From positions 1-64,000 of the forward strand of contig NZ_NMPZ01000017.1 in assembly GCF_002224675.1 (NCBI RefSeq): a DNA stretch of 64,000 bases, given 5' to 3'. A program made the position numbers and the translations under genes. The stretch is from Segatella copri (GTDB taxonomy: Bacteria; Bacteroidota; Bacteroidia; Bacteroidales; Bacteroidaceae). Positions 1-64,000 of the stretch are shown piece by piece. The notes under the pieces are model-generated. The model saw only the letters and a list, made by a program, of their open reading frames with translations, made no database searches and had not been told where the DNA came from. Numbering within the stretch: position 1 is the first letter of the stretch; the number at the start of each line of letters is the position of its first letter.

Positions 1-154
<154 letters not shown>

Positions 155-417
155 AAAATATCATTTTTACTTTGCTAAACCCGAAAGTATAGCGAAGTGT
201 TTGTTGTCTGTACTTAGGACGAATATCCTTTTCGTTTATTGAAGCTTAGTAAACCTGACTTGTCAATTACTTGACGGTTCGTTTCTTTTACCCAGTCAAC
301 TTTCTTATTTCTAAGAAGTTAACCGCTTCTTGTACTACTTGTCTGTTTATGTAAAATCTTTCAAAGAACTCTTTCTTTAGTTGCTTAGAGTAATACTTGA
401 TTTCTCAAAAGCGAGTG

Positions 418-448
418 CAAAAGTACTAACTATTTTCCATTCCACCAA
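418..448 (-). promoter_or_regulatory. rRNA operon promoter
   Basis: On the minus strand TTTG at 448-445 is followed by TACTTTTG at 425-418, about 19 bp apart, which fits the Bacteroidota -33/-7 consensus. Transcription would start near 411 and leave a leader of about 255 nt before the mature 16S end. The leader has no reading frame of note. Confidence 0.7.
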
Positions 449-559
449 ATTTTTCGAGAAGAAAGTTGCATTTTCCCTCCAAATTTAACACTCATAAACA
501 CTTTTCCTGCTTTAAATCCGTTTTTCTCCTAATTATATATATACGCGCGAAAGAACGTT

Positions 560-573
560 TGTGTTCGGACACA
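560..573. other. short hairpin upstream of the rRNA promoter
   Basis: TGTGT-TCGG-ACACA forms a 5-bp stem with a stable UUCG-like tetraloop. It is about 110 bp upstream of the rRNA promoter; role unknown. Confidence 0.4.
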
Positions 574-627
574 CATAAAAGAAGATGCATTCCGGGCTTT
601 TCTACCAAATGAATAGAGAACTACTTT

Positions 628-1017
628 CAAAAATACTCTTCACTCTTCACCAAACAGGCTGACCCCCCGATAAACACAGGGATTGTAGGCGGTGAAGAGT
701 GGTGGTGCACTCTTCACCACTCTTCACCACTCTTCATCCAAACCATTTTAGAGAAAAAGAATATCAGGCAGGCAAAGGTTCCGTCATCTATGATGACCAA
801 GCCTTAGCATAAATGATGACCAGACCCTGACATAAATGATGACCAGACCTAGGAAGAAAAAATAGCGGAGCCTTACGATAAGTGAAGAGCGGTGAAGAGC
901 GGTGAAGAGTGGTGAAGAGTGGCGGTGCACTCTTCACCTCCCACACCCCTAGTGTTTATCGGGGTTTCAGCCTGTTTGGTGAAGAGTGAAGAGTAAAAGC
1001 GAGAGTAGTATTTTTAC
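628..1017. repeat. large imperfect inverted-repeat element with tandem-repeat core
   Basis: The left arm (628-738) and right arm (882-1017) are imperfect reverse complements. Both contain CACTCTTCACC-type decamers, a CCAAACAGGCTGA block and a CCCCGATAAACAC block, in mirrored order. The ends of the arms are built of 10-bp tandem units (GGTGAAGAGT), four of them at 881-920. The centre holds three 23-bp direct repeats (785-853). The element is non-coding, close to the rRNA operon, and could fold into a very long hairpin or cruciform. Confidence 0.85.
785..853. repeat. three tandem 23-bp repeats
   Basis: Units at 785-807, 808-830 and 831-853 share the core ATGATGACCA and differ by a few bases. 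They form the loop region of the larger inverted repeat at 628-1017. There are no spacers, so this is not a CRISPR array. Confidence 0.85.
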
Positions 1018-1108
1018 GAGCAAATCGCCCCATGATTACTGGGCGAGAGGAGTGGTCGAATCGAAATGACAGTCCTGGGGAATCCTTTCTCCCGACGTAT
1101 CGTTTCTT

Positions 1109-1165
1109 GCCTGGCAATGGCACAAAGTTGCCCTTGCAAGGGGCAATATCTTGCCATAACCAGGC
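1109..1165. repeat. 57-bp imperfect palindrome
   Basis: The segment begins GCCTGGCAATGGCA and ends TGCCATAACCAGGC, with a GC-rich centre (TTGCCCTTGCAAGGGGCAA). It would fold as one long hairpin. It lies between the 628-1017 element and the promoter at 1332 and is not next to a gene end, so a plain terminator role is not obvious. Confidence 0.75.
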
Positions 1166-1331
1166 AATAAATGAAAGAAGCCTACTTTCAACCTGCCAGA
1201 ACCATCATGACGACCTCTCACTGACGTCTTGACACATCGTAAGTAACCATAGTATCTACGCATTGATACGTAAAATAACGGAATAAATGTTAATAATGAG
1301 CAGATATAATGGCAGATTCAATAAATGGCAT

Positions 1332-1339
1332 TATCTTTG
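1332..1339 (+). promoter_or_regulatory. promoter -7 element for the YccA-like gene
   Basis: TATCTTTG followed by CA matches the Bacteroidota -7 consensus TAnnTTTG. The predicted transcript start near 1346 gives a 5' leader of about 70 nt before the ATG at 1416. Confidence 0.65.
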
Positions 1340-1415
1340 CATCCGTTATATTGTGGCATAATCAGCTTTGCCATCAAGAAACAATAAAAGATCAACTAAA
1401 TTAGAAATTAGAATT

Positions 1416-2174
1416 ATGACAGAAAAAGAAATGTACAATCTGATAAATAGTCAGAACGGACAGTCAAGCAACGGCTTCGCTGTCAACGAGAAAGAGCGTG
1501 GATTAAGCGGTGTATTCTCCGCACTGATGCGCAAGGTTTATACTTGGATGACATTGGCACTCGTCATTACCGGTGTTACTGCTTACGGCGTTGCCAGCAG
1601 TCCTACCCTGTTGATGACTCTGATGACAAGCCGCGGTTTGCTCTTCGGTCTTATCATTGCAGAACTCGCTTTGGTATTCATCATCACCGGAGCCTTGAAC
1701 CGCCTGTCGCTGAGTACCGCCACTCTGCTCTTCATCATCTACTCGGTACTGAATGGAGCGATGCTATCTTCGGTATTTGCAGTATATACAATGACCAGCA
1801 TTGCCAAAGTCTTCTTCATCACCGCCGGCACATTCGGAGCGATGGCCTTCTACGGATACACCACCAAGAAGGATCTCACCTCTCTCGGCAAGATTCTCTT
1901 TATGGCGCTGATTGGTCTGATTATTGCCACCGTAGTTAATATGTTCCTGAAGAGTTCCGGATTTGAATACATCTTGAGCTATGCGGGTGTAGCCATCTTC
2001 GTGGGTCTGACAGCCTGGGACAGCCAGAAGATCAAGATGATGCTCCAGACTCAGTACGATATGAGCGAGGGTGCTCAGAAGCTGGCTCTCATCGGAGCCT
2101 TGACTTTGTATCTCGACTTCATCAACCTCTTCCTCTACCTGCTCCGCATCTTCGGAGGAAGCAACAAGGACTAA
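1416..2174 (+). CDS. Bax inhibitor-1/YccA family membrane protein
   Basis: 252-aa inner-membrane protein with seven hydrophobic helices and almost no soluble domain. The pattern is that of the BI-1/YccA (TMBIM) family: a charged N-terminus of about 35 residues, helix pairs, and an acidic/charged end segment near FVGLTAWDSQKIK and the final helix. Family members modulate membrane proteases (YccA on FtsH) or leak calcium; which applies here is not shown. An ATG at 1368 extends the frame by 16 residues, but ATG 1416 gives the usual family N-terminus (MTEKEMYN). It has its own promoter at 1332 and a hairpin terminator at 2187-2228, so it is probably monocistronic. Confidence 0.9.
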   Translation: MTEKEMYNLINSQNGQSSNGFAVNEKERGLSGVFSALMRKVYTWMTLALVITGVTAYGVASSPTLLMTLMTSRGLLFGLIIAELALVFIITGALNRLSLSTATLLFIIYSVLNGAMLSSVFAVYTMTSIAKVFFITAGTFGAMAFYGYTTKKDLTSLGKILFMALIGLIIATVVNMFLKSSGFEYILSYAGVAIFVGLTAWDSQKIKMMLQTQYDMSEGAQKLALIGALTLYLDFINLFLYLLRIFGGSNKD

Positions 2175-2186
2175 AAGAACAAATAT

Positions 2187-2228
2187 GTAAAAGAACCTGT
2201 TCAGATTGTTTCTGACAGATTCTTTTAC
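2187..2228. terminator. hairpin between convergent genes
   Basis: GTAAAAGAACCTGTTCAG pairs with CTGACAGATTCTTTTAC around a short loop, with two mismatches. It lies 13 nt after the YccA-like stop and before the end of the convergent gene at 2266, so it may stop transcription from both sides. Confidence 0.6.
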
Positions 2229-2265
2229 TATATATAAATTGATAGATTATCTTAGAACTCCATCT

Positions 2266-4101
2266 TTATGCACCTTGTTTGTTATAACGTCCGTGCATAT
2301 CAATCAGAGACGTATAGAAATCGGCACAATTGGTTGTACGAGTTCTACTATATGTCAAAACATTCTGACTATCATACGACTGATACTGGAACAAACAAGG
2401 CAATCCCGAACTATCTGTAACAATAGGTGCCAAGTTAACGCCAGTATTGGAAACGATAGAAATTTGTCCATCCTCTTTCTTAAACATAGCTATCAGACTA
2501 TACAAAAGATCGTCACGTCGCAACATTGGGATTTCATCCTCTAAAGTATCCCAAACACCATGCATATAGAGCACGCGATCGGGCATTGCTATCGCCACAT
2601 TAATTCTCATTTTTCTCAAAATAGTTTGTGGTTCGCCAGGAGACGATAATCTAGCATCAAAGAAACCATTAAAGAAATATACCTTACCTTTGGTGACATC
2701 TCTCTCTGAAATATGAGCTTGACGCAATGCATTTGAAACAAAATCACCTTGATTAACCAACCCTGCATTAGGTCCTGCAAACAACTGGCAGAACTTCATA
2801 TATTCCGCAACAGTAGGCCTTTGCAAGAAACAAGTTAACCTCTCCTGATAATCGGCCATTGTTCGAACATTTCTTCGCTCTGTATATCTTCTAGAAAGGA
2901 TGGTCTCTCGGAAACTCAAGAATGTTCTACTAATCCATATCAACGGTCCAAAAAAGAACAGAGCAATAGTTGCCAGAAAACGCCACCCACTTGCTATTCC
3001 ATTAACTTCCCATTGTTTTACTTCCGCTGGCAAAGAAGCGATTTCCTCCTCAGTAGGTTCATGCCATACATTCACTCTACCATCCGAAGCATCATAGAAA
3101 TATCCCACAACAATATGGTTCTCCTTATATTTCTCTACAGTATCACCTGGAGTAAATCTATCTACTTTCGCTCCATCAAGCCATCCAGTAAAGGAAAGAA
3201 TAATAACAGACACAAACCATACTGCAAAACCAACTGCAAAGCTTTTCAAGCAGACCCAACAAGGCTCCACAAAAGTATCTTTTTTCTCCAAACAAGGTTC
3301 TTCCGGTTTACTGATGCCCAAGAAGAAATTTTTTCTCTCCGATGGATTCATTAATTTTGCGACACCATCATCAGTTATGACCTCGTCATCATGTCCTTTT
3401 GGATAAGTACATACATTGGCATAACAACACATACTTTGCTTAAGAATATCATCACTAGAATGAGATTCCCCGTCTTTGCCTCGCAACTGACTGACAAACT
3501 CCAAATTGCGTTCATCAGTAATCAGGACATGCTGCTCGATTTCGTAAAGTTCATCCTCCTCCTGAACAGTTTGCTTGGCTTGCAACAACAATTGCTCTGG
3601 TTCTTTTTTATCGGCAGGGATTGCCTTTCCCTTACCCTTAAATGCACCTTGAAGGAGAAGCAGCTCTAAAATAAGATATTTTCTTTTAGGTAAAATCTTT
3701 ATAGCAGTCTGCAACCACATTTCTATACGTTCAGCCTCAAGATCGGACAAAAGCACAGGTGAACGATGAGCAAAAAGAGACAATGCATAATAATAATAAA
3801 CATCAGGATCATTCGGAGTCAAATCGACTGCCGTCTTAAAATTAAGACTTGCCAACTCATAGTTTTGTAAAGATAAATAAACCAAGCCTTTTCCGAACAA
3901 TGAGTTCACATCACGAGGGTTACTCTTAGGATCAGTCTCAAAAGCCGTTCTCAGATTCTCCGCTTGACTTGCAGAAAATAACAAAGGATTAACCACTTCT
4001 GGAACAAACTGATGTTCCGCTCCACATTTAGGACACTTAGCAATGCCTACAGGCAATGGACTTGTGCAGACTTTACATCTTTGGATTTTTAACTGTGCCA
4101 T
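2266..4101 (-). CDS. zinc-ribbon, TPR-like membrane protein of unknown function
   Basis: 611-aa protein. Residues 8-28 carry two Cys pairs (CKVC...CPKC), a zinc ribbon. Residues about 45-130 form TPR-like helices (FGKGLVYLSLQNYELASLNF, then ALSLF). Two strong transmembrane segments follow, near residues 285-305 (AVGFAVWFVSVIILSFTGWL) and 370-390 (FLATIALFFFGPLIWI). The rest is a soluble C-terminal domain. It is the last gene of a three-gene operon: 14 nt separate it from the four-helix protein upstream, which follows the SPFH-GYF protein. I do not recognise the C-terminal domain and give no function. A scaffold or sensor working with the SPFH protein is inference from context. Confidence 0.8.
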   Translation of the reverse strand: MAQLKIQRCKVCTSPLPVGIAKCPKCGAEHQFVPEVVNPLLFSASQAENLRTAFETDPKSNPRDVNSLFGKGLVYLSLQNYELASLNFKTAVDLTPNDPDVYYYYALSLFAHRSPVLLSDLEAERIEMWLQTAIKILPKRKYLILELLLLQGAFKGKGKAIPADKKEPEQLLLQAKQTVQEEDELYEIEQHVLITDERNLEFVSQLRGKDGESHSSDDILKQSMCCYANVCTYPKGHDDEVITDDGVAKLMNPSERKNFFLGISKPEEPCLEKKDTFVEPCWVCLKSFAVGFAVWFVSVIILSFTGWLDGAKVDRFTPGDTVEKYKENHIVVGYFYDASDGRVNVWHEPTEEEIASLPAEVKQWEVNGIASGWRFLATIALFFFGPLIWISRTFLSFRETILSRRYTERRNVRTMADYQERLTCFLQRPTVAEYMKFCQLFAGPNAGLVNQGDFVSNALRQAHISERDVTKGKVYFFNGFFDARLSSPGEPQTILRKMRINVAIAMPDRVLYMHGVWDTLEDEIPMLRRDDLLYSLIAMFKKEDGQISIVSNTGVNLAPIVTDSSGLPCLFQYQSYDSQNVLTYSRTRTTNCADFYTSLIDMHGRYNKQGA

Positions 4102-4115
4102 ATCTTATCTATCGT

Positions 4116-4778
4116 TTAGTTTATGTTAAGTAATCTATTTGCCTTTGAAAGCAAACGAGTTCGTTCGTTCACCACCTCAGAAGGTATTATAGATTCTGCT
4201 TCACGTATTAACTTCTTCCACTCTCTTTCACTGTCGGAAGTCATATGTTGCTCTGCCATTTCTGTCAGTTCTTTCACCAACATTCTAACATCGTTGGTAT
4301 TCTCTTCTAATTGAATTTGTTGCACATTGTATTCCACGTCATGTCGTCCTACTATACTTGCAACAACCACCCAAATCACTGTTAGAGCCAATATTCCAAA
4401 AAGATAAAGACGAATCGACATTTCTGGAAATATTGCTATTATTTCAGGAAGATCAAAATGAATACAGAGAATTTGACGCCCCAGCTCAGTACCACACAAA
4501 AAGAAATAAATCATCCATAAAAACGCAGCACCAATATAATACAAGGTACTAATACCTAGGAAGACTTTAAAATAAGGAGTCTGCTTCGTTATATTCTTTA
4601 TTTCTGCATGCCCCTTTTGAAGCCATACGAAGAACAAGGCTTCCAAGAAGAAAGTATAGAGCATATTAATCCAATAAAACGCTGTAGGGGAATCTGGCAT
4701 CAAAAGCAGGAATCCCAACAGTGTAACCCCAAATGCGAGCAAAGGAGTTAACCATGAATAAAACGGATTTTCTTTCAT
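4116..4778 (-). CDS. four-helix membrane protein with cytoplasmic coiled-coil tail
   Basis: 220 aa from ATG 4778. An in-frame TTG at 4805 would overlap the upstream gene by 14 nt and is less likely. Four hydrophobic helices lie in the first 155 residues, among them LLAFGVTLLGFLLL, YTFFLEALFFVWL, ISTLYYIGAAFLWMIYFFL and LFGILALTVIWVVVASIV. A charged, helical C-terminal tail of about 65 residues looks coiled-coil. No family is recognised. It is the middle gene of the SPFH operon, 13 nt after the SPFH stop and 14 nt before the zinc-ribbon gene, and is probably co-expressed and co-functional with both. Confidence 0.8.
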   Translation of the reverse strand: MKENPFYSWLTPLLAFGVTLLGFLLLMPDSPTAFYWINMLYTFFLEALFFVWLQKGHAEIKNITKQTPYFKVFLGISTLYYIGAAFLWMIYFFLCGTELGRQILCIHFDLPEIIAIFPEMSIRLYLFGILALTVIWVVVASIVGRHDVEYNVQQIQLEENTNDVRMLVKELTEMAEQHMTSDSEREWKKLIREAESIIPSEVVNERTRLLSKANRLLNIN

Positions 4779-4791
4779 TTTTAAACTTATT

Positions 4792-6042
4792 TTACGGGTG
4801 AACAACAGGAGGTACAGGAGGAACAGGTGGTGGAGCTTGGGTGGCAGACGTAAACAACACCGCCAATTCTGGCAAAGTAGCAGCTGCCACCCATGACGGA
4901 AGCCCTGCCTTCCATACCAACGTTTGTTGAGTTAAAAGATTTTGCGATACCAATTGCTGCAAAATAGGCAAGTCATAAGGACCAGCTTGTTGCTGATTGA
5001 GACAAACATATATTTGCATGGACTGGGGTGGTGGAGGTGGAGCCTGAACTCCAGACATAGCACTATGTGCAACAGTTCCTATTTGACTTCCAAAGACATT
5101 ACCAATGCCAACACCCATTCCGAGTCCCATGCTTGCTCCCATTATATTGCCTGCTGTTCCCTCATTACCAGCAGCAGTTTCCATTACATCCAACTGTCGC
5201 TCCTGCTGATAAGAGTATCCTTCACGTTGGCGTTTTCTAGCCAATGCACGGCTTTCCAAATCCATTGAACCTGCCTCAGACTGAGCTTGAAGAATCTGTT
5301 GATAGTTGGAATCATCTTCATGCGGATTTATTCCCTCCACATCGAACTTCGTAAGCTCCAAGCCATACTCCTCAAAATACTCATTAATATGCTTACGGGC
5401 ATAATCAGAAATATCAAGGAGATAATTATTGACTTCTGTAACGCCAACTCTTTTCTGACTAAAATATTGACTAATAACAGAAGTTACTCTTTGAGAGACC
5501 GCTGAAGAGAATTCATCTGCAAAATCTTCCAAATATACATCATGCTCTGTTCCTACATATTCTCTAATAAAAGCGATAGCGTTAGTAATTCGAAATTCAT
5601 AACTACCAAAAGCACCAACTTTGATTGTCAATCCTTCATCACACAAAGAATAATCACGAATGGTAAGACCGACACCCCATCCAGCATCATCACCTGCAAA
5701 GCGATGTCTTATAGTACTTACAACATACAAAGAGGTTTTAAACGCAGTCTCCCCACCAAATGGAATATTTACTATTTTTTCCAAAAAAGGAATATTATTA
5801 GTAGAGAGGGTATGACCACCTGGCTTCAATAAGTCGGAGTACATTCCTTCCGACATAAAAACCATCTGTTGTCCCTCTTGAACTGTAACCTTGGCATGAG
5901 TAGATAAATTGTCGTAAGGATGTCTGTGAACTAGGCATCCTTTCTCTAGATTTATAAAGACATTATCAATGAAACCTTTTCGCTCATCACCTTGTCCTTC
6001 ATAAGTGTTACCTTTAGAACGTAGATTTTTAAATAGATTCAT
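4792..6042 (-). CDS. SPFH/Band-7 (virion-core-protein type) with C-terminal GYF domain
   Basis: 416 aa. Residues about 25-270 match the SPFH/Band-7 fold of the YdjI/'virion core protein' subfamily: an N-terminal segment GFIDNVFINLEKGCLVHRHP, then QEGQQMVFMSEGMYSDLLKPG, ending in the alpha-helical FDVEGINPHEDD region. A glycine-rich linker (about 290-335) and a PPPPPQ stretch follow. Residues about 342-395 are a GYF_2-type domain (VCLNQQQAGPYDLP ... LVWKAGLPSW). The tail is proline-rich (PPPVPPVPPVVHP), a likely ligand for GYF-like domains. There is no signal peptide. The family forms membrane-associated oligomeric scaffolds. It is first in a three-gene operon with two membrane proteins. Confidence 0.85.
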   Translation of the reverse strand: MNLFKNLRSKGNTYEGQGDERKGFIDNVFINLEKGCLVHRHPYDNLSTHAKVTVQEGQQMVFMSEGMYSDLLKPGGHTLSTNNIPFLEKIVNIPFGGETAFKTSLYVVSTIRHRFAGDDAGWGVGLTIRDYSLCDEGLTIKVGAFGSYEFRITNAIAFIREYVGTEHDVYLEDFADEFSSAVSQRVTSVISQYFSQKRVGVTEVNNYLLDISDYARKHINEYFEEYGLELTKFDVEGINPHEDDSNYQQILQAQSEAGSMDLESRALARKRQREGYSYQQERQLDVMETAAGNEGTAGNIMGASMGLGMGVGIGNVFGSQIGTVAHSAMSGVQAPPPPPQSMQIYVCLNQQQAGPYDLPILQQLVSQNLLTQQTLVWKAGLPSWVAAATLPELAVLFTSATQAPPPVPPVPPVVHP

Positions 6043-6091
6043 AAATATAATATTTAGATTGAATAAACTTTATTATCAATAAGTTTTGGTT

Positions 6092-6100
6092 GCAAAGTAA
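6092..6100 (-). promoter_or_regulatory. possible promoter of the SPFH operon
   Basis: The minus strand reads GTTACTTTGCAACC, close to but not a full match for TAnnTTTG, about 50 nt before the SPFH start. The 147-nt spacer has no other candidate. Confidence 0.35.
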
Positions 6101-6189
6101 CTACAAATTATCTTACAACAATGTTCAAGTCGCAAAAAACAAGAAGCATTAACGTAAAAAAGTAGCCAACCTTTTTTATTTAATTTCGA

Positions 6190-7458
6190 TTAGCGTTGAC
6201 GCAACAAAACTTTCTTCACTTTACCATCAGCATACTTGTTAATACAAACACCCTGACGAGGAGCAACGATTCGTTTGCCATCCAATGTATAAGTGCTTAC
6301 CGGTTGTTTCTCATCCAATATCAGTACACTAGCAATGCCAGTACTCTCGTCATCGGCATCCTCCACAATAGCCTTGAAATCTTTCCAATAATAAGCAGCA
6401 GCATAAGCAGCCTTGCAACCTTTTTTCACATGAAGTACAGTCTTCTTATAATTGAACGAATTTTGGAAAAACATCGTATTGAGACTCTGGGGCATCTCAC
6501 TATAGACATACATATCACTCAATGTTTTCATTCCCCGAAGCGTGTACCACGTAAGAACCGCCTTACTTGGGATATAGAGTCGTTCCAAAGATTCACAGCC
6601 ACTAAGCATATAATCGCTCAAATTCCCCGTCACACTTTCAGGAATTCTTAATTCCTTAAGGGCTTTTAGACCAGCAAATGCTCCCGTCATACCATTTGAT
6701 TTGATAGAAGTAACCGTAGAAGGGATGACTATATACTCTAATTTTTCAGCTCCAGAAAGCATCGGAGTAATTACCGTAATAGCTTCAGGAAAAGTAAAAC
6801 TTTTAAGACCTGTTCCCTTGAAAGCGAAGTCTCCTATTTCAGAAACACCAGAAGGCACATCAAACTGTTCCAAAGATTCGCAACCACGCAACATTCCTTT
6901 AGGAATCGCCATAAGATCCGCAGGAAGGGTAATGGAAATAAGGGAAGCACAATCTGCCAAAGCATAACTTTCTATGACTTGCACGGACGAAGGAAGCATC
7001 AGATTCTCTAAACTTGCACATCCACTGAACATATATGAGCCTATGGTATTATTGGCTGAATACAACGGAGCTTTCGTCTGATCCATAGGACTTCCTGTCA
7101 GAATAGTTCCATAAGCATCACCACCCTCGACGATGCTAGCTTCACTCAAATCCAATATTTTCAAGTTTGATTCCGCGGTTTCCGAAGAACTAACAAAATC
7201 TTCTTTAACAGAAAGATTATAACTACCTAGATTGTCTTCTTTCCCCATCATTTCTCGCAGACATTTCACATCCGTTCCGTTGATGGGTCCCTTAATTTTT
7301 AGATTAGTTATTAAGGGGCGCTGATCATCCGGCAACATATCATAGAGTGTACCTGCTTCTTTCAAATCTACAACCAACTGCGTGGTTAGCAAATTTGCCT
7401 GAGCATACGCTACTATAACAAGCATAAGAGCTACAAATAGAGTTAAGATTTTCTTCAT
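6190..7458 (-). CDS. secreted BspA-like leucine-rich repeat protein
   Basis: 422 aa from ATG 7458, which gives a clean signal peptide (MKKILTLFVALMLVIVAYAQ); an in-frame upstream ATG at 7500 would place 14 polar residues before it. From about residue 90 to 350 there are LRR_5/BspA-type repeats of about 23 residues, with cores such as LPSSVQVIESYALADCASL and VPSGVSEIGDFAFKGTGL. The C-terminus (TYTLDGKRI...GVCINK...KKVLLRQR) is the terminal motif common on secreted Prevotella proteins and may be a sorting signal. Family members are surface adhesins or of unknown role. It has its own promoter at 7512-7519. Confidence 0.88.
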   Translation of the reverse strand: MKKILTLFVALMLVIVAYAQANLLTTQLVVDLKEAGTLYDMLPDDQRPLITNLKIKGPINGTDVKCLREMMGKEDNLGSYNLSVKEDFVSSSETAESNLKILDLSEASIVEGGDAYGTILTGSPMDQTKAPLYSANNTIGSYMFSGCASLENLMLPSSVQVIESYALADCASLISITLPADLMAIPKGMLRGCESLEQFDVPSGVSEIGDFAFKGTGLKSFTFPEAITVITPMLSGAEKLEYIVIPSTVTSIKSNGMTGAFAGLKALKELRIPESVTGNLSDYMLSGCESLERLYIPSKAVLTWYTLRGMKTLSDMYVYSEMPQSLNTMFFQNSFNYKKTVLHVKKGCKAAYAAAYYWKDFKAIVEDADDESTGIASVLILDEKQPVSTYTLDGKRIVAPRQGVCINKYADGKVKKVLLRQR

Positions 7459-7511
7459 ACGTTCGTTTATATTATTAAAGGTTTTCAATATCATTATCAT
7501 TTCTGATATTG

Positions 7512-7519
7512 CAAAGGTA
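7512..7519 (-). promoter_or_regulatory. promoter -7 element of the BspA-like gene
   Basis: TACCTTTG on the minus strand, followed by CA, about 55 nt before ATG 7458. Confidence 0.65.
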
Positions 7520-7643
7520 GCGTTTTTGTCGATAAATCAGGATTCAAAGGGTAAAAATGCTAAACCATAGCGTAAAAAAAATGACGTGTCATTCCGTAAA
7601 ACGACACGTCAAATCATACAATCAGCTCATTATCAATCCATTT

Positions 7644-8693
7644 TCACTCCTCCTTTTTGGGAAGGTGAACACTGCGGAAAGCATTAGGAGTACAATGATG
7701 GCTACCCTCAAAGACCCTTCGGAAAGTGGAGAGCGAATTGAAACCCGATTTCTCAGCTACCTCAACCAAGGAGTGTTGAGTGGTCAGCAAGAGCTCTTCG
7801 GCATGTTTGATTCTGAGATTATTCACATAATCATAGAATGTCAATCCATTTTCCTTATTGAAAAATCTACTGAGATAAGTACGGTTCGTTCCCACAAGCC
7901 GTGCCACATCCGACAACTTAAGACGTGGATTGAGGAACAGCTTTTCTTCGACAAACAATTTGTTGATAATCGCAGATATGTCTCCCTCCAATACCGGTTT
8001 ACCTGTATCTCCATCACTTTGTGTTGCATCAGGCTCCTGCAACTCATCTAACACAGACTCATGCCTATACAGAAAGTAAGAGACTACCATCCACGCAACC
8101 AACGAACAGAGCATATAAGCATTGTCGAAATCTACATCAAACATATAGCAGCTCGCCGTCCAAACTATGAGAATGATGAAGAAGCAAGTGAGAATGCCCC
8201 TGAGCCAATGGAGATTGACATTTTCCTGATAAGAGAAACGCTCCTTGAGCTGGCGCTGATAACGAGCAATATAGAAGAACATCAGCACATAAGTGACGGT
8301 TCCATAAACGGCACCGCAACCAGCAAGAACATCAAACCAACAAACCTTGCGAGTGAAAGCATACACGACTAGAGGCAATATAAAGATTGCCTCATGCAAA
8401 ATGCCTTTGCCCCAAGTAAGCCATCCTGGCTTCACCAACTCCATCAAGACGAACATGTAGAAAGGTATGATGACCATATCTATAGCATTCATCAGATACC
8501 AAATAGTCGATTGCGCACCAATGCCATCCACAAACAGCAACAAGTCCTTCAGGCATTCCATATCCAAGATAGCCATCAGACAAGTGATTAATCTAGAAAG
8601 CTTTTCCTTGTTCTTTCGATAGAACATCCAAACCATCATCGAATAGAACATCACGCACAATCCATAAATAAAGAAAGTAATATGCTCTGTCAT
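7644..8693 (-). CDS. membrane-anchored AraC-family transcriptional regulator
   Basis: 349 aa. The first 215 residues hold about six hydrophobic helices (e.g. MTEHITFFIYGLCVMFYSMM, WYLMNAIDMVIIPFYMFVLM). The last 100 residues are an AraC double helix-turn-helix (KLSDVARLVGTNRTYLSRFF and SLVEVAEKSGFNSLSTFRRV). This puts DNA binding under a membrane sensor domain. It overlaps the stop of the phosphatase-GH92 gene by 4 bp (ATGA), so it is translated from the same transcript as the glycosidases. It is a likely regulator of that locus (inference); its position as last gene of the operon would allow feedback. Confidence 0.9.
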   Translation of the reverse strand: MTEHITFFIYGLCVMFYSMMVWMFYRKNKEKLSRLITCLMAILDMECLKDLLLFVDGIGAQSTIWYLMNAIDMVIIPFYMFVLMELVKPGWLTWGKGILHEAIFILPLVVYAFTRKVCWFDVLAGCGAVYGTVTYVLMFFYIARYQRQLKERFSYQENVNLHWLRGILTCFFIILIVWTASCYMFDVDFDNAYMLCSLVAWMVVSYFLYRHESVLDELQEPDATQSDGDTGKPVLEGDISAIINKLFVEEKLFLNPRLKLSDVARLVGTNRTYLSRFFNKENGLTFYDYVNNLRIKHAEELLLTTQHSLVEVAEKSGFNSLSTFRRVFEGSHHCTPNAFRSVHLPKKEE

Positions 8694-11600
8694 TTTTTCA
8701 TCTGAAACTTAAGTTTACCACCATTCAAAATATCCTTATGCGACAGTTTGTAACCCCAAAACGGTTTATCGTTCAAGCTCATCTTTTGGATATAGAAAGC
8801 ATCCTTCGACACTCCATCCGCAGAAAGAATGAACTTCCTGCCGTTTTCCAGATTCAGAGTCACCTTGTCAAAGCTTGGAGTACCTATATAATAATAAGGT
8901 GTACCCGGACATACAGGATAGAATCCGATAGACGAGAACACATACCACGCCGACATCTGTCCTGCATCATCATTTCCCGACAATCCGCCCGGCGTATCAT
9001 TATACTCGGTCTGGAGAATATGATGCACCCGCTCCTGCGTTTTCTCAGGAGCCCCGGCAGCATCGTAAAGATAGGCTACCTGATGACAAGGTTCATTACC
9101 ATGCCAATACCATCCGTTATCAAACATCTTGTCCAGTCGGGCTATCACCTTCTCGTTGCGAATAGGAGTTTCGCCCTTCTTCTCCATCTTTCTTTCCGCC
9201 TTTTCTATCTGTTTTTCCTGCTTATCCATCGGTTTGCTGTTTCTGATAACCTCAAACAGCCCTTCCGGATTCTGCGGAACATACCAGGTATAATGACAGG
9301 TAGCACCCTCGGTGATGTAACTCTTGCGGTGCACCAGGTCTTCATTATTCTCCCACTTTCCGTTCTCGTATCTGCCATCCGCCCATCCCGTAGCAGGATT
9401 GATGACATTGCGCCAGTTCTCGGAACGGCGCATCAGATCGTTGTAATCCTCCAGATACTTCTGTCGCAGAGTAGCATCCTGACAGGAATCATGCAGAGCC
9501 TTCGCCATCTGTGCCACGGCATAATCATCATAGGCATATTCCAGGGTACGGGAAGTCTGCTCGTTGGTATGAAAGGCTTCCTCCACCATATCCTCCAACG
9601 GAATATAGCCATTATCCATATACGATTTGATGGCACGGCGGCCCTTTCCATCCCGATAATCCTTCGCCAGATAAGGAGTAGAGAAAGCATTGAGCCGCAT
9701 TCCCTCGTAAGCCTTGGCTGCATCAAAATTGCGAATGCCCTTGACATACGCATCGGCAAGAGCCGCACCCGAATGATCGCCAATCATCGCTGCCGAATAA
9801 CTGTTCCAGCATGGGAAGATAGGCATCCAGCCACCCTCCTTGTACATCTGAACCAGAGACTGCATCATCTCGCCCGACATCTTCGGAGTGATGAGACTAT
9901 AGAGCGGCAACTCTGCACGATAGATGTCCCACATGGAGAAATCGCCATACTTGCGGAGATAAGAATAGGCAGGAACGGCATAACCCTTGGAACTCAGGGT
10001 AGCATTGCCCATCTTCACGGTACCTGTAGAAAACTCCGGATAATCGCCATTCACATCACTCATTTCATGAGGGAGGAAGGATGCACGGTAGAGAGCACCA
10101 TAAAACTGGTTGACCTTGCCAGCATCCTTGCTTTCCACATCAATGGTATGAAGTCGGTCACACCAGATTCCGGCAGCATACTCCATCATACTGTTGAAGT
10201 CCAATCCACCATACATATAGTTTTCTGCATTGAGATTCTCCACTGCATTGTCGCGGGATGTAAAGGATGTACCCGACATCCACTCCATCGCCTTACCCGA
10301 TCTGCCACGGAAGGTGAGCCAGGCGCCAATGCGTAGTTTGCCCTGCACCTTCAAACCTCTTACCATCTTCCTATCGCCCTCGAAAACACCGTAATCCACC
10401 AGGTCCTTCTCATCGTAAGCCAAGACGAAATGTCCGGAGAAACCAGCCGGTTTTCCCCATCCCTGATAGATGCGATGCACCGGATTATAACCATAGACAA
10501 TATGATTGATGGTATCAATCTCGATGTATCCCTGTCCTTCATCGCTGTTCGGATTGATGACAAGATGAACCAGCTCATCCTGCTCCGGAGTAACACGGAG
10601 AAAGGAGGTATGACTCAAGGCTGTCATCTCTACCTTCAGATGTTCATCCTTCAGGCGGACAGCATAGTAGTGAGGATGAGAGACTTCATCTTCATGACTG
10701 AATGCCGTAGCTCTCTGTTCTGGCTGAAGGCGGAGCTTTCCACCAAGCGCTGCCACCGTGAAAGAGCCATAATCCTGCGTACATCCGCCCACCAGCCAGT
10801 GGCTGCAGCGGAAGCCCTGCAGATGGGTATCCTTATAATAATAAGGTGCGATACATTTCTGCTCTGTATCCTGCGTCTGAGGAGTCCAGAAGTTCTGACC
10901 ATTCGGAACGAGAACTGCAGGGATGGTTTGTCCATGTTCCTCACTACCCTTTCCGAACATGCCCGCAGTCTGGGTATTTGCCTGTGCCGTACCCACCATC
11001 GTATTGATGGCATTGAGCTGGCGGATATGTTCCAGGCGATGAATCCGCTCATGCATTTCCTGCTTCCAGGCATTCCAGGAATAGTAATGCGTACCATAGA
11101 TCACCTGACCTACGGGAGAAAGCATGACATCCCGCTCATTGAGCATGAACTTCACCAGCACGCTATCCTTCGCATTCTTATAGAATATCATCTGGAGATT
11201 GGCAGCCATCGGAACCACGCGATCCATCTTTTCCATTTCATCTCCCAAAACCACCAGACCAGCCTCTTCACGTGCTCCTGCCGGAGGAACATTTACATCG
11301 AAGAGAAGAGACAAGAGACGATAAAGGGCTGTATCATGACCAAAGCGAAGTGTAGCCGATGACTTAACAGAACGCAAAGCCCGATCTGCCTCAGCCTCGA
11401 TATTCTGCCATAAGGAGATTGCACTACGGGCAGGAATATCCTCATTCGTAGCAACGGTACCATTGTTGATGGACATCCGAAGGTTATTGGCTTCATAAAT
11501 GGCACGGAACTCATCATCGGTGAAAAGTGCATTCAAGCCATCTTCTATATCCTGCGGATAAGAAGAGAAATCTAAGCCTACATCCTGAATGGAAGAAGCC

Positions 11601-12322
11601 ACCGTATGCATCTCGGTCATCAGCTTCAGGGGTTCATCCACCTTAGAGACATCCTTAAACAACTGAAGAAGGAAACGGCGAGGTGAAACCTGAGCCTGCA
11701 CATGGGTACGGTTCTCCAAATCCTTCACTTCGGGAGAGACATACGCTATCCAAGCCATATCGGCAGAATCGGTCTTGACATCCAGATTCAAGCCTGACTG
11801 GAGGGTATGCAACTCCGAAGTAAAAGCCTGCATACTCTTGGCGCATCGATCCACCACACTGGAACGAGCCTTTACCGCATTGCCCGCAGCAAAGATCTGC
11901 GGATAACGCTCAAACATACGATGAGCGATGCCCTGATGCTGAAGAGCACCCAGCTTGCTCAGTCTGCCACCGTTACCTCTGGCATTTTCCCATACACGCT
12001 GCAACATTCCCTTCACCTGCAAACCCAGTGGAGTGAGATTACTCTCATCTTCAAAATGCTTGCAGATCCAGACATACCGGTCATCCTTCGGCATCCAACG
12101 GGAACCATGGCGACCGTAATGGCTGATATAAAAGGGTGCATATCCCTGAGGAACATTCAGAGAATCAGACATCACATAAGTAGCCGTACCAAAAGTTCCA
12201 GTCTTGGCAGAAGGGCCTTCCGGATAAGCATAATAGACTCCACCCATCTGTTGGCGGGTCTGAGCTTGCATAGATAGCACGCAAGCCAAAGAGATATATA
12301 ATAATGTTACTTTTCTATTCAT
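8690..12322 (-). CDS. secreted histidine-acid-phosphatase / GH92 alpha-mannosidase fusion
   Basis: 1210 aa from ATG 12322, with signal peptide MNRKVTLLYISLACVLSMQA; an upstream in-frame start at 12373 would overlap the preceding gene. Residues about 25-420 are a histidine acid phosphatase (clan 2): SHYGRHGSRW near residue 68 holds the RHGxR catalytic motif and RFGHDTALYRL near residue 329 the HD motif. From about residue 440 to the end is a GH92 exo-alpha-mannosidase domain, with SHWLVGGCTQDYG, the general-acid region GNEPCHQ (about 1076) and the base region LSGNDDAGQMSAW (about 1118). GH92 enzymes are calcium-dependent and remove alpha-linked mannose. The fusion suggests removal of phosphate and mannose from one substrate such as phosphomannan (inference). 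It lies 29 nt after another GH92 gene. Confidence 0.9.
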   Translation of the reverse strand: MNRKVTLLYISLACVLSMQAQTRQQMGGVYYAYPEGPSAKTGTFGTATYVMSDSLNVPQGYAPFYISHYGRHGSRWMPKDDRYVWICKHFEDESNLTPLGLQVKGMLQRVWENARGNGGRLSKLGALQHQGIAHRMFERYPQIFAAGNAVKARSSVVDRCAKSMQAFTSELHTLQSGLNLDVKTDSADMAWIAYVSPEVKDLENRTHVQAQVSPRRFLLQLFKDVSKVDEPLKLMTEMHTVASSIQDVGLDFSSYPQDIEDGLNALFTDDEFRAIYEANNLRMSINNGTVATNEDIPARSAISLWQNIEAEADRALRSVKSSATLRFGHDTALYRLLSLLFDVNVPPAGAREEAGLVVLGDEMEKMDRVVPMAANLQMIFYKNAKDSVLVKFMLNERDVMLSPVGQVIYGTHYYSWNAWKQEMHERIHRLEHIRQLNAINTMVGTAQANTQTAGMFGKGSEEHGQTIPAVLVPNGQNFWTPQTQDTEQKCIAPYYYKDTHLQGFRCSHWLVGGCTQDYGSFTVAALGGKLRLQPEQRATAFSHEDEVSHPHYYAVRLKDEHLKVEMTALSHTSFLRVTPEQDELVHLVINPNSDEGQGYIEIDTINHIVYGYNPVHRIYQGWGKPAGFSGHFVLAYDEKDLVDYGVFEGDRKMVRGLKVQGKLRIGAWLTFRGRSGKAMEWMSGTSFTSRDNAVENLNAENYMYGGLDFNSMMEYAAGIWCDRLHTIDVESKDAGKVNQFYGALYRASFLPHEMSDVNGDYPEFSTGTVKMGNATLSSKGYAVPAYSYLRKYGDFSMWDIYRAELPLYSLITPKMSGEMMQSLVQMYKEGGWMPIFPCWNSYSAAMIGDHSGAALADAYVKGIRNFDAAKAYEGMRLNAFSTPYLAKDYRDGKGRRAIKSYMDNGYIPLEDMVEEAFHTNEQTSRTLEYAYDDYAVAQMAKALHDSCQDATLRQKYLEDYNDLMRRSENWRNVINPATGWADGRYENGKWENNEDLVHRKSYITEGATCHYTWYVPQNPEGLFEVIRNSKPMDKQEKQIEKAERKMEKKGETPIRNEKVIARLDKMFDNGWYWHGNEPCHQVAYLYDAAGAPEKTQERVHHILQTEYNDTPGGLSGNDDAGQMSAWYVFSSIGFYPVCPGTPYYYIGTPSFDKVTLNLENGRKFILSADGVSKDAFYIQKMSLNDKPFWGYKLSHKDILNGGKLKFQMKK

Positions 12323-12351
12323 ATAATATATGAAACGGAGAATACTCCCAT

Positions 12352-15087
12352 TTATTGTTTTTCCAACCTCCAATCAATACCTAAAGGATTTCCATCCATA
12401 CGCAGCACCCAAGGGAGACCGAGGTTCACTGCAATCTGCATCACAGTTCCATCCTGTTCAGCCTTGACGGTGATTCTCTTTTCGTCTGCTGATATTTTCC
12501 GCCATAAAATCCCATTATAAACAAAGGATCCGTTTGCCAGAAGCTGACGCAGTGCCTTTCGGGAGATAAACAGGAAGGTGCCGTCACGCATACCCTTGTT
12601 GGAACCCATATCGCACACATAGAGATTCCTGCCTTTCTGCGGACTATCCCAACAGAAACCATCAGCCTCATCCACCACCTTGCGAGGAATCAGATAGAGA
12701 GATTGATTACATTTCAGTATAAGCGTATCAGCCATACTCGTTGAATCTATTCCTACCTCCCAGTTACGATACTGTCGGTTGAGGATGAAGCGAGCCACAT
12801 ACTGCGTTGGAATAGTTATCAAATACTTATCCACAGGCTGTGCAAAAACTGTGGATTTCTCTTTTTCTTTCATTATCAGCAGTTTCTGCGTTTTATCAAC
12901 ACCCTTTTCCTCAGTTTTAAAATCAGGAAGAACAAGTTTTCCACCATTTATCAACACATCGTGAGTTATGAACATCTGCTTCCATCGCTCTCCTTCTCTC
13001 ACCACCTTCAAGTCCTTACCATTTGATAGATGGATGGTGTATTCAGGAATCATGGGCGAACCTACGATATAGAGATTCTGACCGGCTATCGGATAGAATC
13101 CCAGCATATTGAAAACGAGCCAGGATGACATCGCACCCCCATCATCATTACCCGGCAAACCGCCAGGAGAATCATCATAGTTATCGTTCACAATCTGCTG
13201 GATTCGCTGAACGCTCAAGTCAGGGCGCCCCACCCAATGATACAGGTAAGGAGTCATGAAGCTCGGTTCATTCGCCACATTGAAATGGCCATTGGCGAAG
13301 AAGGTATCGAGTCGTTTGATGAAAGCATCCTTGCCACCACAAGCCTCAATCAGTCCAGGCACATCGTGTGGAATACTGAGACTATATTCTGCCGACAAAG
13401 CCTCGTAGAAGAAGGTTGACCACCATGGAAGATACCAGGGCGCCACCTTGGTATCCGGATGATAAGGAATCACAGGATGATAGACCTTCGACTTGCCCCA
13501 AGGCACAGAGTCGAGCCATCTGCCATCCACACCTCTCGGCATGATAAATCCCTTCATCCCCTGCCATTCATAATCAGAACGCCAGAGGTTGCGCCAGTTA
13601 TGCGAACGCTTCATATACTTATCATAGAATTCCGGATAACCCAGTCCTTTTGCCACCTGGGCGATGCACCAGTCATCATAGCTATACTCCACGGTACGAT
13701 TGCCGGCACGGTCTATTCCATACGGAATATAGCCCAGCGTGTTATATTCCATCAATCCACCTCTACCATGCTTTTCCTCAGGCACGCTGCCCACAAAGCC
13801 ATCATCATCCGTTGGTGGCACTTCGGCATCCTTGATCATCGCCTTCAGCGCCAGTTCATAATCGATACCCTTCATTCCTTTCGCAAAGGCATCGGCTATG
13901 ACTATATCCGCATTGCTGCCTCCCTGCGTTCTGCCGTTCCAGTTGCCACTTCTAGCATCAGGCATATAACCGTCATGCTTGTAGATATTGAGCAGGGAAT
14001 TGACCATATCACGCTGCTGCGGTTCCTCTATCAGCGTAAGCAAAGGCATGGAAGTACGATAAGTATCCCAGATGGCATAGTAATCATCATAATAAGGCGT
14101 AGCGGAGAAATGAGGGTTTTCACCCGACTTATCCACAGGCATCAGCATCGTATGATAAAGGGCTGTATAAAACATCCGCTTCTGCTTTTCGGTGCCTGAG
14201 ATTTCTATCTTCCCCAACTTTCCGTTCCAGGTTTTCCACACATTCTTCAACTGGGCATCGAAGCCGCAGGCAGGGATATTCCGCCTTGCCTGGGCAATAC
14301 TGATATGCGAAATACCAATCTTCAGATTGACGGTACTTTTCGAGAAGGCAACATCCAATCTTGTCTTTGAATCCTTCACCTTATTATATAGAGGCGCTTC
14401 GCAATTAGATAAAGGCACATCGCTATTAGATAAAGGCGTATCGCAATTAGATAAAGGCACATCACTCTGCAAATAGAAATATACAGTATAAGGGCCGCCA
14501 TTGTTCCAGCCACCCCTTACAGTACTCCATCCTGAGACGGCATATTTCCCATCACAAGTAACATACGAATCCACATACTGCTGAGTTTCGCGCTTATCTG
14601 GAATCGTGTCTATACCTAGGAAGGTAGCCACATCTATCAGGAGTTTTCCCTTCTGTTTCCTGCCATAATCCAATCGATAGAAGGCACAACGTTCTGAAGC
14701 GGTAATCTCCGTTCGGATTCCATTTTCAAAAGTACAGGCATAATATCCCAAGGCTATCTTCTCATCCACACGTTTCTGGATGATTTCCCCAGCATCCAAG
14801 AAAGGCAGAATCAGGATATTGCCATACTTCTGTCCACCCCCGGTCCCGCTGACGTGCATCTGCGAGAATCCCTTGACAGGCTCAGGCATCGGCGCCCATC
14901 CCGCATTCGGCATAGACACGGCATCCGGTCCCGGCTTCGCCATACCGTATGGCATACAAGGTCCGGGGAAAGTTCTACCCAATCCCTCACTTCCGATACG
15001 CGGATCTACGTATCGGGAATAATCTTGCGCCATTGTCATCAAGAAGCCAAAGGCAAAAAATATAACTAAGAATACGCTTCTCTTCAT
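12352..15087 (-). CDS. GH92 family alpha-mannosidase with extra C-terminal domain
   Basis: 911 aa with signal peptide MKRSVFLVIFFAFGFLMTMA. The N-terminal domain shows YVDPRIGSEGLGRTFPGPCM and MHVSGTGGGQKYGN. The catalytic domain shows VANEPSFMTPYLYHW (general acid, about residue 607) and LPGNDDGGAMSSW (base, about residue 646). GH92 exo-alpha-mannosidases are usually about 730-760 aa; here about 160 residues follow the normal end and form a separate beta-rich segment not recognised. Residues about 212-240 contain heptad-like tandem repeats (SDVPLSN, CDTPLSN, SDVPLSN, CEAPLYN). The ATG at 15087 follows a hairpin at 15105-15141. It is probably co-transcribed with the fusion gene 29 nt downstream. 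Confidence 0.92.
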   Translation of the reverse strand: MKRSVFLVIFFAFGFLMTMAQDYSRYVDPRIGSEGLGRTFPGPCMPYGMAKPGPDAVSMPNAGWAPMPEPVKGFSQMHVSGTGGGQKYGNILILPFLDAGEIIQKRVDEKIALGYYACTFENGIRTEITASERCAFYRLDYGRKQKGKLLIDVATFLGIDTIPDKRETQQYVDSYVTCDGKYAVSGWSTVRGGWNNGGPYTVYFYLQSDVPLSNCDTPLSNSDVPLSNCEAPLYNKVKDSKTRLDVAFSKSTVNLKIGISHISIAQARRNIPACGFDAQLKNVWKTWNGKLGKIEISGTEKQKRMFYTALYHTMLMPVDKSGENPHFSATPYYDDYYAIWDTYRTSMPLLTLIEEPQQRDMVNSLLNIYKHDGYMPDARSGNWNGRTQGGSNADIVIADAFAKGMKGIDYELALKAMIKDAEVPPTDDDGFVGSVPEEKHGRGGLMEYNTLGYIPYGIDRAGNRTVEYSYDDWCIAQVAKGLGYPEFYDKYMKRSHNWRNLWRSDYEWQGMKGFIMPRGVDGRWLDSVPWGKSKVYHPVIPYHPDTKVAPWYLPWWSTFFYEALSAEYSLSIPHDVPGLIEACGGKDAFIKRLDTFFANGHFNVANEPSFMTPYLYHWVGRPDLSVQRIQQIVNDNYDDSPGGLPGNDDGGAMSSWLVFNMLGFYPIAGQNLYIVGSPMIPEYTIHLSNGKDLKVVREGERWKQMFITHDVLINGGKLVLPDFKTEEKGVDKTQKLLIMKEKEKSTVFAQPVDKYLITIPTQYVARFILNRQYRNWEVGIDSTSMADTLILKCNQSLYLIPRKVVDEADGFCWDSPQKGRNLYVCDMGSNKGMRDGTFLFISRKALRQLLANGSFVYNGILWRKISADEKRITVKAEQDGTVMQIAVNLGLPWVLRMDGNPLGIDWRLEKQ
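14390..14460. repeat. 21-bp in-frame tandem repeat inside the GH92 gene
   Basis: Units at 14390-14410, 14411-14431 and 14432-14452, plus a partial fourth from 14453, differ by one to four bases. They encode repeats of seven residues, xDxPLSN, in a loop between beta-strands of the N-terminal domain. The number of units could vary by slippage without breaking the frame. Confidence 0.85.
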
Positions 15088-15104
15088 ACGTTTTAATTAA
15101 TAAT

Positions 15105-15141
15105 TGCGCCAAAATCTTCAATTTCACCACATTTTGGCGCA
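15105..15141 (-). terminator. 11-bp perfect hairpin between small secreted protein and GH92
   Basis: TGCGCCAAAAT (15105-15115) and ATTTTGGCGCA (15131-15141) are perfect inverted repeats around a 15-nt loop. The hairpin starts 1 nt after the small gene's stop on the minus strand and ends 17 nt before the GH92 ATG. No long T-run follows, so it may attenuate transcription or protect the RNA end rather than fully terminate. Confidence 0.6.
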
Positions 15142-15142
15142 G

Positions 15143-15802
15143 CTATAACGCCATTTGAATGCGATTCATCAAGACCTCCACATATCCATGACTCATCACC
15201 AATGCCTTGCTGGAAGTTTTCTTGGTTCCATCTTTCTTCGCAAAAGGGAAACAAACATTCAGCGACCATGTTTCGTTCACAGTATATGGGGGATGCTTGT
15301 CGAAATCCTCATCCAGCATGGCACTCCAAATACCATCATCAACTTTCGTCACCTCATAATTTGGAACGACAATCGTCAGTTTGACCTGTTCATCTTTGAT
15401 GTCGCAACGCACAAGAGGGCGAATATTGACACAATAAGAGGAACAACCACCCGAGTGATAAGCAATGCCAGGCAAATAACCCTTTGCCATGATAACCCCC
15501 AATTCCTTGTCTGCCATCTCTATCGATGAACTAGCATTGCTAAAGGTTTTCAGAAACCAATAATTCAAATCGACAAAGAGTTCATTTTTACTCTTGCCTC
15601 GCACCGAGATGGTTTTCTCAAACGTCAAAGCATTGTCCTTGTCCAACGTATCTTTTTCGCCAAGATAAAGCGCAACGTCTTTCCATCTTTTTCCATATTG
15701 ATTAATCACGTAGGTCTCGACCTCTTTACGGCTCAATGTTTGAGCATCTACAGCTAGCAAGCCTGCCAACCACAGTAATAACAACAATAGATTTCTTCTC
15801 AT
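15143..15802 (-). CDS. small secreted protein, DUF4468-like (tentative)
   Basis: 219 aa from ATG 15802; the two-codon-longer frame would begin with TTG. Signal peptide MRRNLLLLLLWLAGLLAVDA. The mature part is alpha/beta with GKSKNELFVDLNYWFLKTF near the start and two nearby cysteines (GGCSSYC). The general pattern of a conserved N-terminal strand-helix and a basic, beta-rich second half resembles DUF4468 proteins of Prevotella/Bacteroides, which have no known function. It sits between the susD terminator and the GH92 pair. Assignment to the family is from memory of its look and is weak. Confidence 0.6.
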   Translation of the reverse strand: MRRNLLLLLLWLAGLLAVDAQTLSRKEVETYVINQYGKRWKDVALYLGEKDTLDKDNALTFEKTISVRGKSKNELFVDLNYWFLKTFSNASSSIEMADKELGVIMAKGYLPGIAYHSGGCSSYCVNIRPLVRCDIKDEQVKLTIVVPNYEVTKVDDGIWSAMLDEDFDKHPPYTVNETWSLNVCFPFAKKDGTKKTSSKALVMSHGYVEVLMNRIQMAL

Positions 15803-15853
15803 AATCAAACAGTTTTATCAAAATGAAACAAACTTCATCTAACAATTAGAAAA

Positions 15854-15880
15854 AAGGGAGTGGCAGAATCCACCACTCCC
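15854..15880 (-). terminator. rho-independent terminator after susD
   Basis: On the minus strand GGGAGTGG pairs with CCACTCCC and is followed by a run of six T and TCTAATTG. It lies 22 nt after the SusD stop codon and should end the susC-susD transcript. Confidence 0.8.
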
Positions 15881-15901
15881 CCTTTATCATCATTCAACCA
15901 A

Positions 15902-17521
15902 TTAATATCCAGGATTCTGCTCCCAACCATTCAAATTGATTGTATTTTGTGGCACAGGGAAGATGCGATGACGCTTGTCGAAGTTTGCATCTGGGAAATC
16001 CTTGTAATGAGGGAAGAACTCATCCTCATAATGACCGAAACGAATCATATCATTACGACGCCAGTTCTCATCAAAGAATTCACGACCACGCTCATCATAG
16101 ATTTCCTGCAAGGTAGGTTCGTTAGCTATCGTTGGAGCACCTGCGTATGAACGAATCTGATTGAAGAGAGCTTTTGCACCACTACTACCCTGACGAGTAA
16201 GAGCCTCAGCCTTCATAAGAAGTATGTCGGCATAACGGAAAATCGGCAAGTCATTAGACTGGTTACGACCATTATTATAGTCGGCTGGAGTAGTAAACCA
16301 TTTGATGGAGTGACAACCCTGCTGATAAGCATTAGCGTCATTGCCAACCTCGATGGTGTTATCTTTCTTAGCAAGAGTGATGTTTTCTGTAAAATGTACC
16401 TGGTTGCCTTTATACATAAAAGGTTCAGTTGTAGGACGTAAAGTCTTTGGGTCACGAACATAGACATCACCACGAAGAATGCTGAGATTACGAATATCCC
16501 CATCCAGAGAGAACAATTTGGCAAACTCAGGAGTGACTACCATGTTACCACCAAACGACTGAGTAAACTTATCTGCTGAACCATAGACATTTGGCAACAA
16601 ATTTTTCATATCCTTGAATGTACGAGGACGAGCATACTGCATACCCTGACGATTGATGGCATCATATGGTATTGCATATATGAAGTCTTCCACCTTCCAG
16701 CCATTGTCGTATGAGAACTTATGAAGATAGTCAACAGAACCCAAATTGAACTTACCACTATTGATAATATCATCGCAAGCAGCAATACAAGCATCCAACT
16801 TTGGATTTGCAGCAGTTGCTGCATCATATTGGTCAACCGACTCCGCCGTATAAACAGGCCAGTTGATATATAGCTTGGCAAGAAGAGCCTCAGCCATCCA
16901 TTTAGTAGGCTTGCCGTATGTATTTTCAGTAACATCATCCGTCAATGCAGGGATAATGTCATTAAGCTCACTCTCAATCCACTCGGCAACTTCCTTACGT
17001 GAAGAACGAGGTACCACAGAACCTTCAGACTGAACTTTATCCAAAATAGGCGTATCACCATAATTATCCATCAAAATCCAGGTGTAATAAGCACGTATGG
17101 CACGAGCTGGTGCTTTCATCTGGGCAGAAGCTCCACTACCCAATTCCTCCAAGATGGTATTCGCCTTTGTAATACCAGCCGTCACATCATCATACCAACC
17201 GATAGATGCATCATTAGGAGAACTACAATGAAGTGCTTGGTGAGCATAGGTACCACTGTCATAATAACCGCCAGCAAAAGCGAGTGAAGTAAACTCATCG
17301 GAAGCCAAGCATTGTGCCTCCATATAACGGCGGCCCAATGTTCCTGCAAGATGGTAATATACATCTGCCATCTTTGCCTCCACAACAATCATAGGATCAA
17401 CTCCTGAGTTTTGACTAGGATCTTCAGTATATTGCGAGTTTGGACTCATGTCCAAGTCCGTACAGCCGGTAAGTGCCATGGCAAACAATCCAGCTGAAAT
17501 AAACAATCTATTTAGTTTCAT
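15902..17521 (-). CDS. SusD/RagB-family glycan-binding lipoprotein
   Basis: 539 aa. The N-terminus MKLNRLFISAGLFAMALTGC is a lipoprotein signal with Cys at about residue 20, followed by TDLDMSPNSQ. The body is the SusD fold: TPR-like helices (EELGSGASAQMKAPARAIRA YYTWILMDNYGDTP), the typical LPIFRYADILLMKAEALTR segment and the C-terminal RGREFFDENWRRNDMIRFG. SusD proteins sit on the outer face of the outer membrane and hand glycan to SusC. It lies 54 nt downstream of susC in the same operon and is closed by a terminator at 15854-15880. The ligand is not shown; the neighbouring GH92 enzymes suggest alpha-mannan or N-glycans. Confidence 0.95.
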   Translation of the reverse strand: MKLNRLFISAGLFAMALTGCTDLDMSPNSQYTEDPSQNSGVDPMIVVEAKMADVYYHLAGTLGRRYMEAQCLASDEFTSLAFAGGYYDSGTYAHQALHCSSPNDASIGWYDDVTAGITKANTILEELGSGASAQMKAPARAIRAYYTWILMDNYGDTPILDKVQSEGSVVPRSSRKEVAEWIESELNDIIPALTDDVTENTYGKPTKWMAEALLAKLYINWPVYTAESVDQYDAATAANPKLDACIAACDDIINSGKFNLGSVDYLHKFSYDNGWKVEDFIYAIPYDAINRQGMQYARPRTFKDMKNLLPNVYGSADKFTQSFGGNMVVTPEFAKLFSLDGDIRNLSILRGDVYVRDPKTLRPTTEPFMYKGNQVHFTENITLAKKDNTIEVGNDANAYQQGCHSIKWFTTPADYNNGRNQSNDLPIFRYADILLMKAEALTRQGSSGAKALFNQIRSYAGAPTIANEPTLQEIYDERGREFFDENWRRNDMIRFGHYEDEFFPHYKDFPDANFDKRHRIFPVPQNTINLNGWEQNPGY

Positions 17522-17575
17522 ATTCTGTAATCTGATTAAATGTTATTACTTTAGGTCGATATACTATGGCGCAGC

Positions 17576-20539
17576 CTATTTCTTCTTGCTTCCACCGAAA
17601 TTAATCTTCACACCTACCATGAAGGTACGTGTATGTGGATAACGGCTCCAACGGTAATCGATACCAGGATCAATGCCACCCATGTTTACCTCTGGGTCAA
17701 GTCCCTTGTAACTAGTAATCGTAAAGAGATTGTTGGCAGTTCCGTAAAGAGTCAAGTCTTGAATCCAGTCATTAAAGCAATTACGGAATGTGTAACTCAA
17801 AGAGAGCGTCTGAAGACGAACGTAAGATCCTTTCTCTATATAACGGTCCGAAGGAAGTGAGCTTGAAGCATCACCAACAGGATTAGAAAGGAATTCTTTC
17901 AATACGTTCTTACCATCTGAGAACATTTGAGCAGCCGTATAGTGAGCGCGAGGACTATTATAAACGTCATTACCGAACACACCTGTGATAAATGCGTTCA
18001 GACTCCAGTTCTTATAAGTAAGCGTATTGTTCCAACCTGCATTGAGCTTAGGTTGCGCACAACCAGTTATAGAACGGTCTTTCAAACTTGGATTGTTGGT
18101 GGTTTCGCCTGTACGATTACCATTTTCGTCAAGAACGTAGTACTCTGAGCGTCCATTTACAGTTCCTGCATACTGATACGTATAGAATGTACCAATAGGT
18201 TCGCCCTCCATAATTCTCTGTGTCCAACCATCAGCAGAAACACCAGCTACCATTGGGTCACCTTGGGTGAGATTAGTAGTATGGAATGTCTCATTCTGCA
18301 TCTTATCGACAGTATTCTTGTTATGAGAGAGATTAAGGGTAGTACTCCACATGAAATTCTTGGCACGAACAGGCACCGCATTCAATGTGAACTCAATACC
18401 CTTATTGGTCATCTCACCCACATTGGCATCCATCCAACCATATATGTACTGAGTCGTTGAAACAGGATAGCTCCAAATCAAGTCCTTGGTCTTCTTATGA
18501 TAAACTTCTACAGTACCATTCAGACGTCCCTTCAAGAATGCGAAGTCGAGACCAATGTTCAACATACCTGTTGACTCCCACTTCAAATCAGGGTTTGCAT
18601 TCTTGGTTGCACCGTATGTGCGATAAGTCTTACCATCATATACGAATGTACCAGAAGCACCATACGTATTATAAGAAGAATACACATCGAAGCCCATGGC
18701 ATTACCTGAAATACCATATCCCGCACGAAGCTTCAAGTTATCGAAGATATGCTGGTTCTGCATAAACTTCTCCTCAGTGATATTCCAGGCAGCAGATACA
18801 GAAGGGAAAGTTCCCCAACGATTATTCTTGCCGAATACCGAAGAACCATCTCGACGTATGGTTGCCTGAAGCATATAACGACTGTCAAAAGAGTAGTTCA
18901 CACGACCGTAGAAAGAGATATTACGTACCTTCTCCAAATAGCCGCTCTGGACAGAGTTCTGAACACCCAAGATGGTTTGTGCGTATGACATATTATACCA
19001 TCCAAGATCATCATTATAGTAACCTTCAACACTGAGACCGAATCCATCGTTATTCTTCTTTTCTTCCCAAGAATAACCAGCCATCAGGTCAAACTTGTTC
19101 TTACCGGCCGTGAAGTTGTAGTTCAGATAAGTCTCAAAAGTCTGTTCACGACCAAAATAGGTATTACGGGTAGCCTGACCATTCTTGTTACCAATACCCT
19201 CTAACTGAGAGTTACGGGTATTATAGGCACTATAAGTACTTTGATAATTACTCCAAGAATAGTTGACATTCCAGACCAATCCTTTCCAGAGTTCAAGTGC
19301 TGTCTTTCCAACAAACTGGTTACGTTTCCATACTGTCTCAGACTTATTTTCCTCCATCAATGCAAGAGGGTTATAGTTCTTGGAGCCAGAGCCTACAGTC
19401 CATGTTCCATCCGCATTCTTCACTGCATTAGTAGGGGAATAATAGTTCATGGCATCAAGCACAGATGCACCCTCATTGCCAGATGGTACGCCAAAGTGTT
19501 TGCCATACATCATATTCGCACCAATAGAAATCGTAAGGTGGTCTTTCAATGTCTTGGTTGACACAAGAGAACGGACATTGAAACGGTCAAAGCCTGTCAT
19601 CTTGATGACACCCTCACGCTTTCTGAGATCAGCACTAACCATATAATTAGTAGAACCATTGCCTCCACTAATGTTCACATTATGATTATGACTTATACCT
19701 GTACGAAGCACCTCGTCTTGCCAATCCGTATTGGCGCCACCATCCTTGAGAGTTATATTGTTGTCCTTTGCATACTGACGCAAGTCATCGGCAGTACACA
19801 CATCATATTTCTTCAGTATATTGTCAATAGCTACATAGCCATTATAGGTTACATTGGTTCTTTCCTTAGAACCCTTCTTGGTGGTAATGATGATTACACC
19901 ATTGGCAGCCTTAGAACCATAGATGGCTGTAGCTGTAGCATCACGAAGCACGTCAATAGACTCGATATCTTCTGGAGACACAATAGAAATATCAACTCCA
20001 GGGATTCCATCCACAACATAATAAGGTGACATGGCACCTGTACGGAGAGTAGAAGCACCACGAAGTGTAATGGTAGGAGAACCGTTAGGATCGGCAGTAG
20101 AAGAAACCACCAAACCCGGAACCTTTCCCTGAAGCATCTGACCCGGGTCTGTAAACACACCTTGGTTCAAATCTTCTGCCTTCACGGTAGTAATTGAAGA
20201 GGTAACATCCTTACGGCGCATCGTACCATAACCTACAACCACGACCTCATTCAAGGCCGTATTATCTTCCTGCAAAACAATCTGACTATTAGAGCCAGCC
20301 TTTACCGTCTGCGGTGTAAATCCAATGTAAGAGAGCTTCAGCTTCGCTCCTGGCTTCACATTCAAGGTGTAGTTACCATTTATATCGGTAACCGCACCAT
20401 TGTTAGTACCCACCTCCATGACACTTACGCCTATGAGAGGGTCGCCATTGGCATCTTTCACGGTGCCGCTGACCTTACTTTGTGCAAATGTGAGTGTACT
20501 CACCAGCAGAAGGGCGGAAGAAAGCAATACTCTTTTCAT
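17576..20539 (-). CDS. SusC/RagA-family TonB-linked outer membrane transporter
   Basis: 987 aa from ATG 20539 (signal MKRVLLSSALLLVSTLTFAQ); an ATG 33 nt upstream gives a poor N-terminus. Residues about 24-110 are a carboxypeptidase-regulatory-like beta-sandwich (SGTVKDANGDPLIGVSV). A TonB plug follows with VVVGYGTMRRKDVTSSI and the SusC signature VDGIPGVDISIVSPEDIESI. The rest is a 22-strand barrel ending in VKINFGGSKKK. It imports oligosaccharides held by the SusD partner, energised by TonB. It has its own promoter at 20606-20613 and is first gene of the susCD transcript. Its direct glycan target is unknown. Confidence 0.95.
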   Translation of the reverse strand: MKRVLLSSALLLVSTLTFAQSKVSGTVKDANGDPLIGVSVMEVGTNNGAVTDINGNYTLNVKPGAKLKLSYIGFTPQTVKAGSNSQIVLQEDNTALNEVVVVGYGTMRRKDVTSSITTVKAEDLNQGVFTDPGQMLQGKVPGLVVSSTADPNGSPTITLRGASTLRTGAMSPYYVVDGIPGVDISIVSPEDIESIDVLRDATATAIYGSKAANGVIIITTKKGSKERTNVTYNGYVAIDNILKKYDVCTADDLRQYAKDNNITLKDGGANTDWQDEVLRTGISHNHNVNISGGNGSTNYMVSADLRKREGVIKMTGFDRFNVRSLVSTKTLKDHLTISIGANMMYGKHFGVPSGNEGASVLDAMNYYSPTNAVKNADGTWTVGSGSKNYNPLALMEENKSETVWKRNQFVGKTALELWKGLVWNVNYSWSNYQSTYSAYNTRNSQLEGIGNKNGQATRNTYFGREQTFETYLNYNFTAGKNKFDLMAGYSWEEKKNNDGFGLSVEGYYNDDLGWYNMSYAQTILGVQNSVQSGYLEKVRNISFYGRVNYSFDSRYMLQATIRRDGSSVFGKNNRWGTFPSVSAAWNITEEKFMQNQHIFDNLKLRAGYGISGNAMGFDVYSSYNTYGASGTFVYDGKTYRTYGATKNANPDLKWESTGMLNIGLDFAFLKGRLNGTVEVYHKKTKDLIWSYPVSTTQYIYGWMDANVGEMTNKGIEFTLNAVPVRAKNFMWSTTLNLSHNKNTVDKMQNETFHTTNLTQGDPMVAGVSADGWTQRIMEGEPIGTFYTYQYAGTVNGRSEYYVLDENGNRTGETTNNPSLKDRSITGCAQPKLNAGWNNTLTYKNWSLNAFITGVFGNDVYNSPRAHYTAAQMFSDGKNVLKEFLSNPVGDASSSLPSDRYIEKGSYVRLQTLSLSYTFRNCFNDWIQDLTLYGTANNLFTITSYKGLDPEVNMGGIDPGIDYRWSRYPHTRTFMVGVKINFGGSKKK

Positions 20540-20605
20540 GCTTCTTCCATTTGTCTTTTGTACTATTTGCATAACTTATTAGATTTTGTTATTAATAATC
20601 GGATG

Positions 20606-20613
20606 CAAAGGTA
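20606..20613 (-). promoter_or_regulatory. promoter -7 element of susCD
   Basis: TACCTTTG followed by CATCC on the minus strand, about 67 nt before the SusC ATG. Confidence 0.65.
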
Positions 20614-20673
20614 GTACTACCTTATTACACCTGTTTAAGATTTTAGTTTCAATTCTATTAAAAGATTGTTTTT

Positions 20674-22038
20674 CTAGTCATCTATACCGAAAGTTTTTCC
20701 TCCATAGTTTACTTTCGGTCCAACCTGCACTCTCAGATCATCAATCTCTACATCCCTGGCATTCTCTACATAGACTCCATATACCTTATTATATATAAAG
20801 CCCTCACCACGACATGGACGCTTGTCATATACGCCACCATCATAGCCTGTCAGTTTCTTCAAGTTGAGATGTACATTGTTGAGATAGATATTGTTCACTT
20901 TATCCCGGGTATCTCCGCCGATAAAGCATCCGTTTTCTGAAGTGACATAAATATGATTGAAGTAGATATGGCTCACCTCGCCACATCTTCCTACCGTCTG
21001 ACCTTTAGGGAATCGCCAGTTGGCATCCTTATAATTTCCATTGGCACGAGGGTAAGAAGTAACGTAAATTGGTTCTGCCTTGCCCCACCATACATCGCTC
21101 CACAGCTGGCAATCCAGAATGATGTTAGAGAAAACCACATTGCTCACGGTTCCCTCATCTCGGTTCTGAATACCTAGACCACGGTTGCTACCTTTGATCA
21201 CGCAATTGTCGATAACCACATTATAGATGGAATCCATATTCTCGCTGCCAATCTTCACGGTACAGCTGCGGCTCTCCATCACACAATTCGTTACAACGAT
21301 GTCGTGGCAAGAACCATACTCTTCAAACTCACGGCGGTTTTTCAGGCAGATAGCATCATCGCCACTGGTGATATGACAGTTGGCAATGCGCACATTCTTG
21401 CTATGATCGATATCAATACCATCACCATTACGAATCTTGAGATTGTTGAGCAGATTGATGCCGTCAATCACAGCCCCATCGCAACCGATGAGATGCACCG
21501 TCCAGTAAGCACCTTCCCGAATGGTAATATCACGGATATTGAGATTCCTGACTCCCATCAGGGTAAGCACATGCGGACGGGGATCGAAAGTAGTGACCGG
21601 TTTGAGCTCGTAACTATCAAAAAGTTCAGCCCCCATAAACTTGATACCATTACCATGAATCGTACCATGCCCAGAGAACGAAAGATTCTCCACATCCTTC
21701 GCCCATATCCACATCATACCCTCACCCTTGTTCTTACCGAAGGCGCTGAGATGATAGATACTCTCATCGGGATTGGCTTTCCAGACGGAATTGGTTTCCA
21801 GAACGATGTTCACATTCGATTTCAACTGTACGGGTCCTGAAAGGAATGTATGATTGGCGGAAAAGACCACATCTCCCCCTCCGGCATTCGTACAAGCATC
21901 CACAGCTTTCTGAATGGCGATTGCGTCATCACTGATTCCGTTACCTCGAGCACCGAAATCCATCACATTGAAGTTACGACCATAGAGAATACAGGGTATG
22001 GTTAGTAAAATCAATAAGTTAAGCGTTAATTTATTCAT
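20674..22038 (-). CDS. GH28-family pectin hydrolase (polygalacturonase-like)
   Basis: 454 aa from ATG 22038, giving signal peptide MNKLTLNLLILLTIPCILYG; a longer frame to 22113 starts in untranslated DNA upstream of the promoter. The mature protein starts with the GH28 hallmark FNVMDFGARGNGISDDAIAI. It has a right-handed beta-helix pattern, with GDGIDIDHSKNVRI and SGDDAICLK supplying the catalytic aspartates. The usual GHG and RIK motifs are replaced by less typical strings (KIGSENMDS, RGLGIQNRD), so the substrate may be a substituted or rhamnogalacturonan-type pectin rather than plain polygalacturonan. It has its own promoter at 22060-22067 and is upstream of susC on the same strand. Confidence 0.88.
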   Translation of the reverse strand: MNKLTLNLLILLTIPCILYGRNFNVMDFGARGNGISDDAIAIQKAVDACTNAGGGDVVFSANHTFLSGPVQLKSNVNIVLETNSVWKANPDESIYHLSAFGKNKGEGMMWIWAKDVENLSFSGHGTIHGNGIKFMGAELFDSYELKPVTTFDPRPHVLTLMGVRNLNIRDITIREGAYWTVHLIGCDGAVIDGINLLNNLKIRNGDGIDIDHSKNVRIANCHITSGDDAICLKNRREFEEYGSCHDIVVTNCVMESRSCTVKIGSENMDSIYNVVIDNCVIKGSNRGLGIQNRDEGTVSNVVFSNIILDCQLWSDVWWGKAEPIYVTSYPRANGNYKDANWRFPKGQTVGRCGEVSHIYFNHIYVTSENGCFIGGDTRDKVNNIYLNNVHLNLKKLTGYDGGVYDKRPCRGEGFIYNKVYGVYVENARDVEIDDLRVQVGPKVNYGGKTFGIDD

Positions 22039-22059
22039 CGGCTTAAAGATTAGTTGTTG

Positions 22060-22067
22060 CAAAAATA
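22060..22067 (-). promoter_or_regulatory. promoter -7 element of the GH28 gene
   Basis: TATTTTTG followed by CAACAAC on the minus strand, about 22 nt before the chosen ATG. Confidence 0.6.
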
Positions 22068-22246
22068 AATAAAAAAAACAATAAATGCAAGTTTTTAAGT
22101 AAAAAAGATGCAAGAATCAACAAAAAACCTTCTTTTATTCCTGCAACCCACTTTTATAATGATTTCAAACGTATATATAATGCCAAAGGAAATACCGGAA
22201 AACAGGCCAAAGCTATTCGACACAGTATCATCCCAACACGCAGTGC

Positions 22247-22325
22247 GCATATTTATACTGCATATTTTCTGCATATTCCTATCATCCTACAACAATTTAT
22301 CGTAAATATGCAAATTTTATACATA
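22247..22325 (+). promoter_or_regulatory. ArgR-box-like operators upstream of argR
   Basis: Three GCATAT half-sites occur at 22247, 22260 and 22271, spaced 13 and 11 bp. A separate imperfect dyad, TATGCA...TACATA, fills 22307-22325. The AT-rich TNTGCAT-like pattern resembles the ArgR box consensus in other bacteria. The sites lie 30-110 bp upstream of the argR promoter, as expected for arginine-dependent autoregulation (inference). Confidence 0.5.
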
Positions 22326-22330
22326 TTCTC

Positions 22331-22361
22331 TTGGTGTTTTCATATATTTATTGTAATTTTG
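22331..22361 (+). promoter_or_regulatory. promoter of the argR-GNAT-argGCD operon
   Basis: TTGG at 22331 and TAATTTTG at 22354-22361 are spaced 20 bp, a good Bacteroidota -33/-7 pair. The start would be near 22367, about 23 nt before the argR ATG. The 351-bp spacer from 22039 holds this, the operators and the divergent GH28 promoter, and no gene. Confidence 0.7.
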
Positions 22362-22389
22362 CAACCACAAACGAATAAAAATACAGCGT

Positions 22390-22875
22390 ATGAAAGTAAA
22401 GAACAATAGATTAGAAGCATTAAAGATGCTTATCTCTAGCCAAGAGCTAAGTTCGCAGGAACAACTCTTGCAAGCTTTGCACAAAGAAGGATTTGAGATA
22501 ACGCAAGCCACATTGAGCCGCGACCTCAAGCTGCTCAAGGTAGCCAAGGCTGCTTCATCCAGCGGAAAATACGCATACGTCTTACCCAATGATGCACTCT
22601 ACAAACGTGTCACTCACCCTATGTCCATCAGCAAGATGGGACTGAGTACAGGATTTCAATCCATCAATTTCTCAGGCAACATGGTAGTTATCAAGACACG
22701 TCCGGGATATGCGAGCAGTATCGCCTACAACATCGACAACAGCGATATTCCTCAAATCCTTGGAACCATCGCAGGAGATGACACCATCTTCCTGGTCAAG
22801 AAGAAGGGTACTACAGAAGAGGAAATCATCGACATCTTGTCGGAAGTGATTCCGGAACTCAATCATAGATATTAA
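22390..22875 (+). CDS. argR: arginine repressor ArgR
   Basis: 161 aa, usual family length. Residues 1-70 are a winged helix-turn-helix (SSQEQLLQALHKEGFEITQ, ATLSRDLKLLKVAK). Residues about 85-160 are the arginine-binding hexamer domain (TRPGYASSIAYNIDNSDIPQ, LGTIAGDDTIFLV) with the GDDT motif that contacts arginine. In known bacteria arginine-bound ArgR hexamers repress biosynthesis operons. It is the first gene of the arginine operon; ArgR-box-like sites lie upstream, so autoregulation is likely. Confidence 0.95.
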   Translation: MKVKNNRLEALKMLISSQELSSQEQLLQALHKEGFEITQATLSRDLKLLKVAKAASSSGKYAYVLPNDALYKRVTHPMSISKMGLSTGFQSINFSGNMVVIKTRPGYASSIAYNIDNSDIPQILGTIAGDDTIFLVKKKGTTEEEIIDILSEVIPELNHRY

Positions 22876-22939
22876 TTGATGGTTGACAGGTATTAAAACA
22901 ACAGATTACAAATAAGAACATTCAAAATATAAAGAGAAA

Positions 22940-23545
22940 ATGGAAGAAGTTAAAGTAATGGTGGCTGACGAAAGTCACATCAAGTACATCGACACCATTC
23001 TGACTACAATTGCAGAAGCTGCAAAGAAGCGTGGTTCTGGTATCGCCAAGCGTTCACCAGAGTATGTTGCCACCAAGATGCGCGAAGCCAAGGCGGTCAT
23101 CGCTCTCCAGGGCGAAAAGTTCGCTGGTTTCAGCTACATCGAAACATGGGGCAACAAGCACTATGTTACCACATCAGGTTTGATCGTTCACCCAGACTTC
23201 CGTGGTATGGGATTGGCTAAGCGTATCAAGAACCTGACCTTTACGCTTGCCCGACAGCGATGGCCTCATGCCAAGATTTTCTCTTTGACATCCGGTTCGG
23301 CTGTCATGAAGATGAACACCCAGCTGGGTTATCTTCCTGTTACCTTCGCCGACCTGACCGATGATGAGTCATTCTGGCGTGGTTGCGAGGGTTGCATCAA
23401 CGTGGATGTGCTCCATCGCACCAATCGCAAATACTGCATCTGCACCGCCATGCTCTTCGACCCAGAGGAGCATCTGCCTATCAAGCTTCCTCAGGAAGTG
23501 ATTGAGAGAATCAGAAAGATTGACGGTCCTTCTGCAGAAATCTAA
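22940..23545 (+). CDS. GNAT acyltransferase, candidate N-acyl(succinyl)glutamate synthase
   Basis: 201 aa GNAT fold: MVADESHIKYIDTIL at the start and the acyl-CoA loop HPDFRGMGLAKRIK (Q/RxxGxG/A) at about residues 90-103. A Cys-rich stretch follows (WRGCEGCINVDVLH, KYCICTAML). No classical argA is seen, and this gene stands between argR and argG where the first enzyme of the pathway is expected. Since the carbamoyltransferase here looks succinylornithine-specific, the acyl group may be succinyl. I recall functional-genomics work in Bacteroides thetaiotaomicron pointing to the homologous gene, but cannot check it. It starts 64 nt after argR. Confidence 0.75.
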   Translation: MEEVKVMVADESHIKYIDTILTTIAEAAKKRGSGIAKRSPEYVATKMREAKAVIALQGEKFAGFSYIETWGNKHYVTTSGLIVHPDFRGMGLAKRIKNLTFTLARQRWPHAKIFSLTSGSAVMKMNTQLGYLPVTFADLTDDESFWRGCEGCINVDVLHRTNRKYCICTAMLFDPEEHLPIKLPQEVIERIRKIDGPSAEI

Positions 23546-23619
23546 ATCCTTATATATAATAAGGTGTTGGCAAGAATGCCATCTAAACAGTATTCACCAC
23601 ATATTAAACATAAAATAAA

Positions 23620-24822
23620 ATGGCAAATAAAAAAGTAGTAGTCGCTTTCAGCGGCGGTCTCGATACATCATACACAGTAATGAAGTTGACCCAGGATGGC
23701 TGGGATGTTTATGCAGCATGCGCTAACACAGGTGGTTTCTCTGCCGAGCAGTTGAAGACCAACGAGGAGAACGCATATAAGTTGGGCGCCAAGGCATACG
23801 TCACTCTCGACGTTACCCACGAGTATTACGAGAAATCATTGAAATACATGATTTTCGGTAATGTGCTCCGCAACAACTGCTACCCTATCTCTGTATCTTC
23901 AGAGCGTATCTTCCAGGCTATCGCCATCGCTCGTTACGCCAAGGAGATTGGTGCAGATGCTATCGCTCACGGAAGTACAGGTGCCGGCAACGACCAGATC
24001 CGTTTCGACATGACCTTCCTGGTGATGGCTCCTGGTGTAGAAATCATCACCTTGACACGTGACAAGGCTCTTTCTCGTAAGGAGGAGGTTGACTACCTGA
24101 ACGAGCATGGTTTCTATGCAGACTTCACCAAGTTGAAGTATTCTTATAACGTAGGTATCTGGGGAACCAGTATCTGCGGTGGTGAGATTCTCGACCCAAC
24201 CCAGGGTCTTCCAGAGGAGGCTTATCTGAAGCACGTTACAGCCAAGGAAGAAGAGGCTGAACTGAAGATTACCTTCGAGAAGGGTGAAATCGTGGCTGTC
24301 AACGGCGAGAAGTTTGATGATAAGATTGCAGCCATCCAGAAGATTGAGGAGATTGGTGCATCTTACGCTATCGGTCGCGACTGCAACGTGGGTGACACCA
24401 TCATCGGTATCAAGGGTCGTGTAGCTTTCGAGGCTGCAGCTCCTAAGCTCATCATCGAGGCTCACCGCCTGTTGGAGAAGAGCACATTGAGCAAGTGGCA
24501 GCAGTATTGGAAGGACCAGGTAGGCAACTGGTACGGAATGTTCCTCCACGAGAGCCAGTACCTGGAGCCAGTGATGCCGGATATCGAGGCTATGCTGACT
24601 TCTTCTCAGCGCAACGTAAACGGTACAGCTATTCTGAAGCTCCGTCCATACAGCTTCCAGACTGTAGGAATCGATTCACCAGACGATTTGACCAAGTCTA
24701 AGCTCGGTGAGTATGGCGAGATGCAGCATGGTTGGACAGCCGAGGATGCGAAGGGCTTCATCAAGGTAAGTTCTACCCCACTCCGTGTTTATTATGGTAT
24801 GCACCCTAACGAGGAAAGATAA
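23620..24822 (+). CDS. argG: argininosuccinate synthase
   Basis: 400 aa, normal length. The N-terminal nucleotide-binding P-loop is VVAFSGGLDTSYTVMKL at residues 7-23, followed by the family motifs GSTGAGNDQIRFD and YNVGIWGTSICGGE. It condenses citrulline and aspartate with ATP to argininosuccinate in the cytoplasm. It is third gene of the arginine operon and ends 1 nt before the argC ATG, so the pair is translationally coupled. Confidence 0.97.
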   Translation: MANKKVVVAFSGGLDTSYTVMKLTQDGWDVYAACANTGGFSAEQLKTNEENAYKLGAKAYVTLDVTHEYYEKSLKYMIFGNVLRNNCYPISVSSERIFQAIAIARYAKEIGADAIAHGSTGAGNDQIRFDMTFLVMAPGVEIITLTRDKALSRKEEVDYLNEHGFYADFTKLKYSYNVGIWGTSICGGEILDPTQGLPEEAYLKHVTAKEEEAELKITFEKGEIVAVNGEKFDDKIAAIQKIEEIGASYAIGRDCNVGDTIIGIKGRVAFEAAAPKLIIEAHRLLEKSTLSKWQQYWKDQVGNWYGMFLHESQYLEPVMPDIEAMLTSSQRNVNGTAILKLRPYSFQTVGIDSPDDLTKSKLGEYGEMQHGWTAEDAKGFIKVSSTPLRVYYGMHPNEER

Positions 24823-24823
24823 T

Positions 24824-25825
24824 ATGGTAAAAGTAGGTATTTTAGGAGCAGCTGGTTATACAGGAGGTGAGCTGATTCGCCTCCTTATCAACCATCCTGA
24901 GGCAGAGATTGTATTCGCCAACAGCGAGAGTAACGCCGGCAACCTGGTGGCTGAGGTTCACGAGGGATTGTATGGCGAGACTGATTTGAAGTTTACCGCC
25001 GAGATGCCTTTCGACCAGGTGGATGTCATCTTCTTCTGCTTCGGTCACGGCAAGAGCGAGGCGTTCCTGAAGGAGCACAATGTTCCGGAGAACGTGAAGA
25101 TTATCGATTTGGCACAAGACTTCCGTCTTGCCCCAGAAACTGTGGTTGCTACCCAGCAGCCAACCCCAGCCGCTCACGATTTTGTATATGGTCTTCCAGA
25201 AATAAATGAATCAAAAATAGCCGTAGCTCAGCACGTGGCAAACCCAGGTTGTTTTGCAACCTGCATTCAACTTGGTTTGTTGCCTGCTGCTAAGATGGGC
25301 CTCATCAACAGCGATGTTTCTGTTAATGCCATTACAGGTAGCACCGGCGCTGGTCAGAAGCCAGGTGCCACTACCCATTTCTCATGGCGCAACAACAACA
25401 TGAGCATCTACAAGGCATTCAACCATCAGCACGTGCCAGAGATTCGTCAGAGTCTGAAGCAGACACAGGGTTATCTTGATGCAGCCATCGACTTCATCCC
25501 TTACCGTGGCGACTTCGCCCGCGGTATCTTCGCTACAGAAGTGGTAAAGACCGATAAGCCAATCGAGGAAATCGTAGCAGGTTACAAGGAGTTCTACAAG
25601 AATGCCAAGTTCACCCACTATGTGGATAAGGCAATCGACCTGAAGCAGGTGGTGAATACCAACAAGTGCCTGGTTCATGTAGATAAGTATGGCGATAAAC
25701 TCCTCATCACTTCCTGCATCGACAATCTCTTGAAGGGCGCCGTGGGTCAGGCTGTTCAGAACATGAACATCATGTTTGGTCTCGACCAGACAGCAGGTTT
25801 GAAACTCAAGCCATCAGCTTTTTAA
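24824..25825 (+). CDS. argC: N-acyl-gamma-glutamyl-phosphate reductase
   Basis: 333 aa from ATG 24824; an in-frame ATG at 24785 lies inside argG and adds 13 residues before the Rossmann start VKVGILGAAGYTGGELIRLL. Catalytic Cys143 lies in HVANPGCFATC, and GSTGAGQKPG and HQHVPEI follow. It reduces N-acyl-glutamyl phosphate to the semialdehyde with NADPH. In this organism the acyl group may be succinyl, given the argF' gene. It overlaps the argG end almost exactly. Confidence 0.95.
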   Translation: MVKVGILGAAGYTGGELIRLLINHPEAEIVFANSESNAGNLVAEVHEGLYGETDLKFTAEMPFDQVDVIFFCFGHGKSEAFLKEHNVPENVKIIDLAQDFRLAPETVVATQQPTPAAHDFVYGLPEINESKIAVAQHVANPGCFATCIQLGLLPAAKMGLINSDVSVNAITGSTGAGQKPGATTHFSWRNNNMSIYKAFNHQHVPEIRQSLKQTQGYLDAAIDFIPYRGDFARGIFATEVVKTDKPIEEIVAGYKEFYKNAKFTHYVDKAIDLKQVVNTNKCLVHVDKYGDKLLITSCIDNLLKGAVGQAVQNMNIMFGLDQTAGLKLKPSAF

Positions 25826-25839
25826 ATAAAAAGAATTCG

Positions 25840-25869
25840 GAAGAACGGATGAAAAATCATTCGTTCTTC
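25840..25869 (+). other. intercistronic hairpin between argC and argD
   Basis: GAAGAACGGATGA (25840-25852) pairs with TCATTCGTTCTTC (25857-25869) around an AAAA loop, with one mismatch. It is followed by TATCAT rather than a T-run, so it may be an attenuator or RNA-stability element rather than a strong terminator. Confidence 0.55.
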
Positions 25870-25914
25870 TATCATATATAAATTCTTCAATCACATATAA
25901 AATAAGAAAACAAC

Positions 25915-27057
25915 ATGAATTTATACGACGTATATCCTCTTTTCGATATTAATATAGTAAAAGGTAAGGGCTGTAAGGTATGGGACGACAAGGGTCAGGA
26001 ATATCTCGACCTCTATGGCGGTCATGCCGTTATCAGCATCGGTCATTGCCATCCTCACTATGTTGAGATGCTCACCAACCAGTTGAACAACCTGGGTTTC
26101 TATTCCAACTCTGTCATCAACAAGTTGCAGGTGAAACTCGCTGAGCGTTTGGGCAAGGCTAGCGGTTATGAGGATTATCAGTTCTTCCTCATCAACTCGG
26201 GTGCCGAGGCAAACGAGAATGCCTTGAAGTTGGCTTCTTTCACAAACGGCAGAACCCGTGTGCTATCTTTAGAAAAGGCATTCCACGGCAGAACATCCCT
26301 TGCCGTAGAGGTAACAAATAATCCTAAGATCATCGCTCCTATCAATGACAATGGTCACGTAACCTATCTTCCTATCAACGATTTGGAAGCTTGGGAGAAG
26401 GAACTTGCCAAAGGTGATGTCTGCGCTTGTATCATCGAAGCTATTCAGGGCGTAGGTGGTTGCAATATGGTAACTCCTGAGTTTGCTCAGGGCTTGCAGG
26501 CAGCCTGCAAGAAATACGGCACTTTCCTGATTTGCGATGAAATCCAGTGCGGTTATGGCAGAAGCGGTAAGTTCTTCGCTCACCAGTGGTTGGGCATCAA
26601 GCCTGATCTCATCACCGTAGCCAAGGGTATCGGTAATGGTTTCCCTATGGGTGGCGTGTTGATTTCTCCTGAGTTTACTCCTGTATATGGTCAGCTGGGT
26701 ACTACCTTCGGTGGCAACCACCTGGCATGTACAGCAGCTCTCGCCGTTCTCGATGTATTCGAGAAGGAGAACCTGGTAGAGAATGCGCATGAAGTTGGTG
26801 AATATCTCATCGCCCAGTTGAAGGAGTTGCAGAAGCGCAACAGCCACATCACAGAGGTTCGTGGCCGTGGCTTGATGGTAGGAGCCGTACTCGATATTCC
26901 TCACAAGGAAGTTCGCAGCAAGCTCATCCACGAGCAGCACTGCTTCACCGGTTGCGCCGGCACCAACATCCTCCGTATCCTCCCTCCATTGGTATTGACC
27001 AAGGAGAATGTGGATGACTTCATCGGAAGATTGGAAACCGTATTGAAGGAAGTATAA
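25915..27057 (+). CDS. argD: acylornithine aminotransferase (class III, PLP)
   Basis: 380 aa. Fold type I class III aminotransferase: NSGAEANENALKLA, CDEIQCGYGRSGKFF and the PLP lysine K237 in VAKGIGNGFPMG. It converts N-acyl-glutamate semialdehyde to N-acyl-ornithine with glutamate as donor. It follows argC by 89 nt containing a hairpin and is the last gene before a strong terminator. Because the cluster appears to use succinylated intermediates, N-succinylornithine is the likely physiological product (inference). Confidence 0.92.
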   Translation: MNLYDVYPLFDINIVKGKGCKVWDDKGQEYLDLYGGHAVISIGHCHPHYVEMLTNQLNNLGFYSNSVINKLQVKLAERLGKASGYEDYQFFLINSGAEANENALKLASFTNGRTRVLSLEKAFHGRTSLAVEVTNNPKIIAPINDNGHVTYLPINDLEAWEKELAKGDVCACIIEAIQGVGGCNMVTPEFAQGLQAACKKYGTFLICDEIQCGYGRSGKFFAHQWLGIKPDLITVAKGIGNGFPMGGVLISPEFTPVYGQLGTTFGGNHLACTAALAVLDVFEKENLVENAHEVGEYLIAQLKELQKRNSHITEVRGRGLMVGAVLDIPHKEVRSKLIHEQHCFTGCAGTNILRILPPLVLTKENVDDFIGRLETVLKEV

Positions 27058-27123
27058 ACCCATTGAGATAAGGATATAAAGAAAACTCAACCCATAAAAG
27101 AAATAGGAAACACTCCTATCGTG

Positions 27124-27156
27124 AGCAGCAAGCCCTTTGCGGTTTGCTGCTTTTTT
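27124..27156 (+). terminator. rho-independent terminator of the arginine operon
   Basis: AGCAGCAAGCC pairs with GGTTTGCTGCT, followed by a run of T at 27151-27156. It marks the left border of the first insertion in the arg/pro cluster. Confidence 0.85.
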
Positions 27157-27167
27157 GTTCCCCCTCA

Positions 27168-27219
27168 TAGGAAAATTGTAGTTTTATCTTGGTTATTTCG
27201 TAGGAAAAGTGTATATTTG
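27168..27219 (+). promoter_or_regulatory. promoter with duplicated upstream motif (YhcG-type nuclease)
   Basis: TTGG at 27189 and TATATTTG at 27212-27219 form a -33/-7 pair. The motif TAGGAAAA(T/G)TGTA occurs at 27168-27180 and again at 27201-27213, 33 bp apart (12 of 13 identical), about three helical turns, the second copy overlapping the -7 element. This could be a repressor site. Confidence 0.55.
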
Positions 27220-27229
27220 CAGCCGTAAT

Positions 27230-27290
27230 CCTTGGAATGGTGTATAAAATAGCTGTTGCTTCACCTTGAAATGGTGTATATAACAGCAAC
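27230..27290 (+). repeat. leader with 17-bp direct repeats and small hairpin
   Basis: CCTTGGAATGGTGTATA at 27230-27246 recurs at 27264-27280 with 16 of 17 identical. TGTTGCT (27254-27260) can pair with AGCAACA (27284-27290), looping out the second repeat. All of this lies in the predicted untranslated leader of the nuclease gene at 27348. Confidence 0.6.
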
Positions 27291-27347
27291 ACTTATTCGC
27301 ATCTTAATATGGCAAATAATAATAAAACAGGCTTATAGACAGATAAA

Positions 27348-28403
27348 ATGACAACAGACAATAAAGACAACAGGCTCTCAATAGAGAACAGCGATTATGC
27401 CGAGATACTGCGAAACGCTGTCGCAGTAATTGAGCATGCTCGGACAGAAATAGCCCGACATGTCAATGGCTATGTCTCTACCGCTTATTGGGAGATTGGT
27501 CAAATACTTCATGAGCGCAAGATTGAAAGCGGGTATGGTGACAGCGTTGTAAGACGGTTGTCAGCAGACCTGAAAGAATGTTATCCAAAGATGGGTGTTT
27601 CACCACGAAATCTGTGGTATATGAAAAAGTTCTATGAACGTTATGCAGGGCATAATGAGAAAGTGCAACGGAGCGTTGCACTTTTGCCATGGTCACATAA
27701 CATGCTGTTGTTGAGCAAGGGGCTGAATGATGAAGCCACGCTATATTATGCTCAGGAAACTATAACCAAAGGTTGGAATCGTGACTTGTTGCTCAATGCC
27801 ATCAAACTCAATATGTATGAGACACAAGCATTGGAACGAGTAGACAACAATTTCGACCGCACTCTTCCTGCCGAACAAGCGCAGTATGCCAATGAAGTGT
27901 TTAACAGCAGCTACAATCTTGGTTTCTTGGGAGTAACAAGTCCCATTCTGGAGCTTGAACTTGAAGACCGCCTTGTAAAAGCTATCACTCGTTTCCTTAT
28001 GGAACTTGGTAATGGTTTCACTTTCATTGGCAACCAGCATGTATTGGAATACAATGGTAAAGAAAGCAAGGTAGATATGCTGTTTTTCCATCGTGGACTG
28101 CGCTGCCTTGTTGCTGTTGACCTAAAAATAGGGGCTTTCAAACCAGAGTATGCAGGTAAGATGAACTATTATCTGTCTCTACTTGACCGCCTTGAGCGAG
28201 GTGCAGACGAGAACCGTTCCATAGGAATCATACTTTGTGCGGAGAAAGACCGTGTAGAAGTGGAACTCGCACTTGAAGATATGGGAAAACCTATCGGAGT
28301 GGCAGATTATCAGTTGATTGTTCCGAAAGAGAAATTACAGAAAGTCCTTACTGATGAGATAAAGGCATTTAGTGAAGAGAAAGAAAACAAAGAAACATTA
28401 TAA
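27348..28403 (+). CDS. YhcG/DUF1016-type PD-(D/E)xK nuclease
   Basis: 351 aa. Residues about 15-165 are the DUF1016 N-terminal helical domain (YWEIGQILHERKIESGYGDS, SPRNLWYMKKFYERY, LLPWSHNMLLLSK). Residues about 185-330 are the PD-(D/E)xK domain, with KVDMLFFHRGLRCLVAVDLK giving the D...DxK catalytic pattern and AGKMNYYLSLLD after it. Such proteins occur widely in defence and restriction regions and as accessory parts of type I systems; their precise action is not settled. Here it precedes an McrB/McrC pair, with which it may work. It has its own promoter and a repeat-bearing leader. Confidence 0.88.
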   Translation: MTTDNKDNRLSIENSDYAEILRNAVAVIEHARTEIARHVNGYVSTAYWEIGQILHERKIESGYGDSVVRRLSADLKECYPKMGVSPRNLWYMKKFYERYAGHNEKVQRSVALLPWSHNMLLLSKGLNDEATLYYAQETITKGWNRDLLLNAIKLNMYETQALERVDNNFDRTLPAEQAQYANEVFNSSYNLGFLGVTSPILELELEDRLVKAITRFLMELGNGFTFIGNQHVLEYNGKESKVDMLFFHRGLRCLVAVDLKIGAFKPEYAGKMNYYLSLLDRLERGADENRSIGIILCAEKDRVEVELALEDMGKPIGVADYQLIVPKEKLQKVLTDEIKAFSEEKENKETL

Positions 28404-28404
28404 C

Positions 28405-28488
28405 ATGGACATTCAAAGAATAAATCTGCATACATCCGCTTTCAACGAGATAACGCATCTCTATTTTATAAAAAACATTAAATTATAG
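28405..28488 (+). other. 27-codon open frame between nuclease and mcrB
   Basis: An ATG 1 nt after the nuclease stop opens a frame of 27 residues (MDIQRINLHTSAF...). It has no recognisable family and ends 31 nt before the McrB ATG. It may be a chance frame, or a remnant or small protein coupled to the nuclease; the translation-friendly spacing is the only support. Confidence 0.25.
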
Positions 28489-28519
28489 TGTTGTGAAATT
28501 TATAAAACAATAAACGCTT

Positions 28520-30727
28520 ATGGATAGGAACGATTTCATAGAAACGCGTGAAGATATAGTTAAAAACATCAAAACGCTTTATTCTTACCTCGATGGCAAG
28601 GTGGACAGAGAGCATAGAGACTGGGCTATCCAAAGGATGTTCCAAGGGAGAAACTATGTCATAGAAGTTGTAGATTCTCAAATATACTTTGCTCCAAGCC
28701 ATTTTGTCGGATATGTTGACAACACGATGGAAAAGCATGAAGCCAACCCAGGCAATGGCACCGAGACTGACAACAAGATAAAGAATTTCTATCAGAAAGT
28801 ACAGGATGTCAAACTTGATGCCTTGTTACAAAAAGCCATGTTTGAATACGGTATTGTTGTGGGGGCAAAGAAATATTGGATAAGCAAAGATACAACGGTA
28901 GACGATATCCTGTCTTGTTCCGCTGTTAAAGTTCGTAGATATTGGATTGCCCGTCTCTCAGACGACAACCACTGGGATTATGCATTGGAGAACAACCTGT
29001 GGCTTATGCAACAGCGATACGACATTCAAAGAAATCACATAGTCACCCAGTTGCTGAATTTAGTAAAGGAAATAAGAGTCGGTGATGTGCTATTGCTTAC
29101 TTTTGACAATATAATATATGCATATGGGATTGTGGTAAGATGTCCATTTCAAACCCGTCAAATCTCAAATCTGCAGAACATAGTGTCCCTAAGACAATAT
29201 GATTATAATGATGGCATAGTATGTTTTGAAGATGCTCCAGCTTTCTATGAAGACTTAAGAGATGGAGAAGAAAATTGGGGGCAGCGAGTATCTGTAGACC
29301 AATGGCATTGTTATGACAACGACTCAACCGTGTATAATTCCGGATGCCAATCTGCTCTTTTAGCAGGCAACACTCAACAGTCAATATTCGAAGTTGACGC
29401 TAAGTTTGCACAAGACAAAATAAAAGAATTGGAAAAACAATACTATAAGAAATATATGTTCATTAATAATACTGCAAAGTTGCTGAAATCCAAGCACAAC
29501 ATAATCCTTCAAGGTGCGCCAGGCACTGGCAAGACCTATAATACGGCAGCCATTGCGCTCAGTGTGCTTGGTATAGACGGAGTAGACCTTGACAATCACG
29601 ATGAAGTAATGAAGAAATATGAAGAGTTTCAGGACGACCGCATATTCTTCACGACATTCCATCAATCTCTTGACTATGAAGATTTCGTCGAAGGTTTGAA
29701 ACCTCACGTTCAGACGAACGAGAATGGCGAAAGTCTTGGCGTGACCTACGAGCCAGAAGACGGCATCTTCAAACGAGCATGCAACGCAGTGGTGACCGAT
29801 GACAGCAAGGATATTATAGAGTGCATTGATGATTACCTGCAAAAGATAAAAGGATTTGAGAACCGTCGGGAAATACCTACAGTAACCGGGAAATCATCGT
29901 TGTATGTATGGTGGAAAGAGGGGAACAAGACCGTCAGCAGTAGAAGTACAAACTCTACAAGTCAACGCGAGGAAAGTTACTCTCCTTCTCCACTGAACAT
30001 CGAGAAGATCAAGGCTCAAGCCTTGGGAAAAGGATGTGAGAACAATTGGCAGCAATATGCTCAGGCATTCATTGAAGCGGTCAAGAAAGAATATCACGCC
30101 AAGACAGACAAATCAGTGGTACTCATCATTGATGAGATAAACAGAGGAAATGTTTCCAAGATATTCGGAGAACTGATTACATTGCTTGAAGCGGACAAAC
30201 GAGACAAAGGCAATCACCCCATAAAAGTGACATTACCATACTCCAAAACATTGTTTGGCGTGCCAAGCAACCTGTACATCATAGGCACAATGAACACAAC
30301 AGACCGAAGTACGGGGACGCTTGACTATGCCCTCCGTCGCCGCTTTGCATTTGTGACGTTAAAGTCTGACCCGAATGTGATAGTCAAACATTATGAGAAA
30401 TTGGGCAACGACGACTTGAAAGCAATAGCCATCGACTTGTTTAACAATATCAAAGTCTTCATCACAAATCCAAAACATCTGTGTGGCGACTTGTGCATTG
30501 ACGATCTGATGGTGGGTCACAGCTACTTTATGGCATCCTCTAAAGAAGAACTACAATGCAAGGTGGAATTTGAAATAATACCCCTCATCGCTGAATATAT
30601 CAATGACGGCATCTTGACCGTGAACGACCAAGAGAAAGAAAAGGCATTCGATGCCTGGGAGTCCCTCCAACCCGTGCAGATAGTAGACGATGAGGACGAA
30701 GATAATATAGACGAAGAAGACGAATAG
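28520..30727 (+). CDS. mcrB: McrB-type AAA+ GTPase subunit of modification-dependent restriction
   Basis: 735 aa. The C-terminal AAA+ motor shows Walker A GAPGTGKT at about residue 332, Walker B VLIIDEINRGNVSKIFGE at about 534 and the McrB signature IIGTMNTTDRSTG at about 590, then the arginine-rich LDYALRRRFAF. The first 280 residues differ from E. coli McrB. One domain (about 25-90: WAIQRMFQGRNYVIEV, YFAPSHFVGY) is not recognised. The second (about 140-230: YWIARLSD, ALENNLWLM, IRVGDVLLL) looks EVE/PUA-like, a fold that reads modified bases. The McrC gene starts 1 nt after its stop. Expected action is GTP-driven cleavage of DNA with modified cytosine. Confidence 0.9.
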   Translation: MDRNDFIETREDIVKNIKTLYSYLDGKVDREHRDWAIQRMFQGRNYVIEVVDSQIYFAPSHFVGYVDNTMEKHEANPGNGTETDNKIKNFYQKVQDVKLDALLQKAMFEYGIVVGAKKYWISKDTTVDDILSCSAVKVRRYWIARLSDDNHWDYALENNLWLMQQRYDIQRNHIVTQLLNLVKEIRVGDVLLLTFDNIIYAYGIVVRCPFQTRQISNLQNIVSLRQYDYNDGIVCFEDAPAFYEDLRDGEENWGQRVSVDQWHCYDNDSTVYNSGCQSALLAGNTQQSIFEVDAKFAQDKIKELEKQYYKKYMFINNTAKLLKSKHNIILQGAPGTGKTYNTAAIALSVLGIDGVDLDNHDEVMKKYEEFQDDRIFFTTFHQSLDYEDFVEGLKPHVQTNENGESLGVTYEPEDGIFKRACNAVVTDDSKDIIECIDDYLQKIKGFENRREIPTVTGKSSLYVWWKEGNKTVSSRSTNSTSQREESYSPSPLNIEKIKAQALGKGCENNWQQYAQAFIEAVKKEYHAKTDKSVVLIIDEINRGNVSKIFGELITLLEADKRDKGNHPIKVTLPYSKTLFGVPSNLYIIGTMNTTDRSTGTLDYALRRRFAFVTLKSDPNVIVKHYEKLGNDDLKAIAIDLFNNIKVFITNPKHLCGDLCIDDLMVGHSYFMASSKEELQCKVEFEIIPLIAEYINDGILTVNDQEKEKAFDAWESLQPVQIVDDEDEDNIDEEDE

Positions 30728-30728
30728 A

Positions 30729-31979
30729 ATGATACAACTCCAAGAACACGAACAACTATGCAAGAATGACTTACCCGTTGAAAAAAGCGAAAGGTACGAT
30801 AACCTTCAACTCATTCAATGGGATAAGCCTATGGATAATAGTGCATGGGGGTACTATGCCTCATTCAAAATTGGAGCAGAATGGATTGACAAGCAAGAAG
30901 CATTGGTGGTTACGGCAAAACGGGGAATGGAGAAAATCGATTTCCTGCGCATGTTTATGACATGCTTCTGCTCTGACCTTGCGGTGGAATCGTTTTCCAA
31001 AATCTATTCCATTGATCTGGAGAAGCCTGCCATTGTAGCCCCTGCATTGAGCAGTGTTGTTAGTCCACTTATCGTGTTTCATTTCATAGGAGTGGTAAAC
31101 AGAATCAAGTCGTTAAGAAAAGGATATGTTCTGCGCCAAGAGAACCTTAAGAAGGTGAAGGGGCATATCAAGATGCTCAAAAACGAACGCATCAATATCA
31201 CCACAAAACGATACGACCGTATTTATTGCGAATACGATGACTACTCAGTAGATACTCCAGAGAACAGACTGTTAAAGAAAGCACTTGTCTTCTCTCAGAG
31301 ATTTGTCGCCAAGATAAATCGCAATAATGTAGTATATTCAAAAGTCAATCAGATGGTCACGAAAGCACTATCGAAATTTGATTATGTGAGCGATGACATC
31401 AACATCAATTCCATTGGGCAAATACGCTCCAATAAACTCTATCGGGAATATGCGGAAGCCATGCGATTGGCCAAGGTCATATTAAAGCATTTTGACTATA
31501 GTCTCTCAAATGTGGAAGCCACGGAAAATAGGGTCACGCCGTTTGTGCTCGATATGTCTTTACTATACGAACATTATGTGTACGGTTTGTTACATGAAGC
31601 TTATCGGGAGAAAATCAGTTACCAGTATCCGGGAGTAACTGGACTGCCAGACTTTTTATACAAGTCGAAACATTTCAATGCTATACTGGATACCAAATAT
31701 ATCCCTAAATATGAGAAAGGGACGCTTGACAAATACGTCATTAGGCAACTGAGTGGCTATAGTCGTGATCTAACAATTTTGAGTAAGTTAGGATATGAAG
31801 AGATTGACGAAGACTCACCGACTCCATCTGTTCCGTGCATCATTATATATCCTAAGGAAGATGGAGATTCTGACAATCCGTTCAAAAGCAATAAGCTGAG
31901 AGATCTTTGCACGAGGCATCTAAAAAAAATCTCAAGGTTTTACAAAATCAGCATCTCTGTTCCAACTATTAGCAGATAA
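30729..31979 (+). CDS. mcrC: McrC-type nuclease subunit
   Basis: 416 aa. The N-terminal half (about 1-200) is the McrC helical/beta region, with KLYREYAEAMRLAKVIL and the preceding TPENRLLKKAL motif. The PD-(D/E)xK nuclease is at about residues 305-321: GLPDFLYKSKHFNAILDTKY, with D, D and K as the metal-binding residues. McrC binds the McrB hexamer, stimulates GTP hydrolysis and cuts DNA. It is coupled to mcrB (1-nt gap), with no terminator seen after its stop. All catalytic motifs are present, so the pair appears intact. Confidence 0.9.
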   Translation: MIQLQEHEQLCKNDLPVEKSERYDNLQLIQWDKPMDNSAWGYYASFKIGAEWIDKQEALVVTAKRGMEKIDFLRMFMTCFCSDLAVESFSKIYSIDLEKPAIVAPALSSVVSPLIVFHFIGVVNRIKSLRKGYVLRQENLKKVKGHIKMLKNERINITTKRYDRIYCEYDDYSVDTPENRLLKKALVFSQRFVAKINRNNVVYSKVNQMVTKALSKFDYVSDDININSIGQIRSNKLYREYAEAMRLAKVILKHFDYSLSNVEATENRVTPFVLDMSLLYEHYVYGLLHEAYREKISYQYPGVTGLPDFLYKSKHFNAILDTKYIPKYEKGTLDKYVIRQLSGYSRDLTILSKLGYEEIDEDSPTPSVPCIIIYPKEDGDSDNPFKSNKLRDLCTRHLKKISRFYKISISVPTISR

Positions 31980-32125
31980 AAGAGAAAAATGTCGGCCTGT
32001 ACGGTTGAAATTACCCAATACGCCTGTAAGGGCAAAAGTTTTGTACAGAAGTTTCGCAAGTAAGCTCCACACGCCTTAACAGGGCAGAAGGTGCTGTGGT
32101 ATAAGTCCGTAATACTGGTTTGCAA

Positions 32126-32193
32126 GTCCGCTAGGCGTTATGGTCCGTTAGGCGTTATGGTCCGTTAGGCGTTATGGTCCGTTAGGCGTTCCT
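32126..32193. repeat. four tandem 17-bp repeats
   Basis: GTCCGTTAGGCGTTATG or a one-base variant repeats at 32126, 32143, 32160 and 32177 without spacers. It lies in the 325-bp non-coding stretch (31980-32304) after mcrC. Absence of spacers excludes a CRISPR array. Confidence 0.9.
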
Positions 32194-32211
32194 GCGGATT
32201 TGCAATCCGCA
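32193..32211. repeat. REP-like palindrome
   Basis: TGCGGATTTGCAATCCGCA has 8-bp perfect arms around a 3-nt loop. A variant (16 of 19) lies at 32262-32280, and an 18-of-19 match lies inside proA at 58348-58366. Such palindromes are often moved by RAYT transposases in related genomes; no such gene is seen here. Confidence 0.75.
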
Positions 32212-32261
32212 GCCGTAGGCTTTTCATATCTCCAAATTCGTGATGCTGCGTTCTCGCTTGA

Positions 32262-32280
32262 GGCGGATTACAAATCCACA
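32262..32280. repeat. REP-like palindrome, degenerate copy
   Basis: GGCGGATTACAAATCCACA differs at three positions from the reverse complement of the palindrome at 32193-32211. It is 50 bp away and ends just before the nucleotidyltransferase stop. Confidence 0.5.
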
Positions 32281-32304
32281 ATATCTTCCAGTCTTCCTTT
32301 ATCC

Positions 32305-32607
32305 CTAACTAGCTCTCTCATATACCAAGATTTTATCTCGTTCCACACTCTCCTGAGCATACGGACGCAAAGACCCATCAACTACCAAGTCAACTTCACG
32401 ACCTAGCAGTTGCTTCAAATCCTCATACATTCCTCCATGGGTAAGCAAAGTAAACGAACCATGCTCAAAATCGGGGGCAAAGAGAATATCTATATCGCTC
32501 TGAGCCCTTTCTTCACCACGAGCAAAAGACCCAAAGATCCATGCCTTCAACACAGGCTTCTTAGACATATAATCATGGATTATACGTATAATTTGATATC
32601 TATCCAT
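32305..32607 (-). CDS. MNT-type minimal nucleotidyltransferase
   Basis: 100 aa from ATG 32607; a longer frame to 32661 ignores the Shine-Dalgarno. The start is set by a strong GAGGAGG 5-10 nt upstream, which is unusual for this phylum. The polymerase-beta fold shows IFGSFARGE and SDIDILFAP, giving the GS...DxD catalytic motif. MNT proteins normally pair with a HEPN toxin, AMPylating it; no HEPN gene is next to it. It follows the AAA-ATPase/PD-(D/E)xK gene by 62 nt on the same strand. It could be a lone antitoxin remnant or act on another partner. Confidence 0.8.
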   Translation of the reverse strand: MDRYQIIRIIHDYMSKKPVLKAWIFGSFARGEERAQSDIDILFAPDFEHGSFTLLTHGGMYEDLKQLLGREVDLVVDGSLRPYAQESVERDKILVYERAS

Positions 32608-32669
32608 ATTTACCTCCTCATTTTTAAATAGTAATAAGAAGATGTTTAACCCATTCATCACAAGCAGTA

Positions 32670-34241
32670 TTATGCCAATGCCTCCACTTTCCAGTCATCG
32701 ATACTTCGACGGTCTTCCGAGAAGTTGATACCCACCTTGTATTTCTTTCTGCTGTCATCGGCGAAGGCAGCGAGATAGTCCTTGCTGTCGATTTGCTCCA
32801 TCGCTGCCTCAGCATCCTTTTTATATTTAAGTTCCAATACATAGATGCTGCGCTTGGTTTTCAACACCATGTCGATTCTGCCATCAGATGTAGGCACCTC
32901 TGGAGTAACATCACATCCGAGGATTAACAATATGGTGTAGAGCACGGCTTGGTAATGGCGCTCATTGTTGTTGACCAATGTATATGGGAACTTCTTGTAG
33001 AAAGTCTGGAGATGAGGGAGGAATGCCTCCATATTGTCCTCGGCACTCAGGATGAAGTTCTTTGCCCATGCCATGTAAATAGCATCACGGTCGCCCATGC
33101 CGTCTGGGGCATAATAGCGGAAGAGGCTGTTGGAGAATCCCTTGCGCACCTCTTCATTAGGGAAGGCAAGCTTGTATAATTTCGCCAAACGATTGTATGA
33201 CTTGATTGTGAGATAGCCGCTTTGGTATAATACCGGTACAGGGTCAACAATCTTCTCCGTCGGGGTATCGAAGCGGTCGGAGGTTGTCCAGATGTCGTCC
33301 AACTGGAGCATATCGACATTTTTCTCTTGAAGCAGTTCTATCAGGAAGGTAGGAGTACCCGTAGAGAACCAATAGCTATCAAATTCATGGGTCTCTAAGC
33401 AATTGAACATACTGTAAGGATTATACATATCGGCACCTTTCCCACTAAAGTGGTAGCCATCGTAATTATATCTCAGCTCAGCTAAGGCCTCCTCATAGTT
33501 CATATCATTGGCTTGCGCCAATTCCTCTATGTCATCGTGGAAATTTTTCAAGAGCTCTTCCTTGCTGATGCCACAGATAGAACTGTACTTATCCCACATG
33601 CTGATATTCGTGATATTGTTCAGTTCGCTGAAGATGCTCAACTGGCTAAACTTGGAGATTCCTGTTAAAAAGACAAAATGAAGATTGTCCTCTTCTGACT
33701 TCAAAGGACTGAAGAAGTTGCGCATGATGTCACGTATCTTGTCCTGCAAGTCCTTGTCTTTCATAGAGTCGTGCATCGGCGCATCATATTCATCGATGAG
33801 CACAACCACATTCCTGTCGGTCTTTTGCTTGGCGGCATTGATGATGCGAATCAATCGGACATTAAAAGCCTCGGTACTAACAGAAGTTATTTGGTATAAA
33901 TCCTCGTATGTTTCAAGAATCTTATCAAGAGTTTCTATCAGGCTTTCCATATTATAGTATTTCCCCTTGCTAAGATCAAGATGGATAACGGGGTGTTTCT
34001 CCCAATCTTTTTCCAAGGCTTCCAGCTTTAGTCCTTTGAATAGCTCTTTCTTTCCTTCGAAGTAGGCTTGTAGGGTTGTGACAAGGAGTGACTTTCCGAA
34101 TCGTCGAGGACGACTCAGAAAACAATATTTCTTCTCATGCACCAACTCATAGATTAAGTCGGTCTTATCTACATATACATAATTTCCCTCTATGATATTC
34201 TTGAAAGTCTGTATTCCGAGAGGATATCTTCTACCTTTCAT
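32670..34241 (-). CDS. AAA-ATPase_like/PD-(D/E)xK nuclease protein
   Basis: 523 aa. Residues about 1-290 are an AAA-ATPase_like (PF09820-type) domain, with P-loop RPRRFGKS at 44-51 and Walker B VVLIDEYDAP near 150. The C-terminal PD-(D/E)xK_9 domain has YQAVLYTILLILGCDV and then GRIDMVL...YVLELKYKK, giving the D...ExK active site at about residues 460-482. This two-domain family is very common and often multicopy in Prevotella and Bacteroides; function is unknown, though mobile or defence roles have been suggested. Its upstream region is shared with the divergent LytTR gene. Confidence 0.9.
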   Translation of the reverse strand: MKGRRYPLGIQTFKNIIEGNYVYVDKTDLIYELVHEKKYCFLSRPRRFGKSLLVTTLQAYFEGKKELFKGLKLEALEKDWEKHPVIHLDLSKGKYYNMESLIETLDKILETYEDLYQITSVSTEAFNVRLIRIINAAKQKTDRNVVVLIDEYDAPMHDSMKDKDLQDKIRDIMRNFFSPLKSEEDNLHFVFLTGISKFSQLSIFSELNNITNISMWDKYSSICGISKEELLKNFHDDIEELAQANDMNYEEALAELRYNYDGYHFSGKGADMYNPYSMFNCLETHEFDSYWFSTGTPTFLIELLQEKNVDMLQLDDIWTTSDRFDTPTEKIVDPVPVLYQSGYLTIKSYNRLAKLYKLAFPNEEVRKGFSNSLFRYYAPDGMGDRDAIYMAWAKNFILSAEDNMEAFLPHLQTFYKKFPYTLVNNNERHYQAVLYTILLILGCDVTPEVPTSDGRIDMVLKTKRSIYVLELKYKKDAEAAMEQIDSKDYLAAFADDSRKKYKVGINFSEDRRSIDDWKVEALA

Positions 34242-34420
34242 AAGCTATTCCCTTTAATTATGGTGGCAAAGTTAAGGTATTTTTCTTGATTAACCAAACT
34301 TTTTGTAGCCTTTTAGCCCGATAACTCGAAAAATCATCTTAAACAGTAGCAGCTTGTCATCAAATCAAGGTAACATCAGTACTCGTAAATAACTTTACAG
34401 ATTTATTATGACCAAAAATC

Positions 34421-34456
34421 TTCCCTTAAGGAAAAATACAAATATCCTTAAGGGAA
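34421..34456. repeat. 12-bp perfect inverted repeat in divergent spacer
   Basis: TTCCCTTAAGGA (34421-34432) and TCCTTAAGGGAA (34445-34456) flank a 12-nt A-rich loop, and each arm is itself nearly palindromic. It lies between genes that diverge (34241 and 34715), so it is no gene-end terminator. The 473-bp spacer (34242-34714) otherwise holds only the LytTR promoter. Confidence 0.65.
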
Positions 34457-34690
34457 ATTTTTCAATCTCTTCTTTCCCCATTTTATGGATATTTCTTCTT
34501 GTTTTACTCTTTCTTGAATATTATTTACATAGGCTGGAGAATAAAAAGGGGATAGGCTAAAAATGAAATAATAATTGTAACTACTCTTGTTCATAGGGGT
34601 ACTGAGTTGTTACCAGCATTCTCCACAAAACGAAGCCGCAGGTTCACAAAAAACACACTACCTCCAGCCATACTTTTGAAATATTATGCT

Positions 34691-34698
34691 TATCTTTG
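34691..34698 (+). promoter_or_regulatory. promoter -7 element of the LytTR operon
   Basis: TATCTTTG followed by CA. The predicted start is only about 10 nt before ATG 34715, so the leader is very short. Confidence 0.65.
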
Positions 34699-34714
34699 CA
34701 ACAAACTTATCAGT

Positions 34715-35083
34715 ATGGAAGAATATCTCATCATATCAAATGCCAACTTCTTGCTCAGAGTGGCTTCCGAACAGATAGCATACGTCTGTTCGGAAGGAAG
34801 CTATTGCAATCTCCGACTCACCAACGGCGATGAATACACTTTCTCGTTCAACCTTGTGGTCTTTGAGAAGAAAATAGTAGAGCAACTTGCCCAAACGGCA
34901 CACTTCTTCGCTCGTGTTGGCAGAAACTACATTATTAATAGTCAGCACATTTTCAGCATCAACCTCAACACTTCAGAACTAGTTTTGTACAACGAACGGT
35001 TTTGCGAGAAATTCACTCTGCACGTCAGCAAGGAACCACTCAAACAATTAAAAGCACTTTTAGACAACTCCATAAAATCGTAA
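34715..35083 (+). CDS. stand-alone LytTR DNA-binding protein
   Basis: 122 aa from ATG 34715; a longer frame to 34607 would precede the promoter. Almost the whole protein is a LytTR domain: IAYVCSEGSYCNLRLTNGD, FFARVGRNYIINSQHIFSIN and FTLHVSKEPLKQLKALL. There is no receiver domain, so activity must come from another protein, possibly the single-pass TonB-like protein next to it. The next ATG lies 5 nt after its stop. It is a likely regulator of its own four-gene operon. Confidence 0.88.
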   Translation: MEEYLIISNANFLLRVASEQIAYVCSEGSYCNLRLTNGDEYTFSFNLVVFEKKIVEQLAQTAHFFARVGRNYIINSQHIFSINLNTSELVLYNERFCEKFTLHVSKEPLKQLKALLDNSIKS

Positions 35084-35088
35084 AAGGT

Positions 35089-35610
35089 ATGAAAGAAAAA
35101 AACAATCAGGAAGAAACTTATTTCCTGGGCAAAGCACAGGAAACAAGATACACAAAATCTCATATATATAAAAAGGTATTTGGGATAGCCGCTTGCGTGA
35201 TAGCAATAATAGGTATAACCATCGTCCTTATGTTCAAACCGCAAAGCGTATCACAACCTCATGTGTTAAAGACGATAGCTGTTTTACCGGAAGGTGGTCA
35301 GATGCCAATCTTCAACGGCAATGGCGACATCAACGATTTCCTAAGATGGGTGATGACAAACATCCAATATCCTAAAGGATTGGAAGACAAGCCTGCGCGA
35401 GTCGTCATCAACTTCACCGTTCAAAGGGATGGAACATTGGGATTGTTTAAAGTTCTCGAAGCTCCCAAAGAAAAAGCCTATGAGCAGACTGTGATTGAAC
35501 TTCTCAAGAGAAGCCCTCATTGGAAGCCTGCCCGACTCTCCGATGGCGAGGAAGTCAACATGGAGTTTACCTTGCCTGTCGTTTTCACTCCCGAAGTAAG
35601 AAAGAAATAA
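35089..35610 (+). CDS. TonB-family energy transducer protein
   Basis: 173 aa from ATG 35089; an earlier in-frame ATG at 35002 lies within the LytTR gene. One transmembrane helix (FGIAACVIAIIGITIVLMF, about residues 26-46) is followed by a TonB C-terminal-like domain: NDFLRWVMTNIQYPKGLED, ARVVINFTVQRDGTLG and WKPARLSDGEEVNMEFTLPV. This is the short Bacteroidota form of TonB, which links the inner membrane motor to outer membrane receptors. The receptor-like gene two positions downstream is a natural partner. The N-terminal 25 residues are cytoplasmic and charged, possibly contacting the LytTR protein (inference). Confidence 0.85.
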   Translation: MKEKNNQEETYFLGKAQETRYTKSHIYKKVFGIAACVIAIIGITIVLMFKPQSVSQPHVLKTIAVLPEGGQMPIFNGNGDINDFLRWVMTNIQYPKGLEDKPARVVINFTVQRDGTLGLFKVLEAPKEKAYEQTVIELLKRSPHWKPARLSDGEEVNMEFTLPVVFTPEVRKK

Positions 35611-35622
35611 TCAGCAAAAACG

Positions 35623-36681
35623 ATGAAACAGTTTAGATTGATCCTTATATTATGGCTATGTATGGCAATGAATGCCAAGGCCAACGAGACCACAGCTAAT
35701 TTACTTCAACAAGGAGATAGCTGTTTGAGTAGATATGATGTGTTTCATGCAACCCAATACTACCAAAAGTATTTGGAAGCAAATCCATCTCACCTGGGAG
35801 CACGCAGGAAACTGGCTTCCTGCTACCGGAAAGTAGGCAACTACACCGCCTGCATTTCTTGCCTAGACAAGATTCCATCAGATAGCATCAACCACGAAGA
35901 CATGCGAATGTTCTATTATGCATATCTCAATCAGAACAACAATGACAAGGTTTCTCTCTGGGGTGAACGCATCGCATTCTTATTCCCATACGACAGTGAA
36001 ATTATCGCTTCGCTTGCCGTACATTACAATGGGGTGAACAAACCAGACAGAGCAGAAAAAGTGGCGAAGAATTACATTTTTCAATGCGATTCCACGAACT
36101 TATATGTCAACAAGGAATATGCCTATTCCCTATTCATGCAATTCAAATACGATGAGGCTATACCCTTGTATGAGAAACTGATAGCGCAAGGATTTGATAA
36201 TTTCGAATCCAATTTCATCCTTGGCCTCTGTTATGAGGACCTGCCGGACAATGAAAAGGCGCTGAAACATTACCAGAAAGCAGTTCAGTTCAAAAGCGAC
36301 AATGCCACTTGCCTTTTCCACTTGGCTTTGATAGAAAAATCCTTCTGCATGGATTCATTGTCTATGGCTCATTTCAACCAGTCGTTAGAGGTTTCCTTGC
36401 CAAAAGACAGAGCTTTGCGAACCTATAAATGGCTAGCCGACTTACATTTTCAACACAGCCGATATGCGGACGCAGCCCGTGACTTTGAGCTATGCACCTT
36501 ATACGATGAGGAAGATAATCCTCTCAACCATTACAATGCCGCCCAAATGTTCATCGCTTCCAAGAACAAGCTGAAAGCGAAACAGCATCTCCAGATGTTC
36601 TTAGCAAATGCAAACAGACTGGAAGATAAAAAAGAGGCAGAGCAACTCATATCCAAAGCCAAAGAGCAACTCAAGCAATAA
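35623..36681 (+). CDS. periplasmic tetratricopeptide-repeat protein
   Basis: 352 aa, signal peptide MKQFRLILILWLCMAMNAKA. The mature part is TPR repeats throughout: FHATQYYQKYLEANPSHLGA, YDEAIPLYEKLIAQGFDNFE, NEKALKHYQKAVQFKSDN and YADAARDFELCTLYDEED. No enzyme motif is seen. It lies 12 nt after the TonB-like gene and 21 nt before the outer membrane receptor gene, so it is likely a periplasmic adaptor of the same module. Confidence 0.85.
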   Translation: MKQFRLILILWLCMAMNAKANETTANLLQQGDSCLSRYDVFHATQYYQKYLEANPSHLGARRKLASCYRKVGNYTACISCLDKIPSDSINHEDMRMFYYAYLNQNNNDKVSLWGERIAFLFPYDSEIIASLAVHYNGVNKPDRAEKVAKNYIFQCDSTNLYVNKEYAYSLFMQFKYDEAIPLYEKLIAQGFDNFESNFILGLCYEDLPDNEKALKHYQKAVQFKSDNATCLFHLALIEKSFCMDSLSMAHFNQSLEVSLPKDRALRTYKWLADLHFQHSRYADAARDFELCTLYDEEDNPLNHYNAAQMFIASKNKLKAKQHLQMFLANANRLEDKKEAEQLISKAKEQLKQ

Positions 36682-36702
36682 CCATCAAACTCACATAAAT
36701 AC

Positions 36703-38778
36703 ATGAAAATAAATTTAATCTTAGGTTCAGCATTATTGCTGAGCCAGCCCCTTTACGCTCAAAACGAAGAGGCAAAAGACACGCTTACCGCCCAGATGAT
36801 GATGCAAAACCTGCCAGAGGTTTTCGTCAAGGCGACACGTCCTATCGTCAAGGCAGAAAGAGGACAGTTGGTTTACAACATGCCACTGCTCATAGAGAAA
36901 ATGCCGGCAGACAACGCTTATGATGCCCTTACCCGAATACCAGGAGTAAACGAACTAAACGGCAACATCAATTATGCTGGAAAGGAACTGACTCTCATCA
37001 TCAACGGCAAACCAACCACGCTCAATTACACACAACTGGCAGAGCGATTAAAAGCCATGCCCGCATCACAATTAGCCAAAGCCGAAGTGATGCTGGCAGC
37101 GCCAGCACGCTTACATGTTCATGGAATAGTCATCAACCTGATTACCAAAGACTATGTTGGAAAGAGCCTGCTTTCAGGACAAATACAAAGCATCTGGAGC
37201 CAAAGCAAATACGGAGAAGGGGAAGGCAAAGGCAACCTGCTGTTCCAAAAAGGAAAATTCGGACTGGATGCCATGTATTCATTTACAGATGGAACATCAT
37301 ACGGAGAGACAACCACCAATGCCAATCATCCCCTTCAAGGGAAACGAGTAGCGTATCATGACAAGGCCTCACAGAAAACCCTTGGATTGACTCACAACTA
37401 TCGCTTGGGACTGAGTTATACATTTGCTGATAACCACCAGCTATCCCTGGCATATACAGGAAAATGGGATAGCAGCCATCCTCATCATGAAACGATGGGA
37501 ACAAACACATCCCAGCAACAGGGCAATGAACATACCTACCTGCACAATGTAGATGCCAGCTACAACCTGCCCTTTGGACTACAAATAGGCATATCCTATC
37601 TCAACTACCAAAATCCCAGCCAGCAATATCTGGAAGGAACAATACTTGACGAAGAGCGTATTCTATACACAAACAGCAAGCAGGTAATAGACAAATGGCT
37701 TTTCACCGCCGATCAATCCCACTCATTGAAGAAGGGTTGGGAACTGTCGTATGGTATGAAATTCCAAAACAGCAACAACAGAAGCTACCAAACCACGACC
37801 AACAAGGATGGAGCAGACATTCCAGATGCAACCAGCCAGGTGAATATCGAAGAAAGAATCTTGAGTTTCTATGGCGGCATAAGCAAACAAATAAACGAGC
37901 GAATCAGCTTGGAAGCCTCTGTCGAAGCAGAGCAATACCATTCTCCACAATGGAACAAATGGCATATTTATCCCACACTTAATGCATCGTGGAAAGCCAA
38001 TCCTGTCAACATACTCAACTTATCCTTCAGTTCCAGCTCACAGTTTCCTAGCTATTGGTCAACTATGAGCAGCATTTACTATGCCTCTACCTATATGGAG
38101 ATATGGGGAAATCCTCATCTCAAGCCTTACTCTACATACGAGACCAACCTGATGTGGACAATCAAAAGTCGCCATACATTGATGGCATTTGCAGAGTTCC
38201 AACCCAACTATTCTGTGCAGTTGCCTTATCAGACTACCGACCACCTGGCAGCCATTATGAAGGAGACCAATTTCGACTATAATCATACTATAGGCATTAG
38301 AGCATCGACGACTTTCGGTATAGGCAATTGGATGAGCGGAAGTGTTTCGGCAACAGGAATCTACAGACATGACAAGAGTAACGATTTCTTTGACTTGCCC
38401 TTCAATCGCAAACATATCTCTGCCATTCTTGCCGGAAATCTATCCGCCCAGCTTAGCCGAAGCCATCACATCCATTTCATACTTAACCCATTCTATCAGT
38501 CGAAAGCCATTCAAGGACTCTATGACATCAAATCAGTCTTTCTCTTGAATGCTATGTTGAGATGGGCTTCCGATAATGATAAATGGAGCATTGTGGTTAA
38601 AGGCAGCAACATCTTCAACGAGGGATTCTCCACAAAATCAGTACAAGGCAATCAAGACTACCACATGAACATCAAGCAAGATTGGACATCTGCCTCCATC
38701 TCCATCATCTGTAAGATAGGCAAGTACAAGGAAAAGAGGACCAAGGACGTGGATACTTCCAGAATGGGAGTAAACTAG
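36703..38778 (+). CDS. TonB-dependent-receptor-like outer membrane beta-barrel protein
   Basis: 691 aa, signal peptide MKINLILGSALLLSQPLYA. The N-terminus holds a plug-like domain (VFVKATRPIVKAERGQLVY, YDALTRIPGVNELNG, LTLIINGKPTTLNYTQLAE). A beta-barrel follows with many aromatic strands, and the barrel ends in a basic tail (KEKRTKDVDTS), not in the usual aromatic residue. It has no carboxypeptidase-like domain, so it is not SusC-type. Family likely OMP_b-brl_3. It is last in the LytTR operon. The ligand is unknown. Confidence 0.85.
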   Translation: MKINLILGSALLLSQPLYAQNEEAKDTLTAQMMMQNLPEVFVKATRPIVKAERGQLVYNMPLLIEKMPADNAYDALTRIPGVNELNGNINYAGKELTLIINGKPTTLNYTQLAERLKAMPASQLAKAEVMLAAPARLHVHGIVINLITKDYVGKSLLSGQIQSIWSQSKYGEGEGKGNLLFQKGKFGLDAMYSFTDGTSYGETTTNANHPLQGKRVAYHDKASQKTLGLTHNYRLGLSYTFADNHQLSLAYTGKWDSSHPHHETMGTNTSQQQGNEHTYLHNVDASYNLPFGLQIGISYLNYQNPSQQYLEGTILDEERILYTNSKQVIDKWLFTADQSHSLKKGWELSYGMKFQNSNNRSYQTTTNKDGADIPDATSQVNIEERILSFYGGISKQINERISLEASVEAEQYHSPQWNKWHIYPTLNASWKANPVNILNLSFSSSSQFPSYWSTMSSIYYASTYMEIWGNPHLKPYSTYETNLMWTIKSRHTLMAFAEFQPNYSVQLPYQTTDHLAAIMKETNFDYNHTIGIRASTTFGIGNWMSGSVSATGIYRHDKSNDFFDLPFNRKHISAILAGNLSAQLSRSHHIHFILNPFYQSKAIQGLYDIKSVFLLNAMLRWASDNDKWSIVVKGSNIFNEGFSTKSVQGNQDYHMNIKQDWTSASISIICKIGKYKEKRTKDVDTSRMGVN

Positions 38779-38793
38779 CGAAATTCTTAGAAT

Positions 38794-38869
38794 ATCGTCA
38801 GTAAACAAGCGTACTTTCTTAAAAAATCGTCTATAAACACGCTATTTTCAGATAAAAGTAGTATCTTTG
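38794..38869 (+). promoter_or_regulatory. proC promoter with 32-bp spaced direct repeat
   Basis: TATCTTTG at 38862-38869 is the -7 element. ATCGTC-nn-TAAACA occurs at 38794-38807 and again at 38826-38839, 32 bp apart, about three helical turns, the second copy on the -33 region. It may bind a dimeric regulator, perhaps the XRE-cupin protein encoded in the operon (inference). Confidence 0.55.
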
Positions 38870-38901
38870 CACCGTAATTGCATTTTAACTATAAGACGAC
38901 A

Positions 38902-39684
38902 ATGAAAATAACAATTATCGGAGCAGGTGCTATGGGCGGTGCTATGGCAGAAGGACTCTTGCAGAGCGAGAAGTTCACTCCATCAGATATTACGGTATCA
39001 GACCATAACCAACCAGTATTGGATCACTTCGCAAGCGAAGGAGCCAGCGTAACCCTCGACAACCAGTTGGCTTGCCACGGCGCAGACATCATCTGCGTTG
39101 TAGTAAAACCATGGTGTGTAGAGAAGACATTGAAGGGAATCAAGGATGCACTCAACTACAAGAGCCAGAAACTCGTGGTCGTTGCAGCCGGTGTGCCATC
39201 AGCCAACATCAAGGAGTGGTTAGATAAGGATGGTATTACCCCAACCTTCTTCCTCGTGATGCCAAATATCGCCATCGCCTACAAGCAGTCGATGACCTTC
39301 ATCACTCCTGTAGATGCATCTGCTACAGAAATCCAGCAGATTACAGAAATCTTCGATGAATTGGGCGAAAGCCTCATCATGGAAGAACGTCTCTTCCCTG
39401 CTGCCACAGCCATGTCATGTGCCATTGCTTATGCGATGCGCTATGTAAGAGCCAATGTGGAAGGCGGTGTAGAGATGGGCTTCAAGGCTAAGGATGCCCA
39501 AAAGATTGTCTTGCAGACCATCAAGGGTGCTGTAGAACTGCTTCAGGAAACAGGCGAACACCCAGAGGCTGCCATTGATAAGGTTACTACTCCTGGCGGC
39601 TGCACCATCAAGGGCCTCAACACCATGGAACAGGGCGGCTTTACCAGCGCAGTGATCAATGGTTTGCTGGCAGGAAAAAGATAA
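38902..39684 (+). CDS. proC: pyrroline-5-carboxylate reductase
   Basis: 260 aa from ATG 38902, giving the Rossmann start MKITIIGAGAMGGAMAEGLL; eight further upstream codons are in frame but unlikely. Other family marks are VVVAAGVPSANI and MPNIAIA. At about 185-250 is the helical dimer domain with TPGGCTIKGL. It reduces pyrroline-5-carboxylate to proline with NAD(P)H. It begins the second part of the arg/pro cluster. Confidence 0.96.
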   Translation: MKITIIGAGAMGGAMAEGLLQSEKFTPSDITVSDHNQPVLDHFASEGASVTLDNQLACHGADIICVVVKPWCVEKTLKGIKDALNYKSQKLVVVAAGVPSANIKEWLDKDGITPTFFLVMPNIAIAYKQSMTFITPVDASATEIQQITEIFDELGESLIMEERLFPAATAMSCAIAYAMRYVRANVEGGVEMGFKAKDAQKIVLQTIKGAVELLQETGEHPEAAIDKVTTPGGCTIKGLNTMEQGGFTSAVINGLLAGKR

Positions 39685-39707
39685 AACAACCAATAAAATA
39701 TTCGATT

Positions 39708-40262
39708 ATGGACGAAGCTATCAAGCAAATCGGTGAAAGACTGAAAGGTCTCCGTGAAGTTCTCAACATTCCTGCAGAGGAGGTGGCTGAACTTTGCGAA
39801 ATCAGTCTTGACCACTATCTCAAGATTGAGTCGGGAGAAGCCGACCCTTCTGTGTATCGACTTTCAAAGATTTCAAAGCGATACGGCATCGACCTCGACG
39901 TATTGCTCTTCGGCGAGGAACCTCGCATGAAGGGATACTACGTAACCCGCAAGGGACAGGGACCGGAGATAGACCGCAACAACCAGTATAAATACCAGAG
40001 CCTTGCCGTAGGATTCAAGGATAGAAAGGTGAATCCGTTTATGGTACAGGTGGATCCGTTGCCAGGCGACAAGAAGCCGAACAAGAACGGACACGACGGA
40101 CAGGAATATGATTATGTGATTGAGGGACAGCTGGAAGTTACCATCGAAGAGAAGGTGATGGTGCTGAACCCTGGCGACAGCATCTACTTCGACAGTAGAA
40201 AGTCGCATTGTTTCCGCTCACTTAATGGTGAGCCAGCCAAGTTCCTTTGCATCATCATTTAA
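39708..40262 (+). CDS. XRE-family regulator with C-terminal cupin domain
   Basis: 184 aa. Residues 1-65 are a helix-turn-helix (ERLKGLREVLNIPAEEVAE, DHYLKIESGEADPS). Residues about 110-184 are a cupin_2 barrel (EYDYVIEGQLEVTIEEKVMV, LNPGDSIYFDSRKSHCF). This architecture is typical of small-metabolite-sensing repressors. It lies 23 nt after proC and its stop is 32 nt before the synthetase ATG. Its natural ligand could be an acyl compound used by the synthetase (inference). Confidence 0.92.
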   Translation: MDEAIKQIGERLKGLREVLNIPAEEVAELCEISLDHYLKIESGEADPSVYRLSKISKRYGIDLDVLLFGEEPRMKGYYVTRKGQGPEIDRNNQYKYQSLAVGFKDRKVNPFMVQVDPLPGDKKPNKNGHDGQEYDYVIEGQLEVTIEEKVMVLNPGDSIYFDSRKSHCFRSLNGEPAKFLCIII

Positions 40263-40294
40263 GTTTCCTTATATCATTATTTAGAAGAGTAACT

Positions 40295-41956
40295 ATGATC
40301 GAGAGATTTCTTAAACAGACAAAATTCACTTCAGAGCAAGACTTCAAGGAGCATCTGGAGTTTATCATACCAGAAGATTTCAACTTTGCCTACGACGTGA
40401 TGGACGAATGGGCAAAGATCAAACCAGACCACGTGGCGCTGCTTTGGGCAAGTGAACGTGGCGAAGAAATCCGTTTTACATACAAGGACCTGAAGGAGCA
40501 GAGCGACAAGGCTGCCGCTTACTTCCAAAGTCTCGGTATCGGTCACGATGATAAGGTGATGCTGATTCTGAAGCGTCACTATCAGTGGTGGCTTGCCATG
40601 CTCGGCCTCCACAAGTTGGGTGCCGTAGCCATCCCTGCCACCCACATGCTTACCAAGCACGACATCGTTTACCGCAACAATGCAGCAAGCGTGAAGGCTA
40701 TCATCTGCTGCGGCGATGATTACGTGGTAGAGCAGGTTAATCAGGCAATGCCAGAGAGTCCGACTGTCAAGACATTGATCAGTATCGGTCCGGATATCCC
40801 TGAAGGTTTCCACGACTGGATGAAGGAATGGAACGAATGTGCTCCTTTTGTTCGCCCTGGACATGTAAACTCTAATGAAGATACCCTGCTGATGTACTTC
40901 ACATCTGGAACCACTGGCGAGCCTAAGATGGTGGCACACGATCACCTCTATGCCCTCGGTCATCTGACCACGGGTGTATACTGGCATAATCTCCACGAGA
41001 ATTCCATCCATCTTACCGTAGCCGATACCGGTTGGGGCAAGGCTGTATGGGGCAAGCTCTATGGACAATGGTTTGCCGGAGCCACCGTCTTCGTCTTCGA
41101 CCACGAGAAATTTACGGCTGATAAGATCATGCGCCAGATTGAGAAGTATCACATCACCTCTTTCTGTGCCCCTCCTACCATCTATCGCTTCATGATCCAG
41201 GAGGATTTCTCCAAGTATGACCTCAGCAGTCTTGAATACTGCACCACTGCGGGTGAGGCTATGAACCCATCCGTGGCAGAGACCTTCCAGAAACTTACTG
41301 GTGTTCAGATTTACGAGGGCTTCGGACAGACTGAGACTACGATGACACTCGGAACCTTCCCTTGGATCAAGCCAAAGCCAGGAAGCATGGGCAAGCCAAA
41401 CCCACAATATGATGTTCACATCCTGCGCCCAGACATGACGGAATGCGAGGATGGTGAAAAGGGCGAGATTTGCATCCGCATCGGTGACCATAAGCCTATC
41501 GGTCTCTTCAAATATTACTATCGTGACGAGAAGCAGACCAAATCGGTTTGGCATGATGGTTACTATCATACGGGCGATATGGCTTGGCGTGATGAGGAAG
41601 GCTACTTCTGGTTTGAGGGAAGAATCGATGACGTGATCAAGAGTTCGGGCTACCGTATCGGTCCTTTCGAGGTAGAGAATGCCCTGATGACTCACCCTGC
41701 CGTAGTAGAGTGCGCCATCACCGGTGTGCCAGACCCAATCCGCGGTATGGTTGTCAAGGCAACCGTCGTACTAAAGGATGAATACAAGAGTATGGCAGGT
41801 CCAGACCTCATCAAGAAGCTACAGGATCATGTGAAGCACGAGACTGCTCCTTATAAATATCCTCGCATCATCGAATTCGTAGATGAATTGCCAAAGACCA
41901 TCTCAGGCAAGATTCGAAGAGTAGAGATTCGAGAAAAAGACAATAAAAAGAAATAA
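40295..41956 (+). CDS. acyl-CoA synthetase (AMP-forming)
   Basis: 553 aa from ATG 40295; a frame starting at 40247 overlaps the cupin gene. AMP-binding motif YFTSGTTGEPKMVAHDH (A3), YEGFGQTETT (A5), YHTGDMAWRDEEGYFW (A7) and RIDDVIKSSGYRIGPFEVE (A8), and the catalytic lysine in PKTISGKIRRVEIR (A10). It activates a short or medium-chain carboxylic acid to its CoA thioester. The partner regulator upstream is an XRE-cupin protein. It might supply an acyl-CoA for the N-acyl-glutamate route, but nothing in the sequence proves this. Confidence 0.92.
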   Translation: MIERFLKQTKFTSEQDFKEHLEFIIPEDFNFAYDVMDEWAKIKPDHVALLWASERGEEIRFTYKDLKEQSDKAAAYFQSLGIGHDDKVMLILKRHYQWWLAMLGLHKLGAVAIPATHMLTKHDIVYRNNAASVKAIICCGDDYVVEQVNQAMPESPTVKTLISIGPDIPEGFHDWMKEWNECAPFVRPGHVNSNEDTLLMYFTSGTTGEPKMVAHDHLYALGHLTTGVYWHNLHENSIHLTVADTGWGKAVWGKLYGQWFAGATVFVFDHEKFTADKIMRQIEKYHITSFCAPPTIYRFMIQEDFSKYDLSSLEYCTTAGEAMNPSVAETFQKLTGVQIYEGFGQTETTMTLGTFPWIKPKPGSMGKPNPQYDVHILRPDMTECEDGEKGEICIRIGDHKPIGLFKYYYRDEKQTKSVWHDGYYHTGDMAWRDEEGYFWFEGRIDDVIKSSGYRIGPFEVENALMTHPAVVECAITGVPDPIRGMVVKATVVLKDEYKSMAGPDLIKKLQDHVKHETAPYKYPRIIEFVDELPKTISGKIRRVEIREKDNKKK

Positions 41957-41961
41957 TGATT

Positions 41962-42003
41962 GTTGGAGCAAAGAATTTGATTTTTCAAATCCTTTGCTCC
42001 AAC
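41962..42003 (+). terminator. hairpin between acyl-CoA synthetase and proB
   Basis: GTTGGAGCAAAG pairs with CTTTGCTCCAAC around an AT-rich centre. There is no U-tract; proB follows 16 nt later, so read-through or partial attenuation is likely. Confidence 0.55.
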
Positions 42004-42019
42004 TAAATATCAGCATAAA

Positions 42020-42802
42020 ATGGGAAAAAGAATCGTAGTAAAAGTGGGCAGCAACGTGCTGACACGAGAAGACGGAAAACTGGATGTAACGAGAATGTCG
42101 GCAATTGTGGATCAGATTGTCTGGCTCAGAAAGCACGATTATGAGGTGATTCTGGTATCTTCTGGTGCCGTGGCTGCCGGAAGAGCCGAACTGCACGTTG
42201 ACCACCATCTGGACAGCGTGGAGCAACGCCAGTTGTTCTCTGCCATCGGACAGGTGAAACTCGTTGGTCTCTATTACAACCTTTTCCGCGAATACAAGAT
42301 CAAGATAGGTCAGGTATTGACCATGAAGGAGAATTTCGGTGCCGAGGAGCAGTATAAGAACCAGGAAGCCTGCATGCAGGTGATGCTGGAAAACAACGTG
42401 CTCCCTATCGTCAACGAGAACGATACCGTGTGCATCACCGAGCTGATGTTTACCGATAACGATGAGTTGTCAGGCTTGATTGCCAAGATGATGAATGCCG
42501 ACACCTTGATCCTATTAAGTAATGTGGATGGCATCTACAATGGCGACCCAAGCGAGCCAACCACCCGCATCATCCCATCGGTTTATTACGACCGCGACAT
42601 CAGCGAGTATATCCTTGCCAGCAAGAGCAGCCACGGCAGAGGCGGTATGACATCGAAAGTAAAGACCGCTCACGACGTAGCCAATGCCGGCATCAAGGTG
42701 ATCATCGCCAACGGCAATACGCCAAACATTCTCATCAATCTGAAGGAACATCCGATGGAGACCCTTCATACCGAGTTTGTGGCAAGACCTAAAGAGAAGT
42801 AG
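42020..42802 (+). CDS. proB: glutamate 5-kinase, short form without PUA domain
   Basis: 260 aa. Amino-acid kinase fold: IVVKVGSNVLT at residues 5-15, VSSGAVAAG, NENDTVCITELMFTDNDELS and the ATP-binding region LILLSNVDGIYNGDPS, GGMTSKVKTAHDVANAG. It phosphorylates glutamate as the first step of proline synthesis. Many ProB proteins are about 365 aa and carry a C-terminal PUA domain; this one stops right after the kinase domain. It has its own terminator at 42828-42872. A diverged, broken piece of a second proB lies at 47734-47934. Confidence 0.95.
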   Translation: MGKRIVVKVGSNVLTREDGKLDVTRMSAIVDQIVWLRKHDYEVILVSSGAVAAGRAELHVDHHLDSVEQRQLFSAIGQVKLVGLYYNLFREYKIKIGQVLTMKENFGAEEQYKNQEACMQVMLENNVLPIVNENDTVCITELMFTDNDELSGLIAKMMNADTLILLSNVDGIYNGDPSEPTTRIIPSVYYDRDISEYILASKSSHGRGGMTSKVKTAHDVANAGIKVIIANGNTPNILINLKEHPMETLHTEFVARPKEK

Positions 42803-42827
42803 AATTTTGTATAAAAATAAACGTTAT

Positions 42828-42872
42828 CGCTATTACATAATTTGTGTTCAACAACTATGTAATGGCGTTTTT
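42828..42872 (+). terminator. terminator after proB
   Basis: CGCTATTACATA (42828-42839) pairs with TATGTAATGGCG (42856-42867), one mismatch, followed by five T. It marks the left edge of the second insertion in the arg/pro cluster. The 274-bp spacer after proB holds this and the promoter at 43022. Confidence 0.75.
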
Positions 42873-43021
42873 CTGTCTTATATACAACAATTTCAATATA
42901 GATATGGTGTGATTTCCAGTTGGATAAAGTTAAAAAATGCAATATCAATTGGAGGTTCACATGATTTTACCGATAATCACGAGAAAAAACTAATACTCAC
43001 TCCACCCCCCCAGGTTTTCCG

Positions 43022-43029
43022 TATCTTTG
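43022..43029 (+). promoter_or_regulatory. promoter -7 element of the lipoprotein operon
   Basis: TATCTTTG followed by CAGCG; ATG 43077 is about 41 nt after the expected start. Confidence 0.65.
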
Positions 43030-43076
43030 CAGCGTGAAAATAATTAATGTATAATCTTATAAAAAAACGACACGCT

Positions 43077-44741
43077 ATGAAGAAAGTGAACAAGATGAAT
43101 TTTCTTTTAGAAGAAACAAGCAAGTGGCTATTATCATTAGGACTCATTATCTCAATGGGAGCCTGCAGTGACAACGATTCTGACGAGAATGTGCCTAATC
43201 CAGGACATACTCCACTGACAGATGTTCAAGTAGCGCCACGCAATCCTTACCTGGCATCCGAACATTATAGTATCACGCATTTCAATTCAGCGCAGACCGA
43301 CGCTTTCCCTTATGCAGTGAAGGATGGTATATTCACCGTGAATCCGGAGAATTGTGCTTCTACCTGGAGCGGACCTGTCAACCTGATGACACTCTCCTCT
43401 ACCTCACCAGATTACATGTGGGGTATGAGCAGCGACCGCGTATCCTATATCAACGTAAAAGACGGAAAGTTTGAGCGCATTGTCGAAGCGGAACTTCCAG
43501 ACATCAAGAAGCATACCAAGGAAGAGTTAGAAAAACTGACTGCCGACTATTCATCACTGAATGACTTGACCCAAGCGGCAACAGACATCCTGGGACAGAT
43601 GCCACAGATGTCGATGGCGAACGGATGCTACGTTTTGTGCGACAAGGACAATTATGTATATATCAATGCTGGAAGAAAGCTGTCTCGATATCGTCTCAAG
43701 AACGCCTCCAAGCCTGAGGAAGGAATCATGTTGGACAACACGATAAACCTGGCTTCCAACATAGCCAATTCACGCACCCTTGTAGGAGTATCCATGACAT
43801 TTGATGGTCATCTGATTGTTGCGGCTCAACGTTGCCTGTTGATGCTAGACCGTGGCTTGACTACCATAGAGGATACCTATACCCTGCCTACAGACCAGAT
43901 ATTGACCAATTCCGTCTCAGTGGACGAAAACTCTGTCTATGTGGCGAGCAACAGCACCGAGCCTAACGGCAAGGGATTGATGCAGCGCATTATCTGCAAG
44001 AATGGCAAGTTCTCTACAGATGCTTCCGAAGGTGCTTGGCAAGCTTCTTATGATGGAGGTCCTGCTGCTCCTTGCATTAAATTGGGCTATGGTACTGGCT
44101 CCACTCCTACCTTGATGGGATTTGGTAGCGACGAAGACAAACTCGTTGTCATCACCGATGGCAGCAAACGCATGAAGTTAGCAGCATTCTGGCGAGACGA
44201 GATTCCTACAGATGCCAAGGTCATTGAAGAAGGCAACCCTAGATTGGCGGGAGTGTTTGAAGTATCATGCGGACTTCCTGTCTCTACTGAGTGGGTGCAG
44301 TCAGAACAGTCGGTAGTAGTAGGCGGCTATGAGGCTTTCGTTGTAAACAACATCAAGGAAACTGCCGAAAAAGCTACAGACAAGATTATCGGTGTATTGG
44401 CGATTGGTCCTCTCTTGGAAGGTCCAAAAGGCGTGGAGTGTGTACGTTGGAATGTAAAGGACAACAAATGGGAGGCTCTTTGGAGTCGCTCTGACATAAG
44501 TTCTATAAGTATGATTCCTGCTGTTAGCACTGCTTCTGACATGGTCTTCGTAAATGGTTGGTACGATAATACAGGTTGGAAGATTACAGGTTTGGATTGG
44601 GCAACAGGCAAGACTCGCCACCAAGTGAATCTGGGTAAAAGTAATCGAGGCAATGGCGCATATGCCATCTTGCAGTACTTCCCGAATGGTGACTTATTGT
44701 TTAATTCGGTGGCAGGACCTTTCCGTGCCCCATTAAAGTAA
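43077..44741 (+). CDS. unknown lipoprotein, beta-propeller-like
   Basis: 554 aa from ATG 43077; the frame also opens at 43047 and has a second ATG at 43095. A lipoprotein signal ends at SLGLIISMGACSDND. The mature protein is a series of strands separated by loops, such as DYMWGMSSDRVSYINV, NYVYINAGRKLSRYRL, DGHLIVAAQRCLLMLD, NSVYVASNSTEPNGKG and DLLFNSVAGPF; the spacing fits a beta-propeller. I know no family for it. It ends 2 nt before a second lipoprotein gene with a similar lipobox, followed by a membrane regulator: a three-gene unit of unknown job. Confidence 0.75.
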   Translation: MKKVNKMNFLLEETSKWLLSLGLIISMGACSDNDSDENVPNPGHTPLTDVQVAPRNPYLASEHYSITHFNSAQTDAFPYAVKDGIFTVNPENCASTWSGPVNLMTLSSTSPDYMWGMSSDRVSYINVKDGKFERIVEAELPDIKKHTKEELEKLTADYSSLNDLTQAATDILGQMPQMSMANGCYVLCDKDNYVYINAGRKLSRYRLKNASKPEEGIMLDNTINLASNIANSRTLVGVSMTFDGHLIVAAQRCLLMLDRGLTTIEDTYTLPTDQILTNSVSVDENSVYVASNSTEPNGKGLMQRIICKNGKFSTDASEGAWQASYDGGPAAPCIKLGYGTGSTPTLMGFGSDEDKLVVITDGSKRMKLAAFWRDEIPTDAKVIEEGNPRLAGVFEVSCGLPVSTEWVQSEQSVVVGGYEAFVVNNIKETAEKATDKIIGVLAIGPLLEGPKGVECVRWNVKDNKWEALWSRSDISSISMIPAVSTASDMVFVNGWYDNTGWKITGLDWATGKTRHQVNLGKSNRGNGAYAILQYFPNGDLLFNSVAGPFRAPLK

Positions 44742-44743
44742 AT

Positions 44744-46066
44744 ATGACGATGAATAAAATCTGGAATTTAAGTTTATTGTGCCTGGGCGCATTGGTATTG
44801 ATCGTCCAGACAGCTTGCAGCGATAATGACAGCGATTCCCGAGAAGTTCCACAAGTCGTTCCAACAGCTCAGTGGAGCCAGACGATGGCAGGAAATGGTG
44901 AGACATTGGGAGCTTATCCCGATCTCTACAGCAACTATTGGGAATTTACTTATCGCCAGGATGAGAACTCTGATAAAATTATCTGCATCAAGGGACAATA
45001 CCCTTACTGCAGATACATGAGTTTCTCATTCTACAATGACGAGACAGGAGATGTCATCGGCGGTTTGGACGATATCAACATTCATGCAGATGCTGGTTCT
45101 ACCAATCCATTCAAAAAGACTATATCGGGCAAAAACTACTATACCCTCTATGTGGTATCTGACGATGTTAGCCAAAAAGTACTGGACAAGTTGAAAGGCG
45201 CCAATATCTGCAAGGTAGATTCCAAAGTCAAGAAGGTGATGATATGTCATCGCCAATACCTTGGTACAAAGGAAGATGGCAAGACCGATGACGAGTTTGG
45301 TGGAGTATCATTGCCTGAAATCACGGCATTGGACACAGAAAACTTCAAGAATGTAGTTCCACCTGCACATGTGGAATCGAATGTCTATAAGATTACATCG
45401 AAAGTTTTCTCACAGAAGTCGGATGAGAACAACCAAGTGCCATTTTTCCTGGCACCAGTGAGCAGGTATTACCCGAACAATTCCACCTCTTATCTCTATG
45501 CTCGCACCCATCTGCAGAAGGATTCCATCTTGGCGTTCACCTTCTATCCTGTTACTGCACCGACCAAGCCTGAGGAATACGCTACAGCTGATGCCCGATA
45601 TTGGTCCATCTGTCTAGGTTCTGCATCCGATACCCGTTCATATTATTCAATATGTGACCGTGATGCAAGATACGAGCCTGGCAAGAAAGCCATGTTCTTC
45701 ATCTGCCTGAAAAACAACCCTAAGTTGAAGGAGATTGAGGAAAAGGTGAGAAAGCTCAATGAGGAACAAGGTGGTTTCGTGAACCTCATGGTATGGGACA
45801 GCGAGAAGAAAAACATAGACGGAAAGCCTATTGGCGAATATATCGCATTGATGTATCGCAACATCCTGCCTAATCCTGACTGCCTTTATTCTATGGTGAA
45901 GATGACACCTACGGCATATAAGGACGAAAAGGGTGAACCTATCGACCATGTCACCGACCCAGAAAATCAGTTGGCGCATCTAGCATTGGGGAGATATGGT
46001 CCTATAGGCACAAAAATCAGCACCCAGTTATTCCTGGAAGCCCGCATTGATGTCGTACACATGTAA
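44744..46066 (+). CDS. unknown lipoprotein (DUF1214-like region, tentative)
   Basis: 440 aa; start 44744, or ATG 44750. The lipobox is VLIVQTACSDNDSD, nearly the same as in the preceding gene. A strand-rich core contains YPYCRYMSFSFYNDETGDVI and YYTLYVVSDDVS, recalling the RYWSLTLYD-type motif of DUF1254/1214 proteins, but length and the rest differ. Later it has ARYWSICLGS and a C-terminal helical stretch. The function is unknown. It is probably secreted together with the preceding lipoprotein and controlled by the membrane-bound regulator gene 113 nt downstream. Confidence 0.7.
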   Translation: MTMNKIWNLSLLCLGALVLIVQTACSDNDSDSREVPQVVPTAQWSQTMAGNGETLGAYPDLYSNYWEFTYRQDENSDKIICIKGQYPYCRYMSFSFYNDETGDVIGGLDDINIHADAGSTNPFKKTISGKNYYTLYVVSDDVSQKVLDKLKGANICKVDSKVKKVMICHRQYLGTKEDGKTDDEFGGVSLPEITALDTENFKNVVPPAHVESNVYKITSKVFSQKSDENNQVPFFLAPVSRYYPNNSTSYLYARTHLQKDSILAFTFYPVTAPTKPEEYATADARYWSICLGSASDTRSYYSICDRDARYEPGKKAMFFICLKNNPKLKEIEEKVRKLNEEQGGFVNLMVWDSEKKNIDGKPIGEYIALMYRNILPNPDCLYSMVKMTPTAYKDEKGEPIDHVTDPENQLAHLALGRYGPIGTKISTQLFLEARIDVVHM

Positions 46067-46155
46067 TAAACATGATTTACGTCAGGCAGGCAACACTGCT
46101 AGTTTAATTTTTGTAAAAATAGTGACTGTGATTTGCCCATCTTGATAAAAAGCAT

Positions 46156-46163
46156 TACTTTTG
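46156..46163 (+). promoter_or_regulatory. promoter -7 element of the membrane-bound regulator
   Basis: TACTTTTG followed by CA. The ATG at 46180 is about 10 nt from the predicted start, so the leader is very short. Confidence 0.55.
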
Positions 46164-46179
46164 CAAAAAAGTATCAAGA

Positions 46180-47385
46180 ATGGGAATATCTATCGAATTT
46201 GCAAGCCCAGACATATTTTATGCCTTGGCTTGCTTTACTTATATAATAGTAGGCATAACATGTGGCATCATCAGATGGTGCCACATGTGCCATCCTTACG
46301 ACAAACAGGCAGACTTCTTTTATCCTGCTCGCCGGCAAGTGACCTTTTATTTTGCGGCAACTGTCTTGCAGTTCCCATATATATTATGCCCACATGACGC
46401 TGACTTGTGGTTTTACGTCCGCTCGTTTGGCATCATCTATTATCCGATGTGTGCAGCCATGATGTTCCATCGTTACTTCCGCCTGGGACATGGTAATCGT
46501 AATTGGCTGTCGCGTTTCAAGTTTTCCATATCTATTGGTTTACTCGTCGTGCTAATGCTCCTATCTCTGTTCCATACCGATGACACATTCTCAAGAAACC
46601 AGTTGGTATGGGAATGTGTTATGGGTGGCATAAGCCTTCTGCTCACCATGGATTTTGTAATCGAAGGTCGATGGCTCAATCATCAGATAGACAATTACCA
46701 CACACAGAATTACTCCAATGACAGCGATTTTCCGTATGCTTTTGCCAAGAAGGTGATTTATCAACCCCTGGGATGTTTCTTGTTGATGTGGATAGTTTTT
46801 CTTACAGACAGCAGAATGGTAAAAATGATTGTTGACCTACTGCTTGCAGCCTGGATGCTGCTTATCCTATGTATGATATTGCATCCCAACCGCATGATAC
46901 ATTCTACAGAAGTAAAAGAGAAAATGGAAAAGTTGGAAGCGGAAAGCCTTCAACTGGTACAGAAAGAAGCCGAAGAAACTGAAAATCAGGTCATCGCAGA
47001 GGACATGGTTGAGGGTGAAAAAGGAACATCAGTGAAAACTGAAAGACAAATTCAGCCAGAGGAGTGGGATACCGTGAGACAAGAAGTGCTTACCATCGTG
47101 AGTCGGCGGTATCTGGAACCCAGCCTGAAACGAGTGGAAGTAATAGGCGATGTAAGAAAATCCACACACAGCTTGGCGGGCAAGTTTATCACAAAAATAG
47201 GATTCTACCAATTGGTAAATGCCTTCCGCATCCGCCATTACGAGCAACTGATACAAGATGCGCCTGCAGCTATGAGCCAAGAAATGGCCGCCGAGAAATG
47301 TGGCTTCAAGAATCGCTGGGCACTCTCCAATGCCCGCAAGCGAATGAAAGATTTCGACTATTCGCTTATCGAGAAATATCTATAA
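46180..47385 (+). CDS. membrane-anchored AraC-like helix-turn-helix regulator
   Basis: 401 aa. The first 235 residues hold about six hydrophobic helices (e.g. FYALACFTYIIVGITCGIIR, FSISIGLLVVLMLLSLFHT, LLLAAWMLLILCMILHP). A charged, coiled-coil-prone linker (KEKMEKLEAESLQLVQKEAE) follows. The C-terminal 100 residues are HTH-like (FITKIGFYQLVNAFRIRHYE, MAAEKCGFKNRWALSNARKR). It has the same architecture as the regulator at 7644 but a more divergent DNA-binding domain. It follows the two unknown lipoprotein genes and is their likely regulator. A perfect 17-bp hairpin ends it. Confidence 0.8.
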   Translation: MGISIEFASPDIFYALACFTYIIVGITCGIIRWCHMCHPYDKQADFFYPARRQVTFYFAATVLQFPYILCPHDADLWFYVRSFGIIYYPMCAAMMFHRYFRLGHGNRNWLSRFKFSISIGLLVVLMLLSLFHTDDTFSRNQLVWECVMGGISLLLTMDFVIEGRWLNHQIDNYHTQNYSNDSDFPYAFAKKVIYQPLGCFLLMWIVFLTDSRMVKMIVDLLLAAWMLLILCMILHPNRMIHSTEVKEKMEKLEAESLQLVQKEAEETENQVIAEDMVEGEKGTSVKTERQIQPEEWDTVRQEVLTIVSRRYLEPSLKRVEVIGDVRKSTHSLAGKFITKIGFYQLVNAFRIRHYEQLIQDAPAAMSQEMAAEKCGFKNRWALSNARKRMKDFDYSLIEKYL

Positions 47386-47414
47386 GTAGGATAAGATATT
47401 ACATTGTTCCCCTC

Positions 47415-47459
47415 AAAATGGCAGAAAGTTTACCTACGGATTAAACTTTCTGCCATTTT
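47415..47459 (+). terminator. perfect 17-bp hairpin after the membrane-bound regulator
   Basis: AAAATGGCAGAAAGTTT (47415-47431) and AAACTTTCTGCCATTTT (47443-47459) pair without mismatch, followed by CTTTTG. A less perfect copy occurs at 55747-55790, upstream of the other ATPase relic. Confidence 0.8.
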
Positions 47460-47640
47460 CTTTTGCTCATTCAAGAAATAGTCGTATCTTTACCATTACA
47501 ACAAAGTTGTAACACCAAAAATGTAATGGCGTATGAAACTAAGTAACAGGAAATTAGCAAATCCTTTCATCTATCAAGGATATGAAAGTCCTGAGTATTT
47601 CTGCGATAGAGAAGCAGAGACTGCTACCCTTTTATCTCAT
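47415..47640 (+). repeat. direct repeat, copy 1 (hairpin + promoter + ATPase 5' end)
   Basis: This stretch is homologous in the same direction to about 55747-55990. It comprises the hairpin, a promoter-like element (TATCTTTA at 47485, the last base changed from the usual G), a leader dyad (CCATTACA...TGTAATGG) and the first codons of an ATPase. The two copies flank the alpha-galactosidase/lactonase region. Confidence 0.85.
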
Positions 47641-47934
47641 CTGAAGAACGGCAGGAACGTAACACTTATCTCTCGGCATAGAATTGGCAAAACGGGACTC
47701 ATCAAGAATACCTTCTTCTATCTCGAGGAAGAAGAGAACGATACCGTGTGCCTTACCGAGTTGATGTTCACCGATAATGACGAGTTGTCAGGCTTGATAG
47801 CCAGGATGTGGCGAATGCCGGCATCAAGGTGATCATCGCCAATGGCAATGTGCCCAATATCCTCATCGACCTGAAGGAGCATCCGATGGAAACCCTTCAT
47901 ACCGAGTTTGTGGCAAGACCGCTAAACAAGTAAA
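47533..47934 (+). pseudogene. chimeric relic: ATPase 5' end fused to a diverged proB 3' fragment
   Basis: The frame from ATG 47533 starts as a prokaryotic AAA ATPase (NPFIYQGYESPEYFCDRE, NVTLISRHRIGKTGLIKN; the P-loop normally reads PRRIGKTG). From 47734 the DNA switches to proB: ENDTVCLTELMFTDNDELSG matches ProB with one change. At 47805 it jumps to the ProB end at a shared GATG, deleting 187 bp relative to 42487-42674 and shifting the frame; in that frame the text reads VANAGIKVIIANGNVPNILI and so on to a stop at 47932-47934. The proB pieces differ from the intact gene at several per cent of sites, so the copy is not recent. The open frame ends early at about 47832. Not functional. Confidence 0.85.
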
Positions 47935-47966
47935 ATCATCAGGGATAAGAAATACAGAAACCTAAA

Positions 47967-48004
47967 AAAGCAGCAAGCCTATTTATAGACTTTGCTGCTT
48001 TTCG
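47967..48004 (+). terminator. terminator-like hairpin after the chimeric relic
   Basis: GCAGCAAG and CTTTGCTGC pair and are followed by TTTTCG. It resembles the arginine-operon terminator at 27124-27156. It also faces the end of the convergent alpha-galactosidase gene. Confidence 0.65.
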
Positions 48005-48028
48005 TTTTCATTATGAATAGTTGATACG

Positions 48029-50209
48029 TTATTCAAATACCAATACGTGGCTGATTCCATCGGTCTGACCGAATACATTCAAGCCGACTTTCATCAGATA
48101 GTCACCGCTGTACTGCTTGCCATTGCACTCCAAATCAGACTCCTTACCAGGCATCAGATTAGTCTCCTTTACGGTATAAACCTTATCGGCATCCAATCCC
48201 TGCATCTTCACATTCATCACAGGCTCCTTGTAGCGTGGATGCAAGTCGTAAGCAAAGAGAACGGCACGATGCTTGTCCTTACTTACATAGTTAATGGCAC
48301 AATGGTTGCCTTCGTATGGAGAAACCAGACGATACTGGTCACCCTCAAGAATCATCGGCTTCATGCTATCGTAGTTCTTAACAGCATTCTGCACAAACTT
48401 GTAGTCATCACCAGAAAGCGACTTGAGGTCGATATCAAAGCCCAACTTACATGAACTGCAAACATCGGTGCGGAACTTCACACTGGTATTCTTGTTCCAG
48501 TTAGTTACATGCGAACCCATGGTCTTGGCTGGGAAGAACTTTGACAGGCTCCACTGGATGTAGAGGCGCTCGTATGGATCCGTATCGTCAGAACACCAGA
48601 ACTCAGTGAAATACTTCAGCATCTCGTAATCCATTCTGCCGCCACCACCAGAACAAAGCATCATCGGCAACTTAGGATACTTCTTATGAATACGGGTAAG
48701 CACCTTGTAGATACCACGCACATGATCGATATAGAAATTACCCTGATTCTCCTTATGATATGGAGAATAGATATTGGTAATCACACTGTTGCAGTCCCAC
48801 TTGAAGTAAGCCACATCCGGATTCTCCGTCATGATACGATCCACGATGCCGAACACATAATCCTGTACCTTAGGATTACTGATATCAAGTACCAGCTGGT
48901 TGCGGTAATAATAAGTATCACGCTTTGGCTGCATAATCACCCAGTCAGGATGCTTCTCAAAGAGTTCACTCTTAGGATTCACCATCTCAGGCTCAATCCA
49001 AATACCAAACTTTACACCAGCCTTCTTGGCATCTCTTACCAATCCTGGTATTCCATCAGGCAACTTGCTCTTGGTAGCCTCCCAGTCGCCGAGACCTGCA
49101 TGGTCGTCCTTACGAGGATACTTGTTGGCAAACCAACCATCATCAAGCAAGAACATATCTACACCCAGGTCCTTGGCATCCTTCATCAACTCAGCAAGAC
49201 TCTGCTGGTTGAAGTCGAAGCCGGTATTCTCCCAGTTGTTCAAGAGCGTAAGGCGATCTTCCATACCCATATTTACCTGATACTGACGAGCCCAATTGTG
49301 CAAATTACGGGAAGCCTCACCGATACCATTATCGCTCATGGCAAAGATAAACTCAGGGGTAGTGAACGTCTCACCAGCCTTCAGCTTATAGTTAGAGGCG
49401 TATGGATTGATGGCAGGAATAACACGAAGGGCTCCCACGTTATCTACCTCGAAGGTAAAGCGGAAGTTGCCAGGCCATCCGATGGTTCCAAGCATCACCT
49501 TGCCCTCATTCTCCTTGGCTGGCTCATCGAATCCCAGTTCAAAGAACGGCTCCTCATGCATGGCTGCACGGGTACCCAACTTGGTATCAACAATTTTCTT
49601 ACCAGCAGTCAACTGGCAAGTCTCAGGCTGTCCTTCCTTAGCCCAGTCGCTATGATAACTGGTAACGAAATACTTGTTTGCCTTGAAATAAAGCATTGTA
49701 GAGCTATATCTCCAAAGCGTAACCGGAGCTTTCTCCTTATGAGAAATTTCGCTCCATGCCTTGATGACGTTCTCCTTAGGGTAAGCTGCATAGTGGAGCT
49801 TTACGGTCAGCGGATACACCTTGTCCTTAAGAGTGATGATGGTCTCAACACCTCCACTGATAGCCTTTTCTTCAGAAGACTGGTAATACAAATAGGTGGT
49901 CATGTTACCATCTGCATGGGTCACTGCCACTGCCGGCTCGAAGAAATCTTCAGCACCAGAGGATGCATAAACCTCATGACCTCGCTGGCAGACGGAACCA
50001 TCAGAAGCCGCATATACATCCCACTTCAGATGATTGTAATCTGAAGGATTCTTCAATTTGTCACCCAGATACACTTGGTAGAGGCGACCCTTAGGAGAAA
50101 CCTGCATCACGAGGTCGGTCTTATCGGTTGACACTCGGATGGTCTTTTGAGCAGATGCCATGATAGATGTCATGCACATCGCTGCGATAATCATAAATAC
50201 CTTTTTCAT
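48029..50209 (-). CDS. secreted alpha-galactosidase, GH36
   Basis: 726 aa, signal peptide MKKVFMIIAAMCMTSIMASA. The N-terminal beta-sandwich domain is followed by the TIM barrel: DMFLLDDGWFANKYPRKDDH, VKFGIWIEPEMVNPKSEL, VAYFKWDCNSVITN with the nucleophile Asp at about residue 471, and EFWCSDDTDPYERLYIQ with the acid/base Asp at about 540. A C-terminal beta domain ends it. It removes terminal alpha-galactose from raffinose-type oligosaccharides or galactomannan. It follows the TonB receptor by 65 nt (with a GTTATAATTATAAC palindrome) and is probably in its operon. Confidence 0.94.
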   Translation of the reverse strand: MKKVFMIIAAMCMTSIMASAQKTIRVSTDKTDLVMQVSPKGRLYQVYLGDKLKNPSDYNHLKWDVYAASDGSVCQRGHEVYASSGAEDFFEPAVAVTHADGNMTTYLYYQSSEEKAISGGVETIITLKDKVYPLTVKLHYAAYPKENVIKAWSEISHKEKAPVTLWRYSSTMLYFKANKYFVTSYHSDWAKEGQPETCQLTAGKKIVDTKLGTRAAMHEEPFFELGFDEPAKENEGKVMLGTIGWPGNFRFTFEVDNVGALRVIPAINPYASNYKLKAGETFTTPEFIFAMSDNGIGEASRNLHNWARQYQVNMGMEDRLTLLNNWENTGFDFNQQSLAELMKDAKDLGVDMFLLDDGWFANKYPRKDDHAGLGDWEATKSKLPDGIPGLVRDAKKAGVKFGIWIEPEMVNPKSELFEKHPDWVIMQPKRDTYYYRNQLVLDISNPKVQDYVFGIVDRIMTENPDVAYFKWDCNSVITNIYSPYHKENQGNFYIDHVRGIYKVLTRIHKKYPKLPMMLCSGGGGRMDYEMLKYFTEFWCSDDTDPYERLYIQWSLSKFFPAKTMGSHVTNWNKNTSVKFRTDVCSSCKLGFDIDLKSLSGDDYKFVQNAVKNYDSMKPMILEGDQYRLVSPYEGNHCAINYVSKDKHRAVLFAYDLHPRYKEPVMNVKMQGLDADKVYTVKETNLMPGKESDLECNGKQYSGDYLMKVGLNVFGQTDGISHVLVFE

Positions 50210-50274
50210 CGTTCTTTGGTTTTTACGTGATTGCTTTGTTATAATTATAACGCTATGATTCTTTCGTTATTATC

Positions 50275-52581
50275 TTAGAATTTGATTCCTGCAGAGAATT
50301 CCACCGTGAACGGACGGAGATAGCTACCACTCATGTACTTGCCTTCATATTTTCCGGCTTCCTGCTTGGTAATCAGCTCAGAACCGCTAATGGTACCCTT
50401 GGCACCCTTCTCGTTGAAGATATTGATGACACTCACACCAAGGCTCAGCTTCTTGTTCACATTCCAGTTGATTCCGCCGAAAGTTTCCCAGTGACCATTG
50501 AAATAGAGTGCCTCCTGAAGGTTGGCATAGGTCTTACCGAAGTAACGGAAGCTCAACCAGGCATTCAGATTCTTGGTGATGTCGTATTTAGGGTCCAACT
50601 CGATAAGAACCTGAGGAATCTCCTTGACAATCATATTGTTGGCATTCACACCCATAGACTGACCGTCACTGAACGTTACGCTCGCATTATAGTTCTTATA
50701 CACCGGCTTCTGATAGGTGAAGAGTGCATGCATGTGGAAGTTCTTGAACGGATTGATTTCTGCCGAGGTTGTCCAACCCAAAGTCTGGATGTTATAGATG
50801 AGCAACACGGTCTTACCCTCTGTAGTGCCAGGCTTGGTAAGATTCTGCTGATCGATATTGTTCGACTTTGAAATGTAGGTCACCATTGAAGAAAGGTCAA
50901 TCCAATCATTCTTGTAGAAAATACCACCACGAATCAGTGGGATGGTTACTCGCTTATACTGCTCCTCGGTAGGACCTGTTCCAGCATACTCGCTGATGCG
51001 TGGGAAACGGGTGGCGATGGTAGCATCGGCTGTCAGACCAAACTGGCGGGTAAGGTTATACGTCAACTGCAAGGTGGCTGCATAATTCAATTTATCCTTG
51101 GTTACGTTCTTTGCTTCGATGCTGTGCTCGGTAGCAACAACAGAACCATCAGCAGCAGTGACGTATGTATTATAGTTACCCATGTGGAATCCTGAGAAAC
51201 GTGGAGTAGAAATCTGCTCGGCAGACATGCGGTAGTACTCCAATCTACCACCATAGAACACCTTGAACTTAGGACTTACCTTCCATTCGTCGGTAAAGTA
51301 GAGTGCTAACTTGTTCTCTGAACCCTTGGTGTATTCAGGACTCAACTCATTATAGCCGAAAGTCTCAGAACGACGGGCTGTCTGTGTAGGATCAAGCGGA
51401 TTGACATACATCTGGCTCAATGTGCGTGGATAAGCTTCTACGGTGCCTGCCCACTGGAACGAAGACGAATAGTAATTGAGATGGTAATACCACTCGTTCA
51501 AACCAATCATTAATTTATGGTTGTTCAACTGCTTGGAGATTTCGGTAGTCAAAAGCGCATTGCTCACCTTACCAACATGCAACCAGGTGCGACGGCCTTC
51601 TATATAACCACTGTAGGCAGACCCATCAGAAAGCTGATAGCCATCAGCCTCGCTCACCTGAGAGATGGTACTTCCTCCGTAATCCACAAAATTGGCACGT
51701 GGAGCATTCATATATTTGGCGTTGAATTTCCACAACCATCCATTATCAAACTGATACTGGCTGATGAGGGCAATTTCGTTGGCATGATTCTCACTGCCAT
51801 CGCTCATATTCCATGTCTCCATCTTTCCTGACTTTGTATTCAAGTATTGGAAAGAACCTTGACGCTGCACGTATGAGTCCATACCCGGGTCAAAGCCATC
51901 AATCTTCTTGATACTGCCGTCGCCTGAATAGATAAATGGTGCGGCATTGGCAAAATTGCCAGGGTTCTTGCTGTTGGAATACTTATATAATAAGGAGATA
52001 CGTCCCTTTCCATCATTCAAGATGCGAGTGATACCGAAATGATAAAGTTGGGTACGGTCGGCATAATCAGTAAAGCGAAGCTTGAAACTACCTGGATCGA
52101 AATTCTGATACATACTGGCAGTATAAAGCCAATTGTCACCGATTCCACCAGACAGGTTGAGATCTACATTCTGCATACCAAAATGGTTTGCCTTATAGTT
52201 GAGCTTGCCCTTGAACTCTTTCTGTCCCAACTCGCTGAAAGAAGAAACTGCGTACGCAATATTACCAGTAGCAATGGCAGACTCAGATGGAGTCATCAAG
52301 TCGGTACCTTTCAGTGAGGCATCGCTACGCCAATGTGCAGACAGTCTGTGTACGGAAGAAGAGTAAACGGCAGGAAGACCGTTCTCATATACGGTTACAT
52401 CCTCGCTTGGCAATCCTATCTGGATTTCACGAGGCTTGTTGGCATCAGATGCGTTGAGCATCACATTACGCTCTTCCTTTTTCTCCTTGTTTTCAGATTC
52501 GTCGGAAGGAAGTGCATACACTTGGCTTGCAGCAGACATCGCTACCAAAGCCATAGAAAATGTACGGATTCTTAAGTTCAT
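50275..52581 (-). CDS. TonB-dependent receptor, non-SusC type
   Basis: 768 aa, signal peptide about MNLRIRTFSMALVAMSAASQ VYA. No carboxypeptidase-regulatory-like domain is present, and the plug is degenerate (IQIGLPSEDVTVYENGLPAV, SSSVHRLSAHWRS). A beta-barrel follows with typical strands (FKVFYGGRLEYYRM, LGVSVINIFNEKGAKG), ending PFTVEFSAGIKF with the C-terminal Phe needed for barrel assembly. It likely imports a small sugar or other solute for the adjacent alpha-galactosidase. It has its own promoter (52652-52659) and diverges from the DUF6377 gene. Confidence 0.9.
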   Translation of the reverse strand: MNLRIRTFSMALVAMSAASQVYALPSDESENKEKKEERNVMLNASDANKPREIQIGLPSEDVTVYENGLPAVYSSSVHRLSAHWRSDASLKGTDLMTPSESAIATGNIAYAVSSFSELGQKEFKGKLNYKANHFGMQNVDLNLSGGIGDNWLYTASMYQNFDPGSFKLRFTDYADRTQLYHFGITRILNDGKGRISLLYKYSNSKNPGNFANAAPFIYSGDGSIKKIDGFDPGMDSYVQRQGSFQYLNTKSGKMETWNMSDGSENHANEIALISQYQFDNGWLWKFNAKYMNAPRANFVDYGGSTISQVSEADGYQLSDGSAYSGYIEGRRTWLHVGKVSNALLTTEISKQLNNHKLMIGLNEWYYHLNYYSSSFQWAGTVEAYPRTLSQMYVNPLDPTQTARRSETFGYNELSPEYTKGSENKLALYFTDEWKVSPKFKVFYGGRLEYYRMSAEQISTPRFSGFHMGNYNTYVTAADGSVVATEHSIEAKNVTKDKLNYAATLQLTYNLTRQFGLTADATIATRFPRISEYAGTGPTEEQYKRVTIPLIRGGIFYKNDWIDLSSMVTYISKSNNIDQQNLTKPGTTEGKTVLLIYNIQTLGWTTSAEINPFKNFHMHALFTYQKPVYKNYNASVTFSDGQSMGVNANNMIVKEIPQVLIELDPKYDITKNLNAWLSFRYFGKTYANLQEALYFNGHWETFGGINWNVNKKLSLGVSVINIFNEKGAKGTISGSELITKQEAGKYEGKYMSGSYLRPFTVEFSAGIKF

Positions 52582-52651
52582 AATCTTACAGTTGTTTATT
52601 CTTAGTTTGACTTGATTTCACTTGCCACCGAATGCGATTCGGTTGCGGTTG

Positions 52652-52659
52652 CAAAGTTA
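52652..52659 (-). promoter_or_regulatory. promoter -7 element of the TonB receptor/GH36 operon
   Basis: TAACTTTG followed by CAACC on the minus strand, about 70 nt before the receptor ATG. The 303-bp spacer 52582-52884 holds this and the divergent promoter at 52807, and no gene. Confidence 0.6.
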
Positions 52660-52806
52660 AGGAGATTTTTCAGACATTGGCATCATGTGTAGGTTACGAG
52701 TAGATAAATACCAGGTTTATTAAGTTCATAATCTATTAATAATCAAGCTACCAAAGATATTAATACTTTTTAATAGAGTAGATAATAAAAAGAGGAATAA
52801 AAGTAG

Positions 52807-52814
52807 TATCTTTG
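52807..52814 (+). promoter_or_regulatory. promoter -7 element of the DUF6377 gene
   Basis: TATCTTTG followed by CAG; leader about 65 nt. Confidence 0.65.
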
Positions 52815-52884
52815 CAGAAAAATACAATTATAAGGCACTCTAATAGCCTATCTGATAGTAACAATAACAATTAAAAGAATAGTT

Positions 52885-54501
52885 ATGAAAGTAGTATTGT
52901 GGTTCTTAATGATGCTTATGCCATTGCTGGCAAGTGCTTCTTCCGTAAACGAGGAACAGCTGTTCCATCGTCTAGACAGTTACATCGCTCAGCGAAGCAA
53001 GTTTACCCAAAGAAAAGAAGCGAAACTGCTAAGACTCAAAAAGCAACTACACATGACTTCCGACAAGCGTAGCCAGCTTAGTCTCTATAACCAAATCTAC
53101 AGGGAGTATTATACCTACCGTTACGACTCTGCCATGACATACGCCAAGAAGGGCTACCAGCTGGCAGTACAACTTCAGGATGATTATTTCGTCAACCTGA
53201 ATAAAATCAATCGCGCGGCAGTGCTGTCAACAGGCGGTTTCTACAGCCAGGCAGAAGACTTAATGCTCACAATGGATGTGGAGAAAATGTCACCTAAGTT
53301 ATTGCAATACTATTATTATACCTTGACTTGGGTATATAGCTACTGGGAAACATTCTGCAACAAGTCGGAGTTTCAAGAAGGATTCGCAGCCAAGAAACGT
53401 TTTTATTTAGGCAAGACTCTTGAGCATATCGGCAACAAGGAATCCGCTCTTTATTACTATCTTTCAGGAGAGTTTGAATTTCTAAAGCAGCGTACTAGTA
53501 AAAAGACGCTTCAGTTCTACATGAAGGCACTTTCAGCCAGTCCCCTGAACAGCCGTGTGCATGCCTCATCGGCTTATTGCATAGCCCGCTATTATTATGA
53601 TACCGACCAAAAGGATTTATACGAAAAGTATATTGTAGAAGCAGCCATCTCAGACCAGATATGTCCCCTGAAGGAGAATCTGGCCCTTCAGGAGTTTTCC
53701 ACCTATCTATATAATAAGGATGCCTCCTATGCAAAGAGGGTTGCCAAATACCTCTATTGCTCCATGGAGGATGCCCAATTCTACAACAACCGTCTCCGCA
53801 TGGTTGAGATTTCACGCATACTTCCCCTTATCACAGAAACGAACCATCAGGCAGAAGTACGCAAGAACCGCATCATAACAGCATCTCTCGTCATCGTGAG
53901 TATCCTGTCGCTAGGATTCCTTGCCATGGCTTTCTTTGCATTCAAGATGAACAAGCGTCTGGCCAAGAGCCGTAGGGAGATAAAAAGCCAAAATACACTC
54001 TTGGACGAACTGAACCAGAAGCTGCTCAATACCAATAAGCGAAGAGAGACCTATATGCATTTATTCATGGACATCAGCGCCGTATATATCAAGAAACTGG
54101 ATGATTATCGCAAATTGGTAAGCCGCAAAATCAAGGCAAAACAAACTGCCGATCTTCTGACTGCCATCAGCAGCTACAAGCTGGCAGAAGAAGAGGCTGC
54201 CAACTTCTATATTCGCTTCGACAAGGCATTCATTGACTTGTATCCGAATTTCGTCGCAGAGTTCAACCAACTGCTGTTGCCAGAAAAGCAGATTGTTCTC
54301 CCTGCCCCTAACAGTCTCACCAAGGAACTGCGTATCTATGCACTGATGCGACTAGGAATTACGGATGGTCAGGAACTGGCCACCCTCCTGTTCTATTCTA
54401 CGCAAACCATCTATAATTACAAGACAGCCATCAGAAAGCGAGCCAAAGACCTCACCACTTTTGATGCAGCCATCAACCGACTATGCAATGTGATAGGCTA
54501 A
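52885..54501 (+). CDS. DUF6377-type TPR membrane regulator
   Basis: 538 aa, signal peptide MKVVLWFLMMLMPLLASASS. Residues about 25-320 are TPR-like helices. One transmembrane helix lies near 330-353 (ITASLVIVSILSLGFLAMAF). A coiled coil of about 35 residues (SRREIKSQNTLLDELNQKLL) and a C-terminal domain ending in a helix-turn-helix (ELATLLFYSTQTIYNYKTAI) follow. It is thus a single-pass sensor/transcription factor of the kind common in Bacteroides and Prevotella. It diverges from the TonB receptor/GH36 operon and is its likely regulator; the inducer would bind the periplasmic TPR part (inference). Confidence 0.85.
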   Translation: MKVVLWFLMMLMPLLASASSVNEEQLFHRLDSYIAQRSKFTQRKEAKLLRLKKQLHMTSDKRSQLSLYNQIYREYYTYRYDSAMTYAKKGYQLAVQLQDDYFVNLNKINRAAVLSTGGFYSQAEDLMLTMDVEKMSPKLLQYYYYTLTWVYSYWETFCNKSEFQEGFAAKKRFYLGKTLEHIGNKESALYYYLSGEFEFLKQRTSKKTLQFYMKALSASPLNSRVHASSAYCIARYYYDTDQKDLYEKYIVEAAISDQICPLKENLALQEFSTYLYNKDASYAKRVAKYLYCSMEDAQFYNNRLRMVEISRILPLITETNHQAEVRKNRIITASLVIVSILSLGFLAMAFFAFKMNKRLAKSRREIKSQNTLLDELNQKLLNTNKRRETYMHLFMDISAVYIKKLDDYRKLVSRKIKAKQTADLLTAISSYKLAEEEAANFYIRFDKAFIDLYPNFVAEFNQLLLPEKQIVLPAPNSLTKELRIYALMRLGITDGQELATLLFYSTQTIYNYKTAIRKRAKDLTTFDAAINRLCNVIG

Positions 54502-54534
54502 CCAGAACAAGTGCCTGGTAAGCCCCAAAGCGTA

Positions 54535-55662
54535 TTAATTGGCAAACTGCACGCAGACAGGTTTTCCAACCTTTATGTCCTGCTTCGTATCAACCATCAT
54601 TCCAGTTTTCTTATTGAGTTTGAAAACCTGAATCACATGGCTGTCACGGCACGCCACAAGCATGAACTGTCCGTTAGGCGTGATGGCGAAGTTGCGAGGA
54701 TGGGCAGCTGTAGGTTGGAATCCTATCTTTGTGAGCAGACCCGATTTCTTATCTACGGCAAATACCGAAATGCCCTCATCGGTTAACCGATGGGAAGCAT
54801 AGAGAAAGCGACCGTCAGGAGACAGATGAATATCGGCACTTCCAAGCGTACGGGTCTTCGAAGCCTGTATGCGCTGCAACTCCTGCAATGTACCCTTGTT
54901 ATATCCCAATACGGTTACCGTGCCATCCAGTTCGCCTATCAGGTAAGCCACATTGCCTTTTGAATTGAATACAAGATGGCGTGGTCCCGTTCCTTTAGGT
55001 GCCTGATAGGCAAGAACAGGATTAGATAAAAATTCCTTTCCATCATTTACCTGGAAGCGCCAGATACAGTCGTTCCCCAAATCATTGGCAAGCATATATT
55101 GATGATCAGGAGTCATCTGGCAGCAATGGATATGCGATACCATGCCGCTCCCCTCCCGATGCATATCAAAATATTGCGATTCTGGCGCCACACTTCCATC
55201 TTCCTTGATTGGGAATAAGGAAATATCACCCCCATTATAATTGGAAGTCACCACATACCCACCATACAGCATCACATTGCATGGTGCCGCACCCGGCATC
55301 TTGTTTTCCGGTCGAGTAGCCTTCGTTCCGCACTTCTGATACCCAAGCGGAGTCATCGTTCCCTCCTTCTTATTGAGGATGAAAGCCCCGAGCCCTTGTC
55401 GCCCATCATCATATTCGCTCACGGCATAAACCCGATTTGCATCATGATTCATCATGAGAAACGAAGGATTGCCCGCTTGTACATTGCTAACCAATTGTGA
55501 TTTCCCAGTACGTTGGTTGAAACGATAAACATACATTCCGTCAGAAGTACTCTGGTCGGTATAGGTACCTACTACCATTGTAAGTTCATCACTCGCCACT
55601 GCCGGCATCCCCACAGCCATTGTCAAGGACAAGCCTGCCAATATCGTCTTTATATTGCCCAT
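54535..55662 (-). CDS. secreted lactonase/YbhE-family seven-bladed propeller
   Basis: 375 aa from ATG 55662 (signal MGNIKTILAGLSLTMAVGMP); a frame extending to 55827 crosses the promoter. Repeated blades carry the lactonase-family signature: LTMVVGTYTDQSTSDGMYVY, NRVYAVSEYDDGRQGLGAF, CNVMLYGGYVVTSNYNGGDI, GPRHLVFNSKGNVAYLIGEL and HPRNFAITPNGQFMLVACRD. The family includes 6-phosphogluconolactonase (YbhE) and muconate-cycloisomerase-like propellers. The periplasmic location argues against 6-phosphogluconate and for a different sugar lactone. Convergent with DUF6377 (33 nt between the stops). Confidence 0.88.
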   Translation of the reverse strand: MGNIKTILAGLSLTMAVGMPAVASDELTMVVGTYTDQSTSDGMYVYRFNQRTGKSQLVSNVQAGNPSFLMMNHDANRVYAVSEYDDGRQGLGAFILNKKEGTMTPLGYQKCGTKATRPENKMPGAAPCNVMLYGGYVVTSNYNGGDISLFPIKEDGSVAPESQYFDMHREGSGMVSHIHCCQMTPDHQYMLANDLGNDCIWRFQVNDGKEFLSNPVLAYQAPKGTGPRHLVFNSKGNVAYLIGELDGTVTVLGYNKGTLQELQRIQASKTRTLGSADIHLSPDGRFLYASHRLTDEGISVFAVDKKSGLLTKIGFQPTAAHPRNFAITPNGQFMLVACRDSHVIQVFKLNKKTGMMVDTKQDIKVGKPVCVQFAN

Positions 55663-55712
55663 AATTGCTATATTTATTATCAAGTCAATAGTATATATAA
55701 TGTTTAGAGGGG

Positions 55713-55720
55713 CAAAAATA
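55713..55720 (-). promoter_or_regulatory. promoter -7 element of the lactonase gene
   Basis: TATTTTTG followed by CCCC on the minus strand, about 51 nt before ATG 55662. Confidence 0.55.
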
Positions 55721-55746
55721 CAAAAAGAAAAGGAAACGGGCAAATG

Positions 55747-55990
55747 AAATGGCAGAAAATTGAGAATAATCCTCAACTTTCTACCATTTTCTTTTGCATA
55801 TTCAATAAATAGTTGTATCTTTGCCATTACAATAAAGTTGTAACACTAAAGATGTAATGGCGTATGAAACTAAATAACAGGAAATTAGCAAATCCTTTCA
55901 TCTGCCAAGGTTATGAAAGTCCCGAGTATTTCTGCGACAGAGAGGCTGAAACAAAGACCTTGATGTTGTACTAAAGAATGGAAGGAATAA
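55747..55990 (+). repeat. direct repeat, copy 2 (hairpin + promoter + ATPase 5' end)
   Basis: Homologous to 47415-47640 in the same orientation. It has an imperfect hairpin (55747-55790), an intact TATCTTTG at 55816-55823, the CCATTACA...TGTAATGG dyad and the ATPase start. Homology runs through the AAGAATGGAAGGAAT block that matches the LKNGRN codons of the other copy, past the apparent start of the downstream nuclease. Confidence 0.85.
55864..55974 (+). pseudogene. second relic of the same ATPase gene
   Basis: Thirty-six codons from ATG 55864 (MKLNNRKLANPFICQGYESP, then EYFCDREAETKT) match the first residues of the relic at 47533. The frame then ends at TAA 55972-55974, after a shift relative to copy 1. 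Homology to copy 1 continues to about 55990. The rest of the ATPase is missing and replaced by a YhcG-type nuclease gene. The promoter before it is intact and probably now drives the nuclease. Confidence 0.85.
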
Positions 55991-57168
55991 CAGCTAAAAT
56001 CAGTAGCATTATGAAAGAACCCGGCAAGAAATATAACGATGAAGACAACATGCTCGTCAACGACTTGCGTTCCATCGTCAGCAAGGCTCGCAGCAAAGCA
56101 TTTGCTGCCGTCAATTATTCTCTGGTGGAAAGAAACTGGAGAATAGGACAACGTATTGTGGAACAGGAACAGAACGGAGCATCACGTGCAGAATACGGAA
56201 AGCATGTGATAGAGATTGCTTCGGCTGCTCTTACAGAGGAATTCGGGAAGGGATTCTCATATACGAATATTGCCAATTACAAAAGGTTTTATCTGACATT
56301 CAACAACTTACAAATTCTTCAGACAATGTCTGAAGAATTTAACAATCCAATTCAGCAGACACTGCCTGCTAAATCTTCAGCCCCGCACAAAGAAGACAAA
56401 GCAGAGTCTACCCAATCCGAGTTACGCCTTCTTCCTTGGTCTCATTACGAGCGACTTATACGAGTAGAAGACAAAAAGGCTCGTGAATGGTATGCAAAGG
56501 AGGCATTCGAGCAAGGTTGGAGTTTCAGAACCTTGAACCGCAATATCAACACCTTATATTATGAACGTCTTCTTATGTCAAAGAAGAAGCAGCCAGTCGT
56601 TAACGAGATGCAAGACAAGACAAAGGCTTATCAGCAAGACAAACTCGAATACATCAAATCACCTGTTGTCTTGGAATTCCTTGGATTACCGGAAGGCCCC
56701 TCCCTTGCAGAATCAAAACTGGAGACAGCCATCATCAACAACCTAGAGAAATTCTTGATGGAAATGGGAAAGGGATATGCGCTTGTGGCTCGTCAGCAAC
56801 ATATTCGAACCGAGGAAAACGACTACTACATCGATTTGGTGTTTTACAATTACCTCATCAAATCATTTATTTTGGTCGATTTGAAGGTAAATCGCATCAC
56901 TTATCAAGATGTAGGACAGATGGATATGTATCTTCAGATGTACGACAAGAAGAAAAAAGGACCAGACGACAACCCTACCATCGGCATCATCCTTTGCACC
57001 GAGACCGATTCGGATGTGGCACGATACTCTACCCTCGCCAAAAACGACCAGATGTTCGCTGCTAAATACAAGCTTTACTTGCCAGACAAAGAAGACCTCA
57101 GAAGAGAAATCGAACGACAGAAGGAACTGTATCTAATGGCTCATCCTGAAGAAAACGATAAAGAGTAA
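55978..57168 (+). CDS. YhcG/DUF1016-type PD-(D/E)xK nuclease, second copy
   Basis: 396 aa if read from ATG 55978. The first residues (MEGIT) fall in DNA derived from the ATPase relic, so ATG 56011 (MKEPGKKYN) is a likely ancestral start. The DUF1016 helical domain is at about 30-195 (NYSLVERNWRIGQRIVEQEQ, FSYTNIANYKRFYLTF, LLPWSHYERLI), with a polar insert of about 40 residues. The nuclease domain is at about 225-375, with YYIDLVFYNYLIKSFILVDL giving D...DxK, then GQMDMYLQMYD. It is clearly diverged from the copy at 27348. No other restriction gene is adjacent. A strong terminator follows at 57207. Confidence 0.87.
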   Translation: MEGITAKISSIMKEPGKKYNDEDNMLVNDLRSIVSKARSKAFAAVNYSLVERNWRIGQRIVEQEQNGASRAEYGKHVIEIASAALTEEFGKGFSYTNIANYKRFYLTFNNLQILQTMSEEFNNPIQQTLPAKSSAPHKEDKAESTQSELRLLPWSHYERLIRVEDKKAREWYAKEAFEQGWSFRTLNRNINTLYYERLLMSKKKQPVVNEMQDKTKAYQQDKLEYIKSPVVLEFLGLPEGPSLAESKLETAIINNLEKFLMEMGKGYALVARQQHIRTEENDYYIDLVFYNYLIKSFILVDLKVNRITYQDVGQMDMYLQMYDKKKKGPDDNPTIGIILCTETDSDVARYSTLAKNDQMFAAKYKLYLPDKEDLRREIERQKELYLMAHPEENDKE

Positions 57169-57206
57169 TTCTTCTGGCAGTATCAGAATAATTAGAAGGA
57201 ACCATT

Positions 57207-57239
57207 ACAAAAAGGTCAGACGCTGTCTGACCTTTTTGT
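57207..57239 (+). terminator. strong rho-independent terminator
   Basis: ACAAAAAGGTCAGAC and GTCTGACCTTTTTGT form a perfect 15-bp stem with a 3-nt loop; the second arm contains the T-run. It closes the nuclease gene and marks the right edge of the second insertion. Confidence 0.9.
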
Positions 57240-57291
57240 ATCTCATTTTCGTATAACTATCCATTTATCTATAAAATCATCACTTTTTCTT

Positions 57292-57332
57292 GCATAAAGT
57301 TTGCAATTTCCAATATTTATGCTTACCTTTGC
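57292..57332 (+). promoter_or_regulatory. proA-argF' promoter with possible ArgR-like half-sites
   Basis: TACCTTTG at 57325-57332 is the -7 element. GCATAAA at 57292-57298 and TTTATGC at 57317-57323 form a 7-bp inverted repeat over the -33 region. The GCATA core recalls the half-sites upstream of argR, but the spacing differs. Confidence 0.5.
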
Positions 57333-57400
57333 CGTTGTTAAGAGGGAACTCATAACACATTACCAAATATCTTATCATCAAATAAGAAAGGAAATAGCAA

Positions 57401-58732
57401 ATGGAACTGAAAGAGACTTTCCAAAAAGTGAAGGCAGCCAGCAAGACACTGGGCTTGCTCAGCGACGAACAACGTAATGAAATCCTGCAGGCGGTGGCTG
57501 ATGCTATCATCGCAGAGACTCCTGCGCTCCTTGCAGCAAACGCAGAAGACTTGGCGAAGATGGACAAGGCGAACCCGCTCTACGACCGATTGCAGCTCAC
57601 AGAGCAGCGACTCGTGGATATCGCTTCGGATATGAGACACGTAAGTACCCTGCCCTCACCACTCGGAAGAGTTCTCAAAGACAAGACACTCGAAAATGGT
57701 TTGCACCTGCAGCGAGTAGCCGTTCCATTCGGAGTCATCGGCATGATTTACGAGGCTCGTCCTAACGTAACCTTCGATGTATTCTCGCTCTGTTTCAAGA
57801 GTGGAAACGCTTGCGTATTGAAGGGAGGAAAGGATGCAAACAACTCTAATACAGCAAGTATCGAACTTATCCACAAAGTGTTGATAAAGTATGGAATCAA
57901 TCCTGATGTGGCAACTCTCCTCCCTGCTACCCATGAGGCTACCGGCGAAATGCTGAATGCCGTGGGCTATATCGACCTCTGTATTCCTCGTGGCGGAAAG
58001 AAGCTCATCAACTTCGTACGTGATACTGCCAAAGTACCGGTTATAGAGACCGGAGCCGGCGTGGTACACTGCTACTTCGACAAGGATGGCGACCTGGAGA
58101 TGGGCAAGCGCATCATCACCAATGCCAAGTGCCGAAGAGTGAGCGTATGCAATGCACTCGACTGTCTGCTGATTCATGAAAGCAGATTAAGCAACCTCCC
58201 TGCTCTCTGCGAGGGTCTCGCCGAGAAACAGACCAAGATTCATGCTGATTCCAAGGCTTACGAGGCTTTAAAGGGACACTATCCTGATACCTTATTATAT
58301 AAGGCAGAGGAAAGCGAGGCGAAAATGAAGGAGGCAGGTTTGCTGACTGCGGATTGCAAATCAGCAGGCTCAACAGAAACAGATGCCAACATGAAGAGCA
58401 TCTGGAACACCGAATGGCTCAGCATGCAGATGGGTATCAAGACCGTGGCTTCGGAAGATGAGGCGCTCGAACACATCGCTACCTACGGAAGCGGACACAG
58501 CGAGAGCATCGTTTCCAATGATGAAGCTGCCCAGAAGAAGTTCCAGGCATTGGTAGATGCAGCCTGCGTTTATGTAAACGCTCCTACCAGCTTTACCGAT
58601 GGTGCACAGTTCGGATTGGGCGCAGAGATTGGCATCAGTACCCAGAAGCTTGGAGCCCGCGGACCTATGGCACTAGAAGAGATTACCACCTACAAGTGGC
58701 TGATTACAGGAAATGGACAAACAAGGAAGTAA
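57401..58732 (+). CDS. proA: gamma-glutamyl phosphate reductase with in-frame insert
   Basis: 443 aa; the usual length is about 415-420. Aldehyde-dehydrogenase fold: [56 protein letters not shown] and the catalytic Cys in [20 protein letters not shown]. It reduces glutamyl phosphate to the semialdehyde with NADPH. At about residues 307-335 there is extra sequence ([20 protein letters not shown]) absent from typical ProA. It is encoded around an 18-of-19 copy (58348-58366) of the palindrome at 32193. The frame stays open and the catalytic parts are whole, so activity is likely kept. argF' follows by 57 nt. Confidence 0.95.
58348..58366 (+). repeat. REP-like palindrome inside proA
   Basis: TGCGGATTGCAAATCAGCA matches the reverse complement of the intergenic palindrome at 32193-32211 at 18 of 19 positions. 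It is read in frame as part of the extra segment of ProA. Confidence 0.75.
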
Positions 58733-58789
58733 AGAGTGAAGAATTCAATAGCTTTATATTAGAAATAACAAATAAAAAACGAAATAACA

Positions 58790-59752
58790 ATGAAGACATT
58801 CTTTAATGTTGAAGACCTTGGCGACTTGAAAGCAGCACTCGCCGAGGCACAGGAAGTGAAAGCAAACCGTTTCGGTTATCAGGAGTTGGGCAAGAACAAA
58901 ACCTTGCTGATGATATTCTTCAATAATAGTCTCCGCACCCGACTGAGTACACAGAAGGCTGCGATGAACCTGGGCATGAATGTGATTGTGCTCGATGTAA
59001 ATGCCGGTGCCTGGAAACTGGAGACAGAGCGTGGCGTTATCATGGATGGCGACAAGAGTGAGCACCTGCTTGAAGCAATCCCAGTGATGGGTAGCTTCTG
59101 CGACCTTATCGGTGTGCGCAGCTTTGCCGGTCTGAAAGACCGTGACTACGATTATGCCGAGACCATCGTCAACCAGTTTGTAAAGTACAGCGGTCGCCCA
59201 GTCTTCGCTATGGAGACAGCCACCGTTCACCCACTCCAGGCATTCGCCGACCTCATCACCATCGAGGAGCACAAGAAGGTGGCTCGTCCAAAGGTAGTCC
59301 TGACCTGGGCTCCTCACTGCCGTGCCTTGCCTCAAGCTGTGCCAAACTCATTCGCTCAATGGATGAACGCAGCCGATGTTGATTTCGTGGTTACTCATCC
59401 TGAGGGCTATGAACTCGACCCTAAGTTCGTGGGCAATGCCAAGGTAGAGTACGACCAGAAAAAGGCGCTGGAAGGTGCAGACTTCGTTTATGCCAAGAAC
59501 TGGAGCTGTCCGGGGGTGAAAGACCCTGCACAGTATGGTGAGATTCTGAGCAAGGATATGAGCTGGACCATCGACGAGGAACATATGAGCTGGACCAATG
59601 ACGGTTGCTTCATGCACTGTCTGCCAGTACGCCGCGGTCTGATTGTTACCGATGATGTCATCGAGAGCAAGAACAGCCTGGTGATTCCAGAGGCAGCCAA
59701 CCGTGAGATTTCAGCCGAGGTTGTCATCAAGCGTATGCTCGAATCACTCTAA
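58790..59752 (+). CDS. argF': N-succinylornithine carbamoyltransferase (SOTCase-type)
   Basis: 320 aa. Transcarbamylase fold: carbamoyl-phosphate motif FFNNSLRTRLST at 43-54, FADLITIEEHKKV, APHCRALPQAVPNS and the C-terminal MHCLPVRRGLIVTDDVIES. It differs from ordinary ArgF and looks like the N-acylornithine enzymes: KLETERGVIMDGDKSEHLLE has Ser at residue 90. In published work on Xanthomonas AOTCase, Glu92 fixes acetyl specificity, and Ser, Pro, Val or Ala there gives succinyl specificity; Bacteroides fragilis SOTCase has Pro90. Ser90 thus supports N-succinylornithine as substrate. Second gene of the proA transcript. Confidence 0.9.
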   Translation: MKTFFNVEDLGDLKAALAEAQEVKANRFGYQELGKNKTLLMIFFNNSLRTRLSTQKAAMNLGMNVIVLDVNAGAWKLETERGVIMDGDKSEHLLEAIPVMGSFCDLIGVRSFAGLKDRDYDYAETIVNQFVKYSGRPVFAMETATVHPLQAFADLITIEEHKKVARPKVVLTWAPHCRALPQAVPNSFAQWMNAADVDFVVTHPEGYELDPKFVGNAKVEYDQKKALEGADFVYAKNWSCPGVKDPAQYGEILSKDMSWTIDEEHMSWTNDGCFMHCLPVRRGLIVTDDVIESKNSLVIPEAANREISAEVVIKRMLESL

Positions 59753-59773
59753 AGCAGGAAATAAGAAAAAGAT

Positions 59774-59816
59774 AGGGGGAAGTAAAGGAAAACAAGCCTT
59801 TACTTCCCTCTTTTTC
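59774..59816 (+). terminator. rho-independent terminator of proA-argF'
   Basis: GGGAAGTAAAGG pairs with CCTTTACTTCCC, followed by CTCTTTTT. It closes the arginine/proline cluster. Confidence 0.85.
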
Positions 59817-59902
59817 GTTCTATCCAGCCTGATCCTATCCCCATATCTAGGTATTTTTATCTTTTCATCCTGTCTATATTTTTATATCTCACATATTATC
59901 CG

Positions 59903-59910
59903 TACCTTTG
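59903..59910 (+). promoter_or_regulatory. promoter -7 element of the Rid-like gene
   Basis: TACCTTTG followed by CC; ATG 59934 is about 17 nt after the expected start. Confidence 0.6.
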
Positions 59911-59933
59911 CCGGCGAAAAAAAGAAAAACAAG

Positions 59934-61001
59934 ATGGACAAGTACATAATACTATCACCAGAAGCTAAGGGTTCATTCAATGATCGCCTTAACTTTCTGT
60001 ATCTAAAACTAGGTAACTTTCTCGATACAGAGAAACTGGAAAATCGTACCTTGCAATATTGTAAGGTATTCCTCAGCGACTCCCAGAACCAGATAAAAGA
60101 GTTAGAAGAATCTCTCCTTTATCAGGAATTTATGAAAGGCGCAAACCTCACTATCGTGGAACAGACTCCACTGAATGGCAGTAAGGTAAGCCTGCTGATC
60201 AAGACTACGGATGAAGCTACACCTATCTTATTCCACAGTCTTCGTCTTACAGAAGAGGAAGCAAAGGGAAAGGATTCGTACGAGCAGACCCATTTTCTCT
60301 TCAATAAATATCTGAAGACTATCGAAGGTACGGATATGACCATGGAACGCAACCTGGTTCGCACCTGGATATACGTCACCAACATCGATGTAAACTATCA
60401 AGGTGTAGTAGAAGCCCGCAATGACGTCTTCGACCAAGAAGGATTGACTGCCGACACCCACTACATTGCCAGCACGGGTATCGGTGGTGCCACTCCGGTA
60501 CGCCACGCAGCTGTAGCCATCGACTTCCTCACCATCCCCCATATCAAGGAAGAGGACAAGAAGTATCTTCAGGCACTCGATCATCTGAATCCTACCCATG
60601 AATATGGAGTAGCCTTCGAACGAGGAACCCGGCTTACGCTACCTACCCATACTCTCCATCCAGAAGGAAGCCAGCAGTTCAAGCAACAATACTTCATCTC
60701 CGGTACAGCCAGTATCGACAAGCATGGAGATGTGGTCTATGAAGGAGACATCGTGCGCCAGACCGGCAGACTGCTTGAGAACATCGGCGCCCTGCTGAAA
60801 GATGGCGATGCCACGATGAATGATATCCAATACTTCATCATCTATCTGCGCGACATCTCCGACTATCATACGGTTGACAGACTGATGCAGCAGTTTTATC
60901 CCCAGATTCCCCGCATCATCGTGGAGGCTAAAGTATGCCGCCCCGGCTGGTTGATAGAAATGGAATGCATTGCTGAGAAGGAATCATGTTCTACAGAATA
61001 A
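59934..61001 (+). CDS. long Rid/YjgF-family protein
   Basis: 355 aa from ATG 59934; a long in-frame extension to 59703 overlaps argF' and the terminator. The C-terminal 130 residues are a YjgF/Rid fold: FISGTASIDKHGDVVYEGDI, RQTGRLLENIGALLKDGDAT, MNDIQYFIIYLRDISDYHTV and RIIVEAKVCRPGWLIEMECI. The first half is a second, more distant domain. Rid proteins deaminate reactive imines or, in the FkbO/Hyg5 branch, hydrolyse chorismate. The family's usual catalytic Arg is not placed with certainty here. The neighbouring arginine/proline genes fit an enamine-clearing role, but that is inference. Confidence 0.8.
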   Translation: MDKYIILSPEAKGSFNDRLNFLYLKLGNFLDTEKLENRTLQYCKVFLSDSQNQIKELEESLLYQEFMKGANLTIVEQTPLNGSKVSLLIKTTDEATPILFHSLRLTEEEAKGKDSYEQTHFLFNKYLKTIEGTDMTMERNLVRTWIYVTNIDVNYQGVVEARNDVFDQEGLTADTHYIASTGIGGATPVRHAAVAIDFLTIPHIKEEDKKYLQALDHLNPTHEYGVAFERGTRLTLPTHTLHPEGSQQFKQQYFISGTASIDKHGDVVYEGDIVRQTGRLLENIGALLKDGDATMNDIQYFIIYLRDISDYHTVDRLMQQFYPQIPRIIVEAKVCRPGWLIEMECIAEKESCSTE

Positions 61002-61019
61002 GGAATTATAAAGATTCCG

Positions 61020-62513
61020 TTATCTAACCTTTGTCGGAATCCTCTTATCACTCATGATTTCATTTCCTGCCGCACGGGCATCCAGCTCTACTGGCTTCGA
61101 AGTGAAATCAGGGGTATTATAGGAATCCAGCAACTCATCGTAGTACTTTTTCGGATTGCGCTGAGGCAAAAGGAACGGCTTGCTTACATTGCCCTTGTCA
61201 TCGATGCAGGCAAGATAAAGACGGGTATAGAGACCATCACCACGGCGGGATGTAAAGACAAACCAATGGGAATCCCTACTCCAGTTGTGCCAGCTATCTG
61301 TATTCCTGCTATTGGCAGCCGTCATTGGTCGCGCCTGTCCCGTCTTCAAATCCAGCAACCAGTTATCCGCTTCCTTATGCCAGATAGGGAAACAGCCATA
61401 GTCGCTCATCGTAAACATGATGTACCTGCCATCATACGAAGGACGTGGATGGGTGGCACTCTTGCCCAGTTCACGGGCATTGAAGATGGTATCCACCTGG
61501 CTGCCAAACTTACCCGTAGCGGCATCAAAACCTATCTTACAGATATTATACTTGATATCCTTGTAACCGCTTGGGATAGGTTCTGCCGTAGAAGAGCAGA
61601 AATAGAGCGTCTTGCCATCAGGCGAGAATACCGGATAAGTCTCATAATGGTCTTTCGTCATCAGGAGCGAATCCAATATCAGTTCATGGGTTGCTGGCTC
61701 ATAGACGAAGACATCCGATGCCTGGTCGAAGACTTCGATGCGCTCATCCTTCACGGCATGGAAACTCTGATGGGTGGTATTGGTGCTATAAGCACAATAC
61801 TTGCCCGATGGATGCCAATAAGGATAAACCATCGAACCCTTCAGGGAATCATTCTTAGCCTTCAGCCACTCCCGCTTGCCGTTCTGCGAAACCAAGGTAG
61901 CGCCATGGTCACCACGCACATGGAAGGTAAACTGGTCGGGATTTGTTCTGTTTGCCGTATGACAGTTGAGACAGGCACCCGGTGCTGCCGTGTTCTCAAG
62001 GATTGCCGTTTCCTCGAAATTACTCAAGTTGCGCTGATAGATGCCCAACTTGCCATACACCTCATAGCCTGGAGCGATGCGACGATAAGTCAAGCCCCAG
62101 TCCTTTAACTCGTAGGGGCTTACATATATATCGAAGTCCTGATACTTGAACCTTTCACCATTTTTCAATACAAACACAGAGACGGTGAGTTTTCCGCCCT
62201 TATTTTTTCTCAAGAAGTCGTGCCACTCCTCTACATCAAAGTCCGCATACTCTTTTCCGAAAGAAGAGATTTCCTCGATGGTCTTCGATCCTGCCACACT
62301 CACTAACATTTCATCTACATCGTCATCCGTCATATTGAAATTAAGCGGAGCGATGTTGACAGGAACTGTAACCCCGATGTAATCAGGGAAGATTTCAGGC
62401 AATTGTTTGATTTCTTTTGCCTCACTCCATGGTGAAGGATAGCAACAGGAATCGAGAGTAGCCATCCCCATCACAACCAACAGGACACACAACAGATATT
62501 TGATTGTTTTCAT
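61020..62513 (-). CDS. TolB-propeller lipoprotein with cytochrome-c-type haem motif
   Basis: 497 aa. The N-terminal lipobox is around MGMATLDSCCYP. An N-terminal beta-sandwich-like region (about 45-170) is followed by AAPGACLNCHTANRTNPDQF at about residue 178, with a CxxCH haem c attachment motif. The rest is a WD40/PD40 TolB-type propeller: GKYCAYSTNTTHQSFHAVKD, YPVFSPDGKTLYFCSS, THPRPSYDGRYIMFTMSDYG and WSRDSHWFVFTSRRGDGLYT. No separate cytochrome maturation gene is in the window. The function is unknown; electron transfer linked to a propeller binding module is plausible. The gene ends 18 nt from the convergent Rid gene and follows the DUF6057-like gene on the same strand. Confidence 0.85.
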   Translation of the reverse strand: MKTIKYLLCVLLVVMGMATLDSCCYPSPWSEAKEIKQLPEIFPDYIGVTVPVNIAPLNFNMTDDDVDEMLVSVAGSKTIEEISSFGKEYADFDVEEWHDFLRKNKGGKLTVSVFVLKNGERFKYQDFDIYVSPYELKDWGLTYRRIAPGYEVYGKLGIYQRNLSNFEETAILENTAAPGACLNCHTANRTNPDQFTFHVRGDHGATLVSQNGKREWLKAKNDSLKGSMVYPYWHPSGKYCAYSTNTTHQSFHAVKDERIEVFDQASDVFVYEPATHELILDSLLMTKDHYETYPVFSPDGKTLYFCSSTAEPIPSGYKDIKYNICKIGFDAATGKFGSQVDTIFNARELGKSATHPRPSYDGRYIMFTMSDYGCFPIWHKEADNWLLDLKTGQARPMTAANSRNTDSWHNWSRDSHWFVFTSRRGDGLYTRLYLACIDDKGNVSKPFLLPQRNPKKYYDELLDSYNTPDFTSKPVELDARAAGNEIMSDKRIPTKVR

Positions 62514-62540
62514 ATCATTCCAGTATTATCATTCTACATT

Positions 62541-64000
62541 CTAATAAACCTCTTTCATTCCCTCCTTCTTCTTAGAAGCCTCATCAACCCCCTGCACCAT
62601 CACATAGTGCCAGGCATTGGATACATACGGCTGCTGATCAAGCTGAGGATTCTTCGGATTCTGCATATAGAGCTGAATGAAGTTGAGCGTATTGTTCACG
62701 TTCTGTGCATCCACACTATATGGGATGGTACGTGGATCGCTATGTGTCTTCATCCAGTTGCCGATGAGAATCTCCTGGAAGGTACGTGGAATATGGTCGT
62801 AACCCACGAATCTGCCCAGCGGATAATACTGCATGAACTTCTCCATATCGCGCTGCAGGAGTTCGTAGCACATCAGATATTCGTATGCCATCTTATTATG
62901 GTTATCGTTCAGGAAGAGCAAGCCCAGCATCTGGTCAATCTCCCGGTCGCTGAAGAGGAAGTCCTGCTTCTTTTCGCGATACTTGCGCAGCTTGCCATAG
63001 ATAGGATGCCGGTTGATAGCCTTCTCATTACCCAGCAGCGCCATGGTCTGGTTAGCCCAGTTGCTATAGAAGAGCGTCTTCTGCAGGCGGCGGAGCAGCT
63101 TGGCTGCTACCTTGTAATTACCGTTGATGATTTCGCACTCTATAATCCTTCGGGTCAATCGGGCACTCTTGCGATAATTCGGAATTGCCTCCTGAGCCTC
63201 AAACATATATCTTTCAGCATCATTCACCATACCCAGACGGAAGAAGATTTCTGCAGTAGATACCGGCGAAATCATATCACGGGTAAAGGTAGGGAACAAG
63301 CCCTCGCCTCCATTCTGATAGAACTCGAAAAGGCGGTCGGCAAGCATACCTTTCTGGCTCAAGGCAAGATTCACACACGAAACACTGAGCGGTGTGGTTG
63401 CCGGCTTCTTCTCTGCCTTCTCAATGATCTTATCCCACTGTTCGGTGCGAACCAGGAAATCATAATCTATCAGGTCGTAGGTCATCTCATCAAAAGATGC
63501 CTTGATACCAAACCATGAAGCCACAATCACCAATACATAGCTCAATACTATGACCACTTTGGATTGCTGCAACTTCTGCAAGGATTTCCGGTGGCATGGA
63601 ATCATCCCCAGGAAAGGAATCACAACAGCCCATACCATCACAACAAAAGGCAACGGAGATACTGCACCCGGATAGCGATAATAATTAAGTCCGGCTAAGA
63701 TGCGATACGTCGGATACTGCAGAGACTGCGTGCTCAGCAGGATCCAGGCTATGGTAAGCACAAGGATGCAGACTGAATAGCCTATTCCGGAAAGGATACT
63801 GTCCTTCTGCTGCGCATTCTTCAGCGTATCACCTATCATCAGGGCGGCATAAAGGAATACCACAGGACCCAGGAACCAATAAACCAATGCCGTGCTTACC
63901 AGTTCGAACACCACCTTTACCAACCGGTTGTGGAATCGGTTGTGAATCCATCCCATCAGCAGGGCTCCAAAAAGTGCAACCACAAAAGAAAGCAGGATGT
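62541..64000 (-). CDS. DUF6057-like membrane/TPR protein, 5' end outside window
   Basis: At least 486 aa. The frame is open to the window edge; the first possible internal start is GTG 63983, in the middle of a membrane helix, so the real start lies beyond 64000. The N-terminal half has several membrane helices (VFELVSTALVYWFLGPVVFL, YSVCILVLTIAWILLSTQSL, LPFVVMVWAVVIPFLGM, VVIVLSYVLVIVASWFGI). The C-terminal half is TPR-like helical (RLGMVNDAERYMFEAQEAIP, INGNYKVAAKLLRRLQKTLF). It resembles the DUF6057 family of Bacteroidota, function unknown. The TolB-haem gene starts 27 nt after its stop, so the two are probably co-transcribed. Confidence 0.82.
   Translation of the reverse strand, partial: ILLSFVVALFGALLMGWIHNRFHNRLVKVVFELVSTALVYWFLGPVVFLYAALMIGDTLKNAQQKDSILSGIGYSVCILVLTIAWILLSTQSLQYPTYRILAGLNYYRYPGAVSPLPFVVMVWAVVIPFLGMIPCHRKSLQKLQQSKVVIVLSYVLVIVASWFGIKASFDEMTYDLIDYDFLVRTEQWDKIIEKAEKKPATTPLSVSCVNLALSQKGMLADRLFEFYQNGGEGLFPTFTRDMISPVSTAEIFFRLGMVNDAERYMFEAQEAIPNYRKSARLTRRIIECEIINGNYKVAAKLLRRLQKTLFYSNWANQTMALLGNEKAINRHPIYGKLRKYREKKQDFLFSDREIDQMLGLLFLNDNHNKMAYEYLMCYELLQRDMEKFMQYYPLGRFVGYDHIPRTFQEILIGNWMKTHSDPRTIPYSVDAQNVNNTLNFIQLYMQNPKNPQLDQQPYVSNAWHYVMVQGVDEASKKKEGMKEVY

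What the first reader, a model, noticed from the sequence alone, without database searches (positions are those of the whole stretch)
47415..55990. Direct repeats flanking an 8-kb segment, with a nuclease gene grafted onto an ATPase start
The same hairpin-promoter-ATPase start occurs at 47415 and 55747 in the same direction. In the second copy the homology runs into the first codons of the YhcG-type nuclease, whose apparent ATG lies in ATPase-derived DNA. Recombination between the repeats could delete the alpha-galactosidase/lactonase block, and the nuclease seems to have taken over the ATPase promoter.
Basis: partly seen in the sequence, partly recalled or inferred. Interest (0 to 1): 0.6.

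Follow-up and report, generated by a model that had tools for sequence, protein, structure and literature searches.

The report
Stacked gene cargo between proB and proA
Two sets of passenger genes, each ending in the broken start of the same ATPase gene, appear to have been joined end to end between two proline-synthesis genes of a gut Segatella/Prevotella-type bacterium, and a putative nuclease gene lost its own promoter and now sits behind the one left by the ATPase; it is a recombination scar rather than a new kind of system.

Summary
In detail: hairpin, promoter and ATPase start occur twice in the same direction (90% over 178 nt). Neither copy is a whole gene: copy 1 runs at 47733 into a decayed second proB (47734-47936), copy 2 at 55988 into the leader of the YhcG nuclease. 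In 20 of 20 surveyed genus genomes proA starts within 1.3 kb of proB; here 14.6 kb of cargo lies between. The cargo looks stacked from two sets: proB plus three genes (98% to S. copri iA622) and, behind the second proB, the alpha-galactosidase block (97% to G044). Both relatives carry one truncated ATPase start there, so the repeat is best read as a product of stacking. The nuclease did lose its native promoter at 55988/55989 and lies behind the ATPase promoter; its conserved start is ATG 56011, not 55978. The deletion idea stays open: iA622 shows no close copy of the block and joins the first cargo to an ATPase start that resembles copy 2 more than copy 1 (6 against 3 of 10 sites), as an old deletion might. 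In passing: promoters of this ATPase family carry palindrome arrays of 14-bp period (25 of 47 leaders; 1 of 175 controls).

The parts
42020..42802 (+). proB (glutamate 5-kinase, named from memory), intact copy
   Evidence: 96-97% to G398 (iA622), 77-78% to G044; second copy remnant at 47734-47936
43047..47385 (+). cargo A: three ORFs (564 aa, 440 aa, 401 aa; the last looks AraC-like by eye only, no Pfam hit)
   Evidence: 98.1% to iA622 over 42020-47404; in 298 other genus genomes one weak match at E<=1e-20, G271 67% (two candidates scored per genome); no Pfam family for the 401-aa ORF
47415..47459 (+). hairpin 1 before the ATPase promoter; terminator-like by eye, but the consensus scanner did not flag it
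   Evidence: -23.1 kcal/mol, z -6.08 for 47405-47475; 0 terminator-like sites in 47300-47600
47463..47492 (+). promoter of ATPase copy 1: TTG-N19-TATCTTTA
   Evidence: Bacteroidota promoter consensus recalled
47495..47530 (+). palindromic operator-like leader of copy 1
47533..47733 (+). ATPase start (67 codons), copy 1, truncated
   Evidence: 80% over residues 6-66 and 75% over a longer stretch to the intact ATPase of G386
47734..47936 (+). remnant of a second proB with an internal deletion; joined in frame to the ATPase start (99-aa chimeric ORF 47533-47832)
   Evidence: 97.2% to G044 over 48023-54501
54535..55662 (-). lactonase (PF10282)
55747..55789 (+). hairpin 2
   Evidence: -21.8 kcal/mol, z -7.14 for 55740-55800
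55794..55823 (+). promoter of ATPase copy 2: TTG-N19-TATCTTTG, now upstream of the nuclease
55826..55861 (+). palindromic operator-like leader of copy 2
55864..55988 (+). ATPase start copy 2: 36 codons, stop 55972-55974, then ATPase-like DNA up to the junction 55988/55989
   Evidence: junction from orthologues
56011..57168 (+). YhcG/DUF1016 PD-(D/E)XK nuclease from its conserved start (alternative upstream ATG 55978)
   Evidence: PF06250 and PF17761; start from L089, L091, L098; PADLOC PDC-S02
57401..58732 (+). proA (named from memory), right border of the cargo slot

Best explanation
The repeat is the mark of two stacked cargo sets. In the genus proB and proA are normally neighbours; in the clade of the window the interval is a variable cargo slot. 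One set (cargo A: proB plus three genes, then an ATPase start) lies in front of another (cargo B: a second proB, the alpha-galactosidase block, lactonase, then an ATPase start, YhcG and proA). At 47733/47734 the ATPase start of the first was joined to the second proB, which lost its 5' part and decayed. Most likely linear DNA came in, recombining by homology on the left (acyl-CoA ligase/proB) and by a short-homology end-join on the right. Separately, the ATPase of the second set was cut and joined, at a 4-nt match, to the transcribed leader of the nuclease, removing the nuclease's own promoter. The nuclease is then transcribed, if at all, from the ATPase promoter, through a palindromic operator-like leader and a 36-codon ATPase-derived open frame. 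Shown: repeat, junctions, second proB, likeness of each cargo to a relative, absence of the native promoter. Inferred: stacking as the cause, route of entry, order of events, present-day expression.
For: Second proB remnant joined to copy 1 and lying directly before the alpha-galactosidase block, which in G044 lies downstream of proB. iA622 carries 42020-47404 at 98% followed by a single ATPase start. G044 carries 48023-54501 at 97% plus one hairpin-ATPase start before a YhcG remnant and proA. Mosaic identities: intact proB 96-97% to iA622 but 77-78% to G044, while 59-61 kb is 91-97% to G044 and falls from 93% to 78% against iA622. proA 2-1277 nt after proB in 20 of 20 surveyed genomes, 12301 in G044 and 14598 here. 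No full-length close homologue of this ATPase in G000, G044, G398 or G399 (best full-length match 43% to the G386 protein; G399 is a 2.2-Mb MAG and may be incomplete). iA622 and L098 match from 55989 on and have their own promoter 5' of it. Nuclease dN/dS against iA622 0.16.
Against: iA622's ATPase start is closer to copy 2 (96% over 118 nt) than to copy 1 (92% over 119 nt); of 10 sites that differ between the copies it agrees with copy 2 at 6, copy 1 at 3, neither at 1. So copy 1 is not simply iA622's ATPase start, and iA622 may itself be a deletion derivative of a stacked state rather than a parent. The second proB is not closest to G044's: its two pieces are 87% and 78% identical to G044, 88% and 86% to the window's own proB. 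iA622's proB and proA lie on different contigs, so its full interval is not seen. G044's ATPase start is joined to a different point of YhcG, so its junction and the window's may be separate events. Only three clade relatives were available. No transcript data.
Confidence: 0.7

Rival explanations
1. One reading: the repeats matter because recombination at or near them can remove the 8-kb block. iA622 would be a strain in which this happened. This does not exclude stacking as the origin of the repeat.
For: Same orientation, 90% identity, longest exact run 29 nt. iA622 has cargo A joined at an ATTACA match to an ATPase start closer to copy 2, and only partial 64-71% matches to the alpha-galactosidase block.
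Against: The iA622 joint is not a crossover inside the long repeat (hairpin and promoter 47405-47494 are missing), its ATPase start is cut earlier (about 55943) and runs into another ATPase gene, and iA622 agrees with copy 1 at 3 of 10 sites. A strain with one hybrid hairpin-ATPase start directly before YhcG was not seen among G044, G398 and G399.
Confidence: 0.25
2. Hairpin-promoter-ATPase start is a mobile or repeated element that was copied into two sites.
For: Present in the slot in G000 (two copies), G044 and, without the hairpin, iA622, with different DNAs joined to its 3' side.
Against: No third copy in the genome better than E=0.087 apart from the hairpin's own reverse complement. The 3' ends differ (47733; about 55987; about 55941-55943 in G044 and iA622), unlike a defined element.
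Confidence: 0.07
3. Assembly error or collapsed mixture that created the seam.
For: Draft assembly, 87 contigs; reads not available.
Against: The copies differ by 10%, the proB remnant by 11-15% from the intact gene and it has its own internal deletion; these are diverged and decayed sequences, not duplicated reads.
Confidence: 0.05

Closest known systems
Homology-facilitated illegitimate recombination (PMC3240628; only title and start of abstract seen, in the listing)
   Same: One end by homology, other end joined at a short match; near 47733/47734 the G386 ATPase and the intact proB share CCGTGTGC
   Different: Inferred from an old, decayed seam; the event and the route were not observed, and the left crossover was not mapped
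YhcG/DUF1016 PD-(D/E)XK nuclease; PADLOC phage-defence candidate PDC-S02
   Same: Both Pfam domains above cut-off, PDC-S02 at E=1.4e-133
   Different: Native promoter lost and replaced by that of an ATPase gene
Bacteroidales ATPase_2 (PF01637) multi-copy ATPases
   Same: Copy 1 is 80% identical over residues 6-66 to the G386 ATPase, which hits PF01637
   Different: Only the first 67 or about 40 codons remain; the 99-aa ORF hits no Pfam family

Membership tests
YhcG/DUF1016 nuclease | DUF1016_N and YhcG_C domains | tested here: met
   PF17761 E=1e-39, PF06250 E=2.7e-50, both above the curated cut-off
YhcG/DUF1016 nuclease | nuclease activity, DNA target, defence function | not testable with these tools
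   only the PADLOC candidate family PDC-S02
ATPase_2 ATPase gene (the copies in the window) | complete ATPase domain | tested here: not met
   99-aa ORF hits no Pfam family; copy 2 has a stop after 36 codons
Bacteroidota primary-sigma promoter | -33 TTG, about 19-nt spacer, -7 TAnnTTTG (consensus recalled) | tested here: met
   copy 2 TTG-N19-TATCTTTG; copy 1 ends in TTTA and so meets it less well
Homology-facilitated illegitimate recombination | long homology at one end, short homology at the other | tested here: inconclusive
   short match CCGTGTGC near the seam; left crossover not mapped to a point
Transposable element | copies elsewhere in the genome, fixed ends | tested here: not met
   no third copy better than E=0.087, variable 3' ends
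Transposable element | target-site duplication | not tested
   no empty site was compared

The most novel reading that the evidence does not exclude
The repeated unit is the control region of a widespread Bacteroidales ATPase family in which each ATPase represses its own promoter through a private array of overlapping palindromes spaced exactly 14 bp apart; the nuclease, a defence candidate, was captured into this private circuit after the ATPase itself was lost, which would leave it derepressed or under cross-control by paralogues.
Probability: 0.3. Interest if true: 0.6.

Novelty: new member of a known kind. Interest (0 to 1): 0.35.

Why it matters
It shows, with close relatives of both cargo sets at hand, how a variable chromosomal slot can grow by stacking and how a defence-type nuclease can change promoter at a 4-nt match. 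It also shows that a direct repeat can be the product of an addition, whether or not it later serves a deletion. The side result, 14-bp palindrome arrays at promoters of an uncharacterised ATPase family in Bacteroidales, gives a testable entry to the regulation of that family.

Tried and rejected
Plasmid search with 47390-47840 gave no match. The hairpin-ATPase start as a dispersed element was set aside: the genome has no third copy better than E=0.087. The hairpin as an intrinsic terminator is left open: the scanner found 0 sites in 47300-47600 although the fold is strong. No PDB sequence relative at E<=0.01 for the G386 ATPase or the nuclease. RNA-level explanation of the ATPase leaders: in distant family members the arrays lie upstream of the -7 box (read by eye), so DNA-level binding is preferred. 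Further clade members: a draw of 149 'relatives' gave only G044 as a close hit besides the own genome. Eight paper searches showed no description of this locus or of the arrays in the titles and abstract starts listed; most listings were partial (10 of 25, 20 of 48, 10 of 23, 10 of 35, 6 of 3934, 8 of 8, 8 of 375, 0 of 0), and no paper was opened. Structure prediction was not used.

Limits of counts. The 20 surveyed proB-proA intervals are 20 of the 24 best proB matches after G000 and G044 (G055, G091, G022 and G013 were not fetched), out of 76 of 100 genomes with a match, so they lean to near relatives; distances are between tblastn match ends. Searches scored only 2 to 6 candidates per genome and one search scored 40, so their absences are bounded by that. 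The 47 leaders come from 48 loci, one dropped as identical; several are near duplicates and some starts were placed mechanically; L033, L067 and L038 were left out. In the dinucleotide-shuffle test direct repeats reached p<=0.05 in 27 of 47 leaders and 9 of 105 controls, palindromes alone in 11 of 47 and 6 of 105, both in 6 of 47 and 1 of 105. Controls are different sets of upstream regions of mechanical ORFs, not screened for ATPase family members. The window's own copies reach only 8 and 11 nt at period 14 and would not pass the 13-nt criterion.

Full report
What is there. The direct repeat is real. The ungapped core 47444-47621 / 55775-55952 is 90% identical; the genome has no third copy better than E=0.087. 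It holds a strong hairpin, a TTG-N19-TATCTTT(A/G) promoter, a palindromic leader and the first codons of an ATPase. The longest exact run is 29 nt.

Copy 1 is a fusion. The 99-aa ORF at 47533 is ATPase up to 47733; from 47734 it is a second proB, in two pieces 89% and 85% identical to the intact proB at 42020-42802, with an internal deletion between them. The nearest intact ATPase found is in G386 (80% over residues 6-66 of the 67-aa fragment); it is 379 aa and hits PF01637. Near the seam that ATPase and the intact proB share CCGTGTGC.

Copy 2 is another fusion. The ATPase frame ends at a stop at 55972-55974. Relatives of the nuclease, S. copri iA622 (L089) and a Prevotella MAG (L098), match the window from 55989 on, have a TTG-N19-TATCTTTG box just upstream, and begin with ATGAAAGAACCC, window 56011, with an in-frame TGA eight codons before it (sequences; ORF start). 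A more distant protein (L091) aligns from the same residue. The ATPase (TAACA) and the nuclease leader (GAACA) share AACA at the joint. ATG 55978, three bases after the stop and in frame, could still give an 11-residue extension. The nuclease is 92.7% identical in protein to that of iA622, dN/dS 0.16 against 0.09 for proA; this pairwise value does not isolate the window's branch.

The slot. In 20 of 20 genomes surveyed, the proA match starts 2-1277 nt after the proB match; in G044 12301 nt, here 14598 nt. G044 has proB, other ORFs, the alpha-galactosidase block (97.2% to 48023-54501), an ATPase_2 gene (DUF234 just below cut-off), one hairpin-ATPase start, a 140-nt YhcG piece and proA. iA622 (G398) has proB and cargo A (98.1% over 42020-47404), an ATPase start without hairpin and promoter, then a gene like G044's ATPase_2 gene and the contig end; a second contig has YhcG and proA. 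The ATPase_2 gene of G044 matches PADLOC PDC-S27 (E=7.9e-207), the nuclease PDC-S02 (E=1.4e-133). So the slot carries defence candidates among other cargo.

Stacking. Intact proB is 96-97% identical to iA622 and 77-78% to G044; the alpha-galactosidase block is 97% to G044 and has only 64-71% partial matches in iA622; 59-61 kb is 91-97% to G044 but falls from 93% to 78% against iA622. Copies 1 and 2 are 86% and 87% identical to the G044 copy and 90% to each other. The second proB lies directly before the alpha-galactosidase block, as proB lies upstream of that block in G044. This is what two cargo sets laid end to end give. The proB remnant is not closest to G044, so the actual parent of the second set was not seen. 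No full-length close homologue of the ATPase was found in G000, G044, G398 and G399 (best 43%).

What speaks against the simplest form of this. iA622's ATPase start is 96% identical to copy 2 and 92% to copy 1; at the 10 sites where the copies differ over 119 nt it agrees with copy 2 at 6, with copy 1 at 3 and with neither at 1. In iA622 cargo A ends in ATTACAT and goes on as a copy-2-like leader. So iA622 may be a parent haplotype whose ATPase start resembles copy 2, or a strain that had the stack and lost everything from 47405 to the copy-2 leader. Ten sites do not decide this.

Working. Shown: the native promoter of the nuclease is gone and an intact-looking ATPase promoter ends 188 nt upstream of ATG 56011. 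Inferred: transcription from it, translation past a 36-codon open frame. Whether the nuclease is expressed is unknown.

Side result. Homologues of this ATPase have tandem palindromes at the promoter, differing in sequence between paralogues but with a 14-bp period: a direct repeat of at least 13 nt (one mismatch allowed) at period 14 in 25 of 47 distinct leaders from the genus and 1 of 175 control upstream regions, and in 9 of 29 leaders of an order-wide draw, one of which is a leader of the window's own genome already in the first set. The window copies keep only weak versions (8 and 11 nt at period 14). The C-terminal 90 residues of the G386 ATPase have only sub-threshold Pfam hits; at least three of the five are to winged-helix families by recall (MarR E=0.071, MarR_2 0.18, LexA_DNA_bind 0.16). 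Autoregulation is a hypothesis.

Verdict. The locus is a well-resolved example of known recombination behaviour.

Noticed in passing
upstream of ATPase genes in the loci; weakly in window 47495-47530 and 55826-55861: Promoters of this ATPase_2-type family carry tandem overlapping palindromes with a 14-bp period, sequence differing between paralogues (25 of 47 leaders, 1 of 175 controls; 9 of 29 in an order-wide draw).
   Followed up: partly
window 42832-42866: A palindrome ATTACA-N20-TGTAATGGC just after the intact proB, followed by TTTTT, shares both arms with the ATPase leader (expectation 0.00 in 100 shuffles for all four matches); it may be proB's terminator or a leader relic.
   Followed up: partly
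window 56313-56340: A palindrome inside the nuclease coding sequence (linker, QTMSEEF); the linker differs between strains, and L098 and G044 show several similar palindromes.
   Followed up: no
G000 C17:65593-66528 (L122 5593-6528, minus strand): A second YhcG-like gene, 26% identical, about 8 kb downstream of the first.
   Followed up: no
L071 reverse complement 13432/13445 and L098 440/451: In both G044 and L098 the YhcG match stops at window 56378 and resumes at 57208-57210, so a shared truncated allele seems to circulate.
   Followed up: no
window 28520-31979 and 32305-34241: ORFs that look like McrB/McrC and a nucleotidyltransferase-like plus AAA-ATPase-like pair, by eye only.
   Followed up: no
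window 620-1009 and 14382-14465: A 117-nt inverted repeat (82%) and a 21-nt-spaced tandem repeat.
   Followed up: no
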